From Hahella sp. (GTDB taxonomy: Bacteria; Pseudomonadota; Gammaproteobacteria; Pseudomonadales; Oleiphilaceae), in the NCBI GenBank assembly GCA_028280065.1, contig JANQMN010000071.1, forward strand, positions 1 to 64,000: a DNA stretch of 64,000 nucleotides. The letters are read 5' to 3'. Position numbers and translations under genes: made by a program. Below are positions 1 to 64,000 of this stretch, piece by piece (position 1 is the first letter of the stretch; every line of letters begins with the position of its first letter). The notes under the pieces are model-generated. The model saw only the letters and a program-made list of their open reading frames with translations, did no database searches and was not told where the DNA came from.

Positions 1-81
1 AATGGTGTTGCACTTCTTGGCAAGGTAGGCGACATTCCCTGCGAAATGCGCCTTATTGTGGCAAATCTGAGGACCACTTAA
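1..81 (+). CDS. Possible 3' end of a gene entering from the left edge
   Basis: Frame 1 is open from the first base to a TAA at 79-81, giving 26 residues that end in RLIVANLRTT. This could be the C-terminus of a plus-strand gene that starts before the window. It is too short to assign to a family, and 26 open codons can occur by chance. The next gene is convergent (its stop is at 107), which fits a gene ending here. Confidence 0.3.
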   Translation, partial: NGVALLGKVGDIPCEMRLIVANLRTT

Positions 82-106
82 TGGGCTATCTATATGGGAT
101 ACTACA

Positions 107-1234
107 CTAGGGTTGGCTATTGAGCTCTTGAACAACCCGTTCCAAAGAAAAGTCGTAAGGGGATTCTTCACCACTATAATATTTCGAAAACCGTTTAAAA
201 TTTATTCTGTCCCACTTACGGTCAGCAAGACTTAAACGCAGGTTTTCAACATTCTTGGTATCAATATAGGAAAGCGTTGACTGTATTCTTACCCCCATTG
301 AATCCTTGAAATCTATTCCACTATGGTAATCCCGCAACAGCACTAATGCCCAGCCGCCATCCATAAAATGTCCACCAAAAGAGGTCGTCAACCTTCGATC
401 CATGATCTTGTCCATAGCTTCCTTGGTCCAATCCATTCCCCCGACGAAAACGTCTAATCCAGCCGCCTTCCGAGATTCTTCAATGGCGCGTAACGCCCCC
501 ATTGCCATACCGTCATTCGCAGCCCATATGATATCGAGATTGGGGTAGCGCCTCAAAAGCCCCTTGGCAACGGTATATGCCCTATTCTCATCCCAGTAAG
601 CGAAGATATTCTGACGAAGAACGATGTCTTGGTTTTTCGCTACGTAATCCGCAAACCCCTTATTCCGATAGACCGCTGCTGTCGAATCATGAGAACCGGT
701 AATCCCCGCTACTTCAATCGGTTCCCCTTCAGTTCCTCCCCGGCGGTTTCGCACTTCCGTTACTAAACGGTGTAATAAGTTATATCCCGCACTAATGTCA
801 TCAGGAACAATGTGACCGATCCAGCTTGGAAACATATCCCTAGGTTCTCCGACGATACTGGCCACCTGCTTAGGTACGTCGGTGTTGATAATCATCGACT
901 TGACGCCACGCTCCTCACATTTATTGAGCAAATCAACAGCGTAGTTTCCGGTGTAGAAAATATAAATGAGATAATCCGGCGGGTGGTCTTCCTGCAATAC
1001 TTTTTCAATCCGGTTTTTATTCTGAAGCCTGTTTTTTCCGGCATATATAACCGACAAATCGATATCGAGATCTTCCGCGGCCGCCTTCATAAAAGTGGTC
1101 ACATCCATCCAAAAAACATGATCCCCTGGATTTATAAAAGTCACACGCAGAGCTTTAGCGAAACTGTTCGAATGATGTATCCATATCAATAGAAAGACTA
1201 ACAAATATCCCAAGCACTTACTTATTTTTGTCAT
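107..1234 (-). CDS. Periplasmic sugar-type substrate-binding protein (Peripla_BP_4 / LacI-like fold)
   Basis: The 375-residue product starts with a hydrophobic signal segment (about residues 8-27, ending near SFAKA). It continues as a type I periplasmic-binding fold: a VTFINPGDHVFW first strand, a hinge-region VAGITGSHDSTAA, and WAANDGMAMGALRAIEE, which is typical of ribose/autoinducer-2-type binding proteins. Such proteins bind a small sugar-like ligand in the periplasm and deliver it to an ABC permease or a sensor. No permease or ATPase gene lies beside it, so a sensory role is as likely as transport. The start is supported by AAGG upstream of the ATG. The family call is good, but the ligand is unknown. 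Confidence 0.8.
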   Translation of the reverse strand: MTKISKCLGYLLVFLLIWIHHSNSFAKALRVTFINPGDHVFWMDVTTFMKAAAEDLDIDLSVIYAGKNRLQNKNRIEKVLQEDHPPDYLIYIFYTGNYAVDLLNKCEERGVKSMIINTDVPKQVASIVGEPRDMFPSWIGHIVPDDISAGYNLLHRLVTEVRNRRGGTEGEPIEVAGITGSHDSTAAVYRNKGFADYVAKNQDIVLRQNIFAYWDENRAYTVAKGLLRRYPNLDIIWAANDGMAMGALRAIEESRKAAGLDVFVGGMDWTKEAMDKIMDRRLTTSFGGHFMDGGWALVLLRDYHSGIDFKDSMGVRIQSTLSYIDTKNVENLRLSLADRKWDRINFKRFSKYYSGEESPYDFSLERVVQELNSQP

Positions 1235-1550
1235 TCCGCTACCTTACAAGTACTGAAACTTCAGGGTGGAAATCTTCCTGCCGAAAGTCAGTTCAAAGTT
1301 GAAGAGGCCACCTTCATCAGTAACCGATATTGTGCCGGGATACTGGAAATATCGACCATACAACTTTTTGGTTTTCCAGTTACGATTTTTCTAACCAGGG
1401 GTAAATGACAAGCTCAGGGAAGGTCGCAACCAAGTAGGTTGCAAACTTGTAAAAAATGATAATGCGATTAAAAGAATGTGTAATTAACAGATAAGGAAAA
1501 ACACGTAAGCATTTTCTATCAACATAAAAACAACAGATGATAGAAGGTGT
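1235..1550. other. Divergent intergenic region with a small dyad
   Basis: These 316 bases separate two divergently transcribed binding-protein genes, so they should hold both promoters. A 6-bp-arm inverted repeat, GCAACC-AAGTA-GGTTGC, lies at 1426-1442, about 110 bases before the rightward gene. The right half (1445-1550) is AT-rich. No coding signal was seen. A regulatory role for the dyad is only a guess. Confidence 0.4.
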
Positions 1551-2825
1551 GTGATGTTAGCCCCATTATTAAAAGTTTTACTGCACTCCCTGGCAATTGC
1601 CCTTTCAGTTCTAATTATTATTCCCGCCTATGGAAAGACCATTGTCAGAATGGCCCATATAGAAACAGACCCTCGCACCTTAGAAATATGGAATGACATT
1701 CGTCAACAGTTCGAACAGCAACATCCAGGCGTTCAGGTAGTCTTTGATTACTATGAGAATCAAGACTACAAGCAGCAACTACCCAAACTTCTCGCGAGTG
1801 CCCAAGCTCCGGACTTATTCTACAGCTGGGGTGGGTTGGGCTTTCGAGAGAAAGTAAGGAGTAATCAGGTAAGAGATATCAGCCACCGGGAAAGAGAGTT
1901 GAGACGACAGCTTTACCGCACCGGAATAAAAGCATTCAGTCACCAAGGAAAGCTTTATGGAGCGCCTTACCTGATGTCCCAGGTAGGCTTCTGGTATAAC
2001 CGCAAGCTATTTTACCGTGCCGGTATTTCCTCAGCCGATGTCCGTACCTGGGGAGGCTTTTTAGCGGCCGTTCAAAAGCTTAAAGCGAAGGGCATCACAC
2101 CGATTACCCTGGGCGCCATGGACCAATGGCCGGTGCACTTTTATTGGGGTTATCTGGCAATGCGCGCAGGCGGCCCCGAACCGTTTTCGAAGATTCTTGC
2201 CGAACAGGGCAAAGGCTTTAAACACCCGGCTTTTGTCAGAGCAGGCGAAGAACTGCAACGATTGGCAAACCTCAACCCCTTCCAGCCGGGCTTCGAAACA
2301 ATGGGCTATGGCGAAGCAGCAAGCATGTTCGGCAATCATCAGGCAGCCATGCATTTAATGGGAGATTGGGACTATAGTTTTCAACGCCAGCAATCTTCTT
2401 CAGGGAAAGGCGTTGAAGATGGCGACCTAGGCTGGTTCGCTTTCCCTGTCCTGGAGGATGGCAGTGGTTCAGAGTTGGATTCCTTAGGCGGCATAAATGG
2501 TTTTGTCGCATCCGCAAACGCCTCCGATGAAGCCATCGATTGGCTGGTCCATTTTCTTTCCTATAAGAGCCAAACCCGTTTGGCATCCATAGACCAAATT
2601 CTCCCGGCCGCACGTCGAGCAGGTTTCTATCTCAACAATCCGTTTAAGAAATTCATCTTTGAAAATGTCCACTTAACAACCTGGAGTCAGACTTTTCTCG
2701 ATCAGGAGTTCGGTGCGCTGGTAGGAGGCAGTATCAACGAGTCCTCCTTGGAACTCGTGCTGGGAGAAATAACCCCGGAGGAAGCAGCCGCCACTATTCA
2801 TCTGGCCTGGAAACGGAGTTTATAA
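1551..2825 (+). CDS. Extracellular solute-binding protein, family 1 (carbohydrate type)
   Basis: The 424-residue product has an N-terminal signal segment (about residues 5-28) and then a family 1 binding-protein fold. Recognisable parts are VRMAHIETDPRTLEIWNDI, the early QFEQQHPGVQVVFDYYE strand, the DLFYSWGG ligand-cleft segment, and a C-terminal helix rich in PEEAAATI. Relatives bind oligosaccharides or polyols for ABC import. The reading frame opens with GTG at 1551 followed directly by ATG at 1554, and either could be the start. No MalF/MalG-type permeases follow. The next gene is convergent and encodes another binding protein of a different family. Confidence 0.82.
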   Translation: MMLAPLLKVLLHSLAIALSVLIIIPAYGKTIVRMAHIETDPRTLEIWNDIRQQFEQQHPGVQVVFDYYENQDYKQQLPKLLASAQAPDLFYSWGGLGFREKVRSNQVRDISHRERELRRQLYRTGIKAFSHQGKLYGAPYLMSQVGFWYNRKLFYRAGISSADVRTWGGFLAAVQKLKAKGITPITLGAMDQWPVHFYWGYLAMRAGGPEPFSKILAEQGKGFKHPAFVRAGEELQRLANLNPFQPGFETMGYGEAASMFGNHQAAMHLMGDWDYSFQRQQSSSGKGVEDGDLGWFAFPVLEDGSGSELDSLGGINGFVASANASDEAIDWLVHFLSYKSQTRLASIDQILPAARRAGFYLNNPFKKFIFENVHLTTWSQTFLDQEFGALVGGSINESSLELVLGEITPEEAAATIHLAWKRSL

Positions 2826-2860
2826 CGGCTAAGGTGGCACAACCGAAGATATAGGGTGAG

Positions 2861-3628
2861 TTATTGGATATACTCGCCCTTCCTGGAATCCCAAATCATT
2901 TCATCATAGCGACCACTATCCCTTAAGATTTGCAGACCACTCTGCAACGCATTAAGGAGTTTTTGGGCTCTTTTCAACTCAATTTTTCTGGAAACCGCCA
3001 CGCTTACCGGGGTTTTCTGAACAGGCAGACTATGGTTTGTGATGAGGGCAGCCTGCTCGGGAATTAACTCTTGATGGATTAAATTGTATCCAACTTCAAT
3101 TTCCATTGGAAAGATTTGAATCCTCCCAGCCATCAGCTTCCTGATGTTTTGAACATCTCGATTGACAATTTGAACAGAAATCTTTCCGGTTCTGGCGGCT
3201 TCATCAAAGTCCGGCCCGTAGGTATATTTATCTGTCGCACCGACGCTTAATCCCTTAAGGTCGTCGATAGTATTCCAGTCGAATGGATAATCTTTCAGAT
3301 GAAAAAAAACCTTTTTGTTGAAGGTAACCGGAGCGGAAAAAAAGAAATCTTCGCGCCTCTCCGGTGTAGACGCCCAGGCTAATGCCCCGTCATATTCACC
3401 ATCCTTCGCCAACTTATAACCGCGCTTCCAGGGAAGGTATTTGTACTCAACACCGATTCCGGAAATAGCCAGGGCTTCCGTTACGATATGAGTGAATACT
3501 CCCCCATGCTTCAGTTTTTCAGAGGTATAGGGCGGCCACTCTCCATTGGTTAGCCTGATAACTTCGTCTAACGCCAAAACTGGCGCGGCAAGAGCAACAA
3601 AAATGGAAAAGAGCAAAATACGAATCAA
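2861..3628 (-). CDS. Periplasmic solute-binding protein, family 3 (amino-acid/polar type)
   Basis: The 255-residue product starts with a clear signal peptide (about residues 1-19, ending VLA-LDE). The mature part has family 3 features: IRLTNGEWPPYTSEKL at the front, a GVFTHIVTEAL helix, YLPWKRGYKLAKDGEYDGALAWASTPERRE, and a second lobe with DVQNIRKLMAGRIQIFPME. Gammaproteobacteria carry many orphan proteins of this kind (the TauA/ArtJ-like 'transporter substrate-binding domain' proteins) without an ABC partner. None is present here. The ligand is unknown. The gene is convergent with the preceding binding protein, 35 bases apart. Confidence 0.8.
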   Translation of the reverse strand: MIRILLFSIFVALAAPVLALDEVIRLTNGEWPPYTSEKLKHGGVFTHIVTEALAISGIGVEYKYLPWKRGYKLAKDGEYDGALAWASTPERREDFFFSAPVTFNKKVFFHLKDYPFDWNTIDDLKGLSVGATDKYTYGPDFDEAARTGKISVQIVNRDVQNIRKLMAGRIQIFPMEIEVGYNLIHQELIPEQAALITNHSLPVQKTPVSVAVSRKIELKRAQKLLNALQSGLQILRDSGRYDEMIWDSRKGEYIQ

Positions 3629-3773
3629 GGATATCGCTCCCTTACAGACTACCTACAGATTCATAAATTCAAGCATAGATCTGTAATTTTTCCATTCCGG
3701 GCGCCCTCGGTGCACTAAAAGATAACGTTAGTTAATTGTCTATCGCTATAACAAAGCAGGATTTTCATTCTCA

Positions 3774-4379
3774 TTATTCACTTCCGTACCTTGCCAAGAA
3801 AAGCTGAATAAACTCAGCCTTCAGTTTCCAGCCTACTTTCTTGTCTACAGGCCCCCGTATAATTGGTGGCCAGAAGAAAGTGCCGGAAAATAAAGACCAA
3901 AAAGATTCGGCTGCCAGCTCAGGGTCCTTTATATTCAAACGTCCATCTTCCATAGCTTTCTTTAGCCATTTGACTAATCCATCTTCCTGAGAATCGGAAA
4001 ACAAAACAGCTCTCTCCGCCATTTGTGGATGGGTAACGAAAGCGCTCAGGGTGACCCGCATCAAGCCTAGTTGCCGCGGATCTTCGGTGATTTTCATTTT
4101 CGAATCTGCAAATTCACCTAATTGAACTTCGATGGTTTTTTGGGGATCGTATTCAATATTTTTGCTTTCGAATGCATCTCTCAGAAAAAGATTGAATGCT
4201 TCTTCAATTAACCCCTCCTTGCTAGGAAAGTGATTGTATACAGTGCGTTTTGATGCATTTGCTTTTTCCGCAATCAAATCCATGCTGGTTTTTTCAAAGC
4301 CAAACTCAATAAATGCATCTGTAGCCGCACTTAATATGGACTCTCGCTTTGCGGTGGTGTCTCTTTTCTTTCTCGCCAT
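3774..4379 (-). CDS. TetR/AcrR family transcriptional repressor
   Basis: The 201-residue product has an N-terminal TetR helix-turn-helix (about residues 10-56). The recognition segment ASKRTVYNHFPSKEGLIEEAF is followed by an all-helical ligand/dimer domain resembling the AefR-type C-terminus. It is transcribed divergently from a dehydrogenase gene. The 82-base gap holds a 28-bp inverted repeat starting 16 bases upstream of its own start codon, which is where an autoregulating TetR protein would bind. The likely target is itself plus the dehydrogenase/membrane-protein pair. The inducer is unknown. Confidence 0.9.
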   Translation of the reverse strand: MARKKRDTTAKRESILSAATDAFIEFGFEKTSMDLIAEKANASKRTVYNHFPSKEGLIEEAFNLFLRDAFESKNIEYDPQKTIEVQLGEFADSKMKITEDPRQLGLMRVTLSAFVTHPQMAERAVLFSDSQEDGLVKWLKKAMEDGRLNIKDPELAAESFWSLFSGTFFWPPIIRGPVDKKVGWKLKAEFIQLFLARYGSE

Positions 4380-4394
4380 TTCAACGCCTTAAAG

Positions 4395-4422
4395 TTAAAT
4401 TACACTTTATAGTGTAATTTAA
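4395..4422. promoter_or_regulatory. Probable TetR operator (12-bp perfect arms)
   Basis: TTAAATTACACT at 4395-4406 and AGTGTAATTTAA at 4411-4422 are exact reverse complements around a TTAT spacer. The site sits in the divergent promoter gap between the tetR-like gene and the SDR gene. Position and symmetry are as expected for an operator of the adjacent repressor. Binding itself is inferred. Confidence 0.8.
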
Positions 4423-4461
4423 ATAAAACCTTGGCTCAAGGGCTTTAAACTGGAGGTTAAC

Positions 4462-5355
4462 GTGGACAACGAAAGAGTAGCAATCGTAACCGGAGCAAAT
4501 AGTGGTGTTGGCTATGAAGTAACCAAAGGCCTGGCAAAAAACGGCATCCACGTTGTGATGGCTTGTCGCAACTTAGAAAAAGCGAGTAATGCCAAAGAGC
4601 GGATTCTCCTCGACCTTCCATCGGCCAAGCTTGAAGTCATAGCCGTAGATTTATCGGACTTCGAGTCAATCAAAACATTTGCCAAGGAGTTTAAGGCGAA
4701 TTTCCAGCACCTGGATCTGCTAATGAACAATGCCGGCGTACTCTTCAACAAACCCAGGAAGAATAATGCGAATATCGAAATGCAATTTGCAACCAACCAC
4801 CTGGGACACTTTTTACTCACCTCCTTGTTACTCGAACTAATGCCGGATTCAAAAAACTCCCGCGTAGTCTCCCTAAGCAGCATTGCCCACAAGAACGCGG
4901 AGATATTTTTTGACGATATAAACTGCGAATCGCAAACCAAGTGGGATACGCCCTATGCCCAGTCAAAACTCGCCTGTTTAATTTTTGCAGACGAATTGCA
5001 GAGACGACTCGAGGCGGCGGGTAAAAAGATTATTTCGGTGGCCGCCCACCCTGGTGGTACTGACTCCGGATTGTTTGAGCAAATGCCGCCATTTTTGATG
5101 AGTATTCTTCGATACACGTTTGTGCCCATTTTCCTCCATTCAACGGAAAGTGCTGCCAGGCCGATTCTAAAGGCTGCCCTGGATAGCGATGTAAATGGCG
5201 GGGACTATTATGGACCGACAGGTCTTTTCGAAATGAAAGGACGGCCTGGTATTGCCAAAAGAACACAGTATTCTCAACGGGAAGACGTTGCCGCGCGATT
5301 GTGGAAGATATCCGAGGAATTCATCGGATCGACTTTCAAGGTAGATCCGCAATGA
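4462..5355 (+). CDS. Short-chain dehydrogenase/reductase (retinol-dehydrogenase-like)
   Basis: The 297-residue NAD(P)-dependent oxidoreductase has the Rossmann motif TGANSGVGYE (near residue 10), NNAGV (near 90), a catalytic serine strand VVSLSSIA, and the active-site pair YAQSK (near residue 160). The sequence style (NHLGHFLLT, HPGGTDSGL) is that of the retinol dehydrogenase/WW-oxidoreductase-like SDR group. The start is GTG at 4462, chosen because GGAGG lies six bases upstream. Its stop overlaps the start of the next gene (ATGA), so the two are translationally coupled. The pair is probably controlled by the divergent TetR repressor. The substrate is unknown. Confidence 0.88.
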   Translation: MDNERVAIVTGANSGVGYEVTKGLAKNGIHVVMACRNLEKASNAKERILLDLPSAKLEVIAVDLSDFESIKTFAKEFKANFQHLDLLMNNAGVLFNKPRKNNANIEMQFATNHLGHFLLTSLLLELMPDSKNSRVVSLSSIAHKNAEIFFDDINCESQTKWDTPYAQSKLACLIFADELQRRLEAAGKKIISVAAHPGGTDSGLFEQMPPFLMSILRYTFVPIFLHSTESAARPILKAALDSDVNGGDYYGPTGLFEMKGRPGIAKRTQYSQREDVAARLWKISEEFIGSTFKVDPQ

Positions 5356-5759
5356 TGAAGAAAATATCTCTCTATTACTCATATTTGCTGGTTCTGGGCT
5401 CTATTGGAATGACGGCCTGGGGCCTGGCAGGATTTGTTGAATATCTGTTCGGCGTAACGGTTGTTATTCCACTGCAGAATGCAAATTTTCCAGCTGGAAC
5501 CCAATTTATCCATTGGCTATTGATTACCCTTTCCGGAAGCGTCTTTCTTTTTGGTTATTTCACCAGGTGGAAATATACCCCAAACGCAAAACTGGTGATC
5601 TGCGCCTGCCTTGCCACCATGTGTTTCATCCAGACATTTGACTTTATGACAAGGGATGACCGCTATATAAGCTACGCCCTGGAGGTGACGAACTATATCG
5701 TGGTGACAACCTACCTTTTCAAATCCAAACTAATGCAAGAACGGTTTCGAAGGATTTAG
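5352..5759 (+). CDS. Small integral membrane protein coupled to the SDR
   Basis: From the ATGATG at 5352 the product is 135 residues with about four hydrophobic segments (roughly residues 8-30, 48-66, 75-95 and 105-122), so it is a polytopic inner-membrane protein. I do not recognise the family; the size and layout recall DoxX-like or DUF-type small membrane proteins. The start codon overlaps the SDR stop in an ATGA arrangement, which favours this start over one 51 bases upstream inside the SDR gene. It ends tail-to-tail with the next gene, overlapping it by four bases. Confidence 0.7.
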   Translation: MMKKISLYYSYLLVLGSIGMTAWGLAGFVEYLFGVTVVIPLQNANFPAGTQFIHWLLITLSGSVFLFGYFTRWKYTPNAKLVICACLATMCFIQTFDFMTRDDRYISYALEVTNYIVVTTYLFKSKLMQERFRRI

Positions 5760-6283
5760 AAGCCTTTCTTGTAGATATTCCTGATTCGCGCTTTGACGGA
5801 TGCCGCTTCATCTCGCATGGCCATTGCAAAAATCCGCTTGGTCTCGCTCTCAAACTCAGGATATTGCTTCGAAACCTCATACATACCGTTATATGCCCAT
5901 GCTCTGACAAACTTGTTTTGATCGGTTAACAACTCTCGAAGAAAATCAACCAGATGACCAACATAGGGTTTAGGAATTTGCATATAGGGAAGGCACTGAA
6001 GCACATGTAGTTTTGACTCCCAGTTATTCAGTTCTCCCAGTAGGTTAAAGCAGTCGGAATATAGAGTTGGGGTGATATCGATACCGGATTCAAACGATCT
6101 TTTTAGCAACCATGTTGCGCCTTTTTGACAATCCTCCAGTGCAACCAGTTTGATTAGCTCTTCCACAAAGGAATCTGCCAGTTTATGGGTATCAAAAATG
6201 GATTGGATATCATCAATCGATTTGCCATCCCAGCTTTCAATGTCAGATTTGATACTCATGGTCGCATTTGCCTCTTCAATCAT
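5756..6283 (-). CDS. Hypothetical helical-repeat (HEAT-like) protein
   Basis: The 175-residue protein is predicted soluble and mostly alpha-helical. Repeated helix pairs such as VEELIKLVALEDCQKGATWLLKRSF and VRAWAYNGMYEVSKQYPEFESE resemble HEAT/armadillo-type repeats, which usually serve in protein-protein binding. No catalytic motif or signal peptide is seen. A second in-frame ATG at residue 9 could be the true start. It belongs to the run of minus-strand accessory genes that extends to 12.7 kb. Confidence 0.55.
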   Translation of the reverse strand: MIEEANATMSIKSDIESWDGKSIDDIQSIFDTHKLADSFVEELIKLVALEDCQKGATWLLKRSFESGIDITPTLYSDCFNLLGELNNWESKLHVLQCLPYMQIPKPYVGHLVDFLRELLTDQNKFVRAWAYNGMYEVSKQYPEFESETKRIFAMAMRDEAASVKARIRNIYKKGF

Positions 6284-6345
6284 TTACCAGGCGTGGCAAC
6301 AATCCGGACATATCGGATCGCCGCCGCGGTTAGGAATTAGGCTTA

Positions 6346-6762
6346 TCAAGTGTCCGAGCAGCGATCAGCTGGGTGGTTCACACCGTCATAAGTTGGAATA
6401 CAGTCGATTCTTAAGGGGTTAATTCCTTCCAGGCAGGCGACGTTAAACCCGAACTGTCGAGGATTAGACCTCCGCTGATGGTGGGTATAAATACCGCAGT
6501 TACCACAAAAAAAGTGTTTTGCTGTTTTTGTATTGAATTGATACAGCCTCAATGCCTCTTCACCTTTGAGGATCTTAATACCAGACAATGGAACCGATGC
6601 CACGATAGCACCTCTTCTGCGGCACATTGAGCAGTTGCAGCGTCTGATATCAACAAGGCCGTCCGGCAGTTCAAATTCAATTTCTATCGCGCCGCAATGA
6701 CAGCTGCCTTGGTGTTTCGGGAGAATTTTGACTCCGCCAACTTCCTTTAGGTTTAGTGTCAT
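6346..6762 (-). CDS. GFA/CENP-V family zinc-binding protein (first copy)
   Basis: The 138-residue protein has the cysteine pattern of the glutathione-dependent formaldehyde-activating (GFA) fold: GSCHCGAIEIEF near residue 20, CNCSMCRRRG near 43, and FFCGNCGIYTHH near 80. These cysteines bind two zinc ions in characterised members. Family membership does not prove formaldehyde or glutathione chemistry, and most members have unknown substrates. A second, divergent GFA protein is encoded at 12254-12670 in the same gene run. Confidence 0.82.
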   Translation of the reverse strand: MTLNLKEVGGVKILPKHQGSCHCGAIEIEFELPDGLVDIRRCNCSMCRRRGAIVASVPLSGIKILKGEEALRLYQFNTKTAKHFFCGNCGIYTHHQRRSNPRQFGFNVACLEGINPLRIDCIPTYDGVNHPADRCSDT

Positions 6763-6793
6763 AGTGATTTTCTTTGAGCCGAGTCCGTATCTG

Positions 6794-7255
6794 CTATAAA
6801 TATACCCTTTGAGATAATTCCCAGAGGGCGATTTTATTTGAACCGTACTTTAATAGTTCATTAGCAGTTTCGATATTTACCCACCTTAGCTCTGCATGCT
6901 CGTCCGAGCGTTTTACTTCACTCCCCACTTTCGTTGCGAAAGCATACTCGGGGATAACGTATATATCGTCTCCCCATCGCTCAAAACCTTCGTAATAGAT
7001 TTTAGGAAGCATGCATTTGCTATCTAGAACCAGCCACTCTCCACCTTCAATACCAGCTTCTTCCTTTAATTCCCGTTTTGCGGACAGAAGAGGCTTTTCA
7101 TCATTTTCTCCGCCACCAGAAATGGCCTGCCAGTAACCATCATCAAATCTTTTACCAATTAGAACTTTCAATTCACCACCGTAAAAATAATAAGGAAAAA
7201 CAATTACTTGAAAAGGTGCTCTCATATATCCCTCTGGAATGGACGTTTTCCTCAT
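6794..7255 (-). CDS. Nudix hydrolase
   Basis: The 153-residue protein carries a complete Nudix box starting near residue 47: G-x5-E-x7-REL-x-EE-x-G, read as GGGENDEK followed by RELKEEAGI. This motif binds the metal that cleaves nucleoside-diphosphate-linked substrates. The N-terminus IPEGYMRAPFQVIVFPY is typical of short house-cleaning Nudix enzymes, so I kept the upstream start. An in-frame ATG at residue 11 has a better ribosome site (AGAGGG) and is an alternative. The substrate is not predictable. Confidence 0.85.
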   Translation of the reverse strand: MRKTSIPEGYMRAPFQVIVFPYYFYGGELKVLIGKRFDDGYWQAISGGGENDEKPLLSAKRELKEEAGIEGGEWLVLDSKCMLPKIYYEGFERWGDDIYVIPEYAFATKVGSEVKRSDEHAELRWVNIETANELLKYGSNKIALWELSQRVYL

Positions 7256-7306
7256 TAGAGTGAAAGGAGCCTCAATTATAGTCTTGCTAAACTGAGTTTT
7301 CGGATT

Positions 7307-7723
7307 TCAATTCCGCCTCCCCTTCAACTCACCTTTGCCACTAAAGAAAAGAGTCACCGTAATTGGCTGCGTTCCATTGTGGCACCTATATTCCGACTTA
7401 AATTGATCACTATTAGTTTTACCACAGGCCTGAACCAACGACCTGCTGTCTCTCACCGTGTAATTAAACTTCAATTGAACTTCATTGGTATCGGTATTTT
7501 GCGATACATAAATATCATATGCAGACTTTGGCAAATATTGCGGAATCCAATCTATTTGCATAAGACCGGATGCTTCCATCTCACTATAACTCTCAGAGCT
7601 TGGAGATGTACTTTCCAAAAAGTATGGCGCAATAACAGCCATCAAAAATCCAATTATTCCGATTACAGGCAGCCATAAAAGACTAATTAAAGCTTCCCGT
7701 TTAAAATGATTGTTTATGCCCAT
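7307..7723 (-). CDS. Hypothetical membrane-anchored protein
   Basis: From the ATG at 7723 the product is 138 residues. It has one transmembrane segment near the N-terminus (about residues 12-34, LISLLWLPVIGIIGFLMAVIAP) and a polar domain of about 100 residues outside it. The C-terminal part holds two cysteines (QACGKTNS and YRCHNG) that could form a disulfide in the periplasm. I do not recognise the family. A TTG four codons upstream would give a slightly longer protein. A small Cys-containing reading frame ends 13 bases upstream and may share the transcript. Confidence 0.5.
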   Translation of the reverse strand: MGINNHFKREALISLLWLPVIGIIGFLMAVIAPYFLESTSPSSESYSEMEASGLMQIDWIPQYLPKSAYDIYVSQNTDTNEVQLKFNYTVRDSRSLVQACGKTNSDQFKSEYRCHNGTQPITVTLFFSGKGELKGRRN

Positions 7724-7736
7724 ATGCAAAATCAAA

Positions 7737-7904
7737 TTAACGCCTATAGACTTGCCTCCACTGGATGCCAGTATTGTCTGCTAGCACTACACATGTATTT
7801 TTCTGGTCGATGCAATACCTGTAGCAATTTTTTCTCTCCCTTCCATCAAATTTTAGGCAGATTTGACTACCTCCTTTAACACCCACCATATAGTGCTCAA
7901 TCAT
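7737..7904 (-). CDS. Possible small Cys-rich protein (55 residues)
   Basis: On the minus strand an ATG at 7904 opens a 55-codon frame ending in TAA at 7737, just upstream of the membrane-anchored hypothetical gene. The product has four cysteines (GGSQICLKF, RKNCYRYCID, NTCVVLAD) and no signal peptide. It fills a gap of about 230 bases that otherwise has no gene. No good ribosome-binding site precedes the first ATG, so it may be a remnant or a chance frame. I do not recognise it. Confidence 0.3.
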   Translation of the reverse strand: MIEHYMVGVKGGSQICLKFDGRERKNCYRYCIDQKNTCVVLADNTGIQWRQVYRR

Positions 7905-7954
7905 GGCAGTCACAGATTAGCTCCGATAGAATGTTGCCCACAGTTAAAAATTTG

Positions 7955-8461
7955 TTACCCAAGATTCCTTTGGTACCGGACTTCCCTAAGCACCTTGCCT
8001 GCAATTGTAATATCTTTGGTAGACTCCATATCAGCCTTAAAACCTGCTGCAAGATAGAAATTGATGGCACGAATATTCTCCTCCAAGACCCAAAGCGTAA
8101 CCTCTTCGAACTTGCGTGCAACCAGCCTTTCTTGTGCTTTAAGCCAAAGCAATTTCCCGGTGCCACTCGACCATCTATCGGGATGCACATAAATAGCTTC
8201 AACTTCACCGACAAACGCATCAGCGCCTGCGTCCCGACTCGGTCCGAACGCCACCCAACCGACAACCTCGTTTTCTTTTTCTGCGACCCACAGCTCAGGA
8301 TTTCCTTCCTTTATGGTTTGACGCCAAAATTCTTCCCGTTTATCGATGGACAAGAACGTCAGGTGAGAATCCGGCACAATACCTGCGTAGGCTTTTTGCC
8401 AAGTCAGTACATGGACCTCTGCTACCTTGCGAGCGTCATTTACTTTTGCCTGTCTAATCAT
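7955..8461 (-). CDS. GNAT family N-acetyltransferase
   Basis: The 168-residue protein shows the GNAT core. It has VGWVAFGPSRD (beta-4), EVEAIYVHPDRWSSGTGKLL (acetyl-CoA pyrophosphate loop, with the usual R/Q-x-x-G/A-x-G/A reduced to RWSSGTG), and ENIRAINFYLAAGFKAD near the C-terminus. It should transfer acetyl from acetyl-CoA to an amine. Acceptor unknown; relatives range from RimI-like enzymes to antibiotic acetyltransferases. It is one of two GNAT genes in this accessory run. Confidence 0.85.
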   Translation of the reverse strand: MIRQAKVNDARKVAEVHVLTWQKAYAGIVPDSHLTFLSIDKREEFWRQTIKEGNPELWVAEKENEVVGWVAFGPSRDAGADAFVGEVEAIYVHPDRWSSGTGKLLWLKAQERLVARKFEEVTLWVLEENIRAINFYLAAGFKADMESTKDITIAGKVLREVRYQRNLG

Positions 8462-8564
8462 TTTGGATAGAAGTCCACATCATCAATTTGGTTTTGATTT
8501 CGCTTTTAATCGCATAGCACAAAAAAACTGGGTGAGTCATTCCTGTACGACTAATCAAAAACAC

Positions 8565-9233
8565 TTATTTGCATGGTACGAGGAAATCAACATGGTAATG
8601 CTCATCATGCCGCACCCATGAGCGCTTTTTTGAAAACTGAACATTAGATTTCAAGTATTCGCCGTATTTAGTTTTAAATAGGTGCGGCTGGAGTTTCGGA
8701 TCAAAAATCACCCGCCAAAGATCATAGCCCAGATTCTTCGCTTCTTTATACAAAGCAACAATATGCGCAGCTAGTGCAACATAATCGATTTGATAGCTCT
8801 CGTACTTGCCCTCCTCGTCAAACTCGATGTTGTAACCGAACTTGTTCAGAGGATTCGTCGGCAGATGCACGGAAGTCCCATTCTTATCGACTACAGGCGT
8901 CATGAAATCAACGGATAAACCATTTTGGTGGGTTTTATGTGGTTTAAACGCACCACCCTGCTCAAAACCGGTTTCAGCATATTTAAAAACTTTTGATGGC
9001 TCCAACTCTTCAAGACTTGCATACGCATTTACGAATACTTGATAGACCGCCGAATGAACATAAGTCCTACCAGCCAGCCTTGCAATAGTACTGTAACCTT
9101 CATAATTTTCGCCTTTACTCGGAAGCTGGACACCGTTCTCCAAGCGCCCATTGGATGTTGTTCCGTAACAAACACTCTCTTTTGCCTGAATGAAGGTAGA
9201 AAACAGAAATATTAGAGTGAAAATGTATTTCAT
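8565..9233 (-). CDS. MepA-like murein endopeptidase (LAS metallopeptidase)
   Basis: From the ATG at 9233 the product is 222 residues with a signal peptide (about residues 1-17, FLFSTFIQA). The mature protein has the zinc site of the LAS/M74 group: H-x6-D in HQNGLSVDFMTP (near residue 105) and H-x-H in DEHYHVDF near the C-terminus. Its two cysteines (VCYG near the mature N-terminus and PCK at the end) could pair. Penicillin-insensitive endopeptidase MepA cleaves peptide crosslinks in periplasmic murein, and this protein probably does the same. An ATG six codons upstream is possible but would put charged residues before the signal peptide. Confidence 0.72.
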   Translation of the reverse strand: MKYIFTLIFLFSTFIQAKESVCYGTTSNGRLENGVQLPSKGENYEGYSTIARLAGRTYVHSAVYQVFVNAYASLEELEPSKVFKYAETGFEQGGAFKPHKTHQNGLSVDFMTPVVDKNGTSVHLPTNPLNKFGYNIEFDEEGKYESYQIDYVALAAHIVALYKEAKNLGYDLWRVIFDPKLQPHLFKTKYGEYLKSNVQFSKKRSWVRHDEHYHVDFLVPCK

Positions 9234-9418
9234 CTGGTGTTCCGGTTCCAAACGTTAGCTGGTTTTGTTAGCCGTCGTACCGTGCTTGTAAATCAACCTA
9301 AAAAGGCTCAAACCAATAGCTTATGTGATTTCTCACATCGGCTTTACCAGCATCTATTTACCTAGTTTGCTTTTACGCTCACAGTAATCCTACTTCTTCT
9401 GCGAAGCCAGACGATAGG

Positions 9419-9796
9419 TTATGAGTTAACAAAATCAAACTCCGATACCAGTGTGGCCTGATGGTATTTAATCTGCCAGAGACCGGATTCATTTACCCAT
9501 ACTGACGATCTTTTTGAGTGACGCTTTAAATTACCGCCAGGGTACAAATGAGCTGACTTATACAACAGCAGTTTGACTGAAGGTGCTAAATCAAAACATT
9601 CGAAACCCTGTGACCAAATTGTGTGGTCTGGGCGCGTTTCGGTTGGAAGTCGGCTAACTATGGACGCGTAGTCGTGCGTAGATCCAGAGTAGCCAATTTC
9701 AATGAAGTCAGGGTGGAGCAACTCACGCAGTTTATTGAGGTCAGTTCTAACTTCATACTTATGTAATGATGTTTCCATCTCTTCGAGTTGTTTCAA
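9419..9796 (-). CDS. NTF2-like / DUF4440 family protein
   Basis: The 125-residue single-domain protein has the helix-sheet pattern of the NTF2/SnoaL fold. An N-terminal helix (LEEMETSLHKYEVRTDL) is followed by LRELLHPDFIEIGYSG, the standard DUF4440 opening, and then by beta strands ending in WQIKYHQATLV. Such cone-shaped proteins act as small enzymes or binding proteins, and many have no known function. No catalytic assignment can be made. The flanking gaps of about 180 bases on each side show no further gene. Confidence 0.65.
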   Translation of the reverse strand: MKQLEEMETSLHKYEVRTDLNKLRELLHPDFIEIGYSGSTHDYASIVSRLPTETRPDHTIWSQGFECFDLAPSVKLLLYKSAHLYPGGNLKRHSKRSSVWVNESGLWQIKYHQATLVSEFDFVNS

Positions 9797-9975
9797 TTCT
9801 TTCTCCGAATCGCATAATGCTATTTTCTAAACCTTTCGGAGGACAGAGTAATATTAAAATCAGTCAATGCTCGCCAACTCCTTTAATTTTACGTTCATAC
9901 TTTAGTGCCAACCGATTAATTGTGTGCATTAGCCGAATACTACAGATTCAAAGCCAGCTTTTCCGCCACAGATTT

Positions 9976-10473
9976 TTATCCCGGCAATGCAAAAAAGCAT
10001 GTCTCAGTGTCTGACTGATAATGGGTTTGCTCCATGCCAAGGCGTTTAAGTACTGCGATTGAGGCAATGTTTGGCTTATCGGTACTGGCTAAAATTGTCG
10101 CCATGGAAAGCTTTTCTTTGCCAAACTGCACGAGTCGATGGGCTATCTCTGTAGCGTATCCCGTTCCCCAATAGTCGGGAGCCAGGCCAAAAACCAGTTC
10201 AATACGTTCAGGTTGATGAAATGGCCAAAATCCGCCAAATCCAATAACTGCATCTGTCTCCAACAGATGAACCAACCATAGCCCAAATTGAGATTGCTCC
10301 AAATGATGGATGCTCTTCTCGACGAGTTCTTCTGTTAACACCTTCGGAATGATTTCATCATCCCAAAGGTATTTTCTTACCCCCGGCAAGATCCAGAGTG
10401 AGTGCAGTTTTTCAATATCATCCAGACTTACGGGAACTATACGACAGCGCTTGGAAGTTAATGTATGGTCCAT
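9976..10473 (-). CDS. GNAT family N-acetyltransferase (RimJ/RimL type)
   Basis: The 165-residue protein belongs to the acetyltransf_3 branch: RIVPVSLDDIEKLHSLW at the start, AVIGFGGFWPFHQPERIELVFGLAPDYWGTGYATEIAHRLVQFG around the acetyl-CoA site (YWGTGYATE is the binding loop), and NIASIAVLKRLGM near the end. It probably acetylates an amino group of a protein terminus or small molecule. The acceptor is unknown. It is not closely similar to the other GNAT at 7955-8461. Confidence 0.85.
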   Translation of the reverse strand: MDHTLTSKRCRIVPVSLDDIEKLHSLWILPGVRKYLWDDEIIPKVLTEELVEKSIHHLEQSQFGLWLVHLLETDAVIGFGGFWPFHQPERIELVFGLAPDYWGTGYATEIAHRLVQFGKEKLSMATILASTDKPNIASIAVLKRLGMEQTHYQSDTETCFFALPG

Positions 10474-10560
10474 ATCGTGGATTCTGTTTTTCGAATGCTT
10501 TACCTGAGCAATGCAAAATGGGTCAGCGCCCTATTGGCTTATCGCCTCTTTAGCCCTAGT

Positions 10561-10594
10561 GGTTTTGATAGAACTATGGTTTTGATAGAACAAT
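10561..10594. repeat. 17-bp tandem duplication spanning a stop codon
   Basis: GGTTTTGATAGAACTAT at 10561-10577 is followed directly by a second copy at 10578-10594 with one mismatch. The stop codon of the leftward methyltransferase gene lies at the junction (10574-10576), so the last few codons derive from the right-hand copy. This looks like a recent slippage duplication. Confidence 0.75.
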
Positions 10595-11185
10595 GCGATC
10601 CCAGAAAACATGTTTCTTGCTTTTGAATATGCTGTGTTGCCTTTCAAGTCTGAATATACATTTCAAACCTAAGGCCTCAGCATGCTCTGTGGTCAACTGA
10701 CAGTTTGTCGGGTGTACATATGTGCCCATTCCCGGTGGACCGTTTCTGAGTGAAATCGCACACTTTCCACTTGGCTCTAAAAGATCAGCGATGCGTTCTA
10801 TGGTAGCCATCTGGGCACCGGGATCAAGGTGGTGCATCACTCCATCAATGAGGATAAAGTCAAATGGCTTCAGACCCTGCAAACAGTCTAGCCCTGGCAG
10901 TGAGCCCCTTACCCACTTAATACGCTGACTGGAGTATTTAGTGCGAGCTGCAGCTAAAAACTCAGACATCGGATCGACGGCAATGACCTCATGACCCAGC
11001 TCTGCCAGAGACCCGGCATTCTGACCTGCACCACATCCGACATCAAGCAGCCGAGCGCTAGCTTCGGGTAGAAACCTGACAAATGCCTTACAAACTTCAA
11101 AAAAGCTCATACGTTGGCTGGTTTCAACGAATAGCTTTATATTCTTTTCATAACCTTCAGTGCCAGGAACTATATCCATAATCAC
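10574..11185 (-). CDS. Class I SAM-dependent methyltransferase
   Basis: The 203-residue protein has methyltransferase motif I LLDVGCGAGQNAGSLAELGH (near residue 41), the acidic ribose-binding residue in VIAVDP (near 66), and motif II/III FDFILIDGVMHHLDPG (near 110). It resembles methyltransf_11/23 small-molecule enzymes. The acceptor substrate is unknown. The extreme C-terminus is encoded by one unit of a 17-bp tandem duplication, which may have altered the last residues. Confidence 0.85.
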   Translation of the reverse strand: MIMDIVPGTEGYEKNIKLFVETSQRMSFFEVCKAFVRFLPEASARLLDVGCGAGQNAGSLAELGHEVIAVDPMSEFLAAARTKYSSQRIKWVRGSLPGLDCLQGLKPFDFILIDGVMHHLDPGAQMATIERIADLLEPSGKCAISLRNGPPGMGTYVHPTNCQLTTEHAEALGLKCIFRLERQHSIFKSKKHVFWDRIVLSKP

Positions 11186-11248
11186 CTATTGCCACGATAA
11201 ACGGTAAATACTTTTGTTGGACACAATGACAATCCGCAAAGAACCCGA

Positions 11249-12124
11249 CTATTCACGCATCTGAATTCGCTTAATCATCGCCGCGCCAATATCCGCTATC
11301 ACTTGATTCCGAACCGCAAATTCTGCTTCGTTTTCGGTCAAATAAATAGCCGCCAAATAGCGCTTCTGATCAGGGGTTCTCAGAATGGCAATGATCGCTC
11401 GTGAACCATAGCCTCCGGCACCTGTTTTATCGCCAATTATCCATCCTTCCGGAAGGTGTGACCGAATGAGCGCATCAGCCACTTTGTCATCAATCATCCA
11501 ACGTTGAAGTTGTTTAGCAGATTCTGCCTTTAATACCTTTCCAAATAGCAGTTTCTTTAAAGTTGCGAGTATGGCGTATGGGGTGGTTGTGTCTCTTGGA
11601 TCTCCTGGTACCGCTTCATTTAGTGCTGTCTCCCATCTATCCAGTCGGGTAGTGGTATCGCCTATCTGCCGCAGGAAATCGGTTAATCCTGCCGGGCCGC
11701 CAATACGTTTTAGCAATAGGTTGCCCGCGGTATTGTCACTGTAGGTAATGGTTGCTTCGCAGAGTTCGGCCACAGACATACCTTTGTCTATATGCTTTTT
11801 AGTAACGGGGGAGTAGGTAACCAAATCCTTCGGTGTATAGGTGACGGGATTGGAGAGGTCTTCGGCACCTCCATCTACGCGGGATAAAATTGCTCCACAG
11901 AGTAACACTTTAAAAGTGCTACTCATGGGGTAACGTTCATTGGCCCGATAGGCAAAATGCCAATCGGATTCGACGTCACTGAGTAAAACGCCGATTCGCG
12001 CATTGAGCTTCCTTTCCCAGTCTACAACAACCTTCTCTAAGTCATCCGATAAGGCGTTTCCTGCCAGGCTCAATGCCAGAATTAATCCTGTAGCTTGCAA
12101 GACGTATTTCCATATAATATTCAA
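11249..12124 (-). CDS. Class A beta-lactamase
   Basis: The 291-residue serine beta-lactamase is exported by a signal peptide (about residues 5-26, ending GNALS-DD). All class A motifs are present: the nucleophile in SSTFK (near residue 68), YSDNTAGN (SDN loop, near 127), the omega-loop glutamate in RWETALNEAVPGDPRDTTTP, and KTGAGGYGSR near 232. It should hydrolyse penicillins in the periplasm. The spectrum cannot be predicted by eye. The RDTTTP and KTG-A-GG context recalls chromosomal carbenicillinase-like enzymes. Translation appears to start at TTG (12124), because the only nearby ATG upstream is followed at once by a stop. No LysR-type regulator is adjacent. Confidence 0.92.
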   Translation of the reverse strand: MNIIWKYVLQATGLILALSLAGNALSDDLEKVVVDWERKLNARIGVLLSDVESDWHFAYRANERYPMSSTFKVLLCGAILSRVDGGAEDLSNPVTYTPKDLVTYSPVTKKHIDKGMSVAELCEATITYSDNTAGNLLLKRIGGPAGLTDFLRQIGDTTTRLDRWETALNEAVPGDPRDTTTPYAILATLKKLLFGKVLKAESAKQLQRWMIDDKVADALIRSHLPEGWIIGDKTGAGGYGSRAIIAILRTPDQKRYLAAIYLTENEAEFAVRNQVIADIGAAMIKRIQMRE

Positions 12125-12206
12125 CTGTTTTTATCCCATGGCCGCGTTGCATCTGTATATCATCAGCAGTAGATTCCCTCGGCTATAGAAAATCAACCGC
12201 GAATTT

Positions 12207-12222
12207 CTTAACAAGGGTTAAG
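12207..12222. promoter_or_regulatory. Small dyad upstream of the beta-lactamase gene
   Basis: CTTAAC-AAGG-GTTAAG is a 6-bp-arm inverted repeat 83-98 bases upstream of the beta-lactamase start, inside a gap of about 130 bases. It could be an operator or a weak hairpin after the preceding GFA gene. There is no direct support for either. Confidence 0.3.
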
Positions 12223-12253
12223 GATTACTAAAAGCCATCGATTTCACTCGGGA

Positions 12254-12670
12254 TCAACCACCCATTTCTTTGCCTTTTTCGATACAGCGAGTTGGCAACC
12301 CGAGCCAATGCGGTATGTTTTTTTGATAAATAGCGAAAACAGGCTCTAGGTCCATTTTTTCATCCAGCGTGACGACGCGTATGGAAACGATGGGATAAGC
12401 ACCTGGCTTCGCGTACACCGGCGAACCGCAGTTGGAACAAAAGAAACGTTGTACGCTATTCCCGGAATCTGCCCTGGTCTCGTATGGCTTTAGTAAATCG
12501 CTGCCTTGGACAATCTTGAAATCATCGGATTGGACGCCGAAAGCATAGCCAAATAAACTACCACTGGCATTTCGACAGTCTTCGCAGGCGCAAACTGCGG
12601 CTTTTAACTCGTCTTTATAGCATTCATAGCGAACGGCGCCGCAGGCACATCCACCTCGATAGGTATTCAT
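12254..12670 (-). CDS. GFA/CENP-V family zinc-binding protein (second copy)
   Basis: The 138-residue protein has the GFA cysteine layout: GGCACGAVRYEC at the start, CACEDCRNASGS near residue 28, and FFCSNCGSPVYA near 76, as required for the two structural/catalytic zinc ions. The ASGS and SPVYAKPG segments match the broad 'aldehyde-activating' annotation group, whose real substrates are mostly unknown. It shares the fold but not close identity with the protein at 6346-6762. Confidence 0.85.
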   Translation of the reverse strand: MNTYRGGCACGAVRYECYKDELKAAVCACEDCRNASGSLFGYAFGVQSDDFKIVQGSDLLKPYETRADSGNSVQRFFCSNCGSPVYAKPGAYPIVSIRVVTLDEKMDLEPVFAIYQKNIPHWLGLPTRCIEKGKEMGG

Positions 12671-12813
12671 GCAACCCCCTGAATTTAGGAAAGTTTCAGT
12701 TGATTTACGAAATCCTATAGCATTAACCCGCTATTCTCCATTCATTCTTTGCAAAAAACTCAGAGCCTTTGCCTATGATTGCTGTAATTCCTTTCCTCTC
12801 CCATTCCGGCTGT

Positions 12814-14880
12814 CTACCCAGGTTGATTTGCAAGCACAAATCGGGACGTTTTCTTTTTCAGTTCTTCTGCAATTAACTCAAGGCTTTTTGTGGTCGAACC
12901 GGTTTCATGTGCACAGTTGGCTGTTTTCTCTGCCAGTCCTGCAGCCTGTTCAAGATTTCGACTGACTTCTTCGGAGGTTGCGGCCTGCTCTTCCGCCGCT
13001 GTGGCTATCTGCATATTTAAAGACCTGATGTGTTCCATAACGCCGCCAAACTCAGCAATTGTCCCGTCTGCTTCCGTTGCCTTTTGCAGACTGAACTGCA
13101 CTTTTTCACTATTCTCCTTCATTGCCTGCACCGCCAGCCGGGAATCGCTCATCATTCGTTCCGTCATCGTCTGGATCTGTTCCGTTGAAGACTGCGTGCG
13201 TGTTGCCAGACTTCGAACTTCATCGGCAACAACGGCAAATCCCCGGCCCTGCTCGCCTGCACGGGCAGCTTCGATCGCAGCATTCAGCGCCAGTAAGTTG
13301 GTTTGCTCGGCAATTCCACTGATAGCCGTTAAAATCTGTTCTATATCGTGGACGCCATTATCCAGTTCCTGAATCACTGCCAATGCTTCATTGGCAGTTT
13401 CCACCATACCCTCGACTTCCATCCGGCTACTGGCAACCTGATCCCTGCCTTTTTTGGCCAAGTCCCCAGCCTTGTTCACTTGGGTGTAGGTGTCGTCAGC
13501 AAAACGTGCAACTTCGGCGGCTGTTGCTGTCATTTCGTGCAGCGCGGCAGCGACTACTTCAATATCTTGTTTCTGTTGGTCTACTTGGTTTTGGGTATTG
13601 ATTGAACTGTTTCTAGTAAGTTCCACTGTACCTAGCATCTGTGCCGAAGCACTTTGAATATCGCTTACAATGGAACCAAAATCCTTTACCATCTGTTCGA
13701 TTGAACGACTGATTGTACCCATTTCATCTTTGGAATGCTTTTTGAACTGATATCCTAAGTTACCTTCTGAAATTGCCGTCATCGCTTTAATCAAATTACT
13801 AATCGCACGGCGAATCACGGATACAATCAAAAAGCCTATAAGCATCGCCACTAACACAGCAATAATGGCGAGCGTTAGGGAGCGTATGTCGTTGCTGTTG
13901 AGATTATTCAAAATCCCATCTTCCAACTGCTTTACCTGTCTCTTGGTCTCTTCGCTTAGCACTTGTAGATTGCGATTAAAGTCATCGACAAGTTTCGCAT
14001 TGTCAGCCACATGTTGGCGTTGTTCATCGAGTTTTTGCAATGTAACCTTTTGATTGGACAACAGGCTATCTTTACCGGCGGTTATACTCCCGGCAGATTC
14101 ACTCATTAGCGCCGCATTGACCATTTCAACGGTTATTTGGGCGACTTTGGTATATGCCTCTTTCAAGGCGGGGAACTCTTCGACATATTCACCCAAAGGG
14201 GTTAGCAGCTCGATATGATTGGTCTTCCATTCGTTTATTTCCTCTTCCAGTTCTTCTAGCTGCTCCCTGGTTCTGGTGGCGGGAATTTTTTCAAGCAACC
14301 ACATACCTTTATAGAGTGAAGACTGGGTTTCCAGAATGATCACTTCGCCATATCGGTCTCCCGCTTCATAAACTGCCGCTTCCAAAATGGGAAGAATCTC
14401 GTTTTGTTGGGCACGAATCTTTGCAAAAAGTATACTGGCCGCGGTGAATTGGCCCAGAATATCCTTCTGGAGCCGGGTAGTTTGTGCTGCTCTTTGCTCG
14501 AGTTCCGGCAATGTCGCGATGAGTTTTCGGTCAAAGCTTTCAAATGTTCCACTGCTAACATTGGCGTCATTTACAATGTTGTTGTAGTGCAGCGCCACGT
14601 TTTTCAACTCTCGGAAAACACTTTCCAAAGCTTGATTGTATCTGTCAAGTTCTTCCCTGGTTTGGGATTCGGATATTTTTAACAGCAACGAATCAAAGGC
14701 GCTAATTTGGTAAAGAAGTTTTCCGGCTGCCCGGTCCAAGGGTGATATACCCTGGGTGAGATGGCCAAGCGAGTGACTGAGCTTTTTACTGTTATGCAGA
14801 TTCGAAAGCGTCAATAAACACAAGAGTCCTACCGTCAAAGAAAACCCGAGAATTATCTTAGTAACCAGGCTGAACCGCAT
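12814..14880 (-). CDS. Methyl-accepting chemotaxis protein
   Basis: The 688-residue chemoreceptor has a first membrane segment at about residues 7-28, a long helical periplasmic sensor domain (about 30-330), a second membrane segment (about 333-355), a HAMP domain (about 356-410, with the EGNLGYQF turn), and a cytoplasmic coiled-coil signalling domain. The conserved hairpin tip [31 protein letters not shown] lies near residue 535. The helical sensor domain suggests a four-helix-bundle ligand site. No methyltransferase-tethering pentapeptide is visible at the C-terminus (ends VLANQPG). It stands alone without che genes. Confidence 0.93.
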
Positions 14881-15289
14881 AACTAAGCCTCCAACATATA
14901 CCTGTTGTTTTACGGAGCGTTGGCTAGGATCAACTTAGAGGAAACGGAGGGCCGGGTAATTGATATTTTCTTATATGACCGTTATGAAATATGTTTATTC
15001 GGTCCAATCAAAATCGCATTCTGACACGGCGCTAAAGTCAACAAATCTTGTACATTCGACTTTTACTTTGCCGCTTATTAACAGTTCTAAAAACGTTTAA
15101 TCAGTTGTCATAAATCCGTTACCAGGATGCAACATTCCTGATGCAGGATTCCTGCGCGCTTATTCTGTCCGGTCTATGAATTGACCGAAACGCTGACGAA
15201 CATTTTCAACTTCAATCAGCGAAGACAGAACCAAAGATTTTCAAAAAAATTTCACGATTCATTGATTATTGAAACAAGGATAAGGACAA
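14881..15289. other. Divergent promoter region, chemoreceptor / nuclease
   Basis: This 409-base AT-rich stretch lies between the divergent chemoreceptor and nuclease genes. The nuclease ribosome site AAGGATAAGGA lies just before its ATG. A GCAGG-ATT-CCTGC hairpin sits at 15143-15155, within a GATGCAACATTCCTGATGCAGG area of partial repetition. No gene or known riboswitch was recognised. Confidence 0.4.
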
Positions 15290-18200
15290 ATGGTACTTAT
15301 TAACGAATTCCGACCCAATCCCTCGGGTACGGATCCATCCACCTCTACATTTGAGCTGCTGGGTACACCAGGTACGACGTTTTCGGGCTGGATTCTTTCT
15401 ATTGAAGGTGACAACAATTCGGGCGCCATTGACCGCGCTGCCGAAGTTTCAGGTACATTTGACGCCAACGGCATTTTGACTGTTGCAGTTCCTGATTTGG
15501 AAAACCCCTCTTTTACCGTGGTATTGACTAGCGAATTCAATGGTTCAATAGGCGATAGCCTGGTAGACGATGCGGCAACACAATTCGGTACTGTTCATGA
15601 TGCGATCGGAGTACCGGATACCGCCGGCGACCAGTCAAACCTTTATGGTGAAGCCTTAGGCGGAACCGACTTTGCCTACACAGGAGATGAACCCCGGCTA
15701 ATCTTCCGCGACAGCGTGACAGGAGGTCTTTTTGCACTAAATGATCCTGATGGCGGGATGATTTGGGATACCCTCGGCAACAGCTACTTTCCTGGCGACT
15801 TCAACACTGATCCCACTGCTGACACTGACACTTTCGGGGAAGAGAATCCAACCATGGCAGGCGAGAGTGTCACGCCATTGATCAACGAGTTCCAACCGAA
15901 TCCTTCGGGCACCGATCCATCAAACACCACCGTTGAACTGACCGGTGGTCCGGGCGAAGAATTCTCCGGGTGGATTGTATCCATCGAAGGCGATAACGAT
16001 TCGGGGCTCGTTGACCGCGCTGCAGAGGTTTCAGGTACTTTTGACGCCAACGGCCTGCTAGCGGTTAGTGTCCCCGATTTGGAAAACCCGACTTTCACGG
16101 TGATTTTGGCAAGTGCATTTAACGGTGTAATTGGCGACTCGATACTCGACTCACTCGGCGACCCAACCGCGCTATTCGGTACCGTTTTCGACGCGATTGG
16201 CGTGCCGGATAACAGCGGCGACGAAGCCAATCTTTATGGCGTTGTACTTGGCGGCACTGACTTTTCATACACTGGAGACGAGCCCCGTTTGATTTTTCGC
16301 GACGGCGACAGCAATGCGCTGTATGCAGTCAATGACCCGGATAACGGTGAAATCTACGACACGACAGGCACTGTTTATAGTCCTGCGGACTTCGATATTG
16401 ATCCGACTGCAGGCACGGATACATTTGGCGTTGTTAACCCTATCCGGAATGGCGGCACAACACCTCCAGGACCTGTCGCAGCGCTTGTTTCAGAGATTCA
16501 GGGAGCCGGTGCCGCGAGTGCTATGATTGGGCAAACCGTTACCATCGAAGCAATAGTGGTGGGCGATTTTCAAGGCGGAGGATTAGGTGCCGATGGCGAT
16601 CTAAGCGGCTTCTTCGTACAAGAAGAAGATACCCAAAGCGATGGCAACGCTTCGACATCCGAAGGAATATTTATCTTCGACGGCTTTTCTCCGACGACGG
16701 ATGTTAACGCAGGTGATTTGGTCCAAGTCACAGGAACCGTCACGGAGTTCCAAGGCGAAACTCAAATCGACCTGAGCAGTGTAACGATCGTAGGCAGTGA
16801 TAACCTCGGCCTGGTCACGCCTGCCACAGTATCCATGCCCACGCTTTCAACAACGACAAACAGCGCCGGCAACCTGATTGCCGACTTGGAAGCCTATGAA
16901 GGGATGCTGGTCACATTTGATCAGAACCTAACAGTTACCGAGATGTTTAATCTAGATCGGTTTGGGGAAATCAGAGTATCCAGCGGTGGTCGCCTGACCC
17001 AGTTCACGCAAACCGATGATCCGGATATCGCTGGCTTTCAAGCCCATCTTGAGGATATTGCCACCCGTACGATCACCATCGACGACGGCCAAACCAATCA
17101 AAATCCAGATCCGATAAGTCTGCCGGATGGCAGCCTGGGCACTGAAGACCAATTCCGCATGGGTGATACTGTTACAGAGCTTACAGGCGTTGTCAGTTTT
17201 GCCCGAGCGACGGACGAATTCGGTACTTCCAACAGCAATCAAACCAATTTTCGTATTCACCCGACCATTGATCCGGTGATTGAAAACACCAATCCACGAC
17301 CAGCCGAGCCCAAAGACGTTGGCAGCGATTTTACCGTTGCCAGCCTCAATGTACTGAACTATTTCACGACCATCGATAACGGCGAAACCACGGAGTTAGG
17401 CCATGGTCCTCGGGGCGCGGACAGTGTCGAGGAGTTCGACCGTCAAACCGAGAAGCTGGTGAACGCCATCCTGGAAATCGATGCGGATGTCTTCGGCCTG
17501 GTGGAGTTGGAAAATGACTTCGTCAGTGACCAAGGCACCACCGCGATCGAGAATCTGGTGAATGAACTCAATTTCGCTTTGGGCGCCGATGTATACGAGT
17601 TCGTGTTCCCCGGTTCGGAGTTTGTCGGCACAGACGCCATTGCGACCAGTCTGATCTATAACTCAACGTCCGTGGCATTGGCTGACGGCACTAATGTCGC
17701 CATCCTGGATGACGCGGCGCTGGCAGCGATTGGCTATGATATCAGCACGCCTATTTTCGATGGGCCGAGCACTAACCGTGCAGCTATTGCGGCCACCTTC
17801 GAAGCGCTGGAAAGCGGTGAAATGTTCACAGCGACCGTGAACCACTTCAAGTCAAAAGGAAGCCCAGGCTCTTTCGGCGATGCCGATATAGGAGACGGCC
17901 AGGGCAATGCCAACATCACTCGTTTAGAAGGCGCTATGGCACTCGATGCCTGGTTGGATACTGATCCCACAGGAAGCGGCGACAGCGATTTTCTCATCCT
18001 GGGTGATTTGAACGCCTATCAGAATGAAGACCCCATTGTGTTTCTGGAAAGCAAGGGCTTTACCGATCTCGCACACGCGTTTCATGGCGATGACGGTTAT
18101 TCCTTTGTGTTCGACGGTCAAACAGGCACCCTGGATTACGCCATGGCATCGTCTTCGTTGCTCGACCAGGTCACAGGCGTCACCGAATGGCACATCAACG

Positions 18201-18676
18201 CAGATGAACCAGATGCTATAGATTACAACCTCGATTTCGGCCGCAATGCAGGCATCTTCGACGGTTCAGTCCCGGCCCGGGTATCGGACCACGATCCGAT
18301 TATTATCGGCTTAAATCTCAGCAGCGTAGCGGAACACATACTGGTTTCCGGCACTGTCAACCGGGAGACACTGGTCGGCAGCGACGCGAATGAGTTATTC
18401 CAAGGCGGCGGCAAGTCGGACGTGATCATTACTGGCGGCGGTTCAGACATTGTCGATCTGTTTGAAACCTTCAACAACGGGCAGCGGGAAATCACCACCA
18501 TTACAGACTTCGATACGTCTTTAGACGCGTTGGCGGGAATCTCTCCAGACGACATCAGCAACAGCCGGACCTTAGGCATCAACACCTACGTAGGGTTGGC
18601 AGATGGCGATTGGCTTCGCCTGATCGGTGTCGACGATTTTTCACAAGTACAGTTCAGTGAAGACTTGCTGATTTAA
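15290..18676 (+). CDS. ExeM/NucH-family extracellular endonuclease with RTX-like C-terminus
   Basis: The 1128-residue secreted nuclease has these parts in order. Residues 3-385 are two tandem copies of a domain of about 194 residues beginning LINEF-PNPSGTDPS. Residues about 395-510 are an OB-fold-like segment (QTVTIEAIVVGDFQG, GFFVQEED, VNAGDLVQVTGTVTEF). Residues about 680-1005 are an endonuclease/exonuclease/phosphatase domain with SLNVLNYF, VELEND, NHFKSKG, GDLNAYQNEDP and the terminal SDHDP. The tail (about 1015-1128) has GSDANELFQGGGKSDVI and GGGSDIVDLF, which look like calcium-binding RTX repeats. There is no N-terminal signal peptide, so type I secretion through the C-terminus is likely. 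The role is probably degrading extracellular DNA for phosphate or biofilm turnover. No secretion genes are in the window. Confidence 0.9.
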   Translation: MVLINEFRPNPSGTDPSTSTFELLGTPGTTFSGWILSIEGDNNSGAIDRAAEVSGTFDANGILTVAVPDLENPSFTVVLTSEFNGSIGDSLVDDAATQFGTVHDAIGVPDTAGDQSNLYGEALGGTDFAYTGDEPRLIFRDSVTGGLFALNDPDGGMIWDTLGNSYFPGDFNTDPTADTDTFGEENPTMAGESVTPLINEFQPNPSGTDPSNTTVELTGGPGEEFSGWIVSIEGDNDSGLVDRAAEVSGTFDANGLLAVSVPDLENPTFTVILASAFNGVIGDSILDSLGDPTALFGTVFDAIGVPDNSGDEANLYGVVLGGTDFSYTGDEPRLIFRDGDSNALYAVNDPDNGEIYDTTGTVYSPADFDIDPTAGTDTFGVVNPIRNGGTTPPGPVAALVSEIQGAGAASAMIGQTVTIEAIVVGDFQGGGLGADGDLSGFFVQEEDTQSDGNASTSEGIFIFDGFSPTTDVNAGDLVQVTGTVTEFQGETQIDLSSVTIVGSDNLGLVTPATVSMPTLSTTTNSAGNLIADLEAYEGMLVTFDQNLTVTEMFNLDRFGEIRVSSGGRLTQFTQTDDPDIAGFQAHLEDIATRTITIDDGQTNQNPDPISLPDGSLGTEDQFRMGDTVTELTGVVSFARATDEFGTSNSNQTNFRIHPTIDPVIENTNPRPAEPKDVGSDFTVASLNVLNYFTTIDNGETTELGHGPRGADSVEEFDRQTEKLVNAILEIDADVFGLVELENDFVSDQGTTAIENLVNELNFALGADVYEFVFPGSEFVGTDAIATSLIYNSTSVALADGTNVAILDDAALAAIGYDISTPIFDGPSTNRAAIAATFEALESGEMFTATVNHFKSKGSPGSFGDADIGDGQGNANITRLEGAMALDAWLDTDPTGSGDSDFLILGDLNAYQNEDPIVFLESKGFTDLAHAFHGDDGYSFVFDGQTGTLDYAMASSSLLDQVTGVTEWHINADEPDAIDYNLDFGRNAGIFDGSVPARVSDHDPIIIGLNLSSVAEHILVSGTVNRETLVGSDANELFQGGGKSDVIITGGGSDIVDLFETFNNGQREITTITDFDTSLDALAGISPDDISNSRTLGINTYVGLADGDWLRLIGVDDFSQVQFSEDLLI
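15296..16441 (+). repeat. Tandem in-frame duplication inside the nuclease gene
   Basis: The unit beginning at 15296 (LINEFRPNPSGTDPS) recurs at 15878 (LINEFQPNPSGTDPS), a period of 582 bases or 194 codons. Blocks such as DRAAEVSGTFDANG and TGDEPRLIFRD are identical in both copies, with overall similarity of roughly two thirds by eye. The two copies appear to be full domains. Confidence 0.9.
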
Positions 18677-18758
18677 CGCTAATTGAACATTCGGTTTTCG
18701 GCAGTCTGTATGGGCTGCCATTCTCTTACCAAACACATAGGCAAATAGGATACACAAG

Positions 18759-19349
18759 ATGAAGTTAAAACTTGTTTTAGGATTTTTCGCTGGGATTCTC
18801 GCCACGACAATCGCCAGCGCAACCTTGCTAAGCGATGTTACAGTGAATGACGCAGTATTTATGGAAGCTGACGGGAGTTCATTCTTGTACTTTCCGGATA
18901 ACTTGATAAGCGAGGGCTTTACCACTGCCCATTCCGGTTTATCGATCGACATTTCCGGCAACGCGCTGAGTTTGTTTGCCGGTATCGACGCCTTCGGCAC
19001 CGTACTGGTGGATGACTTAAATCAGGACCTTACGGTGTTGTCCTCAGGGTTTGATATCCTGCTGGACGGCAATCTGCTGGATGCTACGTTTGACGGAGGC
19101 GTTTCCTTACTGTTCGAAACCGGAATCGGCAGCCTAAGTGCCGACTTCGGTGAATTCATGGTCATGACCATTTCCGGAGTGGATGCCTTTAGCCCGTTAG
19201 ATTTGGATTTAATGGAGGCCGACATTCGCCTCATGGCCGCCGAGCTGTCAGAAGTACCTGAGCCGGCAACGCTGGCATTGCTGAGCCTGTCATTGCTTGG
19301 CTTAGCCGTGAGGCACCGCAGGACGCACAAGGGCTCTACTCCATCCTAG
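18759..19349 (+). CDS. PEP-CTERM sorted exported protein
   Basis: The 196-residue protein has an N-terminal signal peptide (about residues 1-20, ending IASA) and a C-terminal PEP-CTERM tripartite signal: VPEPATLALLSLSLLGLAV followed by the basic cluster RHRR. Exosortase (EpsH/XrtA) recognises such tails and releases the protein to the cell surface or exopolysaccharide. The middle is beta-rich and acidic with no recognised domain. It follows the nuclease gene by 82 bases in the same direction and may share its transcript. No exosortase gene is in the window. Confidence 0.85.
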   Translation: MKLKLVLGFFAGILATTIASATLLSDVTVNDAVFMEADGSSFLYFPDNLISEGFTTAHSGLSIDISGNALSLFAGIDAFGTVLVDDLNQDLTVLSSGFDILLDGNLLDATFDGGVSLLFETGIGSLSADFGEFMVMTISGVDAFSPLDLDLMEADIRLMAAELSEVPEPATLALLSLSLLGLAVRHRRTHKGSTPS

Positions 19350-19665
19350 CGAATGGCTTATTCACAGACTGCTTGGAGATTAAAGCAGTCTGTGCCGGGA
19401 CACCGGTTCACCGGGGACGGTAGTTTGGTCAACCGGTTTTCACTTTCCAGGCAAAACTTGTCAAGCGGATTCTTGCTCCCGCCGCTTTTGCGACTTACAC
19501 CCTCTTATACTTCGGCGAATCTAATCATTAAACTTTTCAGAAATATCCAACAAACAAGTCTATGCTTAGTTAACTGAGAATATCGCAGCAGCACCCTAAT
19601 AACTAATATGAAAGCAGGACAAGTAGATAGTTAACCGGTTGAACGAGCATATTAGCGGTAATGCC
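19350..19665. other. Intergenic region, PEP-CTERM gene to REC-GGDEF-EAL gene
   Basis: The left part holds the strong hairpin described separately (19363-19394), followed by a run of CCGG-rich small repeats (CCGGGACACCGG, CACCGGGG, CAACCGG). The right part is AT-rich and likely carries the promoter for the c-di-GMP gene. No further coding sequence is supported. Confidence 0.4.
19363..19394 (+). terminator. Strong hairpin after the PEP-CTERM gene
   Basis: CACAGACTGCTT at 19363-19374 and AAGCAGTCTGTG at 19383-19394 are perfect 12-bp complements with an 8-base loop, 14 bases after the stop codon. There is no T-run after the stem, so it may act as an RNA 3'-end stabiliser or a weak terminator. 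Confidence 0.6.
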
Positions 19666-21393
19666 ATGTCCCAAGATCAAGCTTCTGTCGGCACAACTGA
19701 TGAAAACATCCGTATCCTGGTGGTTGATGATTCTGAAGACGACGTATTTTTACTTCAGCATACCCTGAAAAAAGGCGGCATCAATTTTACCCTCGTTCAT
19801 ATCGAAACCCTCGAGGAACTTGACGTACATTTGCACACGCAAAGTTGGGACATTGTCATATCCGACCATCACTTGGCAGGTTTTAGTTCCACTGAAGTTC
19901 TCGAGGCCGTTAAGCATTTTAATTCAGACCTCCCCGTCATTATCGTTTCCGGCGAAATTGAAGAAGACAAAGCAATACGCGCCATGCATAGCGGCGCTGA
20001 AGACTTTGTCATGAAAGACAACCTAAAGCGCCTTATTCCGGCGATTCTTCGGGAAAAGAAACAACACGAAGTCAAGAAATCCCGTCAACAACTCGAATCG
20101 GAGTACCGATTTCTCAAATATCATGACAACCTGACCAATCTCGTCAATCGCGAAGAGTTCGAGTCGCGTTTGTCAGCTGCCATGGATAGCGCCAATGGTA
20201 ATCGGGCAACCCATTACCTGTTGTTTTTGGATTTGGACCAGTTCAAGGTCATCAACGACACTTGCGGCCATATTGCCGGAGATGAGTTGCTGGTTAAAAC
20301 CAGCGCAATTTTGAAATCCAGCCTCAAAGAAAGAGACACTCTTGCCAGGCTTGGAGGGGATGAGTTCGGAATTATTTTGCAAGACTGCGATAAAAACGAT
20401 GCCACCATTACCGCAAACAATATCCGCAGGGCGATTAAGAATCACAAGTTTATTTGGGAAGGCAACCTTTTTCATTATACGATCAGCATCGGCATGGCCG
20501 AAATCAATGAATACACTAGCGACTATCACGAACTGTTAAGCTGTGCGGACATTGCCTGTTATGCCGCCAAGGACCGGGGACGCGATACCCTGGTGTGTTT
20601 CACCCCGATAGACGAAGAGTATGCCAAGCGGCGTTCGGAAATGCAGTGGGCTCCGCGGATCAAGCGTGCGGTCGAAGAAAACAAATTTGTCTTGTTCCAT
20701 CAGTCCATGGCCAGCCTTCAGCAGGAAATGGGGCCGCACTCGGAGTTTTTAGTTCGCATGAAAGACGGCGATCAGATTACCAGTCCAGGGGCTTTTATTC
20801 CTGCAGCGGAACGCTACAACCTGATGCCGATGATCGACCGCTGGGTGATCTGCAACGTTTTTGCCTATCTGAATCGAAACGGTCTGCATCAGCAAGCGGA
20901 TGCGACCTATTTCATCAACCTCTCCGGTTCGACCATCAGCGACGGGGAATTCTTTGACGATATCAGACAGTTCCAACAACAATATTCGATTCGTCCCCAG
21001 ATAATTTGTTTCGAAATCACTGAAACGGCTGCCATCGACAATCTGGTGGAAGCCGTGGAATTCATCAGCGAAGCCCGACAACTGGGATTCAAGTTTGCTT
21101 TGGATGATTTTGGTGTCGGTCTGAGTTCATTTTCCTATCTAAAGACCATCCCGGTAGACTATTTAAAGATCGATGGCAGCTTCGTACAAAACTTACTCGA
21201 AAATGCAATTGACAGAGGCATAGTACAAGCCTGCAACAATATCGCCCACGCGGCAGGATTGCACACCGTTGCCGAGTTTGTTGAAAACGAGCAAACCCAC
21301 CAAGCGCTTCGGGAAATGGGCATTGATTTTGCCCAAGGTTACGGCATCGCCAAACCTGAACCAATTGTGGAGTTTACCCAGAAAGGTAGTTAA
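19666..21393 (+). CDS. Response regulator with GGDEF and EAL domains (c-di-GMP metabolism)
   Basis: From the ATG at 19666 the product is 575 residues; a TTG nine codons upstream is an alternative start. It has a receiver domain (about 15-130; acceptor aspartate in WDIVISDHHLAGF, lysine in VMKDN), a GGDEF domain with intact RLGGDEFG (near 230), and an EAL domain. The EAL signature reads EFL (SEFLVRM, near 360), but the other metal and substrate residues are present (FEITETAA, DDFGVGLSSFSYLKTIPVDYLKIDGSF, EFVEN, QGYGIAKP). It probably makes and/or degrades c-di-GMP under phosphorylation control. A close paralogue is encoded at 48605-50284. Its kinase is not adjacent. Confidence 0.92.
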   Translation: MSQDQASVGTTDENIRILVVDDSEDDVFLLQHTLKKGGINFTLVHIETLEELDVHLHTQSWDIVISDHHLAGFSSTEVLEAVKHFNSDLPVIIVSGEIEEDKAIRAMHSGAEDFVMKDNLKRLIPAILREKKQHEVKKSRQQLESEYRFLKYHDNLTNLVNREEFESRLSAAMDSANGNRATHYLLFLDLDQFKVINDTCGHIAGDELLVKTSAILKSSLKERDTLARLGGDEFGIILQDCDKNDATITANNIRRAIKNHKFIWEGNLFHYTISIGMAEINEYTSDYHELLSCADIACYAAKDRGRDTLVCFTPIDEEYAKRRSEMQWAPRIKRAVEENKFVLFHQSMASLQQEMGPHSEFLVRMKDGDQITSPGAFIPAAERYNLMPMIDRWVICNVFAYLNRNGLHQQADATYFINLSGSTISDGEFFDDIRQFQQQYSIRPQIICFEITETAAIDNLVEAVEFISEARQLGFKFALDDFGVGLSSFSYLKTIPVDYLKIDGSFVQNLLENAIDRGIVQACNNIAHAAGLHTVAEFVENEQTHQALREMGIDFAQGYGIAKPEPIVEFTQKGS

Positions 21394-21414
21394 CGCCTTG
21401 CCGCTCTCAACGTA

Positions 21415-21918
21415 ATGCGCAGATTTCTAAACAGTTTCGAACAATGCCTGAACCGCCTTGTCGGCATATTTCATTTCCTGGGATTTTGCCTGGTATTACC
21501 GTCGTTATTGCTGATTACCCTAGCCGATATCGCATTGCGCGCCGGATTCAACGCCCCATTAAGCTGGGGTAACGAGGTGTTGGGCTTACTGCTGATAAGC
21601 CTGCTTTTTCTGGTATTGCCCCACAACGTCCAACGACTTGATTTTTTCCACATTGATACGCTATACCGCAATTTTGACACGCCTACTAGGACCATTCTCA
21701 TGCGGCTTGTCTGGCTCAACATCGCCGGTGTCGGCATATTAATTGTCTGGCAGGCAATGATTGCCGCCTGGGAGATGTATGAGTTCCGGGAAGAAGCCTA
21801 CACCATTCCCATCCCCTACTGGCCATTCTCGGTATTAATCGCTGTTAGTGGCTTGCTGACCAGTATCCAAGCGTTGCTAAGAGTCGCGACTCCCGTCAAG
21901 GAAAAACATGAGTGCTAG
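21415..21918 (+). CDS. dctQ: TRAP transporter small permease (DctQ family)
   Basis: The 167-residue inner-membrane protein has four hydrophobic helices (about residues 18-37, 48-66, 92-112 and 130-150). The DctQ signatures are LADIALRAGFNAPLSWGNEVLGLLL and LPHNVQRLDFFHIDTLY. It pairs with the DctM-type permease whose gene overlaps it by 11 bases to form the membrane part of a sodium-driven importer of organic acids or similar anions. The gap to the upstream c-di-GMP gene is 21 bases, so all three may be cotranscribed. No binding-protein gene is adjacent; one lies about 30 kb away at 52710. Confidence 0.85.
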   Translation: MRRFLNSFEQCLNRLVGIFHFLGFCLVLPSLLLITLADIALRAGFNAPLSWGNEVLGLLLISLLFLVLPHNVQRLDFFHIDTLYRNFDTPTRTILMRLVWLNIAGVGILIVWQAMIAAWEMYEFREEAYTIPIPYWPFSVLIAVSGLLTSIQALLRVATPVKEKHEC

Positions 21919-23209
21919 CTCCATCGGTGTTCTTTCGCTGTTCATCTTGCTACTGCTGATTATTGTCCGCGTACCGGTCGCCATTAGCTTTATGCTGGTT
22001 GGCTTCGCCGGAAACGTTTTCTTGAACGGATTTTCTCCGGCGATCGCCCAATTGCAACTTGTTATCTGGGAGGTCGCAAACAGTTTCGTCCTGGTCGCAT
22101 TGCCGCTTTTCATCTGGATGGGACAAATCGCGTCAGTCGGACAGTTGGGTAACGATATCTGCAAGGGATTTCAAATTTGGTTTGGCCGGGTTCGGGGCGG
22201 GCTGGCAGTCAGTTCCATTTTTGGGTCTGCCAGTTTCGGGGCAATTTGCGGTTCCAGTATGGCCACTATGATGGCCATGGGACAAATGCTGTTGCCGGAA
22301 ATGAAACGCTACAAATACGATAATTCCCTGGCAGCCGGTTCCGTTGCCTCCGCCGGTGTTCTGGCCATTATGATCCCGCCTAGCGTTCCGCTGGTATTCT
22401 ACAGCGCATGGACAGGAACCTCCCTGTCAGCGTTATTGATTGCGGCGATTATACCGGGAATTTTTCTAACTACGCTATTTGCCGGCTGGGTATTGCTTCG
22501 ATGTATAACCCGCCCGGAGCTGGCCCCAATGGGGCAACTCCACGGTTTACATGAGAAAATCCAAGCCCTGACGCTGTTGCTACCGACCATTTCGGTGTTA
22601 GTGGTGGTGCTGGGCTGTATTTATGCGGGAGTAGCCACACCTTCCGAGGCAGCCGCGATCGGCGTTTTCGGGGTTTTAGTGATCTGTGGTATCAAAGGCC
22701 GGCTTTCCTTGAGCAAACTAAGCGCTAGTTTGCATCACAGCGCGGCGCTTAGCGTTAATATCTTTCTTCTGTTGCTGGGAGGTTTGCTATACAGCCGTTT
22801 TCTCACCCAAACCCGATTAATCCAGTCGCTGATTGATAGTATCGTCACACTTGGGTTACCCAACTGGGCAATCATCATCCTTATCGTCTTCATCTACCTA
22901 ATCACCGGGGCATTGCTGGATACTTTCAGCATGATTATCTTAACCCTGCCTTTTGTATTTCCTGTTATTCTGTCTCTGGGTTACGATCCCGTCTGGTTCG
23001 GAATATTTTTGGTTTTAATGATTGAATTGGCCTTGATTACACCGCCTATAGGTGTGCATTTGCTTTTATTACAACGTTTGATGCCTGACTTCGAACTCCC
23101 TGTTATCTGCCGTGGTATCTTACCCTTTATCGTGCTAACACTGCTTACAACCGGTGTGCTCATCGTATTCCCTGAGATTGCCCTTTGGTTACCCTCCCAG
23201 TTGCAGTAA
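21908..23209 (+). CDS. dctM: TRAP transporter large permease (DctM family)
   Basis: The 433-residue polytopic permease has about 12 membrane segments. DctM family motifs are present: ALPLFIWMGQIA, FGSASFGAICGSSMATMMAMGQ (ion/substrate loop), AGSVASAGVLAIMIPPSVPLVFYS, ATPSEAAAIGVFGVL, and TPPIGVHLLLLQ near the C-terminus. It is the ion-coupled translocation channel of a TRAP system. The start ATG is preceded by AAGGA and overlaps the DctQ stop. Substrate is set by the missing binding protein. Confidence 0.93.
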   Translation: MSASSIGVLSLFILLLLIIVRVPVAISFMLVGFAGNVFLNGFSPAIAQLQLVIWEVANSFVLVALPLFIWMGQIASVGQLGNDICKGFQIWFGRVRGGLAVSSIFGSASFGAICGSSMATMMAMGQMLLPEMKRYKYDNSLAAGSVASAGVLAIMIPPSVPLVFYSAWTGTSLSALLIAAIIPGIFLTTLFAGWVLLRCITRPELAPMGQLHGLHEKIQALTLLLPTISVLVVVLGCIYAGVATPSEAAAIGVFGVLVICGIKGRLSLSKLSASLHHSAALSVNIFLLLLGGLLYSRFLTQTRLIQSLIDSIVTLGLPNWAIIILIVFIYLITGALLDTFSMIILTLPFVFPVILSLGYDPVWFGIFLVLMIELALITPPIGVHLLLLQRLMPDFELPVICRGILPFIVLTLLTTGVLIVFPEIALWLPSQLQ

Positions 23210-23318
23210 ACTCATAATAAACGGCCTGCCTTACAAAAATATGTCCTATAATTCCTTTTCAGAATCCACCACAAGTTCAGTACCAGCGTTTTAAGGTATA
23301 TTTGAGCAAGGCGTAAGA

Positions 23319-25487
23319 ATGCGACTTATAGGTTCATCCGGCATTGTGTTATCAGCTTTCTGGTTGTTTGCACTGCTGTCCCCAATGCTACCAGCGCAGA
23401 CCGCCACAAGCGAAAACCGGGAACGCCCTTCTCAAGCCGACGAAGTTATCGTCATCACGGGGACGAAAGAAGGCGCGGTAAATTTGCAGGAAGTACCGGA
23501 ATCCATCAGCGCGTTCGATGAAGACAAGCTGCAGGGCTTTAGAATCACCAATATCGAAGATTTAAGAATTCAAACACCGGGTTTGAATCTCACCCGCAAT
23601 GGCCAATCCACCCGGCTCTATATGCGTGGCGTCGGCACGAATTTGGACTTTATCGGCTCCGACCCCAGCGTTACCGTTCACCAGGACGGCGTCTATCAAT
23701 CGCGCACAGCGGTAGTATTGGATAATTTCCTGGACGTCGAACGGGTTGAAGTACTACGCGGACCACAAGGTACTTTGTACGGACGTAACTCAATCGGCGG
23801 CACAATCAATGTCATATCCCGGTTACCCGAGGCAGATGCCGAAGCCGGGGCGGACTCAGAGCTAGGCAACTATGCACACAGAAGTTTCACAGCCTTTGCC
23901 AGCGGCCCTACAACCAACGAGAACTTACTCGGACGTATTGCCTTCAACAAGACCGACCATGACCCTTATATTGACGTGACCGGTGACAGCAGCGCCGACG
24001 GCCTGGCCGACGAAGATTCTCTCGGTGCAAAGGGCACGCTACGCTATCTCATCAAGGATCAGGCAGAGTTCATCTTGCGAGCGGATTACTCAAAAACCGA
24101 CAGATCGACAGCGGCCTATAAGCCCACCGGTTTAGACACGGCCGGCAATCCCGCGCCACTTGCCGATTTGCTTGACTTGCCGTCCGATCCGTTTGCTATG
24201 AACATATCTTATGACGATCCTCTGCTGGAAACTACCAATTTCGGGGCCTCCGCAGAAATCCGGTGGCAGCTTTCGCCGGCTTTTTCCTTGGTTTCATTGA
24301 CCGGTTATCGCGATACGGAATTCACAACCCTGGAAGATACCGACGGCAGTAATCTTGACATTCTGCTTACCGAAATCGATGAGCGGCAAGATCAATTCTC
24401 GGAAGAACTTCGCCTGAACTATGGCGGCGAAAGCCTCCGCCTTGTGGCCGGCTTGTTTTACCTGGACGAGAACCATACAGCGGATACCACTGTCAACCTA
24501 CTCGGTCCCGGTCTGCGTAACAATTTCAGCGTGACGAGCGATACCTCAGCCTGGGCGGTATTTGGTCGAAGCACCATAGTATTGAACGATGCTCTCCATG
24601 CTACCTTGGGTATTCGTTATAGTGAGGAAGAGAAAGACTTCCACAACATCTACACCTCATCGAACGCCGAGGGTGAGAGAGTCAACGGATTCGTCGTCGA
24701 TCAAAAGGAATCCTGGAACTCATGGAGCCCGACGGCGGGCATAGATTACCGGTTTGATAATGGCCGAATGATGTATTTCACAGTCAGCCGGGGATTTAAA
24801 AGCGGTGGTTTTAATTTGACGTCCGTCGATGCAGTTTTTGATCCCGAGTACGTCTGGTCCTATGAGCTCGGCGCCAAGTTAGATCTTACCGAACAGTTTC
24901 GTACCAACGCCGTGCTTTTTTACTACGACTATACCGACCTGCAGGTCTCGGATTTTACCCGCCCAGGCGTGCTTTCCATTTCCAATGCCGCCAGCGCCAT
25001 GTCCCGGGGCATTGAAATTGAAAATCGATGGGCGCTCACTTTGGACTGGTCGCTGGAAGTTAACTATGCTTATCTTGATGCTACTTATGACGAGTACTCA
25101 GCACCTGCGGGCGATGTTTCCCTGGACGTTTCAGGCCACACCTTAAACGCGGCTCCAGAGCACAAACTCAGCCTTGCAACGGAATACTTCCAAGACCTGG
25201 ACACAGGCACTCTGACGTATAGGATGACGTATTTTTGGCAGGATAAACAATACTTTACGGCATTCAATTCGGATGTATCGTCGCAGGAGTCCTACGGCCT
25301 GCTTAGCGCTAGCGTTAATTTCGAATCCGCCGATGATCAGTGGGAAGTGATGCTATGGGGAGAAAATTTGACGAACAGGGAGTACTCCACTTCCAGCCGG
25401 GAATTTCCCGCCACGTCGGTAGGAGTCACCAAGGATATCGCCCCCCCTCGTACATTCGGCATTAAACTCTTTTATCATTTCCTATAG
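23319..25487 (+). CDS. TonB-dependent outer-membrane receptor
   Basis: The 722-residue receptor has a signal peptide (about residues 1-28, LPAQTATS), a TonB-box-like DEVIVITG, and a plug domain (about 45-170, with VPESISAFDEDKLQ, RGVGTNLDFIGSDPSVTVHQDGVYQ, VEVLRGPQGTLYGRNSIGGTINVIS). A 22-strand barrel follows and ends in a terminal phenylalanine-containing strand (GIKLFYHFL). The style is that of receptors common in sphingomonads and marine gammaproteobacteria for glycosides, aromatic compounds or siderophores. It lies 109 bases after the TRAP permease, so uptake of one nutrient across both membranes is possible but unproven. No Fur box was seen upstream. Confidence 0.9.
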   Translation: MRLIGSSGIVLSAFWLFALLSPMLPAQTATSENRERPSQADEVIVITGTKEGAVNLQEVPESISAFDEDKLQGFRITNIEDLRIQTPGLNLTRNGQSTRLYMRGVGTNLDFIGSDPSVTVHQDGVYQSRTAVVLDNFLDVERVEVLRGPQGTLYGRNSIGGTINVISRLPEADAEAGADSELGNYAHRSFTAFASGPTTNENLLGRIAFNKTDHDPYIDVTGDSSADGLADEDSLGAKGTLRYLIKDQAEFILRADYSKTDRSTAAYKPTGLDTAGNPAPLADLLDLPSDPFAMNISYDDPLLETTNFGASAEIRWQLSPAFSLVSLTGYRDTEFTTLEDTDGSNLDILLTEIDERQDQFSEELRLNYGGESLRLVAGLFYLDENHTADTTVNLLGPGLRNNFSVTSDTSAWAVFGRSTIVLNDALHATLGIRYSEEEKDFHNIYTSSNAEGERVNGFVVDQKESWNSWSPTAGIDYRFDNGRMMYFTVSRGFKSGGFNLTSVDAVFDPEYVWSYELGAKLDLTEQFRTNAVLFYYDYTDLQVSDFTRPGVLSISNAASAMSRGIEIENRWALTLDWSLEVNYAYLDATYDEYSAPAGDVSLDVSGHTLNAAPEHKLSLATEYFQDLDTGTLTYRMTYFWQDKQYFTAFNSDVSSQESYGLLSASVNFESADDQWEVMLWGENLTNREYSTSSREFPATSVGVTKDIAPPRTFGIKLFYHFL

Positions 25488-25535
25488 CCTCGAGCCATAG
25501 GATTGAACATTGTAATCTAGGAAAGTGAGGTCTGA

Positions 25536-28500
25536 TTGGTTACGGAAATTCCGGGTTATTCGGTTAAGGAAACGCTATTCAGCACTGAGAATACGGTTGT
25601 ACTCCGTGTGGAGAGAAACCGTGATGGTGTCCAGGTGATACTCAAACAGTTGGTAACCGAATACCCTACCCCAGGGCAGCTATCACGCTTTTCATTCGGT
25701 TATGAAGTCTTAAGTCAGTTTGACCATCCCAACATTATCAAACCATTGGAATGGATTAGCGGATCCGGCAGGATTAAGCGCGAGCAAGACGAAGAGTCCT
25801 TAGATTGCCACCCGGCGATTATTTTCGAAGACCTTCAGTGCATTGATCTGTTTAGTTTCGTAAAACGCTTCGATAACGGCTACCTGCCATTGGAATCCTT
25901 TCTCAATATCGCGGTTCAACTCGCCGAAGCGCTGAGTGTGGTCCATTATCACCAAGTCATCCATAAGGACCTTCATCCAGGCAATATTATTGTCAATCCG
26001 GATTCGGGAGTGACTCAAATTATTGACTTCGGGCTGGCATCGCTATTGTCCAGAGAACAACCCTTGCTGGAAGCGCCGGATCAAATAGAGGGCGTGCTGT
26101 CGTTTATTTCGCCGGAACAGTCAGGAAGGATGAACCGGGCTCTGGACTACCGGTCGGATTTTTACACGCTGGGCGCCACATTTTACTACCTCCTTGCGGG
26201 CCATCCGCCTTTCGAAGCTGACGATGCACTCGGTCTCGTCCATGCGCATATCGCTAAAGAGCAAACGCCGATTTCAGAGATTCGCTCCGATATCCCGCCG
26301 GTGCTGTCGAAAATTGTCGACAAGCTTTTAAAGAAAACGGCTGAGGAGCGCTACCAAAGTGCAATAGGCTTGAAGCAGGACCTTATGAAGGTTCGCAACG
26401 CCGTGGCTACCAATAAACCGGTACCGAATTTCCCGCTGGGCATGGAAGACATCTCCGACCGCTTTCAAATTCCCCAGAAGCTCTATGGCAGAGAGGAAGA
26501 AGTGGAAAACTTGATGCGCTGTTTTTTTAAAGCGGCCAGCGGAGTTCCACGCATGCTTTCGGTATCGGGCTACTCCGGAATTGGCAAATCTGCACTGGTA
26601 CACGAAGTACACAAGCCGATCGCGGCATACAACGGCTTATTCTGCGCTGGAAAATTTGACCAGTTTCAAAAGAATATCCCCTATTCGGCTTTACAAACGG
26701 CACTAAAGAACTGGATTCAGCAAACCCTGGCTCTTACTGAAAAGCGGCTGGCGGTCAAACGAGAACAACTATGCGCCCAATTAGGCGCAAATGCGCGGGT
26801 ATTGGTTGATTTCATGCCGGAGTTCGCCCTGGTTTTAGGAGAATTGCCCCCGGTCCCCCGACTTGGAGCGGATGAAACACAAAATCGACTGCACCTGGTA
26901 TTCCAACAGTTTATTAAGATAATCACTTATGAACGTCCGTTGGTGCTGTTTATCGACGACTTGCAATGGGCGGATCGAGGCACCCTGAATCTACTCCCGT
27001 TACTCATGAGCGAGGAAGGTTGCCGGCTATTGGTGATCGTGGCTTACCGGGACAATGAAGTAAGTCCGAATCACCCGGCTATCCACACTTTAAACAAGAT
27101 CCGTTCTGCAGAATTCAACGCCGGTGAGTTGACTGAAATCACCCTTGGACCGCTCTCGCTGCCGCAGATTTCCGACTTACTTAACGACGCGTTGCACCGA
27201 CCAGCCTCCGAGGTCAAACCGCTGGTCAACCTGGTACATGTAAAAACGGCAGGAAATCCCTTTTTTATCAATGAATTCCTAAAGACACTCTACACCGAAC
27301 AACTGCTCAACTTCGACCTTTCCAGACAACGCTGGTACTGGAATATCGAGGATATTAAGGCAAAGGATATCACCGATAATGTTGTCGACTTGATGCTGGA
27401 TAAGATGGAGCAGTTGCCGCAGGAAACCCAGGATCTGATTCAGCTGGCCGCCTGTGTCGGCAGCAGGTTTGACCTGGAAATGCTCGCCCGTCTGGCGGAC
27501 CAATCGCTGATCCGGGTGACAAGGACAATTTGGCCGGCGCTGCGCGACGGTTTGCTACTGCAAGATGGCGGGGATTGGTATCTGGGCATGATTCAGCAGA
27601 CGACCAATCAATCGCCCAATAGCGCCGATTTTGAACATGCTCCTTCGCAATTCACGCCGATGGCGCCGCAATGCCGCTTCTTACATGATCGGATGCTGCA
27701 AGCCGCATACCGGTCCATGTCTTCGAATCGACGCCAGGACACCCATTTGACCGTGGGAAGGATGTTGCTCAAGCATTATGATCAGGACATTTCCAACGAT
27801 GACTGTTTCGCCATTGTCGGGCAACTAAACAAAGCCCGCTCACTCATAAAAGATGAACAGGAAAGACAGTTGCTGGCGAATCTTAACCTCCGGGCCGCGA
27901 AACAGGCCTGGAATGCCAGTGTCTGGCAGGCTGCCTCGGAATATAGCGAAGTCGGCATCGAGATGTTGCCTGAGAATCCATGGAGTTCCTATTTCGACGA
28001 AGCTATTCAGCTCTATCACATCAAAGCGGAATGCGAGTATTTGCGTGGTAATCCGCAGGAATCGGAACAATACTATGAAGTCTTGTTTACCCATCTCGAA
28101 GATGATTTGTTCAGAGCGCAGATATGCTCAACCCGGCTGATTCAATCCATCGGACGCGGAGATTGGCGGCAAGGCGTGGAATTCGGTTACAGGGGATTAT
28201 CCTATATTCACCTTACCTTACCCGCCAAGACCGAGCTGTCTTTAGCGGCGGAAACCGAGCAGCGCTTTTTAACGGAATACCTGAAAACCCATTCAATCAA
28301 CTCGGTTTCGACACTGCCTGAGATGGAAAACCCGGTGTCGCTTACGGCGCTTTGCATTCTCGCCAATCTGGCGATATGCGGTACCATTCTGGGAAGAACG
28401 GACCTGCGGGATTACTGCACGCTGAAAGGTTGCAACATGATCTTTCTGGAAGGCAAATCAGATTATGCCGCCATGCAGCTCACCTGTTACGCCTATTATC

Positions 28501-30908
28501 TTCAGGCTATCGGGCATTTCGACAGAGCTAATGCGGCCGGGCGCCAGGCCAAGCTGCTGTCGGAAACCTATATCCAATGCCGGGAAGTGGCGAATTGCTA
28601 CAACATGCTGGCAAATGCGATCTGGTACCTCAAATCGCCGTTGAAAGAATGCTGCGACCTTTTTCGCAAAGGCATGCACCTCGGTTTGGAAAACGGCGAA
28701 ATCGCCCGCGCCGGCATTAATCGGGGCAACATTCTGGTTACCGAGTTGTCACAGGGCAATACTCTAGAAGCCATCAAACACGACGCCTCGACAACTGAAA
28801 AATTCCTGATTAACAAAGCCGTGTTTCACCCTGTAACAGGATTCATCAAAAGACTTGTTATCGCTCTCACCGAAGATAGCGAGCAGACCTCTGAAGCGCT
28901 CAGCGCTTCGCAATTTAAACCGGAGCTTTATACTCAGATACAGGGCAGTATGCATTATGCCTATCTATCGCACTACCGTGCACAGCTTTGCTTCTGGCAG
29001 GAAAACTATGCAGAGGCACTGAAGGAATGCAGGCGAACGGAAGAATTGGGCAGTTTGATTCCCAGTGTCTGCTGGAAGGCCGAACACTATTTACTGTACG
29101 GCCTGCTACTTTTACGTTTGCCAAATGAAGCAGACGTCAAGGAGAACGAAAGTTACGTTCGAATGCACAAAAACCTGGAGGAACTCGCCCGTTTGTATGC
29201 CCCGAACTTTGAGCATAAGTATTTACTGTTGCAGGCGGAGAAGTCCCGCTGGTCAGGGGATGATATGCGCCTCACCTGCGGTTATTACCGGGATTCAATA
29301 AACTCCGCCCAACAGCATGGGTTCGTACAGTACCAGGCGCTGGCCAGCGAGCTGTTCGCTGAGTTCTGGATGGACAATTACTACGAAACCCTGGCCGAAC
29401 CCTACATAAACGAGGCGTTGTATTTGTACCGCCGCTGGGGCTGCCTGACCAAGGTTGTGCGCCTGCAGAAACGCAACCTATCCTTCCTGGCGAGATTCGA
29501 AAACCGCACCTGGCGCAGCCTTTCACGCTCCGAATCCAGAGACAACGAGGCAAACCAAACCCTGGATATGGCTTCGGTGATGAAGTCGGCTCAAGTCATA
29601 TCCAGTGAGTTACAAATCAAACAACTGTCAGCCAAGGTTTTGGAAGTTATCGCCGAATGCGTTGGGGCGACATCGGCATCCTTAGTAATTCAATTGGGCA
29701 ATAGCGCGCGCGTTCATGCAACTGTGGATAGAGACCAAACGATCAACATTCCGGAACCGCCGGTGCCTCTTGAGGAATGCAAGGAGCTACCGGTTAACGT
29801 GGCCAATTACGTGTTGCATAGCACTGAAATTGTCAATATAGGCGATGCGCTGATTGAACGGGCATTTGCGGACGACCCTTACATTATTTCTCACCAGCCG
29901 CGCTCCATTCTATGTGTACCAATCGAATACCGTGACAAGATAATGGGGGTTCTCTATCTGGAAAACCGTCTTAGCATCAATGCATTTACCGCCGATAGGT
30001 TAGCTGTCATTAATTTGCTGCTGGCCCAGGCGGCAATTTCGTTTGAGAATGCACAGCTCTTCAAGGAAGTGACACAGCTCAACCAGACGCTGGAGCAAAA
30101 AGTGGAGCAACGGACGGAAGATCTGAATCGGGCGGTCAGGGAACTGAAGTCAGCAAATGAAGATTTGAACTCGTTCAGCTACAGCGTGTCCCACGATTTA
30201 AGAGCTCCGCTCCGAAGCATGAAAGGTTTCAGCCAGGCGATTCTGGATGAATATGGCGACTCGCTTGAGGAGGATGTACACAGCATGCTAATGCGGATAA
30301 TCCGCAACGGCAAGAAGATGTCCGATCTGATCGAAGGCCTTTTGGAGCTTTCCAGGGTTCAACGCCGCGAAATCCAACTCAACCGGGTTAATCTATCGGG
30401 ATTGGTTGCCGAACTTTTCGGAGAAATGCGCGAACGCAACCCGGACCAAAAGGTTTCCACCAATTACGTCAGCAATTGCTGGGTAGAAGCCGATGAACGC
30501 ATGCTCTATTCCGCCCTGGAAAACCTGATAAACAATGCCTGGAAATACACCAGCTATAATCCTGAAGGGCGGGTGGAGTTTGGCGTTTACCAGCAAAAAG
30601 GCACTAAAGTACCCTTCGGTGTCGGCGAAGTCCCCGGCGAAATCGCACCTGACCGGAATATCTACTTTATCCGGGATAATGGCGCGGGATTCGATACATC
30701 CCGAGCAGGAAAAATTTTTGGCAGCTTTCAACGCCTGCATTCGGAAAAACAATTCCAAGGCACAGGCGTCGGCCTGGCCACCGTCAAACGGGTGTTTGAA
30801 AAACACGGATGCAATGTCTGGGCGGATTCATCACCAGATAAAGGGGCAACTTTCTACTTCACCTTAAAACCTGTCGGATATAAGACGGCAAACATCCTTC
30901 ATTCGTAG
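25536..30908 (+). CDS. Giant Ser/Thr kinase-AAA ATPase-GAF-histidine kinase
   Basis: The 1790-residue signalling protein has four parts. Residues about 1-290 are a protein kinase domain (VILKQL lysine near 38, catalytic HKDLHPGN near 146, DFGLAS near 163). Residues about 320-560 are an AAA_16-type ATPase (P-loop GYSGIGKSALVHE near 346, Walker B LVLFIDDLQWAD near 468). Residues about 600-1330 are a long helical, TPR-like sensor region. Then come a GAF domain (about 1360-1510) and a histidine kinase with the phospho-accepting histidine in SYSVSHDLRAPL (near 1551) and an ATPase domain (NLINNAWKYTS, DNGAGFD, GTGVGLATV). This matches the trifunctional kinase family of cyanobacteria and some proteobacteria. 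The TTG start is supported by GTGAGG. It precedes the NRPS-PKS gene by about 380 bases; a regulatory link is inferred only. Confidence 0.93.
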   Translation: MVTEIPGYSVKETLFSTENTVVLRVERNRDGVQVILKQLVTEYPTPGQLSRFSFGYEVLSQFDHPNIIKPLEWISGSGRIKREQDEESLDCHPAIIFEDLQCIDLFSFVKRFDNGYLPLESFLNIAVQLAEALSVVHYHQVIHKDLHPGNIIVNPDSGVTQIIDFGLASLLSREQPLLEAPDQIEGVLSFISPEQSGRMNRALDYRSDFYTLGATFYYLLAGHPPFEADDALGLVHAHIAKEQTPISEIRSDIPPVLSKIVDKLLKKTAEERYQSAIGLKQDLMKVRNAVATNKPVPNFPLGMEDISDRFQIPQKLYGREEEVENLMRCFFKAASGVPRMLSVSGYSGIGKSALVHEVHKPIAAYNGLFCAGKFDQFQKNIPYSALQTALKNWIQQTLALTEKRLAVKREQLCAQLGANARVLVDFMPEFALVLGELPPVPRLGADETQNRLHLVFQQFIKIITYERPLVLFIDDLQWADRGTLNLLPLLMSEEGCRLLVIVAYRDNEVSPNHPAIHTLNKIRSAEFNAGELTEITLGPLSLPQISDLLNDALHRPASEVKPLVNLVHVKTAGNPFFINEFLKTLYTEQLLNFDLSRQRWYWNIEDIKAKDITDNVVDLMLDKMEQLPQETQDLIQLAACVGSRFDLEMLARLADQSLIRVTRTIWPALRDGLLLQDGGDWYLGMIQQTTNQSPNSADFEHAPSQFTPMAPQCRFLHDRMLQAAYRSMSSNRRQDTHLTVGRMLLKHYDQDISNDDCFAIVGQLNKARSLIKDEQERQLLANLNLRAAKQAWNASVWQAASEYSEVGIEMLPENPWSSYFDEAIQLYHIKAECEYLRGNPQESEQYYEVLFTHLEDDLFRAQICSTRLIQSIGRGDWRQGVEFGYRGLSYIHLTLPAKTELSLAAETEQRFLTEYLKTHSINSVSTLPEMENPVSLTALCILANLAICGTILGRTDLRDYCTLKGCNMIFLEGKSDYAAMQLTCYAYYLQAIGHFDRANAAGRQAKLLSETYIQCREVANCYNMLANAIWYLKSPLKECCDLFRKGMHLGLENGEIARAGINRGNILVTELSQGNTLEAIKHDASTTEKFLINKAVFHPVTGFIKRLVIALTEDSEQTSEALSASQFKPELYTQIQGSMHYAYLSHYRAQLCFWQENYAEALKECRRTEELGSLIPSVCWKAEHYLLYGLLLLRLPNEADVKENESYVRMHKNLEELARLYAPNFEHKYLLLQAEKSRWSGDDMRLTCGYYRDSINSAQQHGFVQYQALASELFAEFWMDNYYETLAEPYINEALYLYRRWGCLTKVVRLQKRNLSFLARFENRTWRSLSRSESRDNEANQTLDMASVMKSAQVISSELQIKQLSAKVLEVIAECVGATSASLVIQLGNSARVHATVDRDQTINIPEPPVPLEECKELPVNVANYVLHSTEIVNIGDALIERAFADDPYIISHQPRSILCVPIEYRDKIMGVLYLENRLSINAFTADRLAVINLLLAQAAISFENAQLFKEVTQLNQTLEQKVEQRTEDLNRAVRELKSANEDLNSFSYSVSHDLRAPLRSMKGFSQAILDEYGDSLEEDVHSMLMRIIRNGKKMSDLIEGLLELSRVQRREIQLNRVNLSGLVAELFGEMRERNPDQKVSTNYVSNCWVEADERMLYSALENLINNAWKYTSYNPEGRVEFGVYQQKGTKVPFGVGEVPGEIAPDRNIYFIRDNGAGFDTSRAGKIFGSFQRLHSEKQFQGTGVGLATVKRVFEKHGCNVWADSSPDKGATFYFTLKPVGYKTANILHS

Positions 30909-31140
30909 CAACGCGCTTTTTCTTGCAATTTGCGAATCGAGCCACATAAGTTCTCATCCAGAACCGCTATTTTTTGATTGAAATTTATCACGGCACAGGT
31001 ACGTGTCATCAAAATCAACTCTTAAGACTATAACCGTGGAAGAATTGCGACCCGTCACTGAGGGTTTTTCGCGAATTTCGATCTGACTCCACGACCCCCC
31101 ATGGATGGCCGGGGCCTTCACACATTTTCAGGATAGATAC

Positions 31141-31196
31141 TGGTGATTAGCACCAGCTTATAGAAAACGGAATTCCTATAGAGCTTCTGATCACCA
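31141..31196. promoter_or_regulatory. Long imperfect dyad in the leader of the NRPS-PKS gene
   Basis: TGGTGATTAG at 31141 pairs with CTGATCACCA ending at 31196, and inside it AGCTTATAG pairs with CTATAGAGCT, giving arms of about 22 bases with a few mismatches around an A/T-rich centre. It lies about 95-150 bases before the preferred start codon. It could fold as an RNA hairpin in the leader or bind a dimeric regulator as DNA. No T-run follows, so it is not a standard terminator. Confidence 0.6.
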
Positions 31197-31233
31197 TCAA
31201 GCAGGGATGCATGACAAACATTCCTGCACCGTT

Positions 31234-31261
31234 GATTCGAATACCTAACAACATTCGAATC
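31234..31261. promoter_or_regulatory. Second leader dyad (9-bp perfect arms)
   Basis: GATTCGAAT at 31234-31242 and ATTCGAATC at 31253-31261 are exact complements separated by 10 bases. The site ends 30 bases before the preferred NRPS-PKS start codon. If translation began at the earlier ATG (31211) the dyad would be coding, so its symmetry supports the later start. Confidence 0.6.
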
Positions 31262-31291
31262 CCTTTCAACAAATGGAGTGTGAGGAATAAA

Positions 31292-34200
31292 ATGACTAAA
31301 GTTACAGAAGAAATCTCAACAGTACCCCTAAGTCTCGGACAGGAGGCCATGTGGGTTCAGCATAAGCTCGCTGACACCGCTGTTTACAACAACCATTTCG
31401 TCTGGGAATTGCCGCCAGACATCGATCTGCAAACGTTAAGACAAACAATTTGCTGCCTTACCGCCAGACACCTGGCCCTTAGAGCCACATACCACTTTGC
31501 CGGTGGCGCAGTCATGCTGACAGACAATCCGGACTATGCAGGGGAGATTCGAGAACAACGGATTGATGATCTTGAGGATGATCAACTCAAAGCCGTGCTC
31601 GACCGGGAGTTGAACTGCCGGTTCAATTTGTCGGAGCAGCCTGTGGTCTACTGGAAGCTCTTCAGAAGAAAAACCCTTGCCCCCGTCTTTGGCTTGTTTA
31701 TGCAGCATACCAATATCGATCTGTGGTCCTGCATGGTGGTTCTTAATGAACTCAGGGATGTATTTTCCCATATTTCCGCAACAGGAGAGCCGCCAAAGGC
31801 TAGGGTATCCTGCAACTTAAGCCAATACAACGCTTGGCAGAGGAAGTACCCGGATACAGAGGGGAGCGTGGGAGAAAAAAACTACTGGAACAAAGCCCTG
31901 CAGTCTGCTTCCTTTGCCTTAAATCTGCCGACGGATTATCCGCCGCAGGATAAACTCGGCTGCCGTGGGGAATACTATCAGTTCTTTCTGGACCAGCAGG
32001 CGGTGGATAAGCTTCATCAAGTCGCCAAATCACAGGGTGTTTCGCTTTTTGCGATTTGGTTCAGTCTTTATCATTTGCTGTTACACCGCCTCACTCAACA
32101 GGAGGACATTGCGGTCGGCACCGCCGTGGGAGGCCGAACGGAGCAGTTCGGCAAAACCTTCGGCTACCTGTCAAATTCACTCGTCATTCGGCATATACAT
32201 CACACCTCGGGTACTTTTATCGACTACCTGCTTGAGTTCAATCAAGCCATCGACAAGGGTTTGCAACACCAGTTATATCCCTATTCCCAGGTAATAAAGA
32301 ATCTGGGAGACAGCCTGGGCACGCCCAAGAATTTTCAAACCATATTCGTCTGGGAGAACATCAATCGTTTTGAAAACCGCGACGAAGCATTCGTGCATCT
32401 GGACGATAACGGCCGTCAAATCTGGGATTTCAAAAAGGCCGGTACCTGGAAACGTCTTACCCGTAAGCAGCAGTTGGACGATATGCAACTGGTTTTCAGG
32501 CTGAACAAGTTCAAAGAGAGGCTGCTGGGTGCGATCGATTACAACACCGATTTGTTCAAACTTGAAACCATCCGAAGGTTTGCCGAAATCTTTAATAATC
32601 TTTTGGCCCAGGTGGCGGAAGATCCCGGTATTCCGCTGGCGCAACTCTCGCTACTTCCGGACAACGAACGGGAAAAAATTGCTTATCGCTGGAACGATAC
32701 GACGGAATTCTTTTCCTTGGCAGACTCCTTTCCCGATTCTTTTGCCCGCAACGTCCTTCGAACCCCCGAAAAAACGGCCTTGGTTCATGGCAGGTCAACC
32801 TACACCTACGCCGCAGTCAACGAACGCGCCAACTTGGTAGCGCAGAGCTTGTTAGCGCAGCATCTGCAAGCGGAAAACATCGTTGGGGTATTTCTCGACC
32901 GTTCGGCAGACGCCGTTATTGCGATCCTCGGCATCATGAAAGCAGGCGGCGCCTACCTGCCGCTGGACCCGGACTACCCCCCGGAACGCTTGAAATACAT
33001 TATTGAAGATGCCCGGCCCGCATTTATCATTAGCGACCGCAAGCTGCAAAACCGGATTCCTGCGAATTCTGCCGAGACACAGCTATTTTTCATGGAAAGA
33101 GCCGTTGAAGACAGCCGGACTCCGACCCAGGCACTTCCCACAATCAAGCCATCGCAATTGGCATATGTTATTTATACTTCAGGATCCACAGGCAAACCGA
33201 AGGGAACACTGATTGAGCACAGCGGCCTGATTGCGCAAATCCATGCGCAAGCCAAGACATTCGGCATCGACCAGGACGACAATATACTGCAGTTTGCATC
33301 ATTGAACTTCGATGCCTCTATCTACGAAATCGTTGCAGCCTTACACAACGGCGCAACCCTCCATGTAGGCAATAGAAAGGAGCTGTTGGGTGATAATTTA
33401 CTGCGTTTTCTAAAACAGCATGAAATTAGCTGGTGTTTAATTCCACCCGCGCTGTTAAGTGTCTTAACCCCGGAAGACCTGCCTCGGCTGAAGACCCTGA
33501 TCGTGGGAGGCGATGCCTGCTCTCAGGAACTCGCTAAAAAATGGTCTGTCGGTAGAAACTTCTACAATGCCTACGGGCCGACCGAATCCACCATAGTGGC
33601 AACCATTGCCAAGGTAGACGGCTCCACTCCTCCCCCAATCGGCAAGCCCATCGCCAACACCCAAACCTATATCCTGGATCCCAATTTACATCCGCAGCCC
33701 ATCGGCATTCCCGGCGAACTTCATATTGGCGGCGCATGCCTGGCCAGGGGTTACCTGAATCGGCCGGATCTGACCTCGGCTAAGTTTATTTCCAATCCGT
33801 TTAATCAGGATCCCCGCGCGAAACTTTACAAAACCGGAGACCTTTGCCGCTATCGGGAAGACGGCAATATCGAATTTCTCGGTCGCATCGATCACCAGGT
33901 AAAAATACGTGGTTTCAGGGTAGAACTGGGCGAAATTGAGTCTGTCCTGAGAGAGCACCCGAAAGTCCATGATGTGCTCGTCATGGCTCGCAACGATTTG
34001 CCGAGCAGCGACGAAACCAGTCAGCAACTTGCCGCATATGTGGTGAAAAAAGCCGATGCCACGCTGGACATCGAAGCATTGCGCAGCTTTTTGAAAAACC
34101 GCTTGCCGGACTATATGGTACCGGCAGGGTTTGTGGTTTTAGATGCCTTCCCAATGACTCCTAACGAAAAGATCGACCGAAAGGCATTGCCTATTCCGGA

Positions 34201-37200
34201 AGCCGGAACGGACCGCTCCAGGGCGTTCAAGCCCCCACGAAATGCTATCGAGCGCCAAATCGCCGAAGTTTGGCAGCAATGCCTGGGAATAACAGAAGTC
34301 AGTGTCGTCGAAAATTTCTTTGACCTTGGCGGCCACTCATTATTGCTGGCACAGATTCATAACCTTTTGCCCGAGCATCTTCGCGAAGAACTGGAAATGG
34401 TGGACCTGTTTCATTACCCCACGATTCAGTCGCTTGCCAGCCATCTTGAAAGCAATCTTGAAGAGGAAACTGATTTTATTGAGCATGACGATCATGCGGA
34501 ACGATTGAATCTGCGGCGCCGGCAGATGGAAAGCCTCGGCGAGGTGCGAATTGCGATTGTCGGCATGGCGGGACGTTTTCCGGGCGCTGAAACAGTTAAC
34601 GAGTTTTGGGACAACATCTGTCAAAAAACTGAAAGCATCAGCTTCTTTTCCCCCGAACAGTTACGCGCGGCACGAGTGCCCGAAAGCTTGTACGTGCAGC
34701 CAAATTATGTTCCCGCAAAAGGCATCTTGCGTTCCATTTCTGAATTTGACGCTAATTTCTTCAACTTCACTCCTCGCGAAGCGGAAATTACCGATCCACA
34801 ACAGCGGGTATTTCTGGAATGTGCCTGGGAAGCGTTGGAGGATGCCGGCTGTGTGGTTTCAGATTTCGACGGGCGCATTGGCGTCTACGCCGGTATCGGA
34901 TTGAATCGCTACCTGATGAGCAATCTGTCACCGCACACCGATTTGATCGCGGCAGTTGGCGACTATCTCCTGACAATAGGCAACGACAAAGATTTTCTCA
35001 GCTCCAGGGTGGCATACAAGCTTAATCTGGATGGCCCTGCCATGGTTTTACAAACCGCCTGCTCAACCTCGCTTGTCGCCGTGCATACCGCCTGTCAGGC
35101 GTTATTGAATGAGGATTGCGACGCGGCCCTGGCCGGAGGTGTTTCGTTCGGCAGACTGAACAAGACCGGATACTTGTATCAGGAAGGCATGATTATGTCT
35201 AAAGACGGTCACTGCCGGGCCTTCGATGCCGAAGCATCGGGCACGGTGCCGGGTCAGGGATGCGGTGTAGTGGTGCTGAAAAGATTGGATGATGCGTTGC
35301 AGAACAATGACCACATCTACGCCATTATCAGCGGTTCCGGGACCAACAACGACGGTTCCAATAAAACAGGCTATACTGCTCCTTCGATCGAAGGACAGGC
35401 CAAGGCGATCAAAATGGCACAGGCAAGTGCCAACATCTCGGCATCACAAGTCAGTTATGTAGAAGCCCACGGCACCGGAACTTCCATAGGCGATCCCATT
35501 GAAATGGAAGGGCTGCAACAAGCTTTCAAAACGAATGGCAATACCGGCAAGACCGGGAGTTGTGCCATCGGCGCCGTAAAGACCAACATCGGCCATCTGG
35601 ATGCGGCTGCCGGAATCGCCGGACTGATTAAGACCGCCAAGGCGCTAGAGATGAAAAAACTGCCGCCTTCGCTCAACTTCTCGACCCTCAATCCTCAGAT
35701 AAAACTGCGAAAATCGCCCTTTTACATCAATACCGAACTCACCGACTGGGAAACTAACGACTCCCATCGATTTGCCGGTGTTAGTTCATTTGGGATGGGA
35801 GGCACCAATGCTCACGTTATCCTGACGGACGCGCCGAGCCAGATCAGATCTCGAAGCTACCGGCCTTGGAATATTGTTTTGCTGTCCGCCCGCTCAAAAA
35901 CCGCGTTGGAAAAAATGACAGAAAGGCTGGTAAACCATCTAAAAACGCATAAGAAGCAAAGCTTTGCCAATATCTGTTTTACCTTGCATAGTGGCCGCGA
36001 GGTGTTTCCCTATCGGCGTCACCTGGTCTGCAAAAACCGGGCAGAGGCAATAGCCAACCTCTCTCCGGTAAATCCTCGTCACGTCAATACCTCCCACTAT
36101 GTGGACCGGGCGCACAAAATCATATTCATGTTTTCCGGTCAGGGCTCGCAATACAAGAACATGGGACAATTTCTATATCGGGTCGAAAAACCGTTCAGGG
36201 AATCCATAGATCTTTGCCGCAATATGTTAAAGAACAAGTTTATCCAGATTTTTGAGGAGCTTAGCAGCGAAGACATTCATGGTTTCACCGACAAACTACA
36301 TCAAACTTATATCACCCAACCGGCGCTATTCATTTTTGAGTATGCGCTTGCCAAAATGCTTATCTCATGGGGATTAAAACCCGATCTGATGATCGGCCAT
36401 AGTTTGGGGGAATTTGTGGCGGCCTGTTTGGCAGGAGTATTTACCCTTGACCAGGCCCTTGAACTGGTGACCATTCGCGGCTATCTGATTCAGGGTTTGG
36501 CAGCCGGCGATATGTTGTCAGTTAACCTTCCGGAGGAAGATGCGGCGTTGCTGACCCATCACGACGTCTCGCTGGCGGCAGTGAACGGAGCACGCCGTTG
36601 CGTGCTTTCCGGTTCCGGCAAAGCCATTCAATATCTGCACAATCTGCTGGATGAGCGCGGTGTCGACAACCGGATTCTGCATACCTCTCATGCCTTTCAC
36701 TCCCATATGATGGACCCTATTCTGGAAAGGTTCCGCGGCTATGTCGCCAGACGTCAACCACAAGCGCCGCAAATTCCCTTTATATCAAGTGTCAGCGGCA
36801 AATCGATTACTCCCGAACAAGCACAATCTCCCGATTATTGGGTGCAACACCTGCGGCAGACCGTCCGCTTTCACGACGGGCTCAACAGTATTTTTTCCAA
36901 TGCGGAGCAAGATGAAGCATGCTTTTGCCTGGAAATCGGTCCGGGTAAGGTCCTGTCTTCACTGGCAAACCAACACCCTGCAAAACGTGCTCAAGACTGG
37001 ATTTCACCCACAGTTCATCACGCCTATGAGGATATCTCCGACACGGAATTTCTCCTGAAAGTCATCGGCCGCCTGTGGGAGCAAGGTGTCAAGATCGACT
37101 GGGATGCTTTTCACAAAGACCGGCAACATTATCGCGTACCCTTGCCAACCTATCCCTTCGAACGCAAACGCTATTGGGTAAGTTCTCAAGTAGCCGAAAG

Positions 37201-38371
37201 CGGGGTCGCCGAACTAACCCCTCAGCCCACTGACATTCCTGTAGCGGAGGAGAAGCAGGCCGAGGAACAGCAGGAAGGTATGGTCGAGAATCCGGGAGTT
37301 GAACCAACCAACGCGATCGAACGCGCCGTGAAAGAAATCTGGCAATTGTTGTTGGGACGGAAGGATTTTTCCATTTACGACGACTTCTTTGAGTTAGGCG
37401 GGGATTCCTTGATGGCCGTCAGCATTGTCGGCCAGCTAAATGAAAGGTTCAAAGTACCCCTGGGAAGCCATGTCCTGATGAAGCATCCGACAGTGTCGGG
37501 ATTGGCAGACTATCTCGCCGCGAACGGCGTGGATTCCAAGTCTACGCAGAGAGACAAGCCGCCGATGCCGGATAGTTGCCTGATTCGAATTCAGGAAGGC
37601 AACGACACCCGGCTACCACTGTTTATGGTGCATCCCATCGGCGGTGAAGTGATTTTCTACCGAGATCTGGCCCATCAACTCGGCAAGGACCAACCCTTAT
37701 TCGCTTTTCAAGCACCGAGTTTGTCGGGTGCGAAACCGATCGACTCCATATATCGATTGGCGGAAACTTACAATGCCGAAATGCAAAGGAAAAACTTCGA
37801 ACCGCCCTATTTGCTTGGAGGAAGCTCATTTGGCGGATTGGTGGCGCTAGAAATGGCAAGGCAGCTTAGCTTCCAGGGTCTGGAAGTAAAACTGATTGTA
37901 ATGGTGGATACGCCGGCCCCCCATGAAATGCCGACAAACCTGCAGGACTCCGCGGCAATTTTGCATTATCTTCTGGAAGACAAACTTGCATTATCTCTCG
38001 AGAAACTGCGGGAGCTCGATGAAGAATCGCAAATTAACTATGTACTTGAGGAAGCAAGGGTGCAGAACAAGGCTTCGGTAATTCCTCCACATCTCGGCCA
38101 GACTTTATTCCAAACCTGGCTGGCACATCAACGGGCGACGGTGCGCTATCATCCGGAGCCTTACGAAGGCGATGTGGTATATTTCAGACATACCGAGCCC
38201 TTGCGGGACTTCCCCGCTATGCCTCATCTTGCCTGGAAGCCCCTCATCCAAGGCAGCTTTAGCGTGTACCAGATTCCGGGAAATCACGTGACGATGAACT
38301 ATCCACCGCACGTAAAAGTACTGGCCAACCACTTGAAGCCGGTAATAGCGGAGATAATGGCGATATCTTAA
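31292..38371 (+). CDS. Hybrid NRPS-PKS megasynthase (C-A-PCP-KS-AT-ACP-TE)
   Basis: From the ATG at 31292 (GAGG six bases upstream) the product is 2359 residues; an ATG at 31211 would add 27. Domains in order: condensation (QHTNID, where the usual HH pair is QH but the second His and the Asp remain); adenylation (YTSGSTGKPKG, NAYGPTEST, YKTGD, RIDHQVKIRGFRVELGE); PCP (DLGGHSLL); ketosynthase (Cys in TACSTS, His in EAHGTGTSIGDP, NIGHLDAAAG); acyltransferase (GHSLGE, and HAFHS, which predicts malonyl-CoA); ACP (ELGGDSLM); thioesterase (GSSFGG). There is no KR, DH or ER. By alignment to GrsA the specificity residues read DAYLIGAIVK, suggesting a hydrophobic amino acid. The product should be one amino acid (possibly N-acylated) extended by one unreduced ketide and released by the thioesterase. 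The phosphopantetheinyl transferase at 55150 could activate both carriers. Confidence 0.93.
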   Translation: MTKVTEEISTVPLSLGQEAMWVQHKLADTAVYNNHFVWELPPDIDLQTLRQTICCLTARHLALRATYHFAGGAVMLTDNPDYAGEIREQRIDDLEDDQLKAVLDRELNCRFNLSEQPVVYWKLFRRKTLAPVFGLFMQHTNIDLWSCMVVLNELRDVFSHISATGEPPKARVSCNLSQYNAWQRKYPDTEGSVGEKNYWNKALQSASFALNLPTDYPPQDKLGCRGEYYQFFLDQQAVDKLHQVAKSQGVSLFAIWFSLYHLLLHRLTQQEDIAVGTAVGGRTEQFGKTFGYLSNSLVIRHIHHTSGTFIDYLLEFNQAIDKGLQHQLYPYSQVIKNLGDSLGTPKNFQTIFVWENINRFENRDEAFVHLDDNGRQIWDFKKAGTWKRLTRKQQLDDMQLVFRLNKFKERLLGAIDYNTDLFKLETIRRFAEIFNNLLAQVAEDPGIPLAQLSLLPDNEREKIAYRWNDTTEFFSLADSFPDSFARNVLRTPEKTALVHGRSTYTYAAVNERANLVAQSLLAQHLQAENIVGVFLDRSADAVIAILGIMKAGGAYLPLDPDYPPERLKYIIEDARPAFIISDRKLQNRIPANSAETQLFFMERAVEDSRTPTQALPTIKPSQLAYVIYTSGSTGKPKGTLIEHSGLIAQIHAQAKTFGIDQDDNILQFASLNFDASIYEIVAALHNGATLHVGNRKELLGDNLLRFLKQHEISWCLIPPALLSVLTPEDLPRLKTLIVGGDACSQELAKKWSVGRNFYNAYGPTESTIVATIAKVDGSTPPPIGKPIANTQTYILDPNLHPQPIGIPGELHIGGACLARGYLNRPDLTSAKFISNPFNQDPRAKLYKTGDLCRYREDGNIEFLGRIDHQVKIRGFRVELGEIESVLREHPKVHDVLVMARNDLPSSDETSQQLAAYVVKKADATLDIEALRSFLKNRLPDYMVPAGFVVLDAFPMTPNEKIDRKALPIPEAGTDRSRAFKPPRNAIERQIAEVWQQCLGITEVSVVENFFDLGGHSLLLAQIHNLLPEHLREELEMVDLFHYPTIQSLASHLESNLEEETDFIEHDDHAERLNLRRRQMESLGEVRIAIVGMAGRFPGAETVNEFWDNICQKTESISFFSPEQLRAARVPESLYVQPNYVPAKGILRSISEFDANFFNFTPREAEITDPQQRVFLECAWEALEDAGCVVSDFDGRIGVYAGIGLNRYLMSNLSPHTDLIAAVGDYLLTIGNDKDFLSSRVAYKLNLDGPAMVLQTACSTSLVAVHTACQALLNEDCDAALAGGVSFGRLNKTGYLYQEGMIMSKDGHCRAFDAEASGTVPGQGCGVVVLKRLDDALQNNDHIYAIISGSGTNNDGSNKTGYTAPSIEGQAKAIKMAQASANISASQVSYVEAHGTGTSIGDPIEMEGLQQAFKTNGNTGKTGSCAIGAVKTNIGHLDAAAGIAGLIKTAKALEMKKLPPSLNFSTLNPQIKLRKSPFYINTELTDWETNDSHRFAGVSSFGMGGTNAHVILTDAPSQIRSRSYRPWNIVLLSARSKTALEKMTERLVNHLKTHKKQSFANICFTLHSGREVFPYRRHLVCKNRAEAIANLSPVNPRHVNTSHYVDRAHKIIFMFSGQGSQYKNMGQFLYRVEKPFRESIDLCRNMLKNKFIQIFEELSSEDIHGFTDKLHQTYITQPALFIFEYALAKMLISWGLKPDLMIGHSLGEFVAACLAGVFTLDQALELVTIRGYLIQGLAAGDMLSVNLPEEDAALLTHHDVSLAAVNGARRCVLSGSGKAIQYLHNLLDERGVDNRILHTSHAFHSHMMDPILERFRGYVARRQPQAPQIPFISSVSGKSITPEQAQSPDYWVQHLRQTVRFHDGLNSIFSNAEQDEACFCLEIGPGKVLSSLANQHPAKRAQDWISPTVHHAYEDISDTEFLLKVIGRLWEQGVKIDWDAFHKDRQHYRVPLPTYPFERKRYWVSSQVAESGVAELTPQPTDIPVAEEKQAEEQQEGMVENPGVEPTNAIERAVKEIWQLLLGRKDFSIYDDFFELGGDSLMAVSIVGQLNERFKVPLGSHVLMKHPTVSGLADYLAANGVDSKSTQRDKPPMPDSCLIRIQEGNDTRLPLFMVHPIGGEVIFYRDLAHQLGKDQPLFAFQAPSLSGAKPIDSIYRLAETYNAEMQRKNFEPPYLLGGSSFGGLVALEMARQLSFQGLEVKLIVMVDTPAPHEMPTNLQDSAAILHYLLEDKLALSLEKLRELDEESQINYVLEEARVQNKASVIPPHLGQTLFQTWLAHQRATVRYHPEPYEGDVVYFRHTEPLRDFPAMPHLAWKPLIQGSFSVYQIPGNHVTMNYPPHVKVLANHLKPVIAEIMAIS

Positions 38372-38404
38372 TCAGGTCGCTCAGGCAAGTTTGAAAACAA
38401 CCAT

Positions 38405-38454
38405 CCCCCGGCAAAGCCGGGGGCTTTCAATTTCGCGAGCCGCTCAAAGCGGCT
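38405..38454 (+). terminator. Two adjacent GC-rich hairpins after the NRPS-PKS gene
   Basis: CCCCCGGC-AAA-GCCGGGGG (38405-38423) begins 33 bases after the stop codon and is followed by CTTTCAATTT. A second hairpin, AGCCGCT-CAA-AGCGGCT, is at 38438-38454. The first is a good candidate transcription terminator. The pair also resembles REP-like hairpin repeats found beside mobile sequences. Confidence 0.7.
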
Positions 38455-38540
38455 GGCCCAATCTATGTAAATCTCAACTGATCCTGCATTCGGTCTTCCT
38501 GTTTTTGGTGACGGATATACTCCCCATTTTTTGCTTTATG

Positions 38541-38615
38541 TATCACGTCAAAAGAAGTTATTGCGTCATCAAAATACGGGTTGCATCGATGCAGCGGAAT
38601 TCAGGCGATAGGGAG
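38541..38615 (+). repeat. Dispersed repeat, copy 1
   Basis: A stretch starting TATCACGTCAAAAGAAGTTA and running through ACGGGTTGCATCGAT matches 52308-52382 in the same orientation, with about three quarters identity by eye. Together with the double hairpin at 38405-38454 it occupies most of the 420-base gap after the NRPS-PKS gene (38372-38791), in which no gene is supported. Function unknown; it could be a remnant of a mobile element. Confidence 0.6.
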
Positions 38616-38791
38616 GTAAGGTGGCGTATTGGCCTGCGATGTAATGAGTGTTGCCATGAATGTTCTCAACAATAGACCCCTTCAGGCTTCAAATAACCAA
38701 TTCACTTGCCACTTTGTAACAAGACGGCATTCCCGTTAGAAAACCGGACTGATGAGCCGGCGGATATTCTTAAAAGGTAAATCTAAAGCGC

Positions 38792-39664
38792 TTAATTTGG
38801 TTGCATGGATTTCAAAAACATTTGCAGGCAATCCTCAGTAGCTTGATTAAGCTCTCTAACACCCGCAGTCGCCACTTCACCCACAACTGATCTAAGAGGT
38901 CTTTTACCAGTGGGTAACGATAGTAGCTCAAGCACTTTATCTGCTACTTGTTGGGGATCGGGGGGAGTCGATTGTTCCATTATGGCGACCATGGCCTCAA
39001 CCATTTGATCGGGTACTTTGGCAATGTCTCCGTAGCTTGAAAGTACGTTCTCTTTTTCCGGAACTAAACGTTTGTTGTGTAACTCCGAGGGAAATGCCCC
39101 AGGTTCAATTGCGCAAAAATCTATACCCAGGGGGCCAAGCTCATAAGTATATGACTCCACAAATGCTTCAATGGCAAATTTCGATGCATTATATGCACCC
39201 AGAAAAGGAAAGCATATTCTTCCTGCCGCGCTGGTTATATGTATCAATAATCCTTTACCCGCTTGTTTCATGTAGGGTAGGACTGCATGGTTCAGCCGGA
39301 CGGGCCCGAAGGTATTCACTTCAAATACATGCTGGATTTGAGATAGCGAGAACGACTCTATTATACCAAGTGCACCCAAACCGGCATTATTTACTATTGC
39401 ATCAATTCTCCCGTCTTTTTGGATTATTTGACTAACTGCTCGATTCACCGATTCATCGCTTAAAATATCCAATTCTATTATTTCGATTCCGCAATTGTGG
39501 TCGCTGACGAAATCAAGCAAGTTTACTTTTGCCTGCTTATTTCTTTCTTCGGGGGAGCGCATTGTAGCGTAAACTTTGTGTCCTGCTAGGGCTAGCGTTT
39601 TGGAAATTAATGCTCCAAACCCGCTGCTACAACCGGTAATCAAGACATTTTGCTTTTCGGCCAT
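38792..39664 (-). CDS. Short-chain dehydrogenase/reductase
   Basis: The 290-residue SDR has TGCSSGFGALIS (cofactor loop, near residue 11), NNAGLGALG (near 92), the catalytic serine in ITSAAGR and the active-site pair in YNASKFAIEAF (near 158). It resembles the 17-beta-hydroxysteroid-dehydrogenase-like group of ketone reductases. It is the last gene of a leftward series TonB receptor, two citrate-synthase-like proteins, SDR, with 51 bases to the preceding gene. A role in reducing a keto product of that pathway is possible but not shown. Confidence 0.85.
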   Translation of the reverse strand: MAEKQNVLITGCSSGFGALISKTLALAGHKVYATMRSPEERNKQAKVNLLDFVSDHNCGIEIIELDILSDESVNRAVSQIIQKDGRIDAIVNNAGLGALGIIESFSLSQIQHVFEVNTFGPVRLNHAVLPYMKQAGKGLLIHITSAAGRICFPFLGAYNASKFAIEAFVESYTYELGPLGIDFCAIEPGAFPSELHNKRLVPEKENVLSSYGDIAKVPDQMVEAMVAIMEQSTPPDPQQVADKVLELLSLPTGKRPLRSVVGEVATAGVRELNQATEDCLQMFLKSMQPN

Positions 39665-39715
39665 GGTATTAAGTCGCTTTGTTTATTAACGTTGATTTTC
39701 AACAGGTTTAGTAAA

Positions 39716-40564
39716 TTATGATTTAGGTATGGTACGGGATGGTTGACCTTGATATTCGATATCGTCGCATCGAAGGGGTAAGAAAGTCCCTGCAGGACGG
39801 TGGAACGTATCTAAGTAACACGCCGTCACTCCACTACATACCAACATTGAAAACATTTGATAAATTTCTTCTGTGGTAAATCCTTGGTCGGATAAGAAGG
39901 CGGAAACATAGCCGTTGATATTCATACCCTCTTCAAACTTATCCATTAAAACCTTCTCAATTTCATAAGCTAAAGACAGGTGGCTCCCTTCCTCAAAACC
40001 AAGTTTCTTCGATACTCTTTCCATGGTTTCCAAACGTTCATCACCTTTCGCAATTGGGCGAATATAACCAACAATGAATGGTTTTCCCCCTCTTGCGGAT
40101 GTGGCTTGGCTTACTATTTCTTCTGGAGTCACGCCTTTTTCATACTTCTCTAGTGCTCCTTGAATAAAATTAACTCCATCAATGAGTGGCAATACACCAT
40201 ATGCTTTGGAGTCTGTGGCCATGGCACCTATTGCAGTACCTATGACCACGGATGTTCTAGCCGTCCCAGCCAGAGCTCCAATTTGGTTACACCAAATCCG
40301 AGGATCCGGCCAACTCAAGCAACCATAGACAGCCTCCACCCAATCGCCTAGTGCCCGGTCGACCATCTTGCCGGTTGCATGGAGAATTAGGATTTGAAAG
40401 TAGGATTTTACTCCAACCAGATCATCTAACATCGAATAGCCATGGCTGAAAACTCCCTTGCCGGGAAACCAGCCACCAGTTTTACTTACTATTTTATTCC
40501 GGAGATTATCAAGTAACGCAATTTGTTGTGGATCGCTGTGAGTTGTCTTACTGTTCGACGACAT
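39716..40564 (-). CDS. Citrate-synthase-family protein B (probably missing catalytic residues)
   Basis: The 282-residue all-helical protein shows citrate-synthase-superfamily style, notably WPDPRIWCNQIGALAGTARTS (near residue 85) and NINGYVSAFLSDQGFTTEEIY (near 215). Where catalytic citrate synthases have a GHxxx...DPR histidine segment, this reads VGYIRPIAKGDER, with Tyr in place of His. The usual NVD aspartate segment reads NIN. I therefore infer it does not catalyse alone and may be the partner of the adjacent paralogue (40548-41381), whose gene overlaps it by 17 bases. It is also shorter than a normal citrate synthase (about 370-430 residues). The exact reaction is unknown. Confidence 0.65.
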   Translation of the reverse strand: MSSNSKTTHSDPQQIALLDNLRNKIVSKTGGWFPGKGVFSHGYSMLDDLVGVKSYFQILILHATGKMVDRALGDWVEAVYGCLSWPDPRIWCNQIGALAGTARTSVVIGTAIGAMATDSKAYGVLPLIDGVNFIQGALEKYEKGVTPEEIVSQATSARGGKPFIVGYIRPIAKGDERLETMERVSKKLGFEEGSHLSLAYEIEKVLMDKFEEGMNINGYVSAFLSDQGFTTEEIYQMFSMLVCSGVTACYLDTFHRPAGTFLPLRCDDIEYQGQPSRTIPKS

Positions 40565-41381
40565 AGTCTTGATCTCTTACGAAAGGCATAGCTGTAATTG
40601 GTTTGTTTGCAAGCTCTAGACCATGAGCTACAAGTCCCGGAGCACCAAGTAGTTGATATAAGGCCCCGCCAAACCTGGGCTGAAAACCCAGATCAGCAAA
40701 CACTGCCGCTGCGACCCCGGGCAGCAACCATCCAATACCCCGAGGTTCCAGTAGTTCTGCTAGGGCGTGCCCCCATGCCAGTACACTTCCCGACCCAGGT
40801 AGAGAAACCAATCTCTCGGCAATTTGCTTAGCTATAAGGTCAACCCCTCCATGCAAACGACCATACCCAAGGACGCAGGATTCATCCATCAAGGATTCTC
40901 CTGGCTCTACATTACTTCTTTCTGCAAAAAGATCCTGGACATATTGATCAGGGCGTACTCGTTGGTTCTTTCGATAGAACCGTATAATTTGCTCAACTTC
41001 ACCTCCACCTAAATACTTTCCACCTAAAACAGCAGAGGCAATGGGAAGAATATTTATTGGATCCGTTTTTCCTACACCCACATTCATTGCTGCACGAGTT
41101 GCAGGATGGCGTGGTCCAGGATTAATTAACGCCACCATTAATGTCTGAAGGATTTCTGATTCTTCTGCGGACGGCAGTTCACCTCTGAACAATAAGTAGA
41201 ACATTTCGACAAAGGAGCATTTGTCCATCAAGTCAAATAGGTCATAGCCGTGGCATTGAATGTTTTTTGCAATATATGGATTATCGTCAGACGCTTGTTC
41301 CGACCATAGTCGAGTTATTGTTCGTTGAGTAAATGGTTCATTGCGGCTGCGCACCTGATCATGCCGTCGCTGCTTAGTCAC
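40548..41381 (-). CDS. Citrate-synthase / citryl-CoA-lyase-like protein A
   Basis: The 277-residue protein resembles short citrate-synthase/citryl-CoA-lyase relatives. It has NPGPRHPATRAAM, then GYGRLHGGVDLIA (the HGG histidine region, near residue 175), and WGHALAELLEPRG (the second histidine region, near 205). The usual catalytic-aspartate segment is replaced by DLGFQPRFGGALYQLLGAPGLVAHGLE. It may bind or cleave/condense a CoA ester of a carboxylic acid. The GTG start is preceded by GGAGGTGAT, nearly a full match to the ribosomal anti-SD. It overlaps protein B, and stoichiometric expression as a complex is a reasonable inference. It follows the TonB receptor gene by 20 bases. Confidence 0.68.
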   Translation of the reverse strand: MTKQRRHDQVRSRNEPFTQRTITRLWSEQASDDNPYIAKNIQCHGYDLFDLMDKCSFVEMFYLLFRGELPSAEESEILQTLMVALINPGPRHPATRAAMNVGVGKTDPINILPIASAVLGGKYLGGGEVEQIIRFYRKNQRVRPDQYVQDLFAERSNVEPGESLMDESCVLGYGRLHGGVDLIAKQIAERLVSLPGSGSVLAWGHALAELLEPRGIGWLLPGVAAAVFADLGFQPRFGGALYQLLGAPGLVAHGLELANKPITAMPFVRDQDYVVEQ

Positions 41382-41401
41382 TTCATCACCTCCACCATCG
41401 C

Positions 41402-43552
41402 TTACTTAAAGGTATAACTCAGTTCGGCCCATACGCTTCTGCCTTCGAGCGGATAGTCATCCGGGATTGTGCCATTGCTGGGTTCACGAGCATCTTCGTC
41501 CGTGAGATTGCGAACAGCTAGGGCAAAATCGACACCAGGCAAGATTTCCTTACCGCGAAGTGTTAAGTCTATTAGTGTGTAGTCATCGATTTCTTCACGG
41601 GGGTCTATAGAGTTTCGCTTGCGGTCTCCAACCCAATTTAACTTACTGTGAATAAACCAATTTGGTTGAAATTCCCAGAATGTAGATACGGTAAATTGCT
41701 GATTTGGCGTATCCGCAATATTAGTGTCTGACTTAGCGTCCTCAGCCTTTTGCCAGGAATAATTAAAATTTACCTGCCATTTTTTCTGGGGTTTCCAATT
41801 TGCCACCCATTCAAAACCGTGCCCATCTTGATCCCTTGCATTTTGCGCGGTTTGAGTAGTAGCGCCCTCATCCGGCACATATTCAATCATATCGCGAGCT
41901 TGATAGTGAAAAAGGTTAAGAGAAGTTTGCAATTGCTCACTCAAATTGAAATGTAAAGCAATTTCATAGGTATCTATTTTTTCCGGGTCAAGATCTGATC
42001 GCCCCAGGTTGACAGGATTGTTTTGATTAAAGAGCTCTCCAAATGAAGGAGCCCTAAATGCACTACCATATAGAAATTTGGTGGTAAGACTCTTGTTTGT
42101 TTCCCAAACTAAGGCCACTCTGGGATTAATAGTTTCGCCAAAATCTGAATACTTGTCATACCTTACTCCGGTTGTCAGGTCCCAGTCCGACGTTATGTGC
42201 CATTCGTCCTGAACGGATAGATAACGAATTGTTCTGGATTTGTCTGGTGCGAATACGAAAGGAGAATTGCTCACATTTGTCAACGTGCCATCTACCACCT
42301 GTTCCGTACCATCTATAACGTTTGGGCCAAAGTTCTTGGTCTCATTGGTGTTAAGGGATTGATAACGTAGTCCGAAGGCAACACGTAATCTGTGGGAATC
42401 GAAGCCAGAGTATATGGACACAAAGTCAAACTGACTGTCTTCAGATATTCCTCCAGGGTTTCCCAAATAACCATCAGGAAATTGGACAATGCCTATAGGC
42501 GTTGCAAAATCGATATTACCATCGCTTCCTATCGGAAGAACGGTTCCCTCAGGAAGTACGTTATAGGTAGATTGAGTGTCATAGTATAAATAACTAAGTC
42601 GTATGTTATTCTCCCACTCATCTGCCCAATCGCCTGTACTATAACTAATGTCGCCTAAAAATAGATCGTCGTCATTGGTTCCCTTGGAATCCAATGCTTC
42701 TGCAATACCCGCTCCAAGTCCGGAGTTGGCAGCATGCCAGCTCCAAAGGTTTATCTTCCAATTAGGATCTCCAAACGAGATATGGGTGTCCAGTATTTCG
42801 TAACGAGTCGATAGGGGACCTGGAGCATTGGAAGCAGTTGTACCTAAGGCACTATCGAGAGCAGATTGCAAATCTGACTGTACCCGTCGATCCTTGTCCC
42901 CATCGCTTGTCTGATAAGCGATACTAAAACTTGCATCCCAATTTCCAAGAACTGTTGAAGTGCTTGCCCAAAGATCTCGCATATCGAAAGAACCTGCGCG
43001 CGCGCCAAATTCACTGTGACCTAATGTTGAAGCATCCTTAGTAATGACATTAATAACACCGGAATAGGCATCTGCTCCATAAATTGCAGAACCCGGGCCA
43101 CGGATAACCTCGACTCTGTGGATGCTAGCGATTGGCAGGCGAAAGAGTACAGGGCGTCCTCCTGAGTAGCTAAACTGGACGGGGACACCATTCATTAACA
43201 ACAGGACGTGCGGGTTAAAGCCTGTATGGATACCTCGTATTGAGTACACAGAGTCCATTCTTGCTGTTGTGGAGCGAGCAATATGTACCCCGGGTATCCC
43301 TTCCAGAACCTCCTCAAGATTGCGTGCTCCCATTGCTTCAATCTCAGCAGCGGTAACGACGGATGCCGTGGCCGGCGCTTTGTCCAATGGCGTGCTATTA
43401 CCCGTGGCAATGGTTATCTCAATCTGTCCTAGTTGATCTAGAGACATATTGTAAAAACCCTCCAGACCAAAATCTTCATCAGTTTCCGCTGCGAATCCTG
43501 AGGAGCAGAACAACATGATTACGTGTAAGGTCCGTGCATTTAGAATTGGCAT
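41402..43552 (-). CDS. TonB-dependent outer-membrane receptor (FepA/BtuB-like group)
   Basis: From the ATG at 43552 the product is 716 residues, with a signal peptide (about 1-20, ending GFAAE). Upstream in-frame starts would add up to 22 residues. The plug (about 45-165) has ATASVVTAAEIEAMGARNLEEVLEGIPGVH and VEVIRGPGSAIYGADAYSGVINVITK, followed by a beta-barrel ending WAELSYTFK. The style is that of catecholate siderophore, vitamin B12 or small-organic receptors. It heads a tight leftward series with two citrate-synthase-like genes and an SDR, so the imported compound may be their substrate. No Fur box or cobalamin riboswitch was recognised upstream. Confidence 0.88.
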   Translation of the reverse strand: MPILNARTLHVIMLFCSSGFAAETDEDFGLEGFYNMSLDQLGQIEITIATGNSTPLDKAPATASVVTAAEIEAMGARNLEEVLEGIPGVHIARSTTARMDSVYSIRGIHTGFNPHVLLLMNGVPVQFSYSGGRPVLFRLPIASIHRVEVIRGPGSAIYGADAYSGVINVITKDASTLGHSEFGARAGSFDMRDLWASTSTVLGNWDASFSIAYQTSDGDKDRRVQSDLQSALDSALGTTASNAPGPLSTRYEILDTHISFGDPNWKINLWSWHAANSGLGAGIAEALDSKGTNDDDLFLGDISYSTGDWADEWENNIRLSYLYYDTQSTYNVLPEGTVLPIGSDGNIDFATPIGIVQFPDGYLGNPGGISEDSQFDFVSIYSGFDSHRLRVAFGLRYQSLNTNETKNFGPNVIDGTEQVVDGTLTNVSNSPFVFAPDKSRTIRYLSVQDEWHITSDWDLTTGVRYDKYSDFGETINPRVALVWETNKSLTTKFLYGSAFRAPSFGELFNQNNPVNLGRSDLDPEKIDTYEIALHFNLSEQLQTSLNLFHYQARDMIEYVPDEGATTQTAQNARDQDGHGFEWVANWKPQKKWQVNFNYSWQKAEDAKSDTNIADTPNQQFTVSTFWEFQPNWFIHSKLNWVGDRKRNSIDPREEIDDYTLIDLTLRGKEILPGVDFALAVRNLTDEDAREPSNGTIPDDYPLEGRSVWAELSYTFK

Positions 43553-43817
43553 GCGATAACCCCATGAATTTTTTATTGGCCATCGCATCAAAGATAGTTT
43601 AACTTCGCATGAAAGCAATATTTTCTGGGAAGTAAATCAAGTAGATACCCGCCGAATGGCAAGATAGGTTCAAGAAGAGAGGAAGGGTTACGGGAGTAGT
43701 TCCAATTTGATTGCACGCGGCTCAAAGTCGCCTGTGGTGTTGGATGGAATTAACCCCCGGCTTTAACGTTTCTACTTGCTGGTATAAAGAAGAGTTGGCC
43801 GAAATAACCAGGAGGAT

Positions 43818-45620
43818 TTATTCTACCCGGATGGATTCCTCATTCTTCTGATCGCCTTCGGAGTTGATATCCATCACCTCCCTCACTGCCGGACTGCCGC
43901 TGCTACCAGCCAACACTTTCGTGCGTTGCTTCATCGGCGGTACTTCCTCGCTATCGATGATTACATCCAGGACAAACGGTCCGTTGTCTTCAAACACGCT
44001 GTCGATATCGATGTCATCCAGTTGCTTGATATTGTCGATTTGCACGCTTCTAATGCCCATGGCTTCCGCCATCTTGGCGAAATCCACCTTCGGCAGGTGG
44101 TTGCCGATTTGTTCCGCGCCGCCGAGTCGCTGGCCATGTTTGATCATGCCCAGGTGACTATCATTAAGTATCACAAAGAGAATATTGAGGTTGTGTTCCC
44201 TAGCCACAGTCATTTCCTGGCCGCTCATGAGGACGCTGCCGTCGCCGGTAAAGCAAATAATGGAAATATCGGGATTGGCCAATGCCATACCCACCGAAGC
44301 ACCGATTGCCCACCCCATAGTGGCGAAACCCATGCCCATGTGAAACAGTTTGGCACGTTCATCCGGATTGTTATGCGTTTGCCAATAGTGGGTGCCCCAC
44401 AGAAAACTGTTACCCGTATCCATTAAAACTCGGGTATTGTAGGGGCAAATCTGGCTGAGTGCCCAGAAAAGCGCCTGGGGTTTAACCGGGCTTGAGGAGG
44501 AAAAACAAGCTTCCTTGTGGTTATACTTCACTTTGGCGGGAAAGCCGTCGCTGCCGGGCAGGTATTTGATTCGTCTTGCCCGGCCTCGTCGCAGTTGTTC
44601 CACATACTTAGACAACGGATTGACCAACAGTTTGGGCGAGCCGAGCAGTGAAATCCTAGCCCTGACGGAGCGGCTCAGATGTTCCGGATTGTCCGAGAGA
44701 TGAATGAGCCGGTCGGAAAAGATAGCTTCCGGGTCCCAGCCACCGGTGGTGATTTCATCCAGTGCGCTGCCGACCACGATAATACGCTCGGCGTTAGCGG
44801 GGGAAAGCGCCTCTTTGGCGCTCTCATGACCACCGAGGCCGAATACGCCGCGGTAGAGCGGGTGGAACTCCGATACCAACCCCTTCCCCATGGGAGTCGT
44901 GACGATATTGAAATCCCTGCTTTCGGCAAACAGGAGTATTTCGTCAATAGCACCGGCTGCCCGTTCGCCAAGAACGATAGTGGCCTTTTCCACGTACGCC
45001 AAATCTTTGAGAATTAGGTTAATCCCGCTGGGATTGGGCACCACGTCATGATTAATAAAGGCCCGCAAATTCATCAGTTGAGAGTTGTCGGGCACCTTGG
45101 CCCGCATGATGTCCAGCGGTACGCTCAGATGTACCGGACCTGGCTGATTGCTCAAGGCGAAGCCGATGGCCATCATCAGTTTATGCTCCAACTGAGCGGG
45201 GTGAGACACCAAGGTATTAAAGCGGGTACAACTGTCGAAGATACTGACTGTGTTTATGCCGGTACAGGAACCTTCCTGGAATGCTCCCAGGCCAAAACGT
45301 TCGATGGAGGGTTGCGCGGTAATAACCAAAAGGGGTATGCCGTCAGCGTGGGCATTGGCGACACCGGTTAACAGGTTCGTCGCGCCGGGGCCGGAGGTGG
45401 AAACGCAGACACCGATCTTGCCTGTGGCTCGGGCATATCCATCGGCCATAAAGGCTGCGCCACATTCGTGCCTGGCCAGCACGGATTTAATACCGCCCCT
45501 CCGTTCACTGCGTGCCAAGGCATTGTAAAAAGGTTCAATACTCCCTCCTGGAACACCGAATACGTGCTTCACGCCTAACCGCTCCAGGTATCGGAGTATC
45601 AAATCGCCATTCTCAATCAC
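43818..45620 (-). CDS. TPP-dependent enzyme, acetolactate synthase large-subunit family
   Basis: The 600-residue thiamine-diphosphate enzyme has three domains. The N-terminal pyrimidine-binding part has VFGVPGGSIEPFY and the cofactor-activating glutamate in ARHECGAAFMADGYARATG (near residue 52). The middle domain follows. The C-terminal PP domain has the GDGS...N metal motif (FTGDGSVLMSGQEM to ILNDSHLGM, near 455-490). Relatives make acetolactate or carry out other decarboxylative carboligations. No regulatory small subunit (ilvH/ilvN) or other branched-chain genes are nearby, so a catabolic or specialised role is as likely as valine synthesis. Start is GTG with AGGTGG upstream. It is 199 bases before the TonB receptor in the same direction. 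Confidence 0.85.
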   Translation of the reverse strand: MIENGDLILRYLERLGVKHVFGVPGGSIEPFYNALARSERRGGIKSVLARHECGAAFMADGYARATGKIGVCVSTSGPGATNLLTGVANAHADGIPLLVITAQPSIERFGLGAFQEGSCTGINTVSIFDSCTRFNTLVSHPAQLEHKLMMAIGFALSNQPGPVHLSVPLDIMRAKVPDNSQLMNLRAFINHDVVPNPSGINLILKDLAYVEKATIVLGERAAGAIDEILLFAESRDFNIVTTPMGKGLVSEFHPLYRGVFGLGGHESAKEALSPANAERIIVVGSALDEITTGGWDPEAIFSDRLIHLSDNPEHLSRSVRARISLLGSPKLLVNPLSKYVEQLRRGRARRIKYLPGSDGFPAKVKYNHKEACFSSSSPVKPQALFWALSQICPYNTRVLMDTGNSFLWGTHYWQTHNNPDERAKLFHMGMGFATMGWAIGASVGMALANPDISIICFTGDGSVLMSGQEMTVAREHNLNILFVILNDSHLGMIKHGQRLGGAEQIGNHLPKVDFAKMAEAMGIRSVQIDNIKQLDDIDIDSVFEDNGPFVLDVIIDSEEVPPMKQRTKVLAGSSGSPAVREVMDINSEGDQKNEESIRVE

Positions 45621-46050
45621 GGTATACCACCTATATTAATTTATTTAACTAGCTGTACATCTATACCGCTCCTTGGTGAGGACCTAACTGTATAACTTCA
45701 TGGCGGCGTATTCTTATACAGGTTGTTGTTAAAATGAACAGCTGAACCGTTAAAGTTTGCAAAATACTAAAATTATTCAGCATCTTCTCCCGGTGAATTG
45801 GATGGAATTTGGCTGAAATGACTTTTGCTAATCACTTTTCTTAGTGTTGTTCACCCCCTTGCAGCGGCGGAATATGGCGTTCATACGCGACACAGATAAG
45901 CAATATGCAGGCCGGTAAATTGTTAAAATTTGTATGTAAATCTTTCCAGTAGAAGCACATTTGTCTATGCTCAACAAAGCATTTTGCCTTTCAGGTAACA
46001 TATTGAAATTTAAAAACTCTTTGTTAGACGTGCGGCGGTGATCCGAATCC
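45621..46050. other. Divergent intergenic region without recognised genes
   Basis: This is 430 bases of AT-rich sequence between the leftward TPP-enzyme gene and the rightward YfiR-like gene. It should contain both promoters. GGTATA near 45621 and TATACC near 45663 form a distant 6-bp inverted repeat that I consider weak. No small ORF, riboswitch or terminator was recognised. Confidence 0.4.
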
Positions 46051-46581
46051 ATGATCGGGGCGCGCCGGCTTATTATCCTCAATACTATATTACTATCGCT
46101 CTGGAGTAGTGGCTGGGCTCGCGCGACCACTGATTACGAAATAAAAGCCGCCTACCTCTACAACTTCGTCAAATTTGTGCAGTGGGAGCGTAGCGCCCAT
46201 GCGCTAAGTCCTGAACTCAACCTCTGCATTCTCGGCCGGCATCCGTTTCGCGATGTATTAGCTCCATTAAATCAACGTAAGGTGCAGAACCGTACAATTC
46301 ATATTCGCTACCTGGACGATGAAAGGCAGATGATGGAGTGCCATGTGCTATTCGTCAGCTATTCCGAACGTAAGCAGCTCGACGATATTCTGTCCCTGGC
46401 AGATCAGGCCAAAGCATTGACTGTCAGTGATATCCGGGGATTCGTGCGCGATGGCGGCATCATCGGTTTTGTCACCGTGGGCAACGTTATTCGTTTTGAA
46501 GTCAACCTCGTCAGTGCCAGGGCGTCTGAAATTCACCTTAGCTCCAAATTGCTGGAGCTGGCGGAAGAGGTGGTCAAGTAA
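46051..46581 (+). CDS. YfiR-family periplasmic protein (DUF4154)
   Basis: The 176-residue protein has a signal peptide (about residues 1-25, ending WARAT) and the complete YfiR/DUF4154 domain: IKAAYLYNFVKFVQW at the front, LNLCILGRHPFRDVL, VLFVSYSERKQLDDIL, and GGIIGFVTVGNVIRFEVNLVSA near the end. In Pseudomonas, YfiR represses the diguanylate cyclase YfiN from the periplasm. Here it is followed after three bases by a histidine kinase rather than a GGDEF protein. A sensor/repressor role on that kinase's periplasmic domain is the natural inference. The cysteine pair known from YfiR is only partly visible. Confidence 0.88.
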   Translation: MIGARRLIILNTILLSLWSSGWARATTDYEIKAAYLYNFVKFVQWERSAHALSPELNLCILGRHPFRDVLAPLNQRKVQNRTIHIRYLDDERQMMECHVLFVSYSERKQLDDILSLADQAKALTVSDIRGFVRDGGIIGFVTVGNVIRFEVNLVSARASEIHLSSKLLELAEEVVK

Positions 46582-46584
46582 CCT

Positions 46585-48045
46585 ATGAAGGTTTCGTTCT
46601 GGTCAAAACTCCCCATTCGCAGCAAGTTGCTGCTGCTAACCCTGTTTTCCAGCGTAATGGGGCCGCTAGTCATAGCGGCAAGCGTAATACTCTATGAAGC
46701 TTCCACTTACCGGCTGGAAAACCTGCAAGAGGTGACGGTGATTGCCAATATCGTAGCGGACCGCAGTACCGCCGCCCTGGTGTTCGGCGATAACAATCAA
46801 CTGCAAGAAAACCTGGCCAGTCTACAACTGCGCAAAACCATCGCCCTGGCCTGCATGTACGATGAAACTGATCTTGTCAGGGCCAGCCTCATCCTGGACG
46901 AATCGCTAAACTGCCCGGCGGCACCGGTCGTCCATGAGGGCTATTATGCGGAAGAGTATCTACATATCACCCAACAGGTGATATTGGACGGCGAACCCAT
47001 CGGCAAATTGCTCATTCAGGCCTCTCTGGTTGAACTTCGCCGCCATCTAGGTAACTTTGCCCTGACCGCGTTGTTGGTGTGCCTGGTGACTATCGTGGCG
47101 ATTCTATACGTGGCAAACGTCTTACAAAAACGCATTACCGACCCGTTGATTAATCTCACGGAAACCGCCTCGCGAGTGGCTGGCGAAAAGAACTACGAGT
47201 TGCGGGCAGAACTGGAAAGTCAGGATGAAATCGGTAAGTTGGTAGAAACCTTCAATGACATGCTGGCGACCATTGAAGAGCAGAACAACCATATTCTTAA
47301 AAGCAATGAAGAACTGGAAAAAACCGTGGCCACCCGCACCTCGGAACTATTGACAGCCAACAAAGAGCTGGAAGCCTTCAGTTATTCGGTGTCACATGAT
47401 TTACGGCAGCCCCTGCGTGCCATCGACGGTTTTAGCGAAGCCATTCTGGAGGATTACGGCGACCAATTGGATGAGATGGGCTTAAGCTATTTGCAACGGG
47501 TTAGGTCTGCCAGCCAGCGCATGGGAGCGCTTATTCAAAGTATGCTGGTCCTATCCAGGGTGACCCGGCATGTGATCGCGCTAAAAGAAGTCAATCTCAG
47601 CGAGTCAGCGGAGGCCGTGCGGCAAAGTCTGACAGACGAGAATCCCGAGCGGCAGGTACAATGGAGCATTGAACCGGGCATGGTAACTAAAGGCGATGCA
47701 AACCTGCTAAATATAGCATTAAGCAATCTACTGCAGAACGCCTGGAAATACTCCTCCAAGGAAGCACAGGCGGAGATCCGGTTTGGCGTGGACAGATCGG
47801 CTGTCCCACCTGTTTTTTATGTCAGTGACAACGGCGCCGGATTTGATATGAAATATGCAGACAAGCTGTTCGTCGCCTTTAGTCGGCTCCATAGTCCCGA
47901 CGAGTTCGAAGGTAGCGGTATCGGATTGGCCACGGTAAACCGGGTGATTAACCGGCATCACGGTAGAATTTGGGTGGAATCGACTCTCAACGAGGGTACG
48001 ACCTTTTACTTTACCCTGGATGCTGAACATAATGCCGCCGGTTAG
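46585..48045 (+). CDS. Membrane histidine kinase with CHASE8-like sensor and HAMP
   Basis: The 486-residue kinase has membrane segments at about residues 12-33 and 157-178. The periplasmic domain between them contains VTVIANIVADRSTAALVFGDNNQLQENLASL and resembles the CHASE8 domain of YfiN/TpbB. A HAMP domain (about 180-235), a coiled coil, a HisKA domain with SYSVSHDLRQPL (phospho-histidine near 270) and an HATPase domain (LLQNAWKYSS, DNGAGFD, GSGIGLATVNRV) follow. It is almost certainly partnered with the YfiR-like protein three bases upstream and with the receiver at 48144. The HisKA-HATPase part is similar to the C-terminus of the giant kinase at 25536. Confidence 0.9.
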   Translation: MKVSFWSKLPIRSKLLLLTLFSSVMGPLVIAASVILYEASTYRLENLQEVTVIANIVADRSTAALVFGDNNQLQENLASLQLRKTIALACMYDETDLVRASLILDESLNCPAAPVVHEGYYAEEYLHITQQVILDGEPIGKLLIQASLVELRRHLGNFALTALLVCLVTIVAILYVANVLQKRITDPLINLTETASRVAGEKNYELRAELESQDEIGKLVETFNDMLATIEEQNNHILKSNEELEKTVATRTSELLTANKELEAFSYSVSHDLRQPLRAIDGFSEAILEDYGDQLDEMGLSYLQRVRSASQRMGALIQSMLVLSRVTRHVIALKEVNLSESAEAVRQSLTDENPERQVQWSIEPGMVTKGDANLLNIALSNLLQNAWKYSSKEAQAEIRFGVDRSAVPPVFYVSDNGAGFDMKYADKLFVAFSRLHSPDEFEGSGIGLATVNRVINRHHGRIWVESTLNEGTTFYFTLDAEHNAAG

Positions 48046-48143
48046 CCGCCAAGGTGCGCCACAAGCGCCCTTGCGCTCAATTGTGGGGGTGATAAATAAC
48101 ATTTATACTAACCCCACGAGTCAACTATGCGGGGAAAGGAGAG

Positions 48144-48593
48144 ATGGCGCAATCAGTCGTGTTATTGCTAGTGGAAGATAACCCTGACGATGAAGCGCTC
48201 GCCAAGCGAGCCTTGAAAAAAGCCCACAGCGACAGTGAAATCGTCGTGGCGCGAGACGGCCAGGAAGCCTTGGATTTCTTGTTCGGACTGGGTAAATTCC
48301 AGCAACGCGACCATGCCATTCAACCCCAAGTGGTGTTCCTGGATATCAACCTGCCGAAAGTGAACGGTCTGGAAGTACTGAAAGCCTTAAGGGAAGACGA
48401 GCGGACCGCCAGTTTACCCGTAGTGATTCTGTCTTCCTCGGATGAAAACAGCGACATCTCCAAGGCTTATGCCTTAGGAGCCAACAGCTATATCAATAAA
48501 CCTGTCAATTTTAATGAATTTTGCCGACAAATCGACATCATGGGCCAGTACTGGCTGGATATCAATCGTGTCGTCAACCTGCAGTTGCAGTAA
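48144..48593 (+). CDS. Single-domain response regulator (Rcp1-like)
   Basis: The 149-residue stand-alone receiver has the acidic pair in LLLVEDNPDDEALAKRAL, the phospho-acceptor aspartate in VVFLDINLPKVNGLEVL (near residue 70), and the conserved lysine in YINKPVNF. It resembles Rcp1-type receivers that pair with phytochrome-like or HisKA kinases of the class encoded just upstream. There is no output domain, so it probably passes phosphate on or binds a partner. It lies between the kinase and the REC-GGDEF-EAL gene in one apparent operon (gaps of 98 and 11 bases). Confidence 0.92.
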   Translation: MAQSVVLLLVEDNPDDEALAKRALKKAHSDSEIVVARDGQEALDFLFGLGKFQQRDHAIQPQVVFLDINLPKVNGLEVLKALREDERTASLPVVILSSSDENSDISKAYALGANSYINKPVNFNEFCRQIDIMGQYWLDINRVVNLQLQ

Positions 48594-48604
48594 GCTGAGA
48601 TTCT

Positions 48605-50284
48605 ATGGCGAATACATTGCGCTTTCTAATCGTCGATGACTCAGAGGATGATACCCTGCTGATCATTCGTGAGCTGAAAAAAGGGGGGATCAGCCCGGAT
48701 TATCTTCGGGTAGACAATGCCGTCAAGCTGGCGAAAGCCTTGAAAGATCCCTGGGATTTGGTGATTTCCGACCACAACATGCCCGGCTTTTCTTCAGAGG
48801 AAGCACTGCAGATCATCAAGGACAGCGATATTGATCTACCGGTGATTATCGTCTCCGGCACCATTGGTGATGACGTAGCAGTGAATGCCATGAAATCCGG
48901 GGCTCAGGACTATGTTATGAAGGACAATCTTGCCCGCTTGATTCCCGCCATTCAACGCGAACTGAAAGAGGTCAATGTGCGCTCGGCGCGCGAGAAGGCT
49001 GAACAAACCCTGCGGCACCTGACGTTTCATGACAGTCTGACGGACTTGGTCAACCGTAACGAATTCGTCCGCCGCCTGCGTCGCGCGCTGAACGACAGCA
49101 AAGTCGACGGTACAGAACATATGCTGCTGTACCTGGATCTCGATCAGTTCAAAGTGGTGAACGATACCTGTGGCCACATCGCCGGCGATGAACTGTTGAA
49201 ACAAGTCTCTTTGAAGCTTGATCAGCATATTCGGGACAGCGACACTCTGGCCCGACTGGGGGGCGATGAGTTCGGCATACTGCTGGAAAACTGCTCCGAA
49301 CAGCACGCGCTTGACCTGGCGGAGCGCCTCAAGGCGGAAATCCGCGAATACAAGTTCTACTGGCAAGGCAATCCCTTTGCGGTCGGGCTGAGTATCGGCA
49401 TAGTCGCCGTAAGTGCGGATTATGACAACGCCGCCGAGATACTCAGCAACGCAGATATCGCCTGTTTTGCGGCCAAGGATAAAGGCCGCAACACCATACA
49501 GGTCTATCAACGCCAGGACTCGGAACTCCAGCAGCGCTATACGGAGATGCAATGGACCACACGCCTGCACCGCGCCATCGAAGAAAACGCCTTTTTTCTC
49601 TGCCATCAGGATATGTCGGCACTGCAAGGTGAGTCCGGGTACTGCACCGAGTTTCTGATGCGCCTAAGGGAAAATGGCGAGGTCATTTACCCAGGCGCCT
49701 TTATTCCCGCCGCCGAGCGTTATAACCTGATGCCGGTGATCGACTTGAAAATAGTGGAAATGGTTTTCAGCTATCTGCATATCAGCGGGCGAGGTCAGCA
49801 AAACGAAGGCACCTATTTTATCAACCTGTCCGGTAACTCGCTGAGCGACAAGGATTTCTTCCCCACTATTAAGGGTATGCTCGAGCGTTACGCCGTCAAG
49901 CCGGACCGAATCTGCTTCGAAATCACGGAAACCGCGGCCATTGCCCATCTCACTGACTCCGTGTCCTTTGTACATGAAATTCGCAATGCAGGTTGCAAAT
50001 TCGCGCTGGACGATTTCGGTTGCGGCATGAGTTCGTTTTCCTACCTGAAAACCATTCCCGTGGATTACCTCAAAATCGATGGTAGTTTTGTACAAAACCT
50101 GCTGAACGATCCCATTGACTTAGGCATCGTCGAAGCCTGCAATAAAATTGGCCATGCCGCCGGATTGAAGACGATCGCGGAATTTGTGGAAAACGATGAG
50201 GTAAAAGAAAAGCTGCGGGATATCGGTGTGGATTATGCCCAAGGCTATGGCATCGCCAAACCGAAGCCCCTGGAGAACCTCTAG
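48605..50284 (+). CDS. Response regulator with GGDEF and EAL domains (c-di-GMP metabolism)
   Basis: The 559-residue protein has a receiver (residues about 5-120; aspartate in WDLVISDHNMPGF, lysine in VMKDN), a GGDEF domain with RLGGDEFG (near 218), and an EAL domain. The EAL signature is TEFLMRL (near 348). The rest of the site (FEITETAA, DDFGCGMSSFSYLKTIPVDYLKIDGSF, EFVEND, QGYGIAKP) is intact. Both activities are possible, with phosphorylation from the upstream kinase as the likely switch. It is a close paralogue of the protein at 19666-21393 and follows the Rcp1-like receiver by 11 bases. Confidence 0.93.
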   Translation: MANTLRFLIVDDSEDDTLLIIRELKKGGISPDYLRVDNAVKLAKALKDPWDLVISDHNMPGFSSEEALQIIKDSDIDLPVIIVSGTIGDDVAVNAMKSGAQDYVMKDNLARLIPAIQRELKEVNVRSAREKAEQTLRHLTFHDSLTDLVNRNEFVRRLRRALNDSKVDGTEHMLLYLDLDQFKVVNDTCGHIAGDELLKQVSLKLDQHIRDSDTLARLGGDEFGILLENCSEQHALDLAERLKAEIREYKFYWQGNPFAVGLSIGIVAVSADYDNAAEILSNADIACFAAKDKGRNTIQVYQRQDSELQQRYTEMQWTTRLHRAIEENAFFLCHQDMSALQGESGYCTEFLMRLRENGEVIYPGAFIPAAERYNLMPVIDLKIVEMVFSYLHISGRGQQNEGTYFINLSGNSLSDKDFFPTIKGMLERYAVKPDRICFEITETAAIAHLTDSVSFVHEIRNAGCKFALDDFGCGMSSFSYLKTIPVDYLKIDGSFVQNLLNDPIDLGIVEACNKIGHAAGLKTIAEFVENDEVKEKLRDIGVDYAQGYGIAKPKPLENL

Positions 50285-50302
50285 CCGGTTCCAACCCCGG
50301 TG

Positions 50303-52297
50303 TTAACCGTTTTGCTTCGCGACACGAACCACAGGATGCATCTTTTCCAGCAGCCTGCGCAGAAGATCGCGGCTAATGGGCTTGGCCAGATGCTCGTCCA
50401 TGCCGGCCTCCAGGCACCGGTTCCGGTCGATGCTCATGGCGTTGGCGGTGAGCGCAATGATGGGCGTGCGGGTTTTGGTAGCCTGTTCCAGCTCACGAAT
50501 GCGGCGGGTGGCCTCGTAGCCGTCCATGACCGGCATCTGGCAATCCATAAAAACCAGGTCGTAGTTTTCTTGTCGCCATTTCTCGACGGCTTCTTCGCCG
50601 TTGGCGGCCAGGTCCACCCAACATCCCAGTTTTTCCAGCATACGGGAGGCAACCTTCTGATTGATTGGGTTATCTTCCACCAGTAGCACTTTATGGTCGG
50701 AGTGAGGAAGTTGAGCGGGCGGCTTATCATGCAGTTTGTATAGAGTAAAGCGGGATTCCACCTGCCGCCCGATTACAAAGCTTTCTTTCAGCAAACGGGA
50801 AAGCAGCAGATCCAATACGCGAATACGCAAGGGGTGATTCAGGTAGCCATCGATCCCCAGTTCCTGGCATGTTCTGTGTTCACCCCGTTCCCCGCTTACC
50901 GGCAGATAAATCAGGGGTAGGCGGGCGGAGCGTTGTTGCCGGTACTGCACCAGGCGATTACCCAGAGCCAGGTCGTCAAAGATGATCAAATCGTAGAAGG
51001 GAGTGGCCGCATCTTCCTGTAACAACCAGTCGAGCTGAGGGACTTCACCACAAATGACGGTGGCTCCCCAGCCTTTAAGAAGTTCGTCAAGAATGTTTTG
51101 GCCGATATTCGGCTCGCCAAGCAGCAGTATTTGACGGTTGGATAAAAACTCCGGCATGGGCCGGGGTTTGCCTGCCACCGGTAAGGTCAATTCGAGGCTG
51201 AAGGCTGAACCCGAGTCCTTGGTGCTGGTCGCGCTCACGGTACCACCCATCAGATTAGCCAATTTCCGACAAATGGTCAGCCCCAAGCCGGTACCGCCGT
51301 ATTGCCGGGCAATGGCCCGCTCGGCTTGCAGGTATTCTTCGAACACGCAGTTCAGCTTTTCTTTAACGATGCCGATGCCGGTATCCACGACGGAAAAGCT
51401 CAAGCTGACATCCTTGTTGGACACATCGAGACAACGAATATCCAACAGGACCTGGCCGTTGAGGGTGAACTTGATGGCATTGCTCAGAAAGTTGATCAAG
51501 ATTTGCCGAATCCGCAAAGGATCGCCCACCAACATTCGGGGAAGTGCAGGATCGACCCGCAAATACAACGGCAGATTCTTATCTCGCGCCCGCACGCTGA
51601 GTAGTTCCACTACATCTGCGGCCAACTCCGGTAGATCAAAGCTGATGGGGTCTAACTCCAGTTTGCCCGCCTCGATTTTGGAGATGTCCAGAATATCGTT
51701 GACTATATCCAGCAAGGCATCCGCCGAGGACTGAATGGCGTTGGCGTATTCCCGCTGTTCCGAGGTCAACTCCGTATCCAGCAGTAGCGATGCCATGCCC
51801 AGTACGCCATTCATGGGCGTGCGTATTTCGTGAGACATATTGGCCAAAAATTGACTTTTGGCGATGCTAGCTTGCTGGATGCGTTTATGGTCGCGGCGTA
51901 TCTCGGCTTCGTTCAACTCCCTCCGGATGGCGGGAACCAATCGTGCCATGTCATCCTTCATGACGTAGTCGTTGCCGCCGGCTTTCATGGCCGCGACAGC
52001 GGTATCCTCGCCGATGGCGCCGGAGAGGATGATGATAGGCAGGTCCGGGTCCAGCTCCCGTAAAATGGTAATCGCTTGGATGGAATCGAATCCTTTCGGC
52101 ATGCTATGGTCGGTCAGCACTATGTCCCAGCGCTCGTTTTGCAAAGCCGCCCGCATCTGCTGCGCACTTTCCACCTGCTGATGAATGGAGTTAAACCCCC
52201 CTTTCCTGAGCATGCGCAGGGTTAGAAAGGCATCGTCCTGGGAATCGTCGACGATAAGTACTCGCAGAGACTGCAAAGAGTGTTGATCCTTAATCAT
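50303..52297 (-). CDS. Hybrid sensor kinase: REC-HisKA-HATPase-REC
   Basis: The 664-residue soluble kinase has an N-terminal receiver (about 10-125; VDDSQDD, aspartate in WDIVLTDHSMPKGF) similar to those of the REC-GGDEF-EAL proteins. A HisKA domain follows with FLANMSHEIRTPMNGVLG (near 160), then an HATPase (NFLSNAIKFT, GTGLGLTICRKLANLMGG), a degenerate receiver-like segment (about 410-530), and a C-terminal receiver (LLVEDNPINQKVA, FMDCQMPVMDGYEATRR). It has no membrane segment, so its input is probably phosphotransfer into the first receiver. It is convergent with the c-di-GMP gene (18 bases apart) and may form a relay with it. Confidence 0.93.
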   Translation of the reverse strand: MIKDQHSLQSLRVLIVDDSQDDAFLTLRMLRKGGFNSIHQQVESAQQMRAALQNERWDIVLTDHSMPKGFDSIQAITILRELDPDLPIIILSGAIGEDTAVAAMKAGGNDYVMKDDMARLVPAIRRELNEAEIRRDHKRIQQASIAKSQFLANMSHEIRTPMNGVLGMASLLLDTELTSEQREYANAIQSSADALLDIVNDILDISKIEAGKLELDPISFDLPELAADVVELLSVRARDKNLPLYLRVDPALPRMLVGDPLRIRQILINFLSNAIKFTLNGQVLLDIRCLDVSNKDVSLSFSVVDTGIGIVKEKLNCVFEEYLQAERAIARQYGGTGLGLTICRKLANLMGGTVSATSTKDSGSAFSLELTLPVAGKPRPMPEFLSNRQILLLGEPNIGQNILDELLKGWGATVICGEVPQLDWLLQEDAATPFYDLIIFDDLALGNRLVQYRQQRSARLPLIYLPVSGERGEHRTCQELGIDGYLNHPLRIRVLDLLLSRLLKESFVIGRQVESRFTLYKLHDKPPAQLPHSDHKVLLVEDNPINQKVASRMLEKLGCWVDLAANGEEAVEKWRQENYDLVFMDCQMPVMDGYEATRRIRELEQATKTRTPIIALTANAMSIDRNRCLEAGMDEHLAKPISRDLLRRLLEKMHPVVRVAKQNG

Positions 52298-52307
52298 GCT
52301 CGGCTTG

Positions 52308-52382
52308 TATCAGGCCAAAAGAAGTTATTGTGTCATGAAAACAACGGGTTGCATCGATACGGGGGAACTTAGTCGGTAGGGC
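52308..52382 (+). repeat. Dispersed repeat, copy 2
   Basis: This stretch matches 38541-38615 in the same orientation, including CAAAAGAAGTTATTG, GTCAT and ACGGGTTGCATCGAT. It starts 10 bases upstream of the hybrid kinase start codon. The two copies bracket about 14 kb of signalling and TPP/TonB genes. Confidence 0.6.
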
Positions 52383-52461
52383 CCGAAAGTCAGTTCCGTT
52401 GTATTAACTATAGCAGGAACGGGGGGTTTCGCGACTTGTGAATGGTTTCAGAGGCAAGTAT

Positions 52462-52492
52462 TTAAATGTGGTTCGGCCAGGCCGACATTTAA
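52462..52492. promoter_or_regulatory. 31-bp dyad in a divergent promoter region
   Basis: TTAAATGT at 52462 pairs with ACATTTAA ending at 52492. Between them CGGCC-A-GGCCG forms a second, inner stem offset by a GGTT bulge. The site lies between the leftward hybrid kinase and the rightward TRAP binding protein, in a gap of about 410 bases that otherwise holds only repeat copy 2. It could be an operator for either gene or an RNA hairpin. Confidence 0.5.
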
Positions 52493-52709
52493 GTTCATGC
52501 TCGGGTAAATTCTGGCCAATACTTTGCCAGCGGTAGATCGAGAACCGCCTGATGGGCCCACGCTTCAATTATGCTCCGGTTTCGGGTAGTGTCCGCTTAT
52601 ATTGAAAGGCTTTCAGCAGGTGGAATTGATATTTTGAACGATAACAGCGATCATAAAACTTTAATCGGCCTATTTGATCTTGGTTAGTAGCAGACCCGGA
52701 AAAAGCTCA

Positions 52710-53885
52710 ATGGTTAAATATATTTCTAGGGCTTTTCTGTTTTTCCTCTTTTGGTTTTTCCTCATAGCGCAAACCTTTACGGTATTCGCCAATCAGGATG
52801 TCGGGGATTATCAGGCAACGCCGAATTCTCCCGTCGCGAACTGGATTGCGCATCCGCCAGCCGATTACCAATACAACCATCAGCCTTTTCAATGGAAATT
52901 TGCCCATCCGGCCCCGCCAAACTCAGTCTTACCAGCGGTTTGGGAGGCGGGCTTTGCCTGGTTGAAGCAGACCTCAAATAGTGCTCTGGAAATCACCGTA
53001 TTCGGCGGCGGCACACTATACGGCGTGAAAGGAGGATTTAAGGCGATCCGTTCTTCCATTGCCGATTTCGGTACCTGCTACACAGCGTTTGAAGCAAAAG
53101 GATTCGAGTTAACCAAGACTTTCCAGCTGCCCTATGTCGCGCCATCCAACCCCTACCTAACTGCCCGGATTATCGCGGAACTAATGCCGACCAGACTAAA
53201 AAAGGAGTTTCAAAAACGGGGGGTTTATCCAGGACATATCATTCCCTTGCGCCCGCTAAACCTGATGAGTAAAAAACCCATCCGTTTGCCAACGGACTTA
53301 CGAGGCAAAAAAGTGGTGTCATTTATCAATGCACCCGGCGCGGCGTCTACTTTGGGTTTTTCGGAAGTGAGAATTCCATTCACTGAAATTTACACGGCAT
53401 TGCAATTGGGAATCATTGACGCTGTAATCTGGTCGGATTTGGGTTTTGTTCCTTTTCGGATTTACGAACAAGCGAAGTTCTATACCGATATAGGTATCGC
53501 TCCTCTCACCATTGAAACCTGTATTAACCGAAAAAGTTTTGACCGCCTCCCCAACCCACTGAAAAAGAAAGTCAGTACTTTCCAGCAACAGATACTGGCC
53601 GCATTCATTGATCGAATGGAGCACTTCCACGATTACTCGCAAGCAACCCTGCACCAGAACGATGTGACATTTATTAAACTCAATAAGGACCAGCAAACAG
53701 CCTGGAAAAATGCCTTTGCACCAATTGTCGACCGCAGTCTTGAGACCTGCGAGCGCCGGGGTAAAGACTGCGTTGGATTAATCCGCGAGATTGGCCGTCT
53801 TGAAGAAAAATACCGGAATCTCAACGATAAGGAGCTAATGGAATTGCTGCTAAAGCAACCGGTCAAGGGGGCGATTGATTTCTAG
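52710..53885 (+). CDS. TRAP transporter substrate-binding protein (DctP family)
   Basis: From the ATG at 52710 the product is 391 residues with a strongly hydrophobic signal peptide (about residues 6-27, ending TVFA); a TTG 12 codons upstream is less likely. The mature part has the DctP pattern: FAHPAPPNSVLPAVWEAGFAWLKQ, EITVFGGGTLYGVKGGFKAI, PTDLRGKKVVSF, and EIYTALQLGIIDAVIWSD, which is the usual signature for ligand-cavity and hinge residues. It is an orphan here, about 30 kb from the only TRAP permeases in the window (21415-23209), and could serve them or a sensor kinase. It ends 21 bases from the convergent XRE gene. Confidence 0.85.
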   Translation: MVKYISRAFLFFLFWFFLIAQTFTVFANQDVGDYQATPNSPVANWIAHPPADYQYNHQPFQWKFAHPAPPNSVLPAVWEAGFAWLKQTSNSALEITVFGGGTLYGVKGGFKAIRSSIADFGTCYTAFEAKGFELTKTFQLPYVAPSNPYLTARIIAELMPTRLKKEFQKRGVYPGHIIPLRPLNLMSKKPIRLPTDLRGKKVVSFINAPGAASTLGFSEVRIPFTEIYTALQLGIIDAVIWSDLGFVPFRIYEQAKFYTDIGIAPLTIETCINRKSFDRLPNPLKKKVSTFQQQILAAFIDRMEHFHDYSQATLHQNDVTFIKLNKDQQTAWKNAFAPIVDRSLETCERRGKDCVGLIREIGRLEEKYRNLNDKELMELLLKQPVKGAIDF

Positions 53886-53906
53886 TTTTACACCAGGCAA
53901 AAAAAC

Positions 53907-54338
53907 CTATACCGTACTGACACTGCGTTTCTCTTCGGCAGTCAATAACGTAATCTCATTGTAGGCTCGCAGTTTTTCCTCACTGCTGTTCATGGCATTC
54001 AATACATAGAAGTTGAACTCGGTACTTGAGTCAAGGCGGCGCAATAGTTTTTTCCGGGTTCTAATATATCCGGGTTCGCCGATTACCGAATGCACGGTCC
54101 CTTCCTGATGCAGCAGCTCGTCTACTGAGCAATCGAGGATCTGGCAAATGGTGATTAATTTATCGACCGGGGGCATCACTCCACGAGGTCCGGAACGTTC
54201 ATACTTAGCATATTGCCGGGGACTAATCTGCGCTAACTCGGCTAACTCACGAATGGACATCTCTCTTAACTTTCGTCTTTGCTTTAAGCGTTCTGCCAGT
54301 TTCTTTACATTCGCATCGTACATTGTGCAATCATCCAT
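53907..54338 (-). CDS. XRE-family helix-turn-helix regulator
   Basis: The 143-residue protein has an N-terminal HTH_3 domain (about residues 10-75: LKQRRKLREMSIRELAELAQISPRQYAKYERS then DKLITICQILDCSVDELL), typical of Cro/C1-type DNA binding. The remaining 65 residues are helical and unassigned. An ATG at residue 6 is an alternative start. An AATTG-TATC-CAATT dyad at 54344-54357 lies just upstream of its own start and may be an autoregulatory site. Target genes are unknown. The divergent neighbour is a receiver gene. Confidence 0.88.
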   Translation of the reverse strand: MDDCTMYDANVKKLAERLKQRRKLREMSIRELAELAQISPRQYAKYERSGPRGVMPPVDKLITICQILDCSVDELLHQEGTVHSVIGEPGYIRTRKKLLRRLDSSTEFNFYVLNAMNSSEEKLRAYNEITLLTAEEKRSVSTV

Positions 54339-54644
54339 CTACGAATTGTATCCAATTACCAAATAGCCGTTTTACATCTAGCATTATAGGACATATAAAT
54401 AATAGGACATTTTCCGGCATTTTATAGTTCGCCCAAATCACTTTTTTCGCCTGATATCATTTATTATTACCTGTTCCCTAGAATCTTGCCAGTACGCCGC
54501 AACTTCGCCGCTTAATGGGCTCTCTCATCAACAAAATAGGCAACATCAGACATAACACTTTGCTTTTTCAAGATGCTATTTTAAAAGCGGCAAATAGAAT
54601 AAATAATCTATGCCATTTTTTTGAATAAAGAAGTTAAAGAAGAA
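54339..54644. promoter_or_regulatory. Divergent regulatory region, XRE / receiver genes
   Basis: The region contains an inverted repeat AATTG-TATC-CAATT (54344-54357) next to the XRE start, and a direct repeat ATAGGACAT at 54386-54394 and 54402-54410 (16-base period). On the minus strand TATAAT at 54383-54388 could be the -10 box of the XRE gene. The remainder is AT-rich and probably carries the receiver-gene promoter. No gene was seen. Confidence 0.45.
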
Positions 54645-55055
54645 ATGGAATCTAAAGAAATTACTATTCTTCTGGTGGAAGATAATCCAGACCATCAATT
54701 GTTAGCGAAAATGGCGATTAAACGCCTGGAAAAAAAATTTAGCCTTATAGTATGCGATGATGGGGAAACGGCAATCGAGAAACTGGAAAAAGGCCTCATT
54801 CCGGATGTGATATTGCTGGATGTGGTTCTAATGAACGAAGTGAACGGCTTCGATATCGCCCGGCACATCCGTCAGATTCCCCAACTGGAAGAGACCTGCA
54901 TTATCCTCTACACCGGATACGAGAATCCGGAATATATTGCGAACTCCAAGCAAGTCGGCGCTTTTGCCTACCTTCTGAAAGACGACGACATGTCTGTTAC
55001 TGTCACTAAGCTCAAACGAATAATCGAAAGCTGGCAAAAGGAGCGGAAATCATAG
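54645..55055 (+). CDS. Single-domain response regulator
   Basis: From the ATG at 54645 the product is 136 residues; a TTG eight codons upstream is possible. It is a receiver domain: ILLVEDNPDHQLLAKMAI (acidic pair), VILLDVVLMNEVNGFDIARHI (phospho-acceptor aspartate), TGYENPEY, and the lysine in YLLKDDD. There is no output domain. The sequence around the acceptor is unusual in having LMNEVNG instead of a proline-containing PxxxG loop. It is AT-richer than its neighbours and not close to any kinase gene. It precedes the phosphopantetheinyl transferase by 94 bases. Confidence 0.88.
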   Translation: MESKEITILLVEDNPDHQLLAKMAIKRLEKKFSLIVCDDGETAIEKLEKGLIPDVILLDVVLMNEVNGFDIARHIRQIPQLEETCIILYTGYENPEYIANSKQVGAFAYLLKDDDMSVTVTKLKRIIESWQKERKS

Positions 55056-55149
55056 CCCTCAGGCAGCCGATGAGTAGTTGCCAAGATTTCTACCTCCACC
55101 CACGTAAGGAAGTGGTGATACTAAAAAAAGAAATGGTTTAAGTAGCAAA

Positions 55150-55947
55150 TTGAACATTTCAGACCAAGAAGTACATTTGTGGTTCATTCTTAACGAAGAA
55201 ATTCAGGAGCCGGAAGTTCTCTTACGATTAGGCAGTCTGCTTAATGCGGCGGAAGCGACTCAGCAAAAACGATACCGCAATCCAAGTCTGCAACACCGGT
55301 ACGTTGTCACCCATGGGGTATTGAGGTCATTGTTGTCTGCCTATGAACCCCGCACCTCTCCCCAGGACTGGAAATTTCTGTATAACCAATATGGCAAGCC
55401 CTATCTGAATACCGAACCTCATCAGGTACTTTTGCGATTTAATATTTCGCACACGGATAAAGTAAACGTTATCGTCTTTGGCCTGATCGATGAAATTGGC
55501 GTTGACGTGGAGCATGTAGAGCGCGAACTAAACTATGACGCGATGGTCAATAACTTGTTTTCTTATCAGGATATTGCCGAGCTTTCCGGATTGGAAGGCG
55601 AAAACAGAAAAAAGCGGTTCTTCGATATTTGGACATTGAAAGAGGCCTACATAAAAGCATGCGGCATGGGACTGTCCATACCTTTGGACAGGTTCTATTT
55701 TTCATTTTCAGATCCGGACAGGATTTCCATCGGCTTTGATCAGGGTTGTGACGAACGTCCGGAGGCTTGGCAATTTTGGCAAGTACAGCCAACGGAATCC
55801 CATATTGCGGCGGTAGCGTTAAAATCACATCATCCAAAGCAATTAACTGTGCGAAAACTTGATGCTAATGTCTTGAACAGCTTGTTTTCCAGTCGGATGA
55901 AAATGGAACAGCGGGCTTATTCTTCAGGACCGAAGCAATCGGAGTAG
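55150..55947 (+). CDS. Sfp-type 4'-phosphopantetheinyl transferase
   Basis: The 265-residue enzyme attaches phosphopantetheine from CoA to carrier-protein serines. The Sfp/EntD/HetI motifs are present: FNISHTDKVNVIVFG (near residue 100), the metal-binding GVDVEHVER (near 117), and FFDIWTLKEAYIKACGMGLSIPL (near 158-180). Length and N-terminal VHLWFILNEE fit Sfp-like enzymes that act on NRPS and PKS carriers. It is the likely activator of the PCP and ACP in the megasynthase at 31292-38371. Translation seems to start at TTG (55150) with no strong ribosome site. Its end overlaps the convergent nifQ gene by 31 bases. Confidence 0.9.
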   Translation: MNISDQEVHLWFILNEEIQEPEVLLRLGSLLNAAEATQQKRYRNPSLQHRYVVTHGVLRSLLSAYEPRTSPQDWKFLYNQYGKPYLNTEPHQVLLRFNISHTDKVNVIVFGLIDEIGVDVEHVERELNYDAMVNNLFSYQDIAELSGLEGENRKKRFFDIWTLKEAYIKACGMGLSIPLDRFYFSFSDPDRISIGFDQGCDERPEAWQFWQVQPTESHIAAVALKSHHPKQLTVRKLDANVLNSLFSSRMKMEQRAYSSGPKQSE

Positions 55948-56516
55948 GCTGCACAGTGGCCGCAACTCGGCGCGCGACAGACGTAACTGCCTTGCTGTTC
56001 ACAAAGCTGCTTATAGAAGAATTTTTTCCACTTCATATCCTGGCTATTGCGCTGCGCCAAATTGGGAAAATTCGCTACCAGCAAGTCGCTGAGCACCTTT
56101 CTATTGACCAGCCCCATATCACGCCAAAGGTGATCGCCGCCTAGGCACCCCGCAGCAACGATTGAGGCCATCCAGAGCTCCGACGTCCCCCGGCTGCGTC
56201 TATTTGCGATCAAGAGCTCCCGAATATCCCTATACTCGTCAATACGCATTTCCATTAAGGTCTGGCGGAGATCGTCCTTTGCGATTTCACGGTCGGATAG
56301 TATGGAAAACTGTGTCCGATAGTGACTATAAAAGGCCAAGTAATCAGAGGCTTCCATGCCTAAACGATAAGGCAAGCAGGTAAGCCCTTTTCTTTGACTG
56401 GTGAGCACCATCTGAAAAATTGCGGAATTGGATAGTCCTTCAGGGGCAGTTTCCATTGTGGCAATGCGTTCCAATGCGCGTATCAATAGGCCATGCGACG
56501 CTAATACTTTGGACAT
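55917..56516 (-). CDS. nifQ: NifQ, molybdenum donor for FeMo-cofactor synthesis
   Basis: The 199-residue protein matches NifQ. It has a helical N-terminal two thirds (including GGDHLWRDMGLVNRKVLSDLL, the conserved core) and a C-terminal cysteine cluster C-x4-C-x2-C-x5-C (CRAPSCGHCAAYSDC) that holds the Mo-Fe-S cluster in characterised NifQ. It delivers molybdenum for FeMo-co assembly on NifEN. The gene is 24 bases after the ferredoxin gene with AAGGAG before its ATG, so it belongs to the nifB operon. The NifO gene found between the ferredoxin and nifQ in Azotobacter is absent. Confidence 0.9.
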   Translation of the reverse strand: MSKVLASHGLLIRALERIATMETAPEGLSNSAIFQMVLTSQRKGLTCLPYRLGMEASDYLAFYSHYRTQFSILSDREIAKDDLRQTLMEMRIDEYRDIRELLIANRRSRGTSELWMASIVAAGCLGGDHLWRDMGLVNRKVLSDLLVANFPNLAQRNSQDMKWKKFFYKQLCEQQGSYVCRAPSCGHCAAYSDCFGPEE

Positions 56517-56540
56517 TCAGAGGCTCCTTTCTTACCGAGA

Positions 56541-56819
56541 TTACCGGGCTTGTATTTCCTGCATCGCCGCCTCCAGTTTTTCCGGCGAAATACCAGTGAG
56601 AGAACCTGCCGGATTCATGGCCCTTCCCAGTGAGTCCAAGATAGCCTCCTCTATGGGACAAATGCTGGCACACTGTGGATTTGCGTAGTCACCTTCACAT
56701 TCGGTGCATTTATTGGGGGCAATTTTGAAGTGGGTTGATGTTGCATAGATTGCTTCGCTGGGGCACAGATCGACACAAGCCCAGCAGTTTACACAAGATT
56801 CAACAATGGACAGCGCCAT
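56541..56819 (-). CDS. fdxN: nifB-associated 2[4Fe-4S] ferredoxin
   Basis: From the ATG at 56819 the product is 92 residues; this start has GAGGAG nine bases upstream, better than an ATG eight codons earlier. It carries two cluster motifs: C-x2-C-x2-C-x3-C (SCVNCWACVDLCPSEAI) and C-x2-C-x8-C-x3-C (KCTECEGDYANPQCASICP). The eight-residue insertion in the second motif is typical of FdxN-type ferredoxins encoded beside nifB, which donate electrons to nitrogenase or to NifB. It lies between nifB (46 bases) and nifQ (24 bases). Confidence 0.88.
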   Translation of the reverse strand: MALSIVESCVNCWACVDLCPSEAIYATSTHFKIAPNKCTECEGDYANPQCASICPIEEAILDSLGRAMNPAGSLTGISPEKLEAAMQEIQAR

Positions 56820-56865
56820 TTTTAAAAGTCTCCTCGCTGACAAAATAAATGCCAGGCCAGTTGCA

Positions 56866-58398
56866 TCATGCTATAGCCTGAGCGTCACTGCTAAGCCGGC
56901 CTTCCGCCATACCAGGCCTGGTTTTGTCGAAGGCTCCGGTTGCTATCATTTCCTGATAGACCGCGCGCACAGCATCTTCGATCGGTTCCATGGCATATTC
57001 TCCATTGGGTAGAATGCCCGCAGCTTCCAATTGCTCCCAGGGCTCAAAGCCAATTTTTGCACAAAGGACAACTTCACAGCCCTGTAGAGAGCGGATACTG
57101 CCGGCTAACGCAGATTCTTTCTCTCCGCAAGTGCCATTGCCAATGCAATACTGGTCCACCTTCCGGTGGCTGATAAATCGAACGCCCTTTGCCGAAGCTT
57201 CGTAAACCAGAAATTCTTTTGCATGACCAAAATGTTGATTAATCAGACCTTGGCCACTGGTTGCAATTGCCATTAATACCGGACGGTATTGCTTGGCAGG
57301 TTCCTCTGCTACGGCGCCCGAACTCAGTCGGGCCTTTTTTGCCTGTTTTTCCGCCAATTCCTGTTCAATTCCGGCATGTACTGCGGCCCGGACCTTCATC
57401 GCTTTGTCATAGTCAATGTCCATGGCTTCTATCTTGTCGAGAGTAAACTCTTCTCCACGGTCTTCTCCCAATAATCCAACTGCATCGGCGCGGCACTGAC
57501 GGCAGTGCCGCATCATGTTCATATCTCCGGCACATTCATCCTGTAAATCCTGCAACTCCTCGGGTTCGGGTCCGCGCTGTCCCATTACCCCATAAAAAGT
57601 GCCGTGTTCCGCCTCGGAAATAAGCGGCATCACGTTGTGCAAAAAGGCACCCTTTTGCTTGACGATACGGCTCACCTCTTTCAGGTGTTGGTCATTGACA
57701 CCGGGGATCATGACGGAGTTGACCTTAACGAGAATGCCCCGTTCGACTAGCATTTCGAGACCTTTCTGTTGCTGTTCAATCAGAATCCTTGCGCCCTTTC
57801 GGCCAAAAATTCTGCGCTTATTCCAAAAGATCCAGGGGTAGATCTTCGCACCGATCTCCGGATCAACGGTGTTGATGGTAATGGTGACATGATCGATATT
57901 GTGTTTTGCCAGCTCGTCGACACAGGCGGGCAGAGCCAAGCCATTGGTGGATACACAGAGTTTAATATCCGGGGCTTGTTCAGTTAGTTGACGAAAAGTT
58001 TCGAAAGTGCGTTGCGGATTTGCCAGCGGATCGCCCGGTCCGGCGATACCCAACACCGTCATCTGCGGAATATTTGCCGCAACGGCTTTGGTTTTCTTTA
58101 CCGCCTGATCCGGCGTTAACAATTCCGAAACGACTCCCGGACGGGATTCGTTGGCGCAATCGTATTTGCGATTGCAGTAATGGCATTGAATATTACAGGC
58201 GGGAGCGACGGCGACATGCATCCGGGCAAAATAATGATGCGCCTCTTCGGAATAACAAGGATGGTTATGCACTTTTTCCTGAATATGCTCAGGTAAATGC
58301 GCCAGTTGATCATCAGTGCTGCCGCAAGAACCCGCCGAGCATCCACCGGCGGCGCTATCTGCTGCGCTCGATGAATTGCCAATGACACTTAGTTCCAT
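56866..58398 (-). CDS. nifB: NifB, radical SAM FeMo-cofactor synthase
   Basis: From the ATG at 58398 (GAGGAG seven bases upstream) the product is 510 residues. It has the N-terminal NifB block with HPCYSEEAHHYFARMHVAVAPACNIQCHYCNRKYDC containing the radical-SAM C-x3-C-x2-C (near residue 69), and the NifB segments GIAGPGDPLAN, STNGLALP and MPLISEAEHGTFYG. The C-terminal NifX/NafY-like domain begins near 373 (GQGLINQHFGHAKEF). NifB builds the 8Fe-9S-C core of the nitrogenase cofactor. A sigma-54 promoter and two NifA sites precede it. The GGCSAGSCGS stretch near the N-terminus is a normal NifB feature. Confidence 0.97.
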   Translation of the reverse strand: MELSVIGNSSSAADSAAGGCSAGSCGSTDDQLAHLPEHIQEKVHNHPCYSEEAHHYFARMHVAVAPACNIQCHYCNRKYDCANESRPGVVSELLTPDQAVKKTKAVAANIPQMTVLGIAGPGDPLANPQRTFETFRQLTEQAPDIKLCVSTNGLALPACVDELAKHNIDHVTITINTVDPEIGAKIYPWIFWNKRRIFGRKGARILIEQQQKGLEMLVERGILVKVNSVMIPGVNDQHLKEVSRIVKQKGAFLHNVMPLISEAEHGTFYGVMGQRGPEPEELQDLQDECAGDMNMMRHCRQCRADAVGLLGEDRGEEFTLDKIEAMDIDYDKAMKVRAAVHAGIEQELAEKQAKKARLSSGAVAEEPAKQYRPVLMAIATSGQGLINQHFGHAKEFLVYEASAKGVRFISHRKVDQYCIGNGTCGEKESALAGSIRSLQGCEVVLCAKIGFEPWEQLEAAGILPNGEYAMEPIEDAVRAVYQEMIATGAFDKTRPGMAEGRLSSDAQAIA

Positions 58399-58513
58399 TA
58401 TTCCACTCCTCGCTAATGAATAAGCCGGCGTCGCCACTGCCTGCCGGAATGTTCAAGTCCGCATTGAATCGCCAAACCAATTGGGTATTTTTACAATTTA
58501 CCAACTTACTTGG

Positions 58514-58529
58514 TGCAATCTGTATGCCT
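58514..58529 (-). promoter_or_regulatory. Sigma-54 promoter of nifB
   Basis: Read on the minus strand the site is AGGCATA-CAGA-TTGCA, with GG and GC exactly 10 bases apart (-24/-12). It differs from TGGCAYR-N4-TTGCW only at the first base. It lies about 115 bases upstream of the nifB start and downstream of two NifA-type sites. Confidence 0.85.
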
Positions 58530-58589
58530 GGCCAAAAATATTCGCAATTTATTGTTTTTATTGACTTTACCATAAACTGAGTTACACAT

Positions 58590-58605
58590 TGTCATGGTCG
58601 TTACA
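58590..58605. promoter_or_regulatory. NifA upstream activator site 1 for nifB
   Basis: TGT-N10-ACA (TGTCATGGTCGTTACA), centred about 94 bases before the inferred nifB transcription start. This is the usual distance for a NifA enhancer. Confidence 0.82.
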
Positions 58606-58622
58606 ATGCTTTGCCAACAATT

Positions 58623-58638
58623 TGTGGAACTAACAACA
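58623..58638. promoter_or_regulatory. NifA upstream activator site 2 for nifB
   Basis: TGT-N10-ACA (TGTGGAACTAACAACA), exactly 33 bases (about three helical turns) from site 1 and so on the same face of the DNA. The nifA-nifB gap of about 380 bases otherwise shows no gene. Confidence 0.78.
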
Positions 58639-58782
58639 TTTGTTTGTGAGTGCCAGATTGAGAAACGGAGGATCGAATTGGTGTTTATAAAGGGAGAAGA
58701 TATTGATGAGCCGAGTTCTTATTTTTGTTTTCTCCAGGCTCAGGCTTTCGATTGGAGGCAAAGTGATAATAAGGTAAGCAAG

Positions 58783-60357
58783 TTAAATTTTTCGCATATT
58801 GATATTGAGCGTTTGAATCCGATAAGCGATTTGTCTGGGAGTCATGCCCAATAGCCGGGCGGCTCTTGCCTGCACCCAACCGGCCTGTTCGAGGGCAGCG
58901 GTTACCCGTTCTCGTTCATCAAGATTCTGGTCATTCAGATCCACCTCCGGCACGCTGACTCTTGAAGGCGCCATTCCGCCAGGTTCAAAGTTACTCAGGG
59001 ATATGACATCCAGATCAATAGTATCCTGCTCCGTCATCACCGCTGCCCGTTCCAGGCAATTTTCGAGTTCCCGGACATTTCCCGGCCAGTGATAGTTCAT
59101 CAAGGTCCTTATAGCGCCATCGGTGATTTTCAGTTTGCGTTTTTGCTGTTTGGCAATTTTATTCACCAGAAACTCCGCGAGTTCAGGTATATCCACCAAC
59201 CGTTCACGTAACGGAGGCAACTGGATCGGCATTACATTCAGGCGGTAATACAGGTCTTCCCGAAACCGGCCTTCTTCCACTTCCAATTGAAGATTCCGGT
59301 TGGTCGCCGCGACGATGCACACATTGACTTTTATCGTCTGATTTCCACCGACCCGTTCCAATTCATTCTCTTGCAATACCCGCAGGAGTTTTGCCTGGAA
59401 CATCGGAGAAATTTCGCCTATCTCATCTAAAAACAGGGTGCCTTGGTCAGCCTGTTCAAATTTACCCTGACGCTGTTTGATCGCACCGGTAAACGCCCCC
59501 TTTTCATGGCCGAATAATTCGGACTCCAAGAGGTTTTCCGGCAAGGCGGCACAATTGAGTTTGATGAAGGGTTTGTTACTGCGCGGGGAGTTGTAGTGGA
59601 TCGAACTGGCAATCAGCTCCTTCCCGGTGCCTGACTCTCCCAAGATCAATGCGGTGCTGCCCCACTTTCCGACGCGTTTGACCTGATCGTAAACCCGTTG
59701 CATGGCATCAGTCCGCCCCACCACCATTTTGTCGAAGCCGTACTTCACCCGCACTTCACGGCGTAGTTCGTCCCTTTCTTCAAGAAGGTTTTTGCGTTTG
59801 TCTTCAACACTGCTGGCAAGTTGAATATGGGTGACGATCAGATTGGCGACCATGCGCATAAAACGAGTGAGTTCCTGCAACGACTCATCTGCGGGCTGAG
59901 CCGGCTGCGCGGCTAATACGCCAATGGTGGTTCCATCGGCGGTGTTGATCGCCACCCCGATAAACGGCAGCTCGAAATCGTAGATATCCAATTTATGTAA
60001 AAAGTTTGGTTCGCTGGCAATGCGCCCGAGCACGATGTCGGTGCCGCTGGCAAGAATACGTCCGATAATGCCTTCGCCGCTGCGATACCGAATACCTTTC
60101 GATTGTTTTGCCAGCATATCTTCTTCGCTATGCAAGGCACTCACTCTTACTTCCGACTGTTCCGGATCCGATACGGTGACGATACCGTGACAAAGCGCCA
60201 TTTCCTCGTCCAGCACCTTAAGCACTTGGGTAAGGGTTTCTCCCAGATCAAGCGAATGACCTAAAATGCGCGATACTTTATATAATGCATCCAGCTCTTT
60301 TTCGATCAAATTCCGTCGACTGGTTCCAATGTCTTCTTTCAATGAATATGCATTCAT
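58783..60357 (-). CDS. nifA: NifA, sigma-54-dependent activator of nitrogen fixation
   Basis: The 524-residue protein has an N-terminal GAF domain (about residues 25-170), a central AAA+ domain (Walker A GESGTGKE near 240; GAFTGA sigma-54 contact loop near 290; [10 protein letters not shown] Walker B), and a C-terminal Fis-type HTH ([16 protein letters not shown]). The linker between the AAA+ and HTH domains lacks the CxxxxC motif of oxygen-sensing NifA, as expected where NifL does the sensing. It should activate nifB, rnf and the structural nif genes outside the window. AGAGGA precedes the ATG, and the gene follows nifL by 89 bases. HTH and AAA+ motifs are complete. Confidence 0.96.
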
Positions 60358-60446
60358 AAAAGGTCCTCTTGTGACCTATGTACAACTTGATCCCGCACCG
60401 GCATGAATGAATTTTAGCGCCGGCAACTCTCTTCTACTTTTTCTTC

Positions 60447-62135
<1,689 letters not shown>

Positions 62136-62308
62136 TTACTCATTATTGATTCGACCAAGTGCAGCCAATCAAACTTCAAATGCGTCGAATCACCTTAGCC
62201 AGTCCCTGTAGAAAATCCGCATAGGCATTTGCGCCGCTGGCCCGGTACCTATTAAAGCTGCCGGAGCCTCTCACACAATCTAAAAAATCCTGGCCTCGGA
62301 ACGATTGG

Positions 62309-62324
62309 AGCAATTTAGGTGCCG
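62309..62324 (-). promoter_or_regulatory. Candidate sigma-54 promoter of nifLA
   Basis: On the minus strand the site is CGGCACC-TAAA-TTGCT, with GG and GC exactly 10 bases apart. It has two deviations from TGGCAYR-N4-TTGCW. It lies about 190 bases upstream of nifL and downstream of an NtrC-like site. Confidence 0.68.
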
Positions 62325-62423
62325 TAAACCTTACGAACATACTTTTATCCAATATATTCAGTGCATTAGGGAAAATCTAAGAACACAAACGGAAATCGTG
62401 GCAGGTCTGATATCAACTAAAAT

Positions 62424-62440
62424 TGCACCATCTTGGTGAA
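62424..62440. promoter_or_regulatory. NtrC-type binding site
   Basis: TGCACC-ATCTT-GGTGAA matches the NtrC consensus TGCACC-N5-GGTGCA except for one base. It is centred about 130 bases upstream of the inferred nifL transcription start, a typical enhancer position. It implies nitrogen-status control of nifLA as in Klebsiella. Confidence 0.72.
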
Positions 62441-62453
62441 GAGTTGTAGGGAT

Positions 62454-62469
62454 TGTAGGAAACACAACA
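62454..62469. promoter_or_regulatory. NifA upstream activator site (nifL-rnfA region), site 1
   Basis: TGT-N10-ACA (TGTAGGAAACACAACA) starts 14 bases after the NtrC-like site. It can serve the rightward rnfA promoter and might also feed back on nifL. Confidence 0.72.
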
Positions 62470-62497
62470 ATTCACCTTACTGTGCTAAAACCGGCTA

Positions 62498-62513
62498 TGT
62501 CAGGTATCCAACA
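62498..62513. promoter_or_regulatory. NifA upstream activator site (nifL-rnfA region), site 2
   Basis: TGT-N10-ACA (TGTCAGGTATCCAACA), 44 bases from site 1 and about 108 bases before the rnfA -24 box. The 580-base gap between nifL and rnfA contains these sites and no gene that I can support. Confidence 0.74.
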
Positions 62514-62620
62514 TATTGTCGGGTGTTAAACGTCATCGACCCTTTCCAACAAGCCAATCGACACCGAAAAAATCCAGTAAAACTCCCGGATATAGAGGCT
62601 TTTGGCGGGTCGCTAACGCG

Positions 62621-62636
62621 TGGCATGCAAAATGCA
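62621..62636 (+). promoter_or_regulatory. Sigma-54 promoter of rnfA
   Basis: TGGCATG-CAAA-ATGCA has GG and GC exactly 10 bases apart and one mismatch to TGGCAYR-N4-TTGCW. It is placed 64 bases before the rnfA start codon. With two NifA sites upstream, rnf should be expressed with the nif genes. Confidence 0.82.
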
Positions 62637-62699
62637 AAATCACCTTCAAAAGCGCACCCTGCCGCAACTTAAGTGTGCAGCACAACTAATCTTGATGTG

Positions 62700-63278
62700 A
62701 TGGATATGGAGATACTCTTAATTATCATCGGTACCGTACTGGTCAACAATGTGGTACTTGTCCAATTCCTTGGATTATGTCCCTTCATGGGTGTATCCAA
62801 CAGCATCTCCACGGCCATGGGGATGGGCTTGGCGACAACCTTTGTACTGGTGCTTTCCGCAGCTTGTGGCTGGTCTATCGAGCATCTGATTCTCAAACCG
62901 CTGGGGTTGGAGTATCTGCGCACGCTCTGCTTTATTCTGGTGGTTGCCGCCACTGTCCAGTTTACCGAGCTTTATCTGCGCAAATTCAGTCAGGCTCTTT
63001 ACAAGAATTTGGGTATTTTTCTACCGCTTATCACCACTAACTGCGCCGTCCTTGGAGTCGCCCTACTGACGATTCGTGAGGAGTTCAGCTTTTTCGAAAG
63101 TCTCATATACGGCTTTGGCGCAGCACTTGGTTTTTCCATGGTGATGGTGATTTTTGCCGGACTCCGGGAACGGTTGTCGATGGCGCAAGTTCCTGCGTTA
63201 TTCGAAGGTACGCCGGTTGGACTGATAACCGCTGGACTACTTTCCATGATTTTCATGGGTTTTACCGGCTTGGTTTGA
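62700..63278 (+). CDS. rnfA: RnfA, membrane subunit of the Rnf electron-transport complex
   Basis: The 192-residue protein has six membrane helices and the RnfA signatures [20 protein letters not shown] (near residue 15) and [13 protein letters not shown] (near 108). The start at 62700 (MDMEILL) gives the normal RnfA length; a GTG nine codons upstream does not fit the family. The Rnf complex moves electrons between NADH and ferredoxin across an ion gradient. In diazotrophs such as Azotobacter the nif-linked copy supplies low-potential electrons to nitrogenase and helps mature nitrogenase. It is the first gene of rnfABC. Confidence 0.95.
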
Positions 63279-63351
63279 TCCCTGTCGCCATTATCGCGAA
63301 TTAAGATAAAACTAGCCTCACCGAACGACTACAGCAAATAGGAGATCCGCT

Positions 63352-63882
63352 ATGACAGCCCTGTCCGCCCTTCTTGTTCTGACCCTGATGGGTTTGCTGC
63401 TCGGTTTTGCGCTGGGTCTTGCCGCCAAGGTTTTCCACGTGGAAACAGATCCGCTGTTGGATGAAGTCAGTGCGCTAATGCCGGGAACCCAATGCGGCCA
63501 ATGCGGTTACGCCGGATGCAATCAGGCGGCGGAAGCCATGGTAAAGGGTGAAACTCCCGTGACTTGCTGCCCGCCCGGCGGCAAGACGTTGGCGGCTACA
63601 ATAGCCGGGAAGCTAGGTATTTCCATCAGCCTGGACAGCATGAACGATGAGCTGTTGCTGGCCAGAGTTAATCCGGGTTTATGCACCGGCTGCACACGTT
63701 GTTACAAGGCCTGCCCCACCGATGCCATCGTCGGCGCCAACAAACAGATTCATGGTGTGATTATGGCTGCCTGCACCGGCTGCGGGAGTTGCCTGGCTGC
63801 CTGCCCCGAGAGATGCATTGACATGGTGCCGGAGTCCAAAGCATTGGATTCCTGGCATTGGCCGAAACCCATCGCTGCGTGA
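63352..63882 (+). CDS. rnfB: RnfB, iron-sulfur subunit of the Rnf complex
   Basis: The 176-residue protein has one N-terminal membrane helix (about residues 5-27). A C-x2-C-x4-C...C cluster domain follows (GTQCGQCGYAGCNQAAEAM then VTCCPPGG, the typical RnfB Fe-S module). Two bacterial-ferredoxin 4Fe-4S motifs come last (CTGCTRCYKACPTDAI near 105 and CTGCGSCLAACPERCIDM near 135). It carries electrons between ferredoxin and the membrane subunits. It is slightly shorter than the E. coli RsxB at its C-terminus. The gene lies 73 bases after rnfA. Confidence 0.95.
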   Translation: MTALSALLVLTLMGLLLGFALGLAAKVFHVETDPLLDEVSALMPGTQCGQCGYAGCNQAAEAMVKGETPVTCCPPGGKTLAATIAGKLGISISLDSMNDELLLARVNPGLCTGCTRCYKACPTDAIVGANKQIHGVIMAACTGCGSCLAACPERCIDMVPESKALDSWHWPKPIAA

Positions 63883-63938
63883 TGCAAGAGCCATGCATCC
63901 GGTTACCGATGAAGAATAAATAACAGGACCATTTGCCT

Positions 63939-64000
63939 ATGCTGTTTTCGTTATTCAGAGGCGGAGTACACCCGGACGGATTCAAAGAGCTTTCGGCTAA
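63939..64000 (+). CDS. rnfC: RnfC, N-terminal fragment (runs off the window)
   Basis: An ATG at 63939 opens a frame of 20 codons that continues past the window end. Its first residues, MLFSLFRGGVHPDGFKEL, match the start of RnfC (F-x-FRGG-x-HP). RnfC is the NADH- and FMN-binding peripheral subunit. Its position after rnfB is the standard order. Confidence 0.85.
   Translation, partial: MLFSLFRGGVHPDGFKELSA

Follow-up and report, generated by a model that had tools for sequence, protein, structure and literature searches.

A stand-alone NRPS-PKS protein beside an HstK-type kinase in Hahella sp., a candidate N-acyl tetramate synthetase

In the available part of its description, the MucD/MucE system (mutanocyclin/reutericyclin) has a starter condensation (C) domain in front and a thioesterase (TE) that, by lactam formation, converts an N-acyl-aminoacyl-malonyl chain into a pyrrolidine-2,4-dione (PMC10161427). 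Its order, C-A-PCP and then KS, ACP and TE, recurs in the protein described here, which would likewise use an acyl group, one amino acid and one malonate without reduction, but MucD/MucE comprises two proteins of Gram-positive origin, with no AT in MucE, whereas our protein is fused and has an AT in cis (PMC10161427). A second relative, CorA (coralinone), carries the seven domains C-A-T-KS-AT-ACP-TE within one protein and also leaves the keto group intact; unlike our protein it has an A-T loading module ahead of them, and the part of the paper at hand describes a dipeptidyl chain with a free amine that is hydrolysed, decarboxylated to a ketone and converted to a pyrazinone (PMC10979478). Proteins of about 2350 aa with the stand-alone architecture are encoded on Sinorhizobium plasmids (S. 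mexicanum, S. americanum and two more assigned by our own HMMs), although these are only 35-37% identical to ours, have a C motif HHxxxD(A/G) and lie among other genes, with no such kinase, TonB or TRAP neighbours in the annotation. We know of no kinase, TonB or TRAP link for MucD/MucE. The tetramic acid synthetase TAS1 is fungal, uses acetoacetyl-CoA and closes the ring with its KS domain, and is not known to have AT-ACP-TE; pyreudione synthetase is C-A-T-TE, with no known PKS domains, and was rejected as an equivalent because our protein has KS and AT. TAS1, the tenuazonic acid synthetase, resembles our candidate in being a single NRPS-PKS protein that gives a tetramic acid, as far as the accessible text goes (PMC4640141). 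Finally, the HstK dual kinases of cyanobacteria, with an N-terminal Ser/Thr kinase, GAF and a C-terminal histidine kinase, include an adjacent co-transcribed pair; the portions of these accounts available mention no NRPS-PKS next to them, and the kinase reported here is gammaproteobacterial (PMC2176072, PMC2442094).

The window, a stretch of 64,000 nucleotides from Hahella sp. (contig JANQMN010000071.1 of assembly GCA_028280065.1, positions 1 to 64,000), contains an intact NRPS-PKS open reading frame of 2386 aa without an internal stop. Met28 of this frame, at 31292, has GAGGA 5 nt ahead of it and agrees better with the N-termini of the homologues than does 31211; 31292 is therefore probably the true start, giving a protein of 2359 aa. 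Pfam matches occur in the order Condensation, AMP-binding (aa 511-849, C-terminal part 908-987), PP-binding, ketoacyl synthase (aa 1113-1490 plus extension), acyltransferase (Acyl_transf_1, aa 1638-1903), PP-binding and thioesterase, with two PP-binding matches in all and none above threshold for KR, DH, ER or MT. The features of the gene are:

31211 to 38371, +: NRPS-PKS frame, C-A-PCP-KS-AT-ACP-TE, likely start 31292 (ORF, Pfam, homologue alignment)
31319 to 32680, +: condensation domain, aa 37-490, motif QHTNIDLWS (Pfam, motifs)
32741 to 34189, +: adenylation domain, aa 511 to about 993 (Pfam, motifs)
34256 to 34447, +: PCP (Pfam)
34547 to 35680, +: ketosynthase, aa 1113-1490 (Pfam, motifs)
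36122 to 36919, +: acyltransferase, aa 1638-1903 (Pfam, motifs)
37325 to 37516, +: ACP (Pfam)
37616 to 38332, +: thioesterase, aa 2136-2374 (Pfam, motifs)

None of the essential motifs is disrupted in the window or, small variations aside, in those homologues that cover them. Both carrier domains keep theirs (LGGHSL and LGGDSL), the KS retains its Cys and two His, and the TE has an ordinary Ser-Asp-His set (GGSSFGG, Asp, GNH); the closest solved relative of this TE by sequence is that of AB3403, which is uninformative on ring closure. The AT carries GHSLG and HAFH, which we take to indicate a malonyl-type enzyme. At what we take to be the GrsA positions the A-domain pocket reads DAYLIGAIVK, and those of relatives DAFLVGAVWK and similar; read in this way, the pocket fits a hydrophobic residue. 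The initial annotation, which had proposed a C-A-PCP-KS-AT-ACP-TE protein without reductive domains that uses a hydrophobic amino acid and malonate, is thus borne out in its architecture by one intact frame, and its substrates fit the pocket and the AT.

From this architecture, the A domain would load a hydrophobic amino acid onto the PCP, the C domain would join to it an acyl group supplied as acyl-CoA or free acyl-ACP, the KS and AT would add one malonate and the TE would release an unreduced N-acyl-aminoacyl-acetyl chain. By Pfam the protein has the C-A-PCP and KS-ACP-TE parts of the MucD/MucE type and no reductive domain, and by analogy with that system the likeliest release would be attack by the amide nitrogen to give an N-acyl tetramic acid. 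Tetramate formation is plausible, and this mode of release, taken by itself, is put forward tentatively, at somewhat below an even chance. Next likeliest is that the TE only hydrolyses, and that the resulting beta-keto acid loses CO2 to leave a methyl ketone with an N-acylated alpha-amino group, comparable to the CorA chain prior to cyclisation to the pyrazinone. In the text available, that route is proposed, with biochemical support, for CorA, whose final seven domains are those of our protein (PMC10979478), and the ordinary catalytic set of our TE suits hydrolysis; against this, our frame starts at the C domain and has no A-T loading module such as supplies the free amine in CorA, so that a pyrazinone cannot form in CorA's way, and we also rejected assignment as a CorA-type 5-methylpyrazinone synthetase. 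We regard hydrolysis as a rather doubtful alternative, the lactam being slightly favoured on the grounds that the nitrogen is expected to carry an acyl group and that a loading module, as a source of a free amine, is lacking. Within the open-licence literature, domain-order strings turned up in the CorA paper alone (a search that would miss other notations), with no product for the stand-alone order and no paper on that order together with HstK, TonB and TRAP. The earlier view, that no characterised pathway was known with exactly this stand-alone order, was too strong as regards relatives, since CorA, in the part of its description seen, carries the seven domains behind A-T.

Full-length homologues of the same architecture were found in five other genomes (G015 by Pfam; G245, G305, G183 and two copies in G359 by our own HMMs), at 47-55% identity to the window protein over the alignment, and this recurrence at such divergence argues that the architecture is not due to chance. 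Two further relatives are cut by contig ends: a C-A-PCP-KS piece in G898, 50% identical to the window, and a more distant piece in G047, 40% identical. The distribution is patchy. Among 163 genomes of the window's family the window genome, G015 and G898 carry the NRPS-PKS, six other species of the window's genus had no match at the search threshold (two candidates scored per genome), and in the other family it occurs in 4 of 15 genomes. A pattern search matched 80 stretches, of which 12 were confirmed as relatives and five as members of the NRPS-PKS family. In a sample of 369 genomes of the class the C-to-TE run appeared, among the matches listed, only in the window's own genome; of the partial matches inspected, G534 has the parts in separate frames on a 6-kb contig and G463 has a multi-gene line.

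Several other candidates were rejected as homologues of the same architecture. Proteins in G008 (L033 6011-15100) and G022 (L034 4409-13431) have, by Pfam, the thioesterase first and then A, PCP, KS, AT and KR, and each adjoins a carnitine acyltransferase gene. G056 and G047:C480 combine A, KS, AT and PP-binding with a class III aminotransferase (Pfam). The G837 protein (L140 857-7537), the one checked among Marinobacter-like matches, starts at the A domain by our own HMMs; this A-PCP-KS-AT type of about 2200 aa recurs in many genomes of genus g12 of the window's family. Those of G160 (L074 6349-17766; KS-KR-ACP-TE-C-A-PCP-KS-AT-ACP-TE by Pfam) and G185 (L075 2415-13829; longer by our own HMMs) reach 3800 aa, with a mid-protein thioesterase ahead of the C-A-PCP-KS-AT-ACP-TE part.

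The NRPS-PKS gene is the last of a same-strand run that encodes, in order, a response regulator-GGDEF-EAL protein, DctQ, DctM, a TonB receptor and an HstK-type kinase, with spacings along the run of 21 bp, an overlap, 109, 48 and 302 bp. The features in and around this run are:

19639 to 21393, +: response regulator-GGDEF-EAL protein (63% reciprocal best hit in G245)
21415 to 21918, +: TRAP small permease DctQ (Pfam)
21908 to 23209, +: TRAP large permease DctM (reciprocal best hits in G183, G305 and the G359 kinase contig)
23319 to 25487, +: TonB-dependent receptor (reciprocal best hits near the homologue in G245, G183 and G305)
25536 to 30908, +: HstK-type giant kinase of 1790 aa, Pkinase, AAA_16, GAF, HisKA and HATPase (Pfam), directly upstream of the NRPS-PKS
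38405 to 38423, no strand assigned: terminator-like hairpin between the NRPS-PKS and a convergent SDR gene (two found, one per strand; 0.7 expected)
52674 to 53885, +: TRAP solute-binding protein DctP, 29 kb from DctQM
55150 to 55947, +: 4'-phosphopantetheinyl transferase

Within a single chain the kinase combines Ser/Thr kinase, GAF, HisKA and HATPase domains, the features given for the HstK family in the available part of PMC2176072. The TonB receptor scored 160.9 bits against TIGR01783, below the curated 223.5 bits, although this was its best-scoring family, and DctP is probably the partner of DctQM despite the 29 kb gap. No terminator-like hairpin was found between HstK and the NRPS-PKS, and as the NRPS-PKS is last in this operon-like set its product is probably made under HstK control. 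The initial annotation had seen no dedicated exporter or tailoring operon directly beside the gene; the view that it is unaccompanied is not upheld, in light of this run and of the conservation of the kinase described below.

Three other groups of window genes lie outside the run. A convergent operon-like set (38792-45620, minus strand) encodes an acetolactate-synthase-like ThDP enzyme, a TonB receptor, two proteins with weak likeness to citryl-CoA lyase/citrate synthase and an SDR; it was rejected as part of the system, none of its genes having a listed match in the compared neighbourhoods, apart from a weak 27% TonB match. The block at 46051-53885 contains a YfiR-like protein, a CHASE8 histidine kinase, a response regulator, a second RR-GGDEF-EAL (57% to the G245 gene), a hybrid kinase and DctP, and may belong to the same system as the NRPS-PKS run. 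At 56866-60357 (minus strand) a sigma-54 activator (GAF-AAA-HTH) accompanies a NifB-like radical SAM protein that has a Nitro_FeMo-Co domain; this is possibly a nitrogen-fixation region.

An HstK-type kinase lies within 3 kb of the NRPS-PKS in six of seven testable neighbourhoods, namely the window, G015, G245, G183, G305 and G898. The exception, G047, has no kinase in the 15 kb upstream, its downstream side being off the contig, and is the most divergent member. G359 falls outside this count, since both contigs with its NRPS-PKS copies break off within 0.5 kb on the upstream side; elsewhere in that genome, one contig encodes DctPQM, a GGDEF-EAL protein and kinases in four long frames and one short frame. 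Kinase and homologue are separated by a GGDEF-EAL gene in G183 and G305 (gaps of 2.8 and 2.4 kb), and the order GGDEF-EAL, TonB, HstK, NRPS-PKS is common to the window and G245. The TonB receptor has reciprocal best hits in G245 (51%), G183 (36%) and G305 (35%), and DctM and DctP have theirs in G183, G305 and G359. Tandem diverged HstK-type kinases, as two to four long frames plus short ones, stand beside TRAP genes in G359:C75 (L125-L126), G305 (L105) and G183 (L106).

Such an arrangement could also arise if an ordinary small antibiotic or siderophore gene lay by chance among common signalling genes. HstK-type kinases, like GGDEF-EAL and TonB genes, are common in some genomes: G015 has about a dozen HstK-type loci, so that the three copies beside its homologue, one of them 56% identical to the window's, weigh less, and there an MFS transporter follows the gene and no TonB or TRAP gene was found within 100 kb. 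On the other hand, at E <= 1e-60 the window genome has only three kinase matches and G245 two, and one in each adjoins the NRPS-PKS, which makes adjacency there unlikely by chance; these two also share the gene order noted above. Moreover, G898, fetched as a test once the pattern had been seen, has an HstK kinase, 46% identical, that starts about 0.2 kb off in divergent orientation. We therefore consider a chance association unlikely, though still a serious competitor to functional linkage.

No second NRPS was found in the organism's own genome, a 6.68 Mb draft of 151 contigs that is 98% complete. PF00668 gave two matches, the NRPS-PKS and, on contig C55, a protein of 463 aa that we read as a wax-ester-synthase-like acyltransferase, so no second NRPS C domain was found by this search of the draft. 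Among eight PF00109 matches only the window NRPS-PKS has a frame above 440 aa, and no other multidomain PKS was detected. PP-binding gave six matches: two are in the NRPS-PKS, three in frames 83, 83 and 92 aa long, and one at the end of contig C131. That contig end (L095 1324-1905, G000) carries an ACP followed by an acyl-AMP-ligase-like start that is cut off, a possible acyl donor for the NRPS-PKS. The genome has two PPTases, and that of the window lies about 17 kb from the gene, as originally stated. Judged by domain order, motifs, the lack of a reductive domain and the lack of a detectable NRPS partner, the protein would be a complete one-protein assembly line, in support of the initial proposal that one polypeptide is self-sufficient.

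The C domain had been proposed to be of the starter type, with QH instead of HH in its motif, and to take an acyl group rather than an upstream peptide as first substrate. The motif is indeed present (QHTNIDLWS, with DL where DG is usual), but the residue ahead of the catalytic His is Q in five, H in two and S in one of the eight family C domains, so that QH was rejected as a mark of starter domains; DLW replaces DGW in seven of the eight. In a 72-row tree, labelled by position by script, with 12 other or unknown rows and several duplicate loci dropped and with several long branches, the eight form one starred clade (98) within an unstarred group of 18 (support 92) that comprises 14 C domains from assembly-line starts and four other N-terminal ones; it holds none of the 34 internal C domains, and four of 18 start domains fall outside it. 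A FastTree run on 97 rows also kept the eight together (0.94), but not with the Sinorhizobium or other start domains; characterised starter sequences are absent from both trees. Against known structures the family profile ranks like an extension C domain: 5u89 (presumably DhbF-type) 254 bits, Txo2 227, Txo1 218, TycC 216, TomB 204, AB3403 200, PvdL 198, SrfA-C 134, CDA synthetase 36-37 and VibH 27. A control with a single internal C domain, one sequence rather than a profile and hence not strictly comparable, ranked the structures in a largely comparable way, except that AB3403 came lower, and scored CDA at 48 bits. A starter-type C domain is thus weakly to moderately supported, favoured by the first tree but not by the second or by the structure ranking, and the starter role is argued by position rather than similarity: the domain is N-terminal in all eight members, and no NRPS or PKS frame lies directly upstream in the neighbourhoods read. 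That it is instead an ordinary extension domain, fed an aminoacyl or peptidyl group by a module encoded elsewhere, would suit the structure ranking, the truncated ACP and ligase-like genes on C131 and the fragmented draft, but is quite improbable given this constant N-terminal position, the placement in the first tree and the single NRPS C domain found in the genome.

Our preferred reading, which we hold with less than full conviction and rate only just short of an even call, is that this one-protein line makes an N-acyl tetramate under HstK control, and that this acidic, perhaps metal-binding product would serve as a signal or metallophore that the TonB and TRAP systems may bring back. The kinase and uptake neighbours hint that the product acts as a signal or binds metal, rather than being an isolated antibiotic. 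A full autoinducer or metallophore circuit, in which the tetramate or its metal complex is re-imported across both membranes by the TonB receptor and TRAP transporter and read by HstK, the GGDEF-EAL regulator then converting this into a c-di-GMP response, is a good deal more speculative and improbable. According to the parts of the relevant papers available, an HstK-family pair of Anabaena is induced by iron deprivation (PMC2176072) and a part in iron homeostasis or in heterocyst differentiation is ascribed to HstK-like kinases (PMC2442094); these iron links make a metal-linked role of the product a reasonable lead, though not an established result. With a length of 7 kb and a PPTase as its sole requirement, the gene should be easy to express, so that the possibility of one-protein tetramate synthesis can be tested directly. 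Should the association with HstK, TonB and TRAP prove functional, the product would be a candidate chemical cue for the large dual kinases, described in the partial accounts at hand mainly in cyanobacteria, and a minimal NRPS-PKS product would be tied to c-di-GMP control in gammaproteobacteria.
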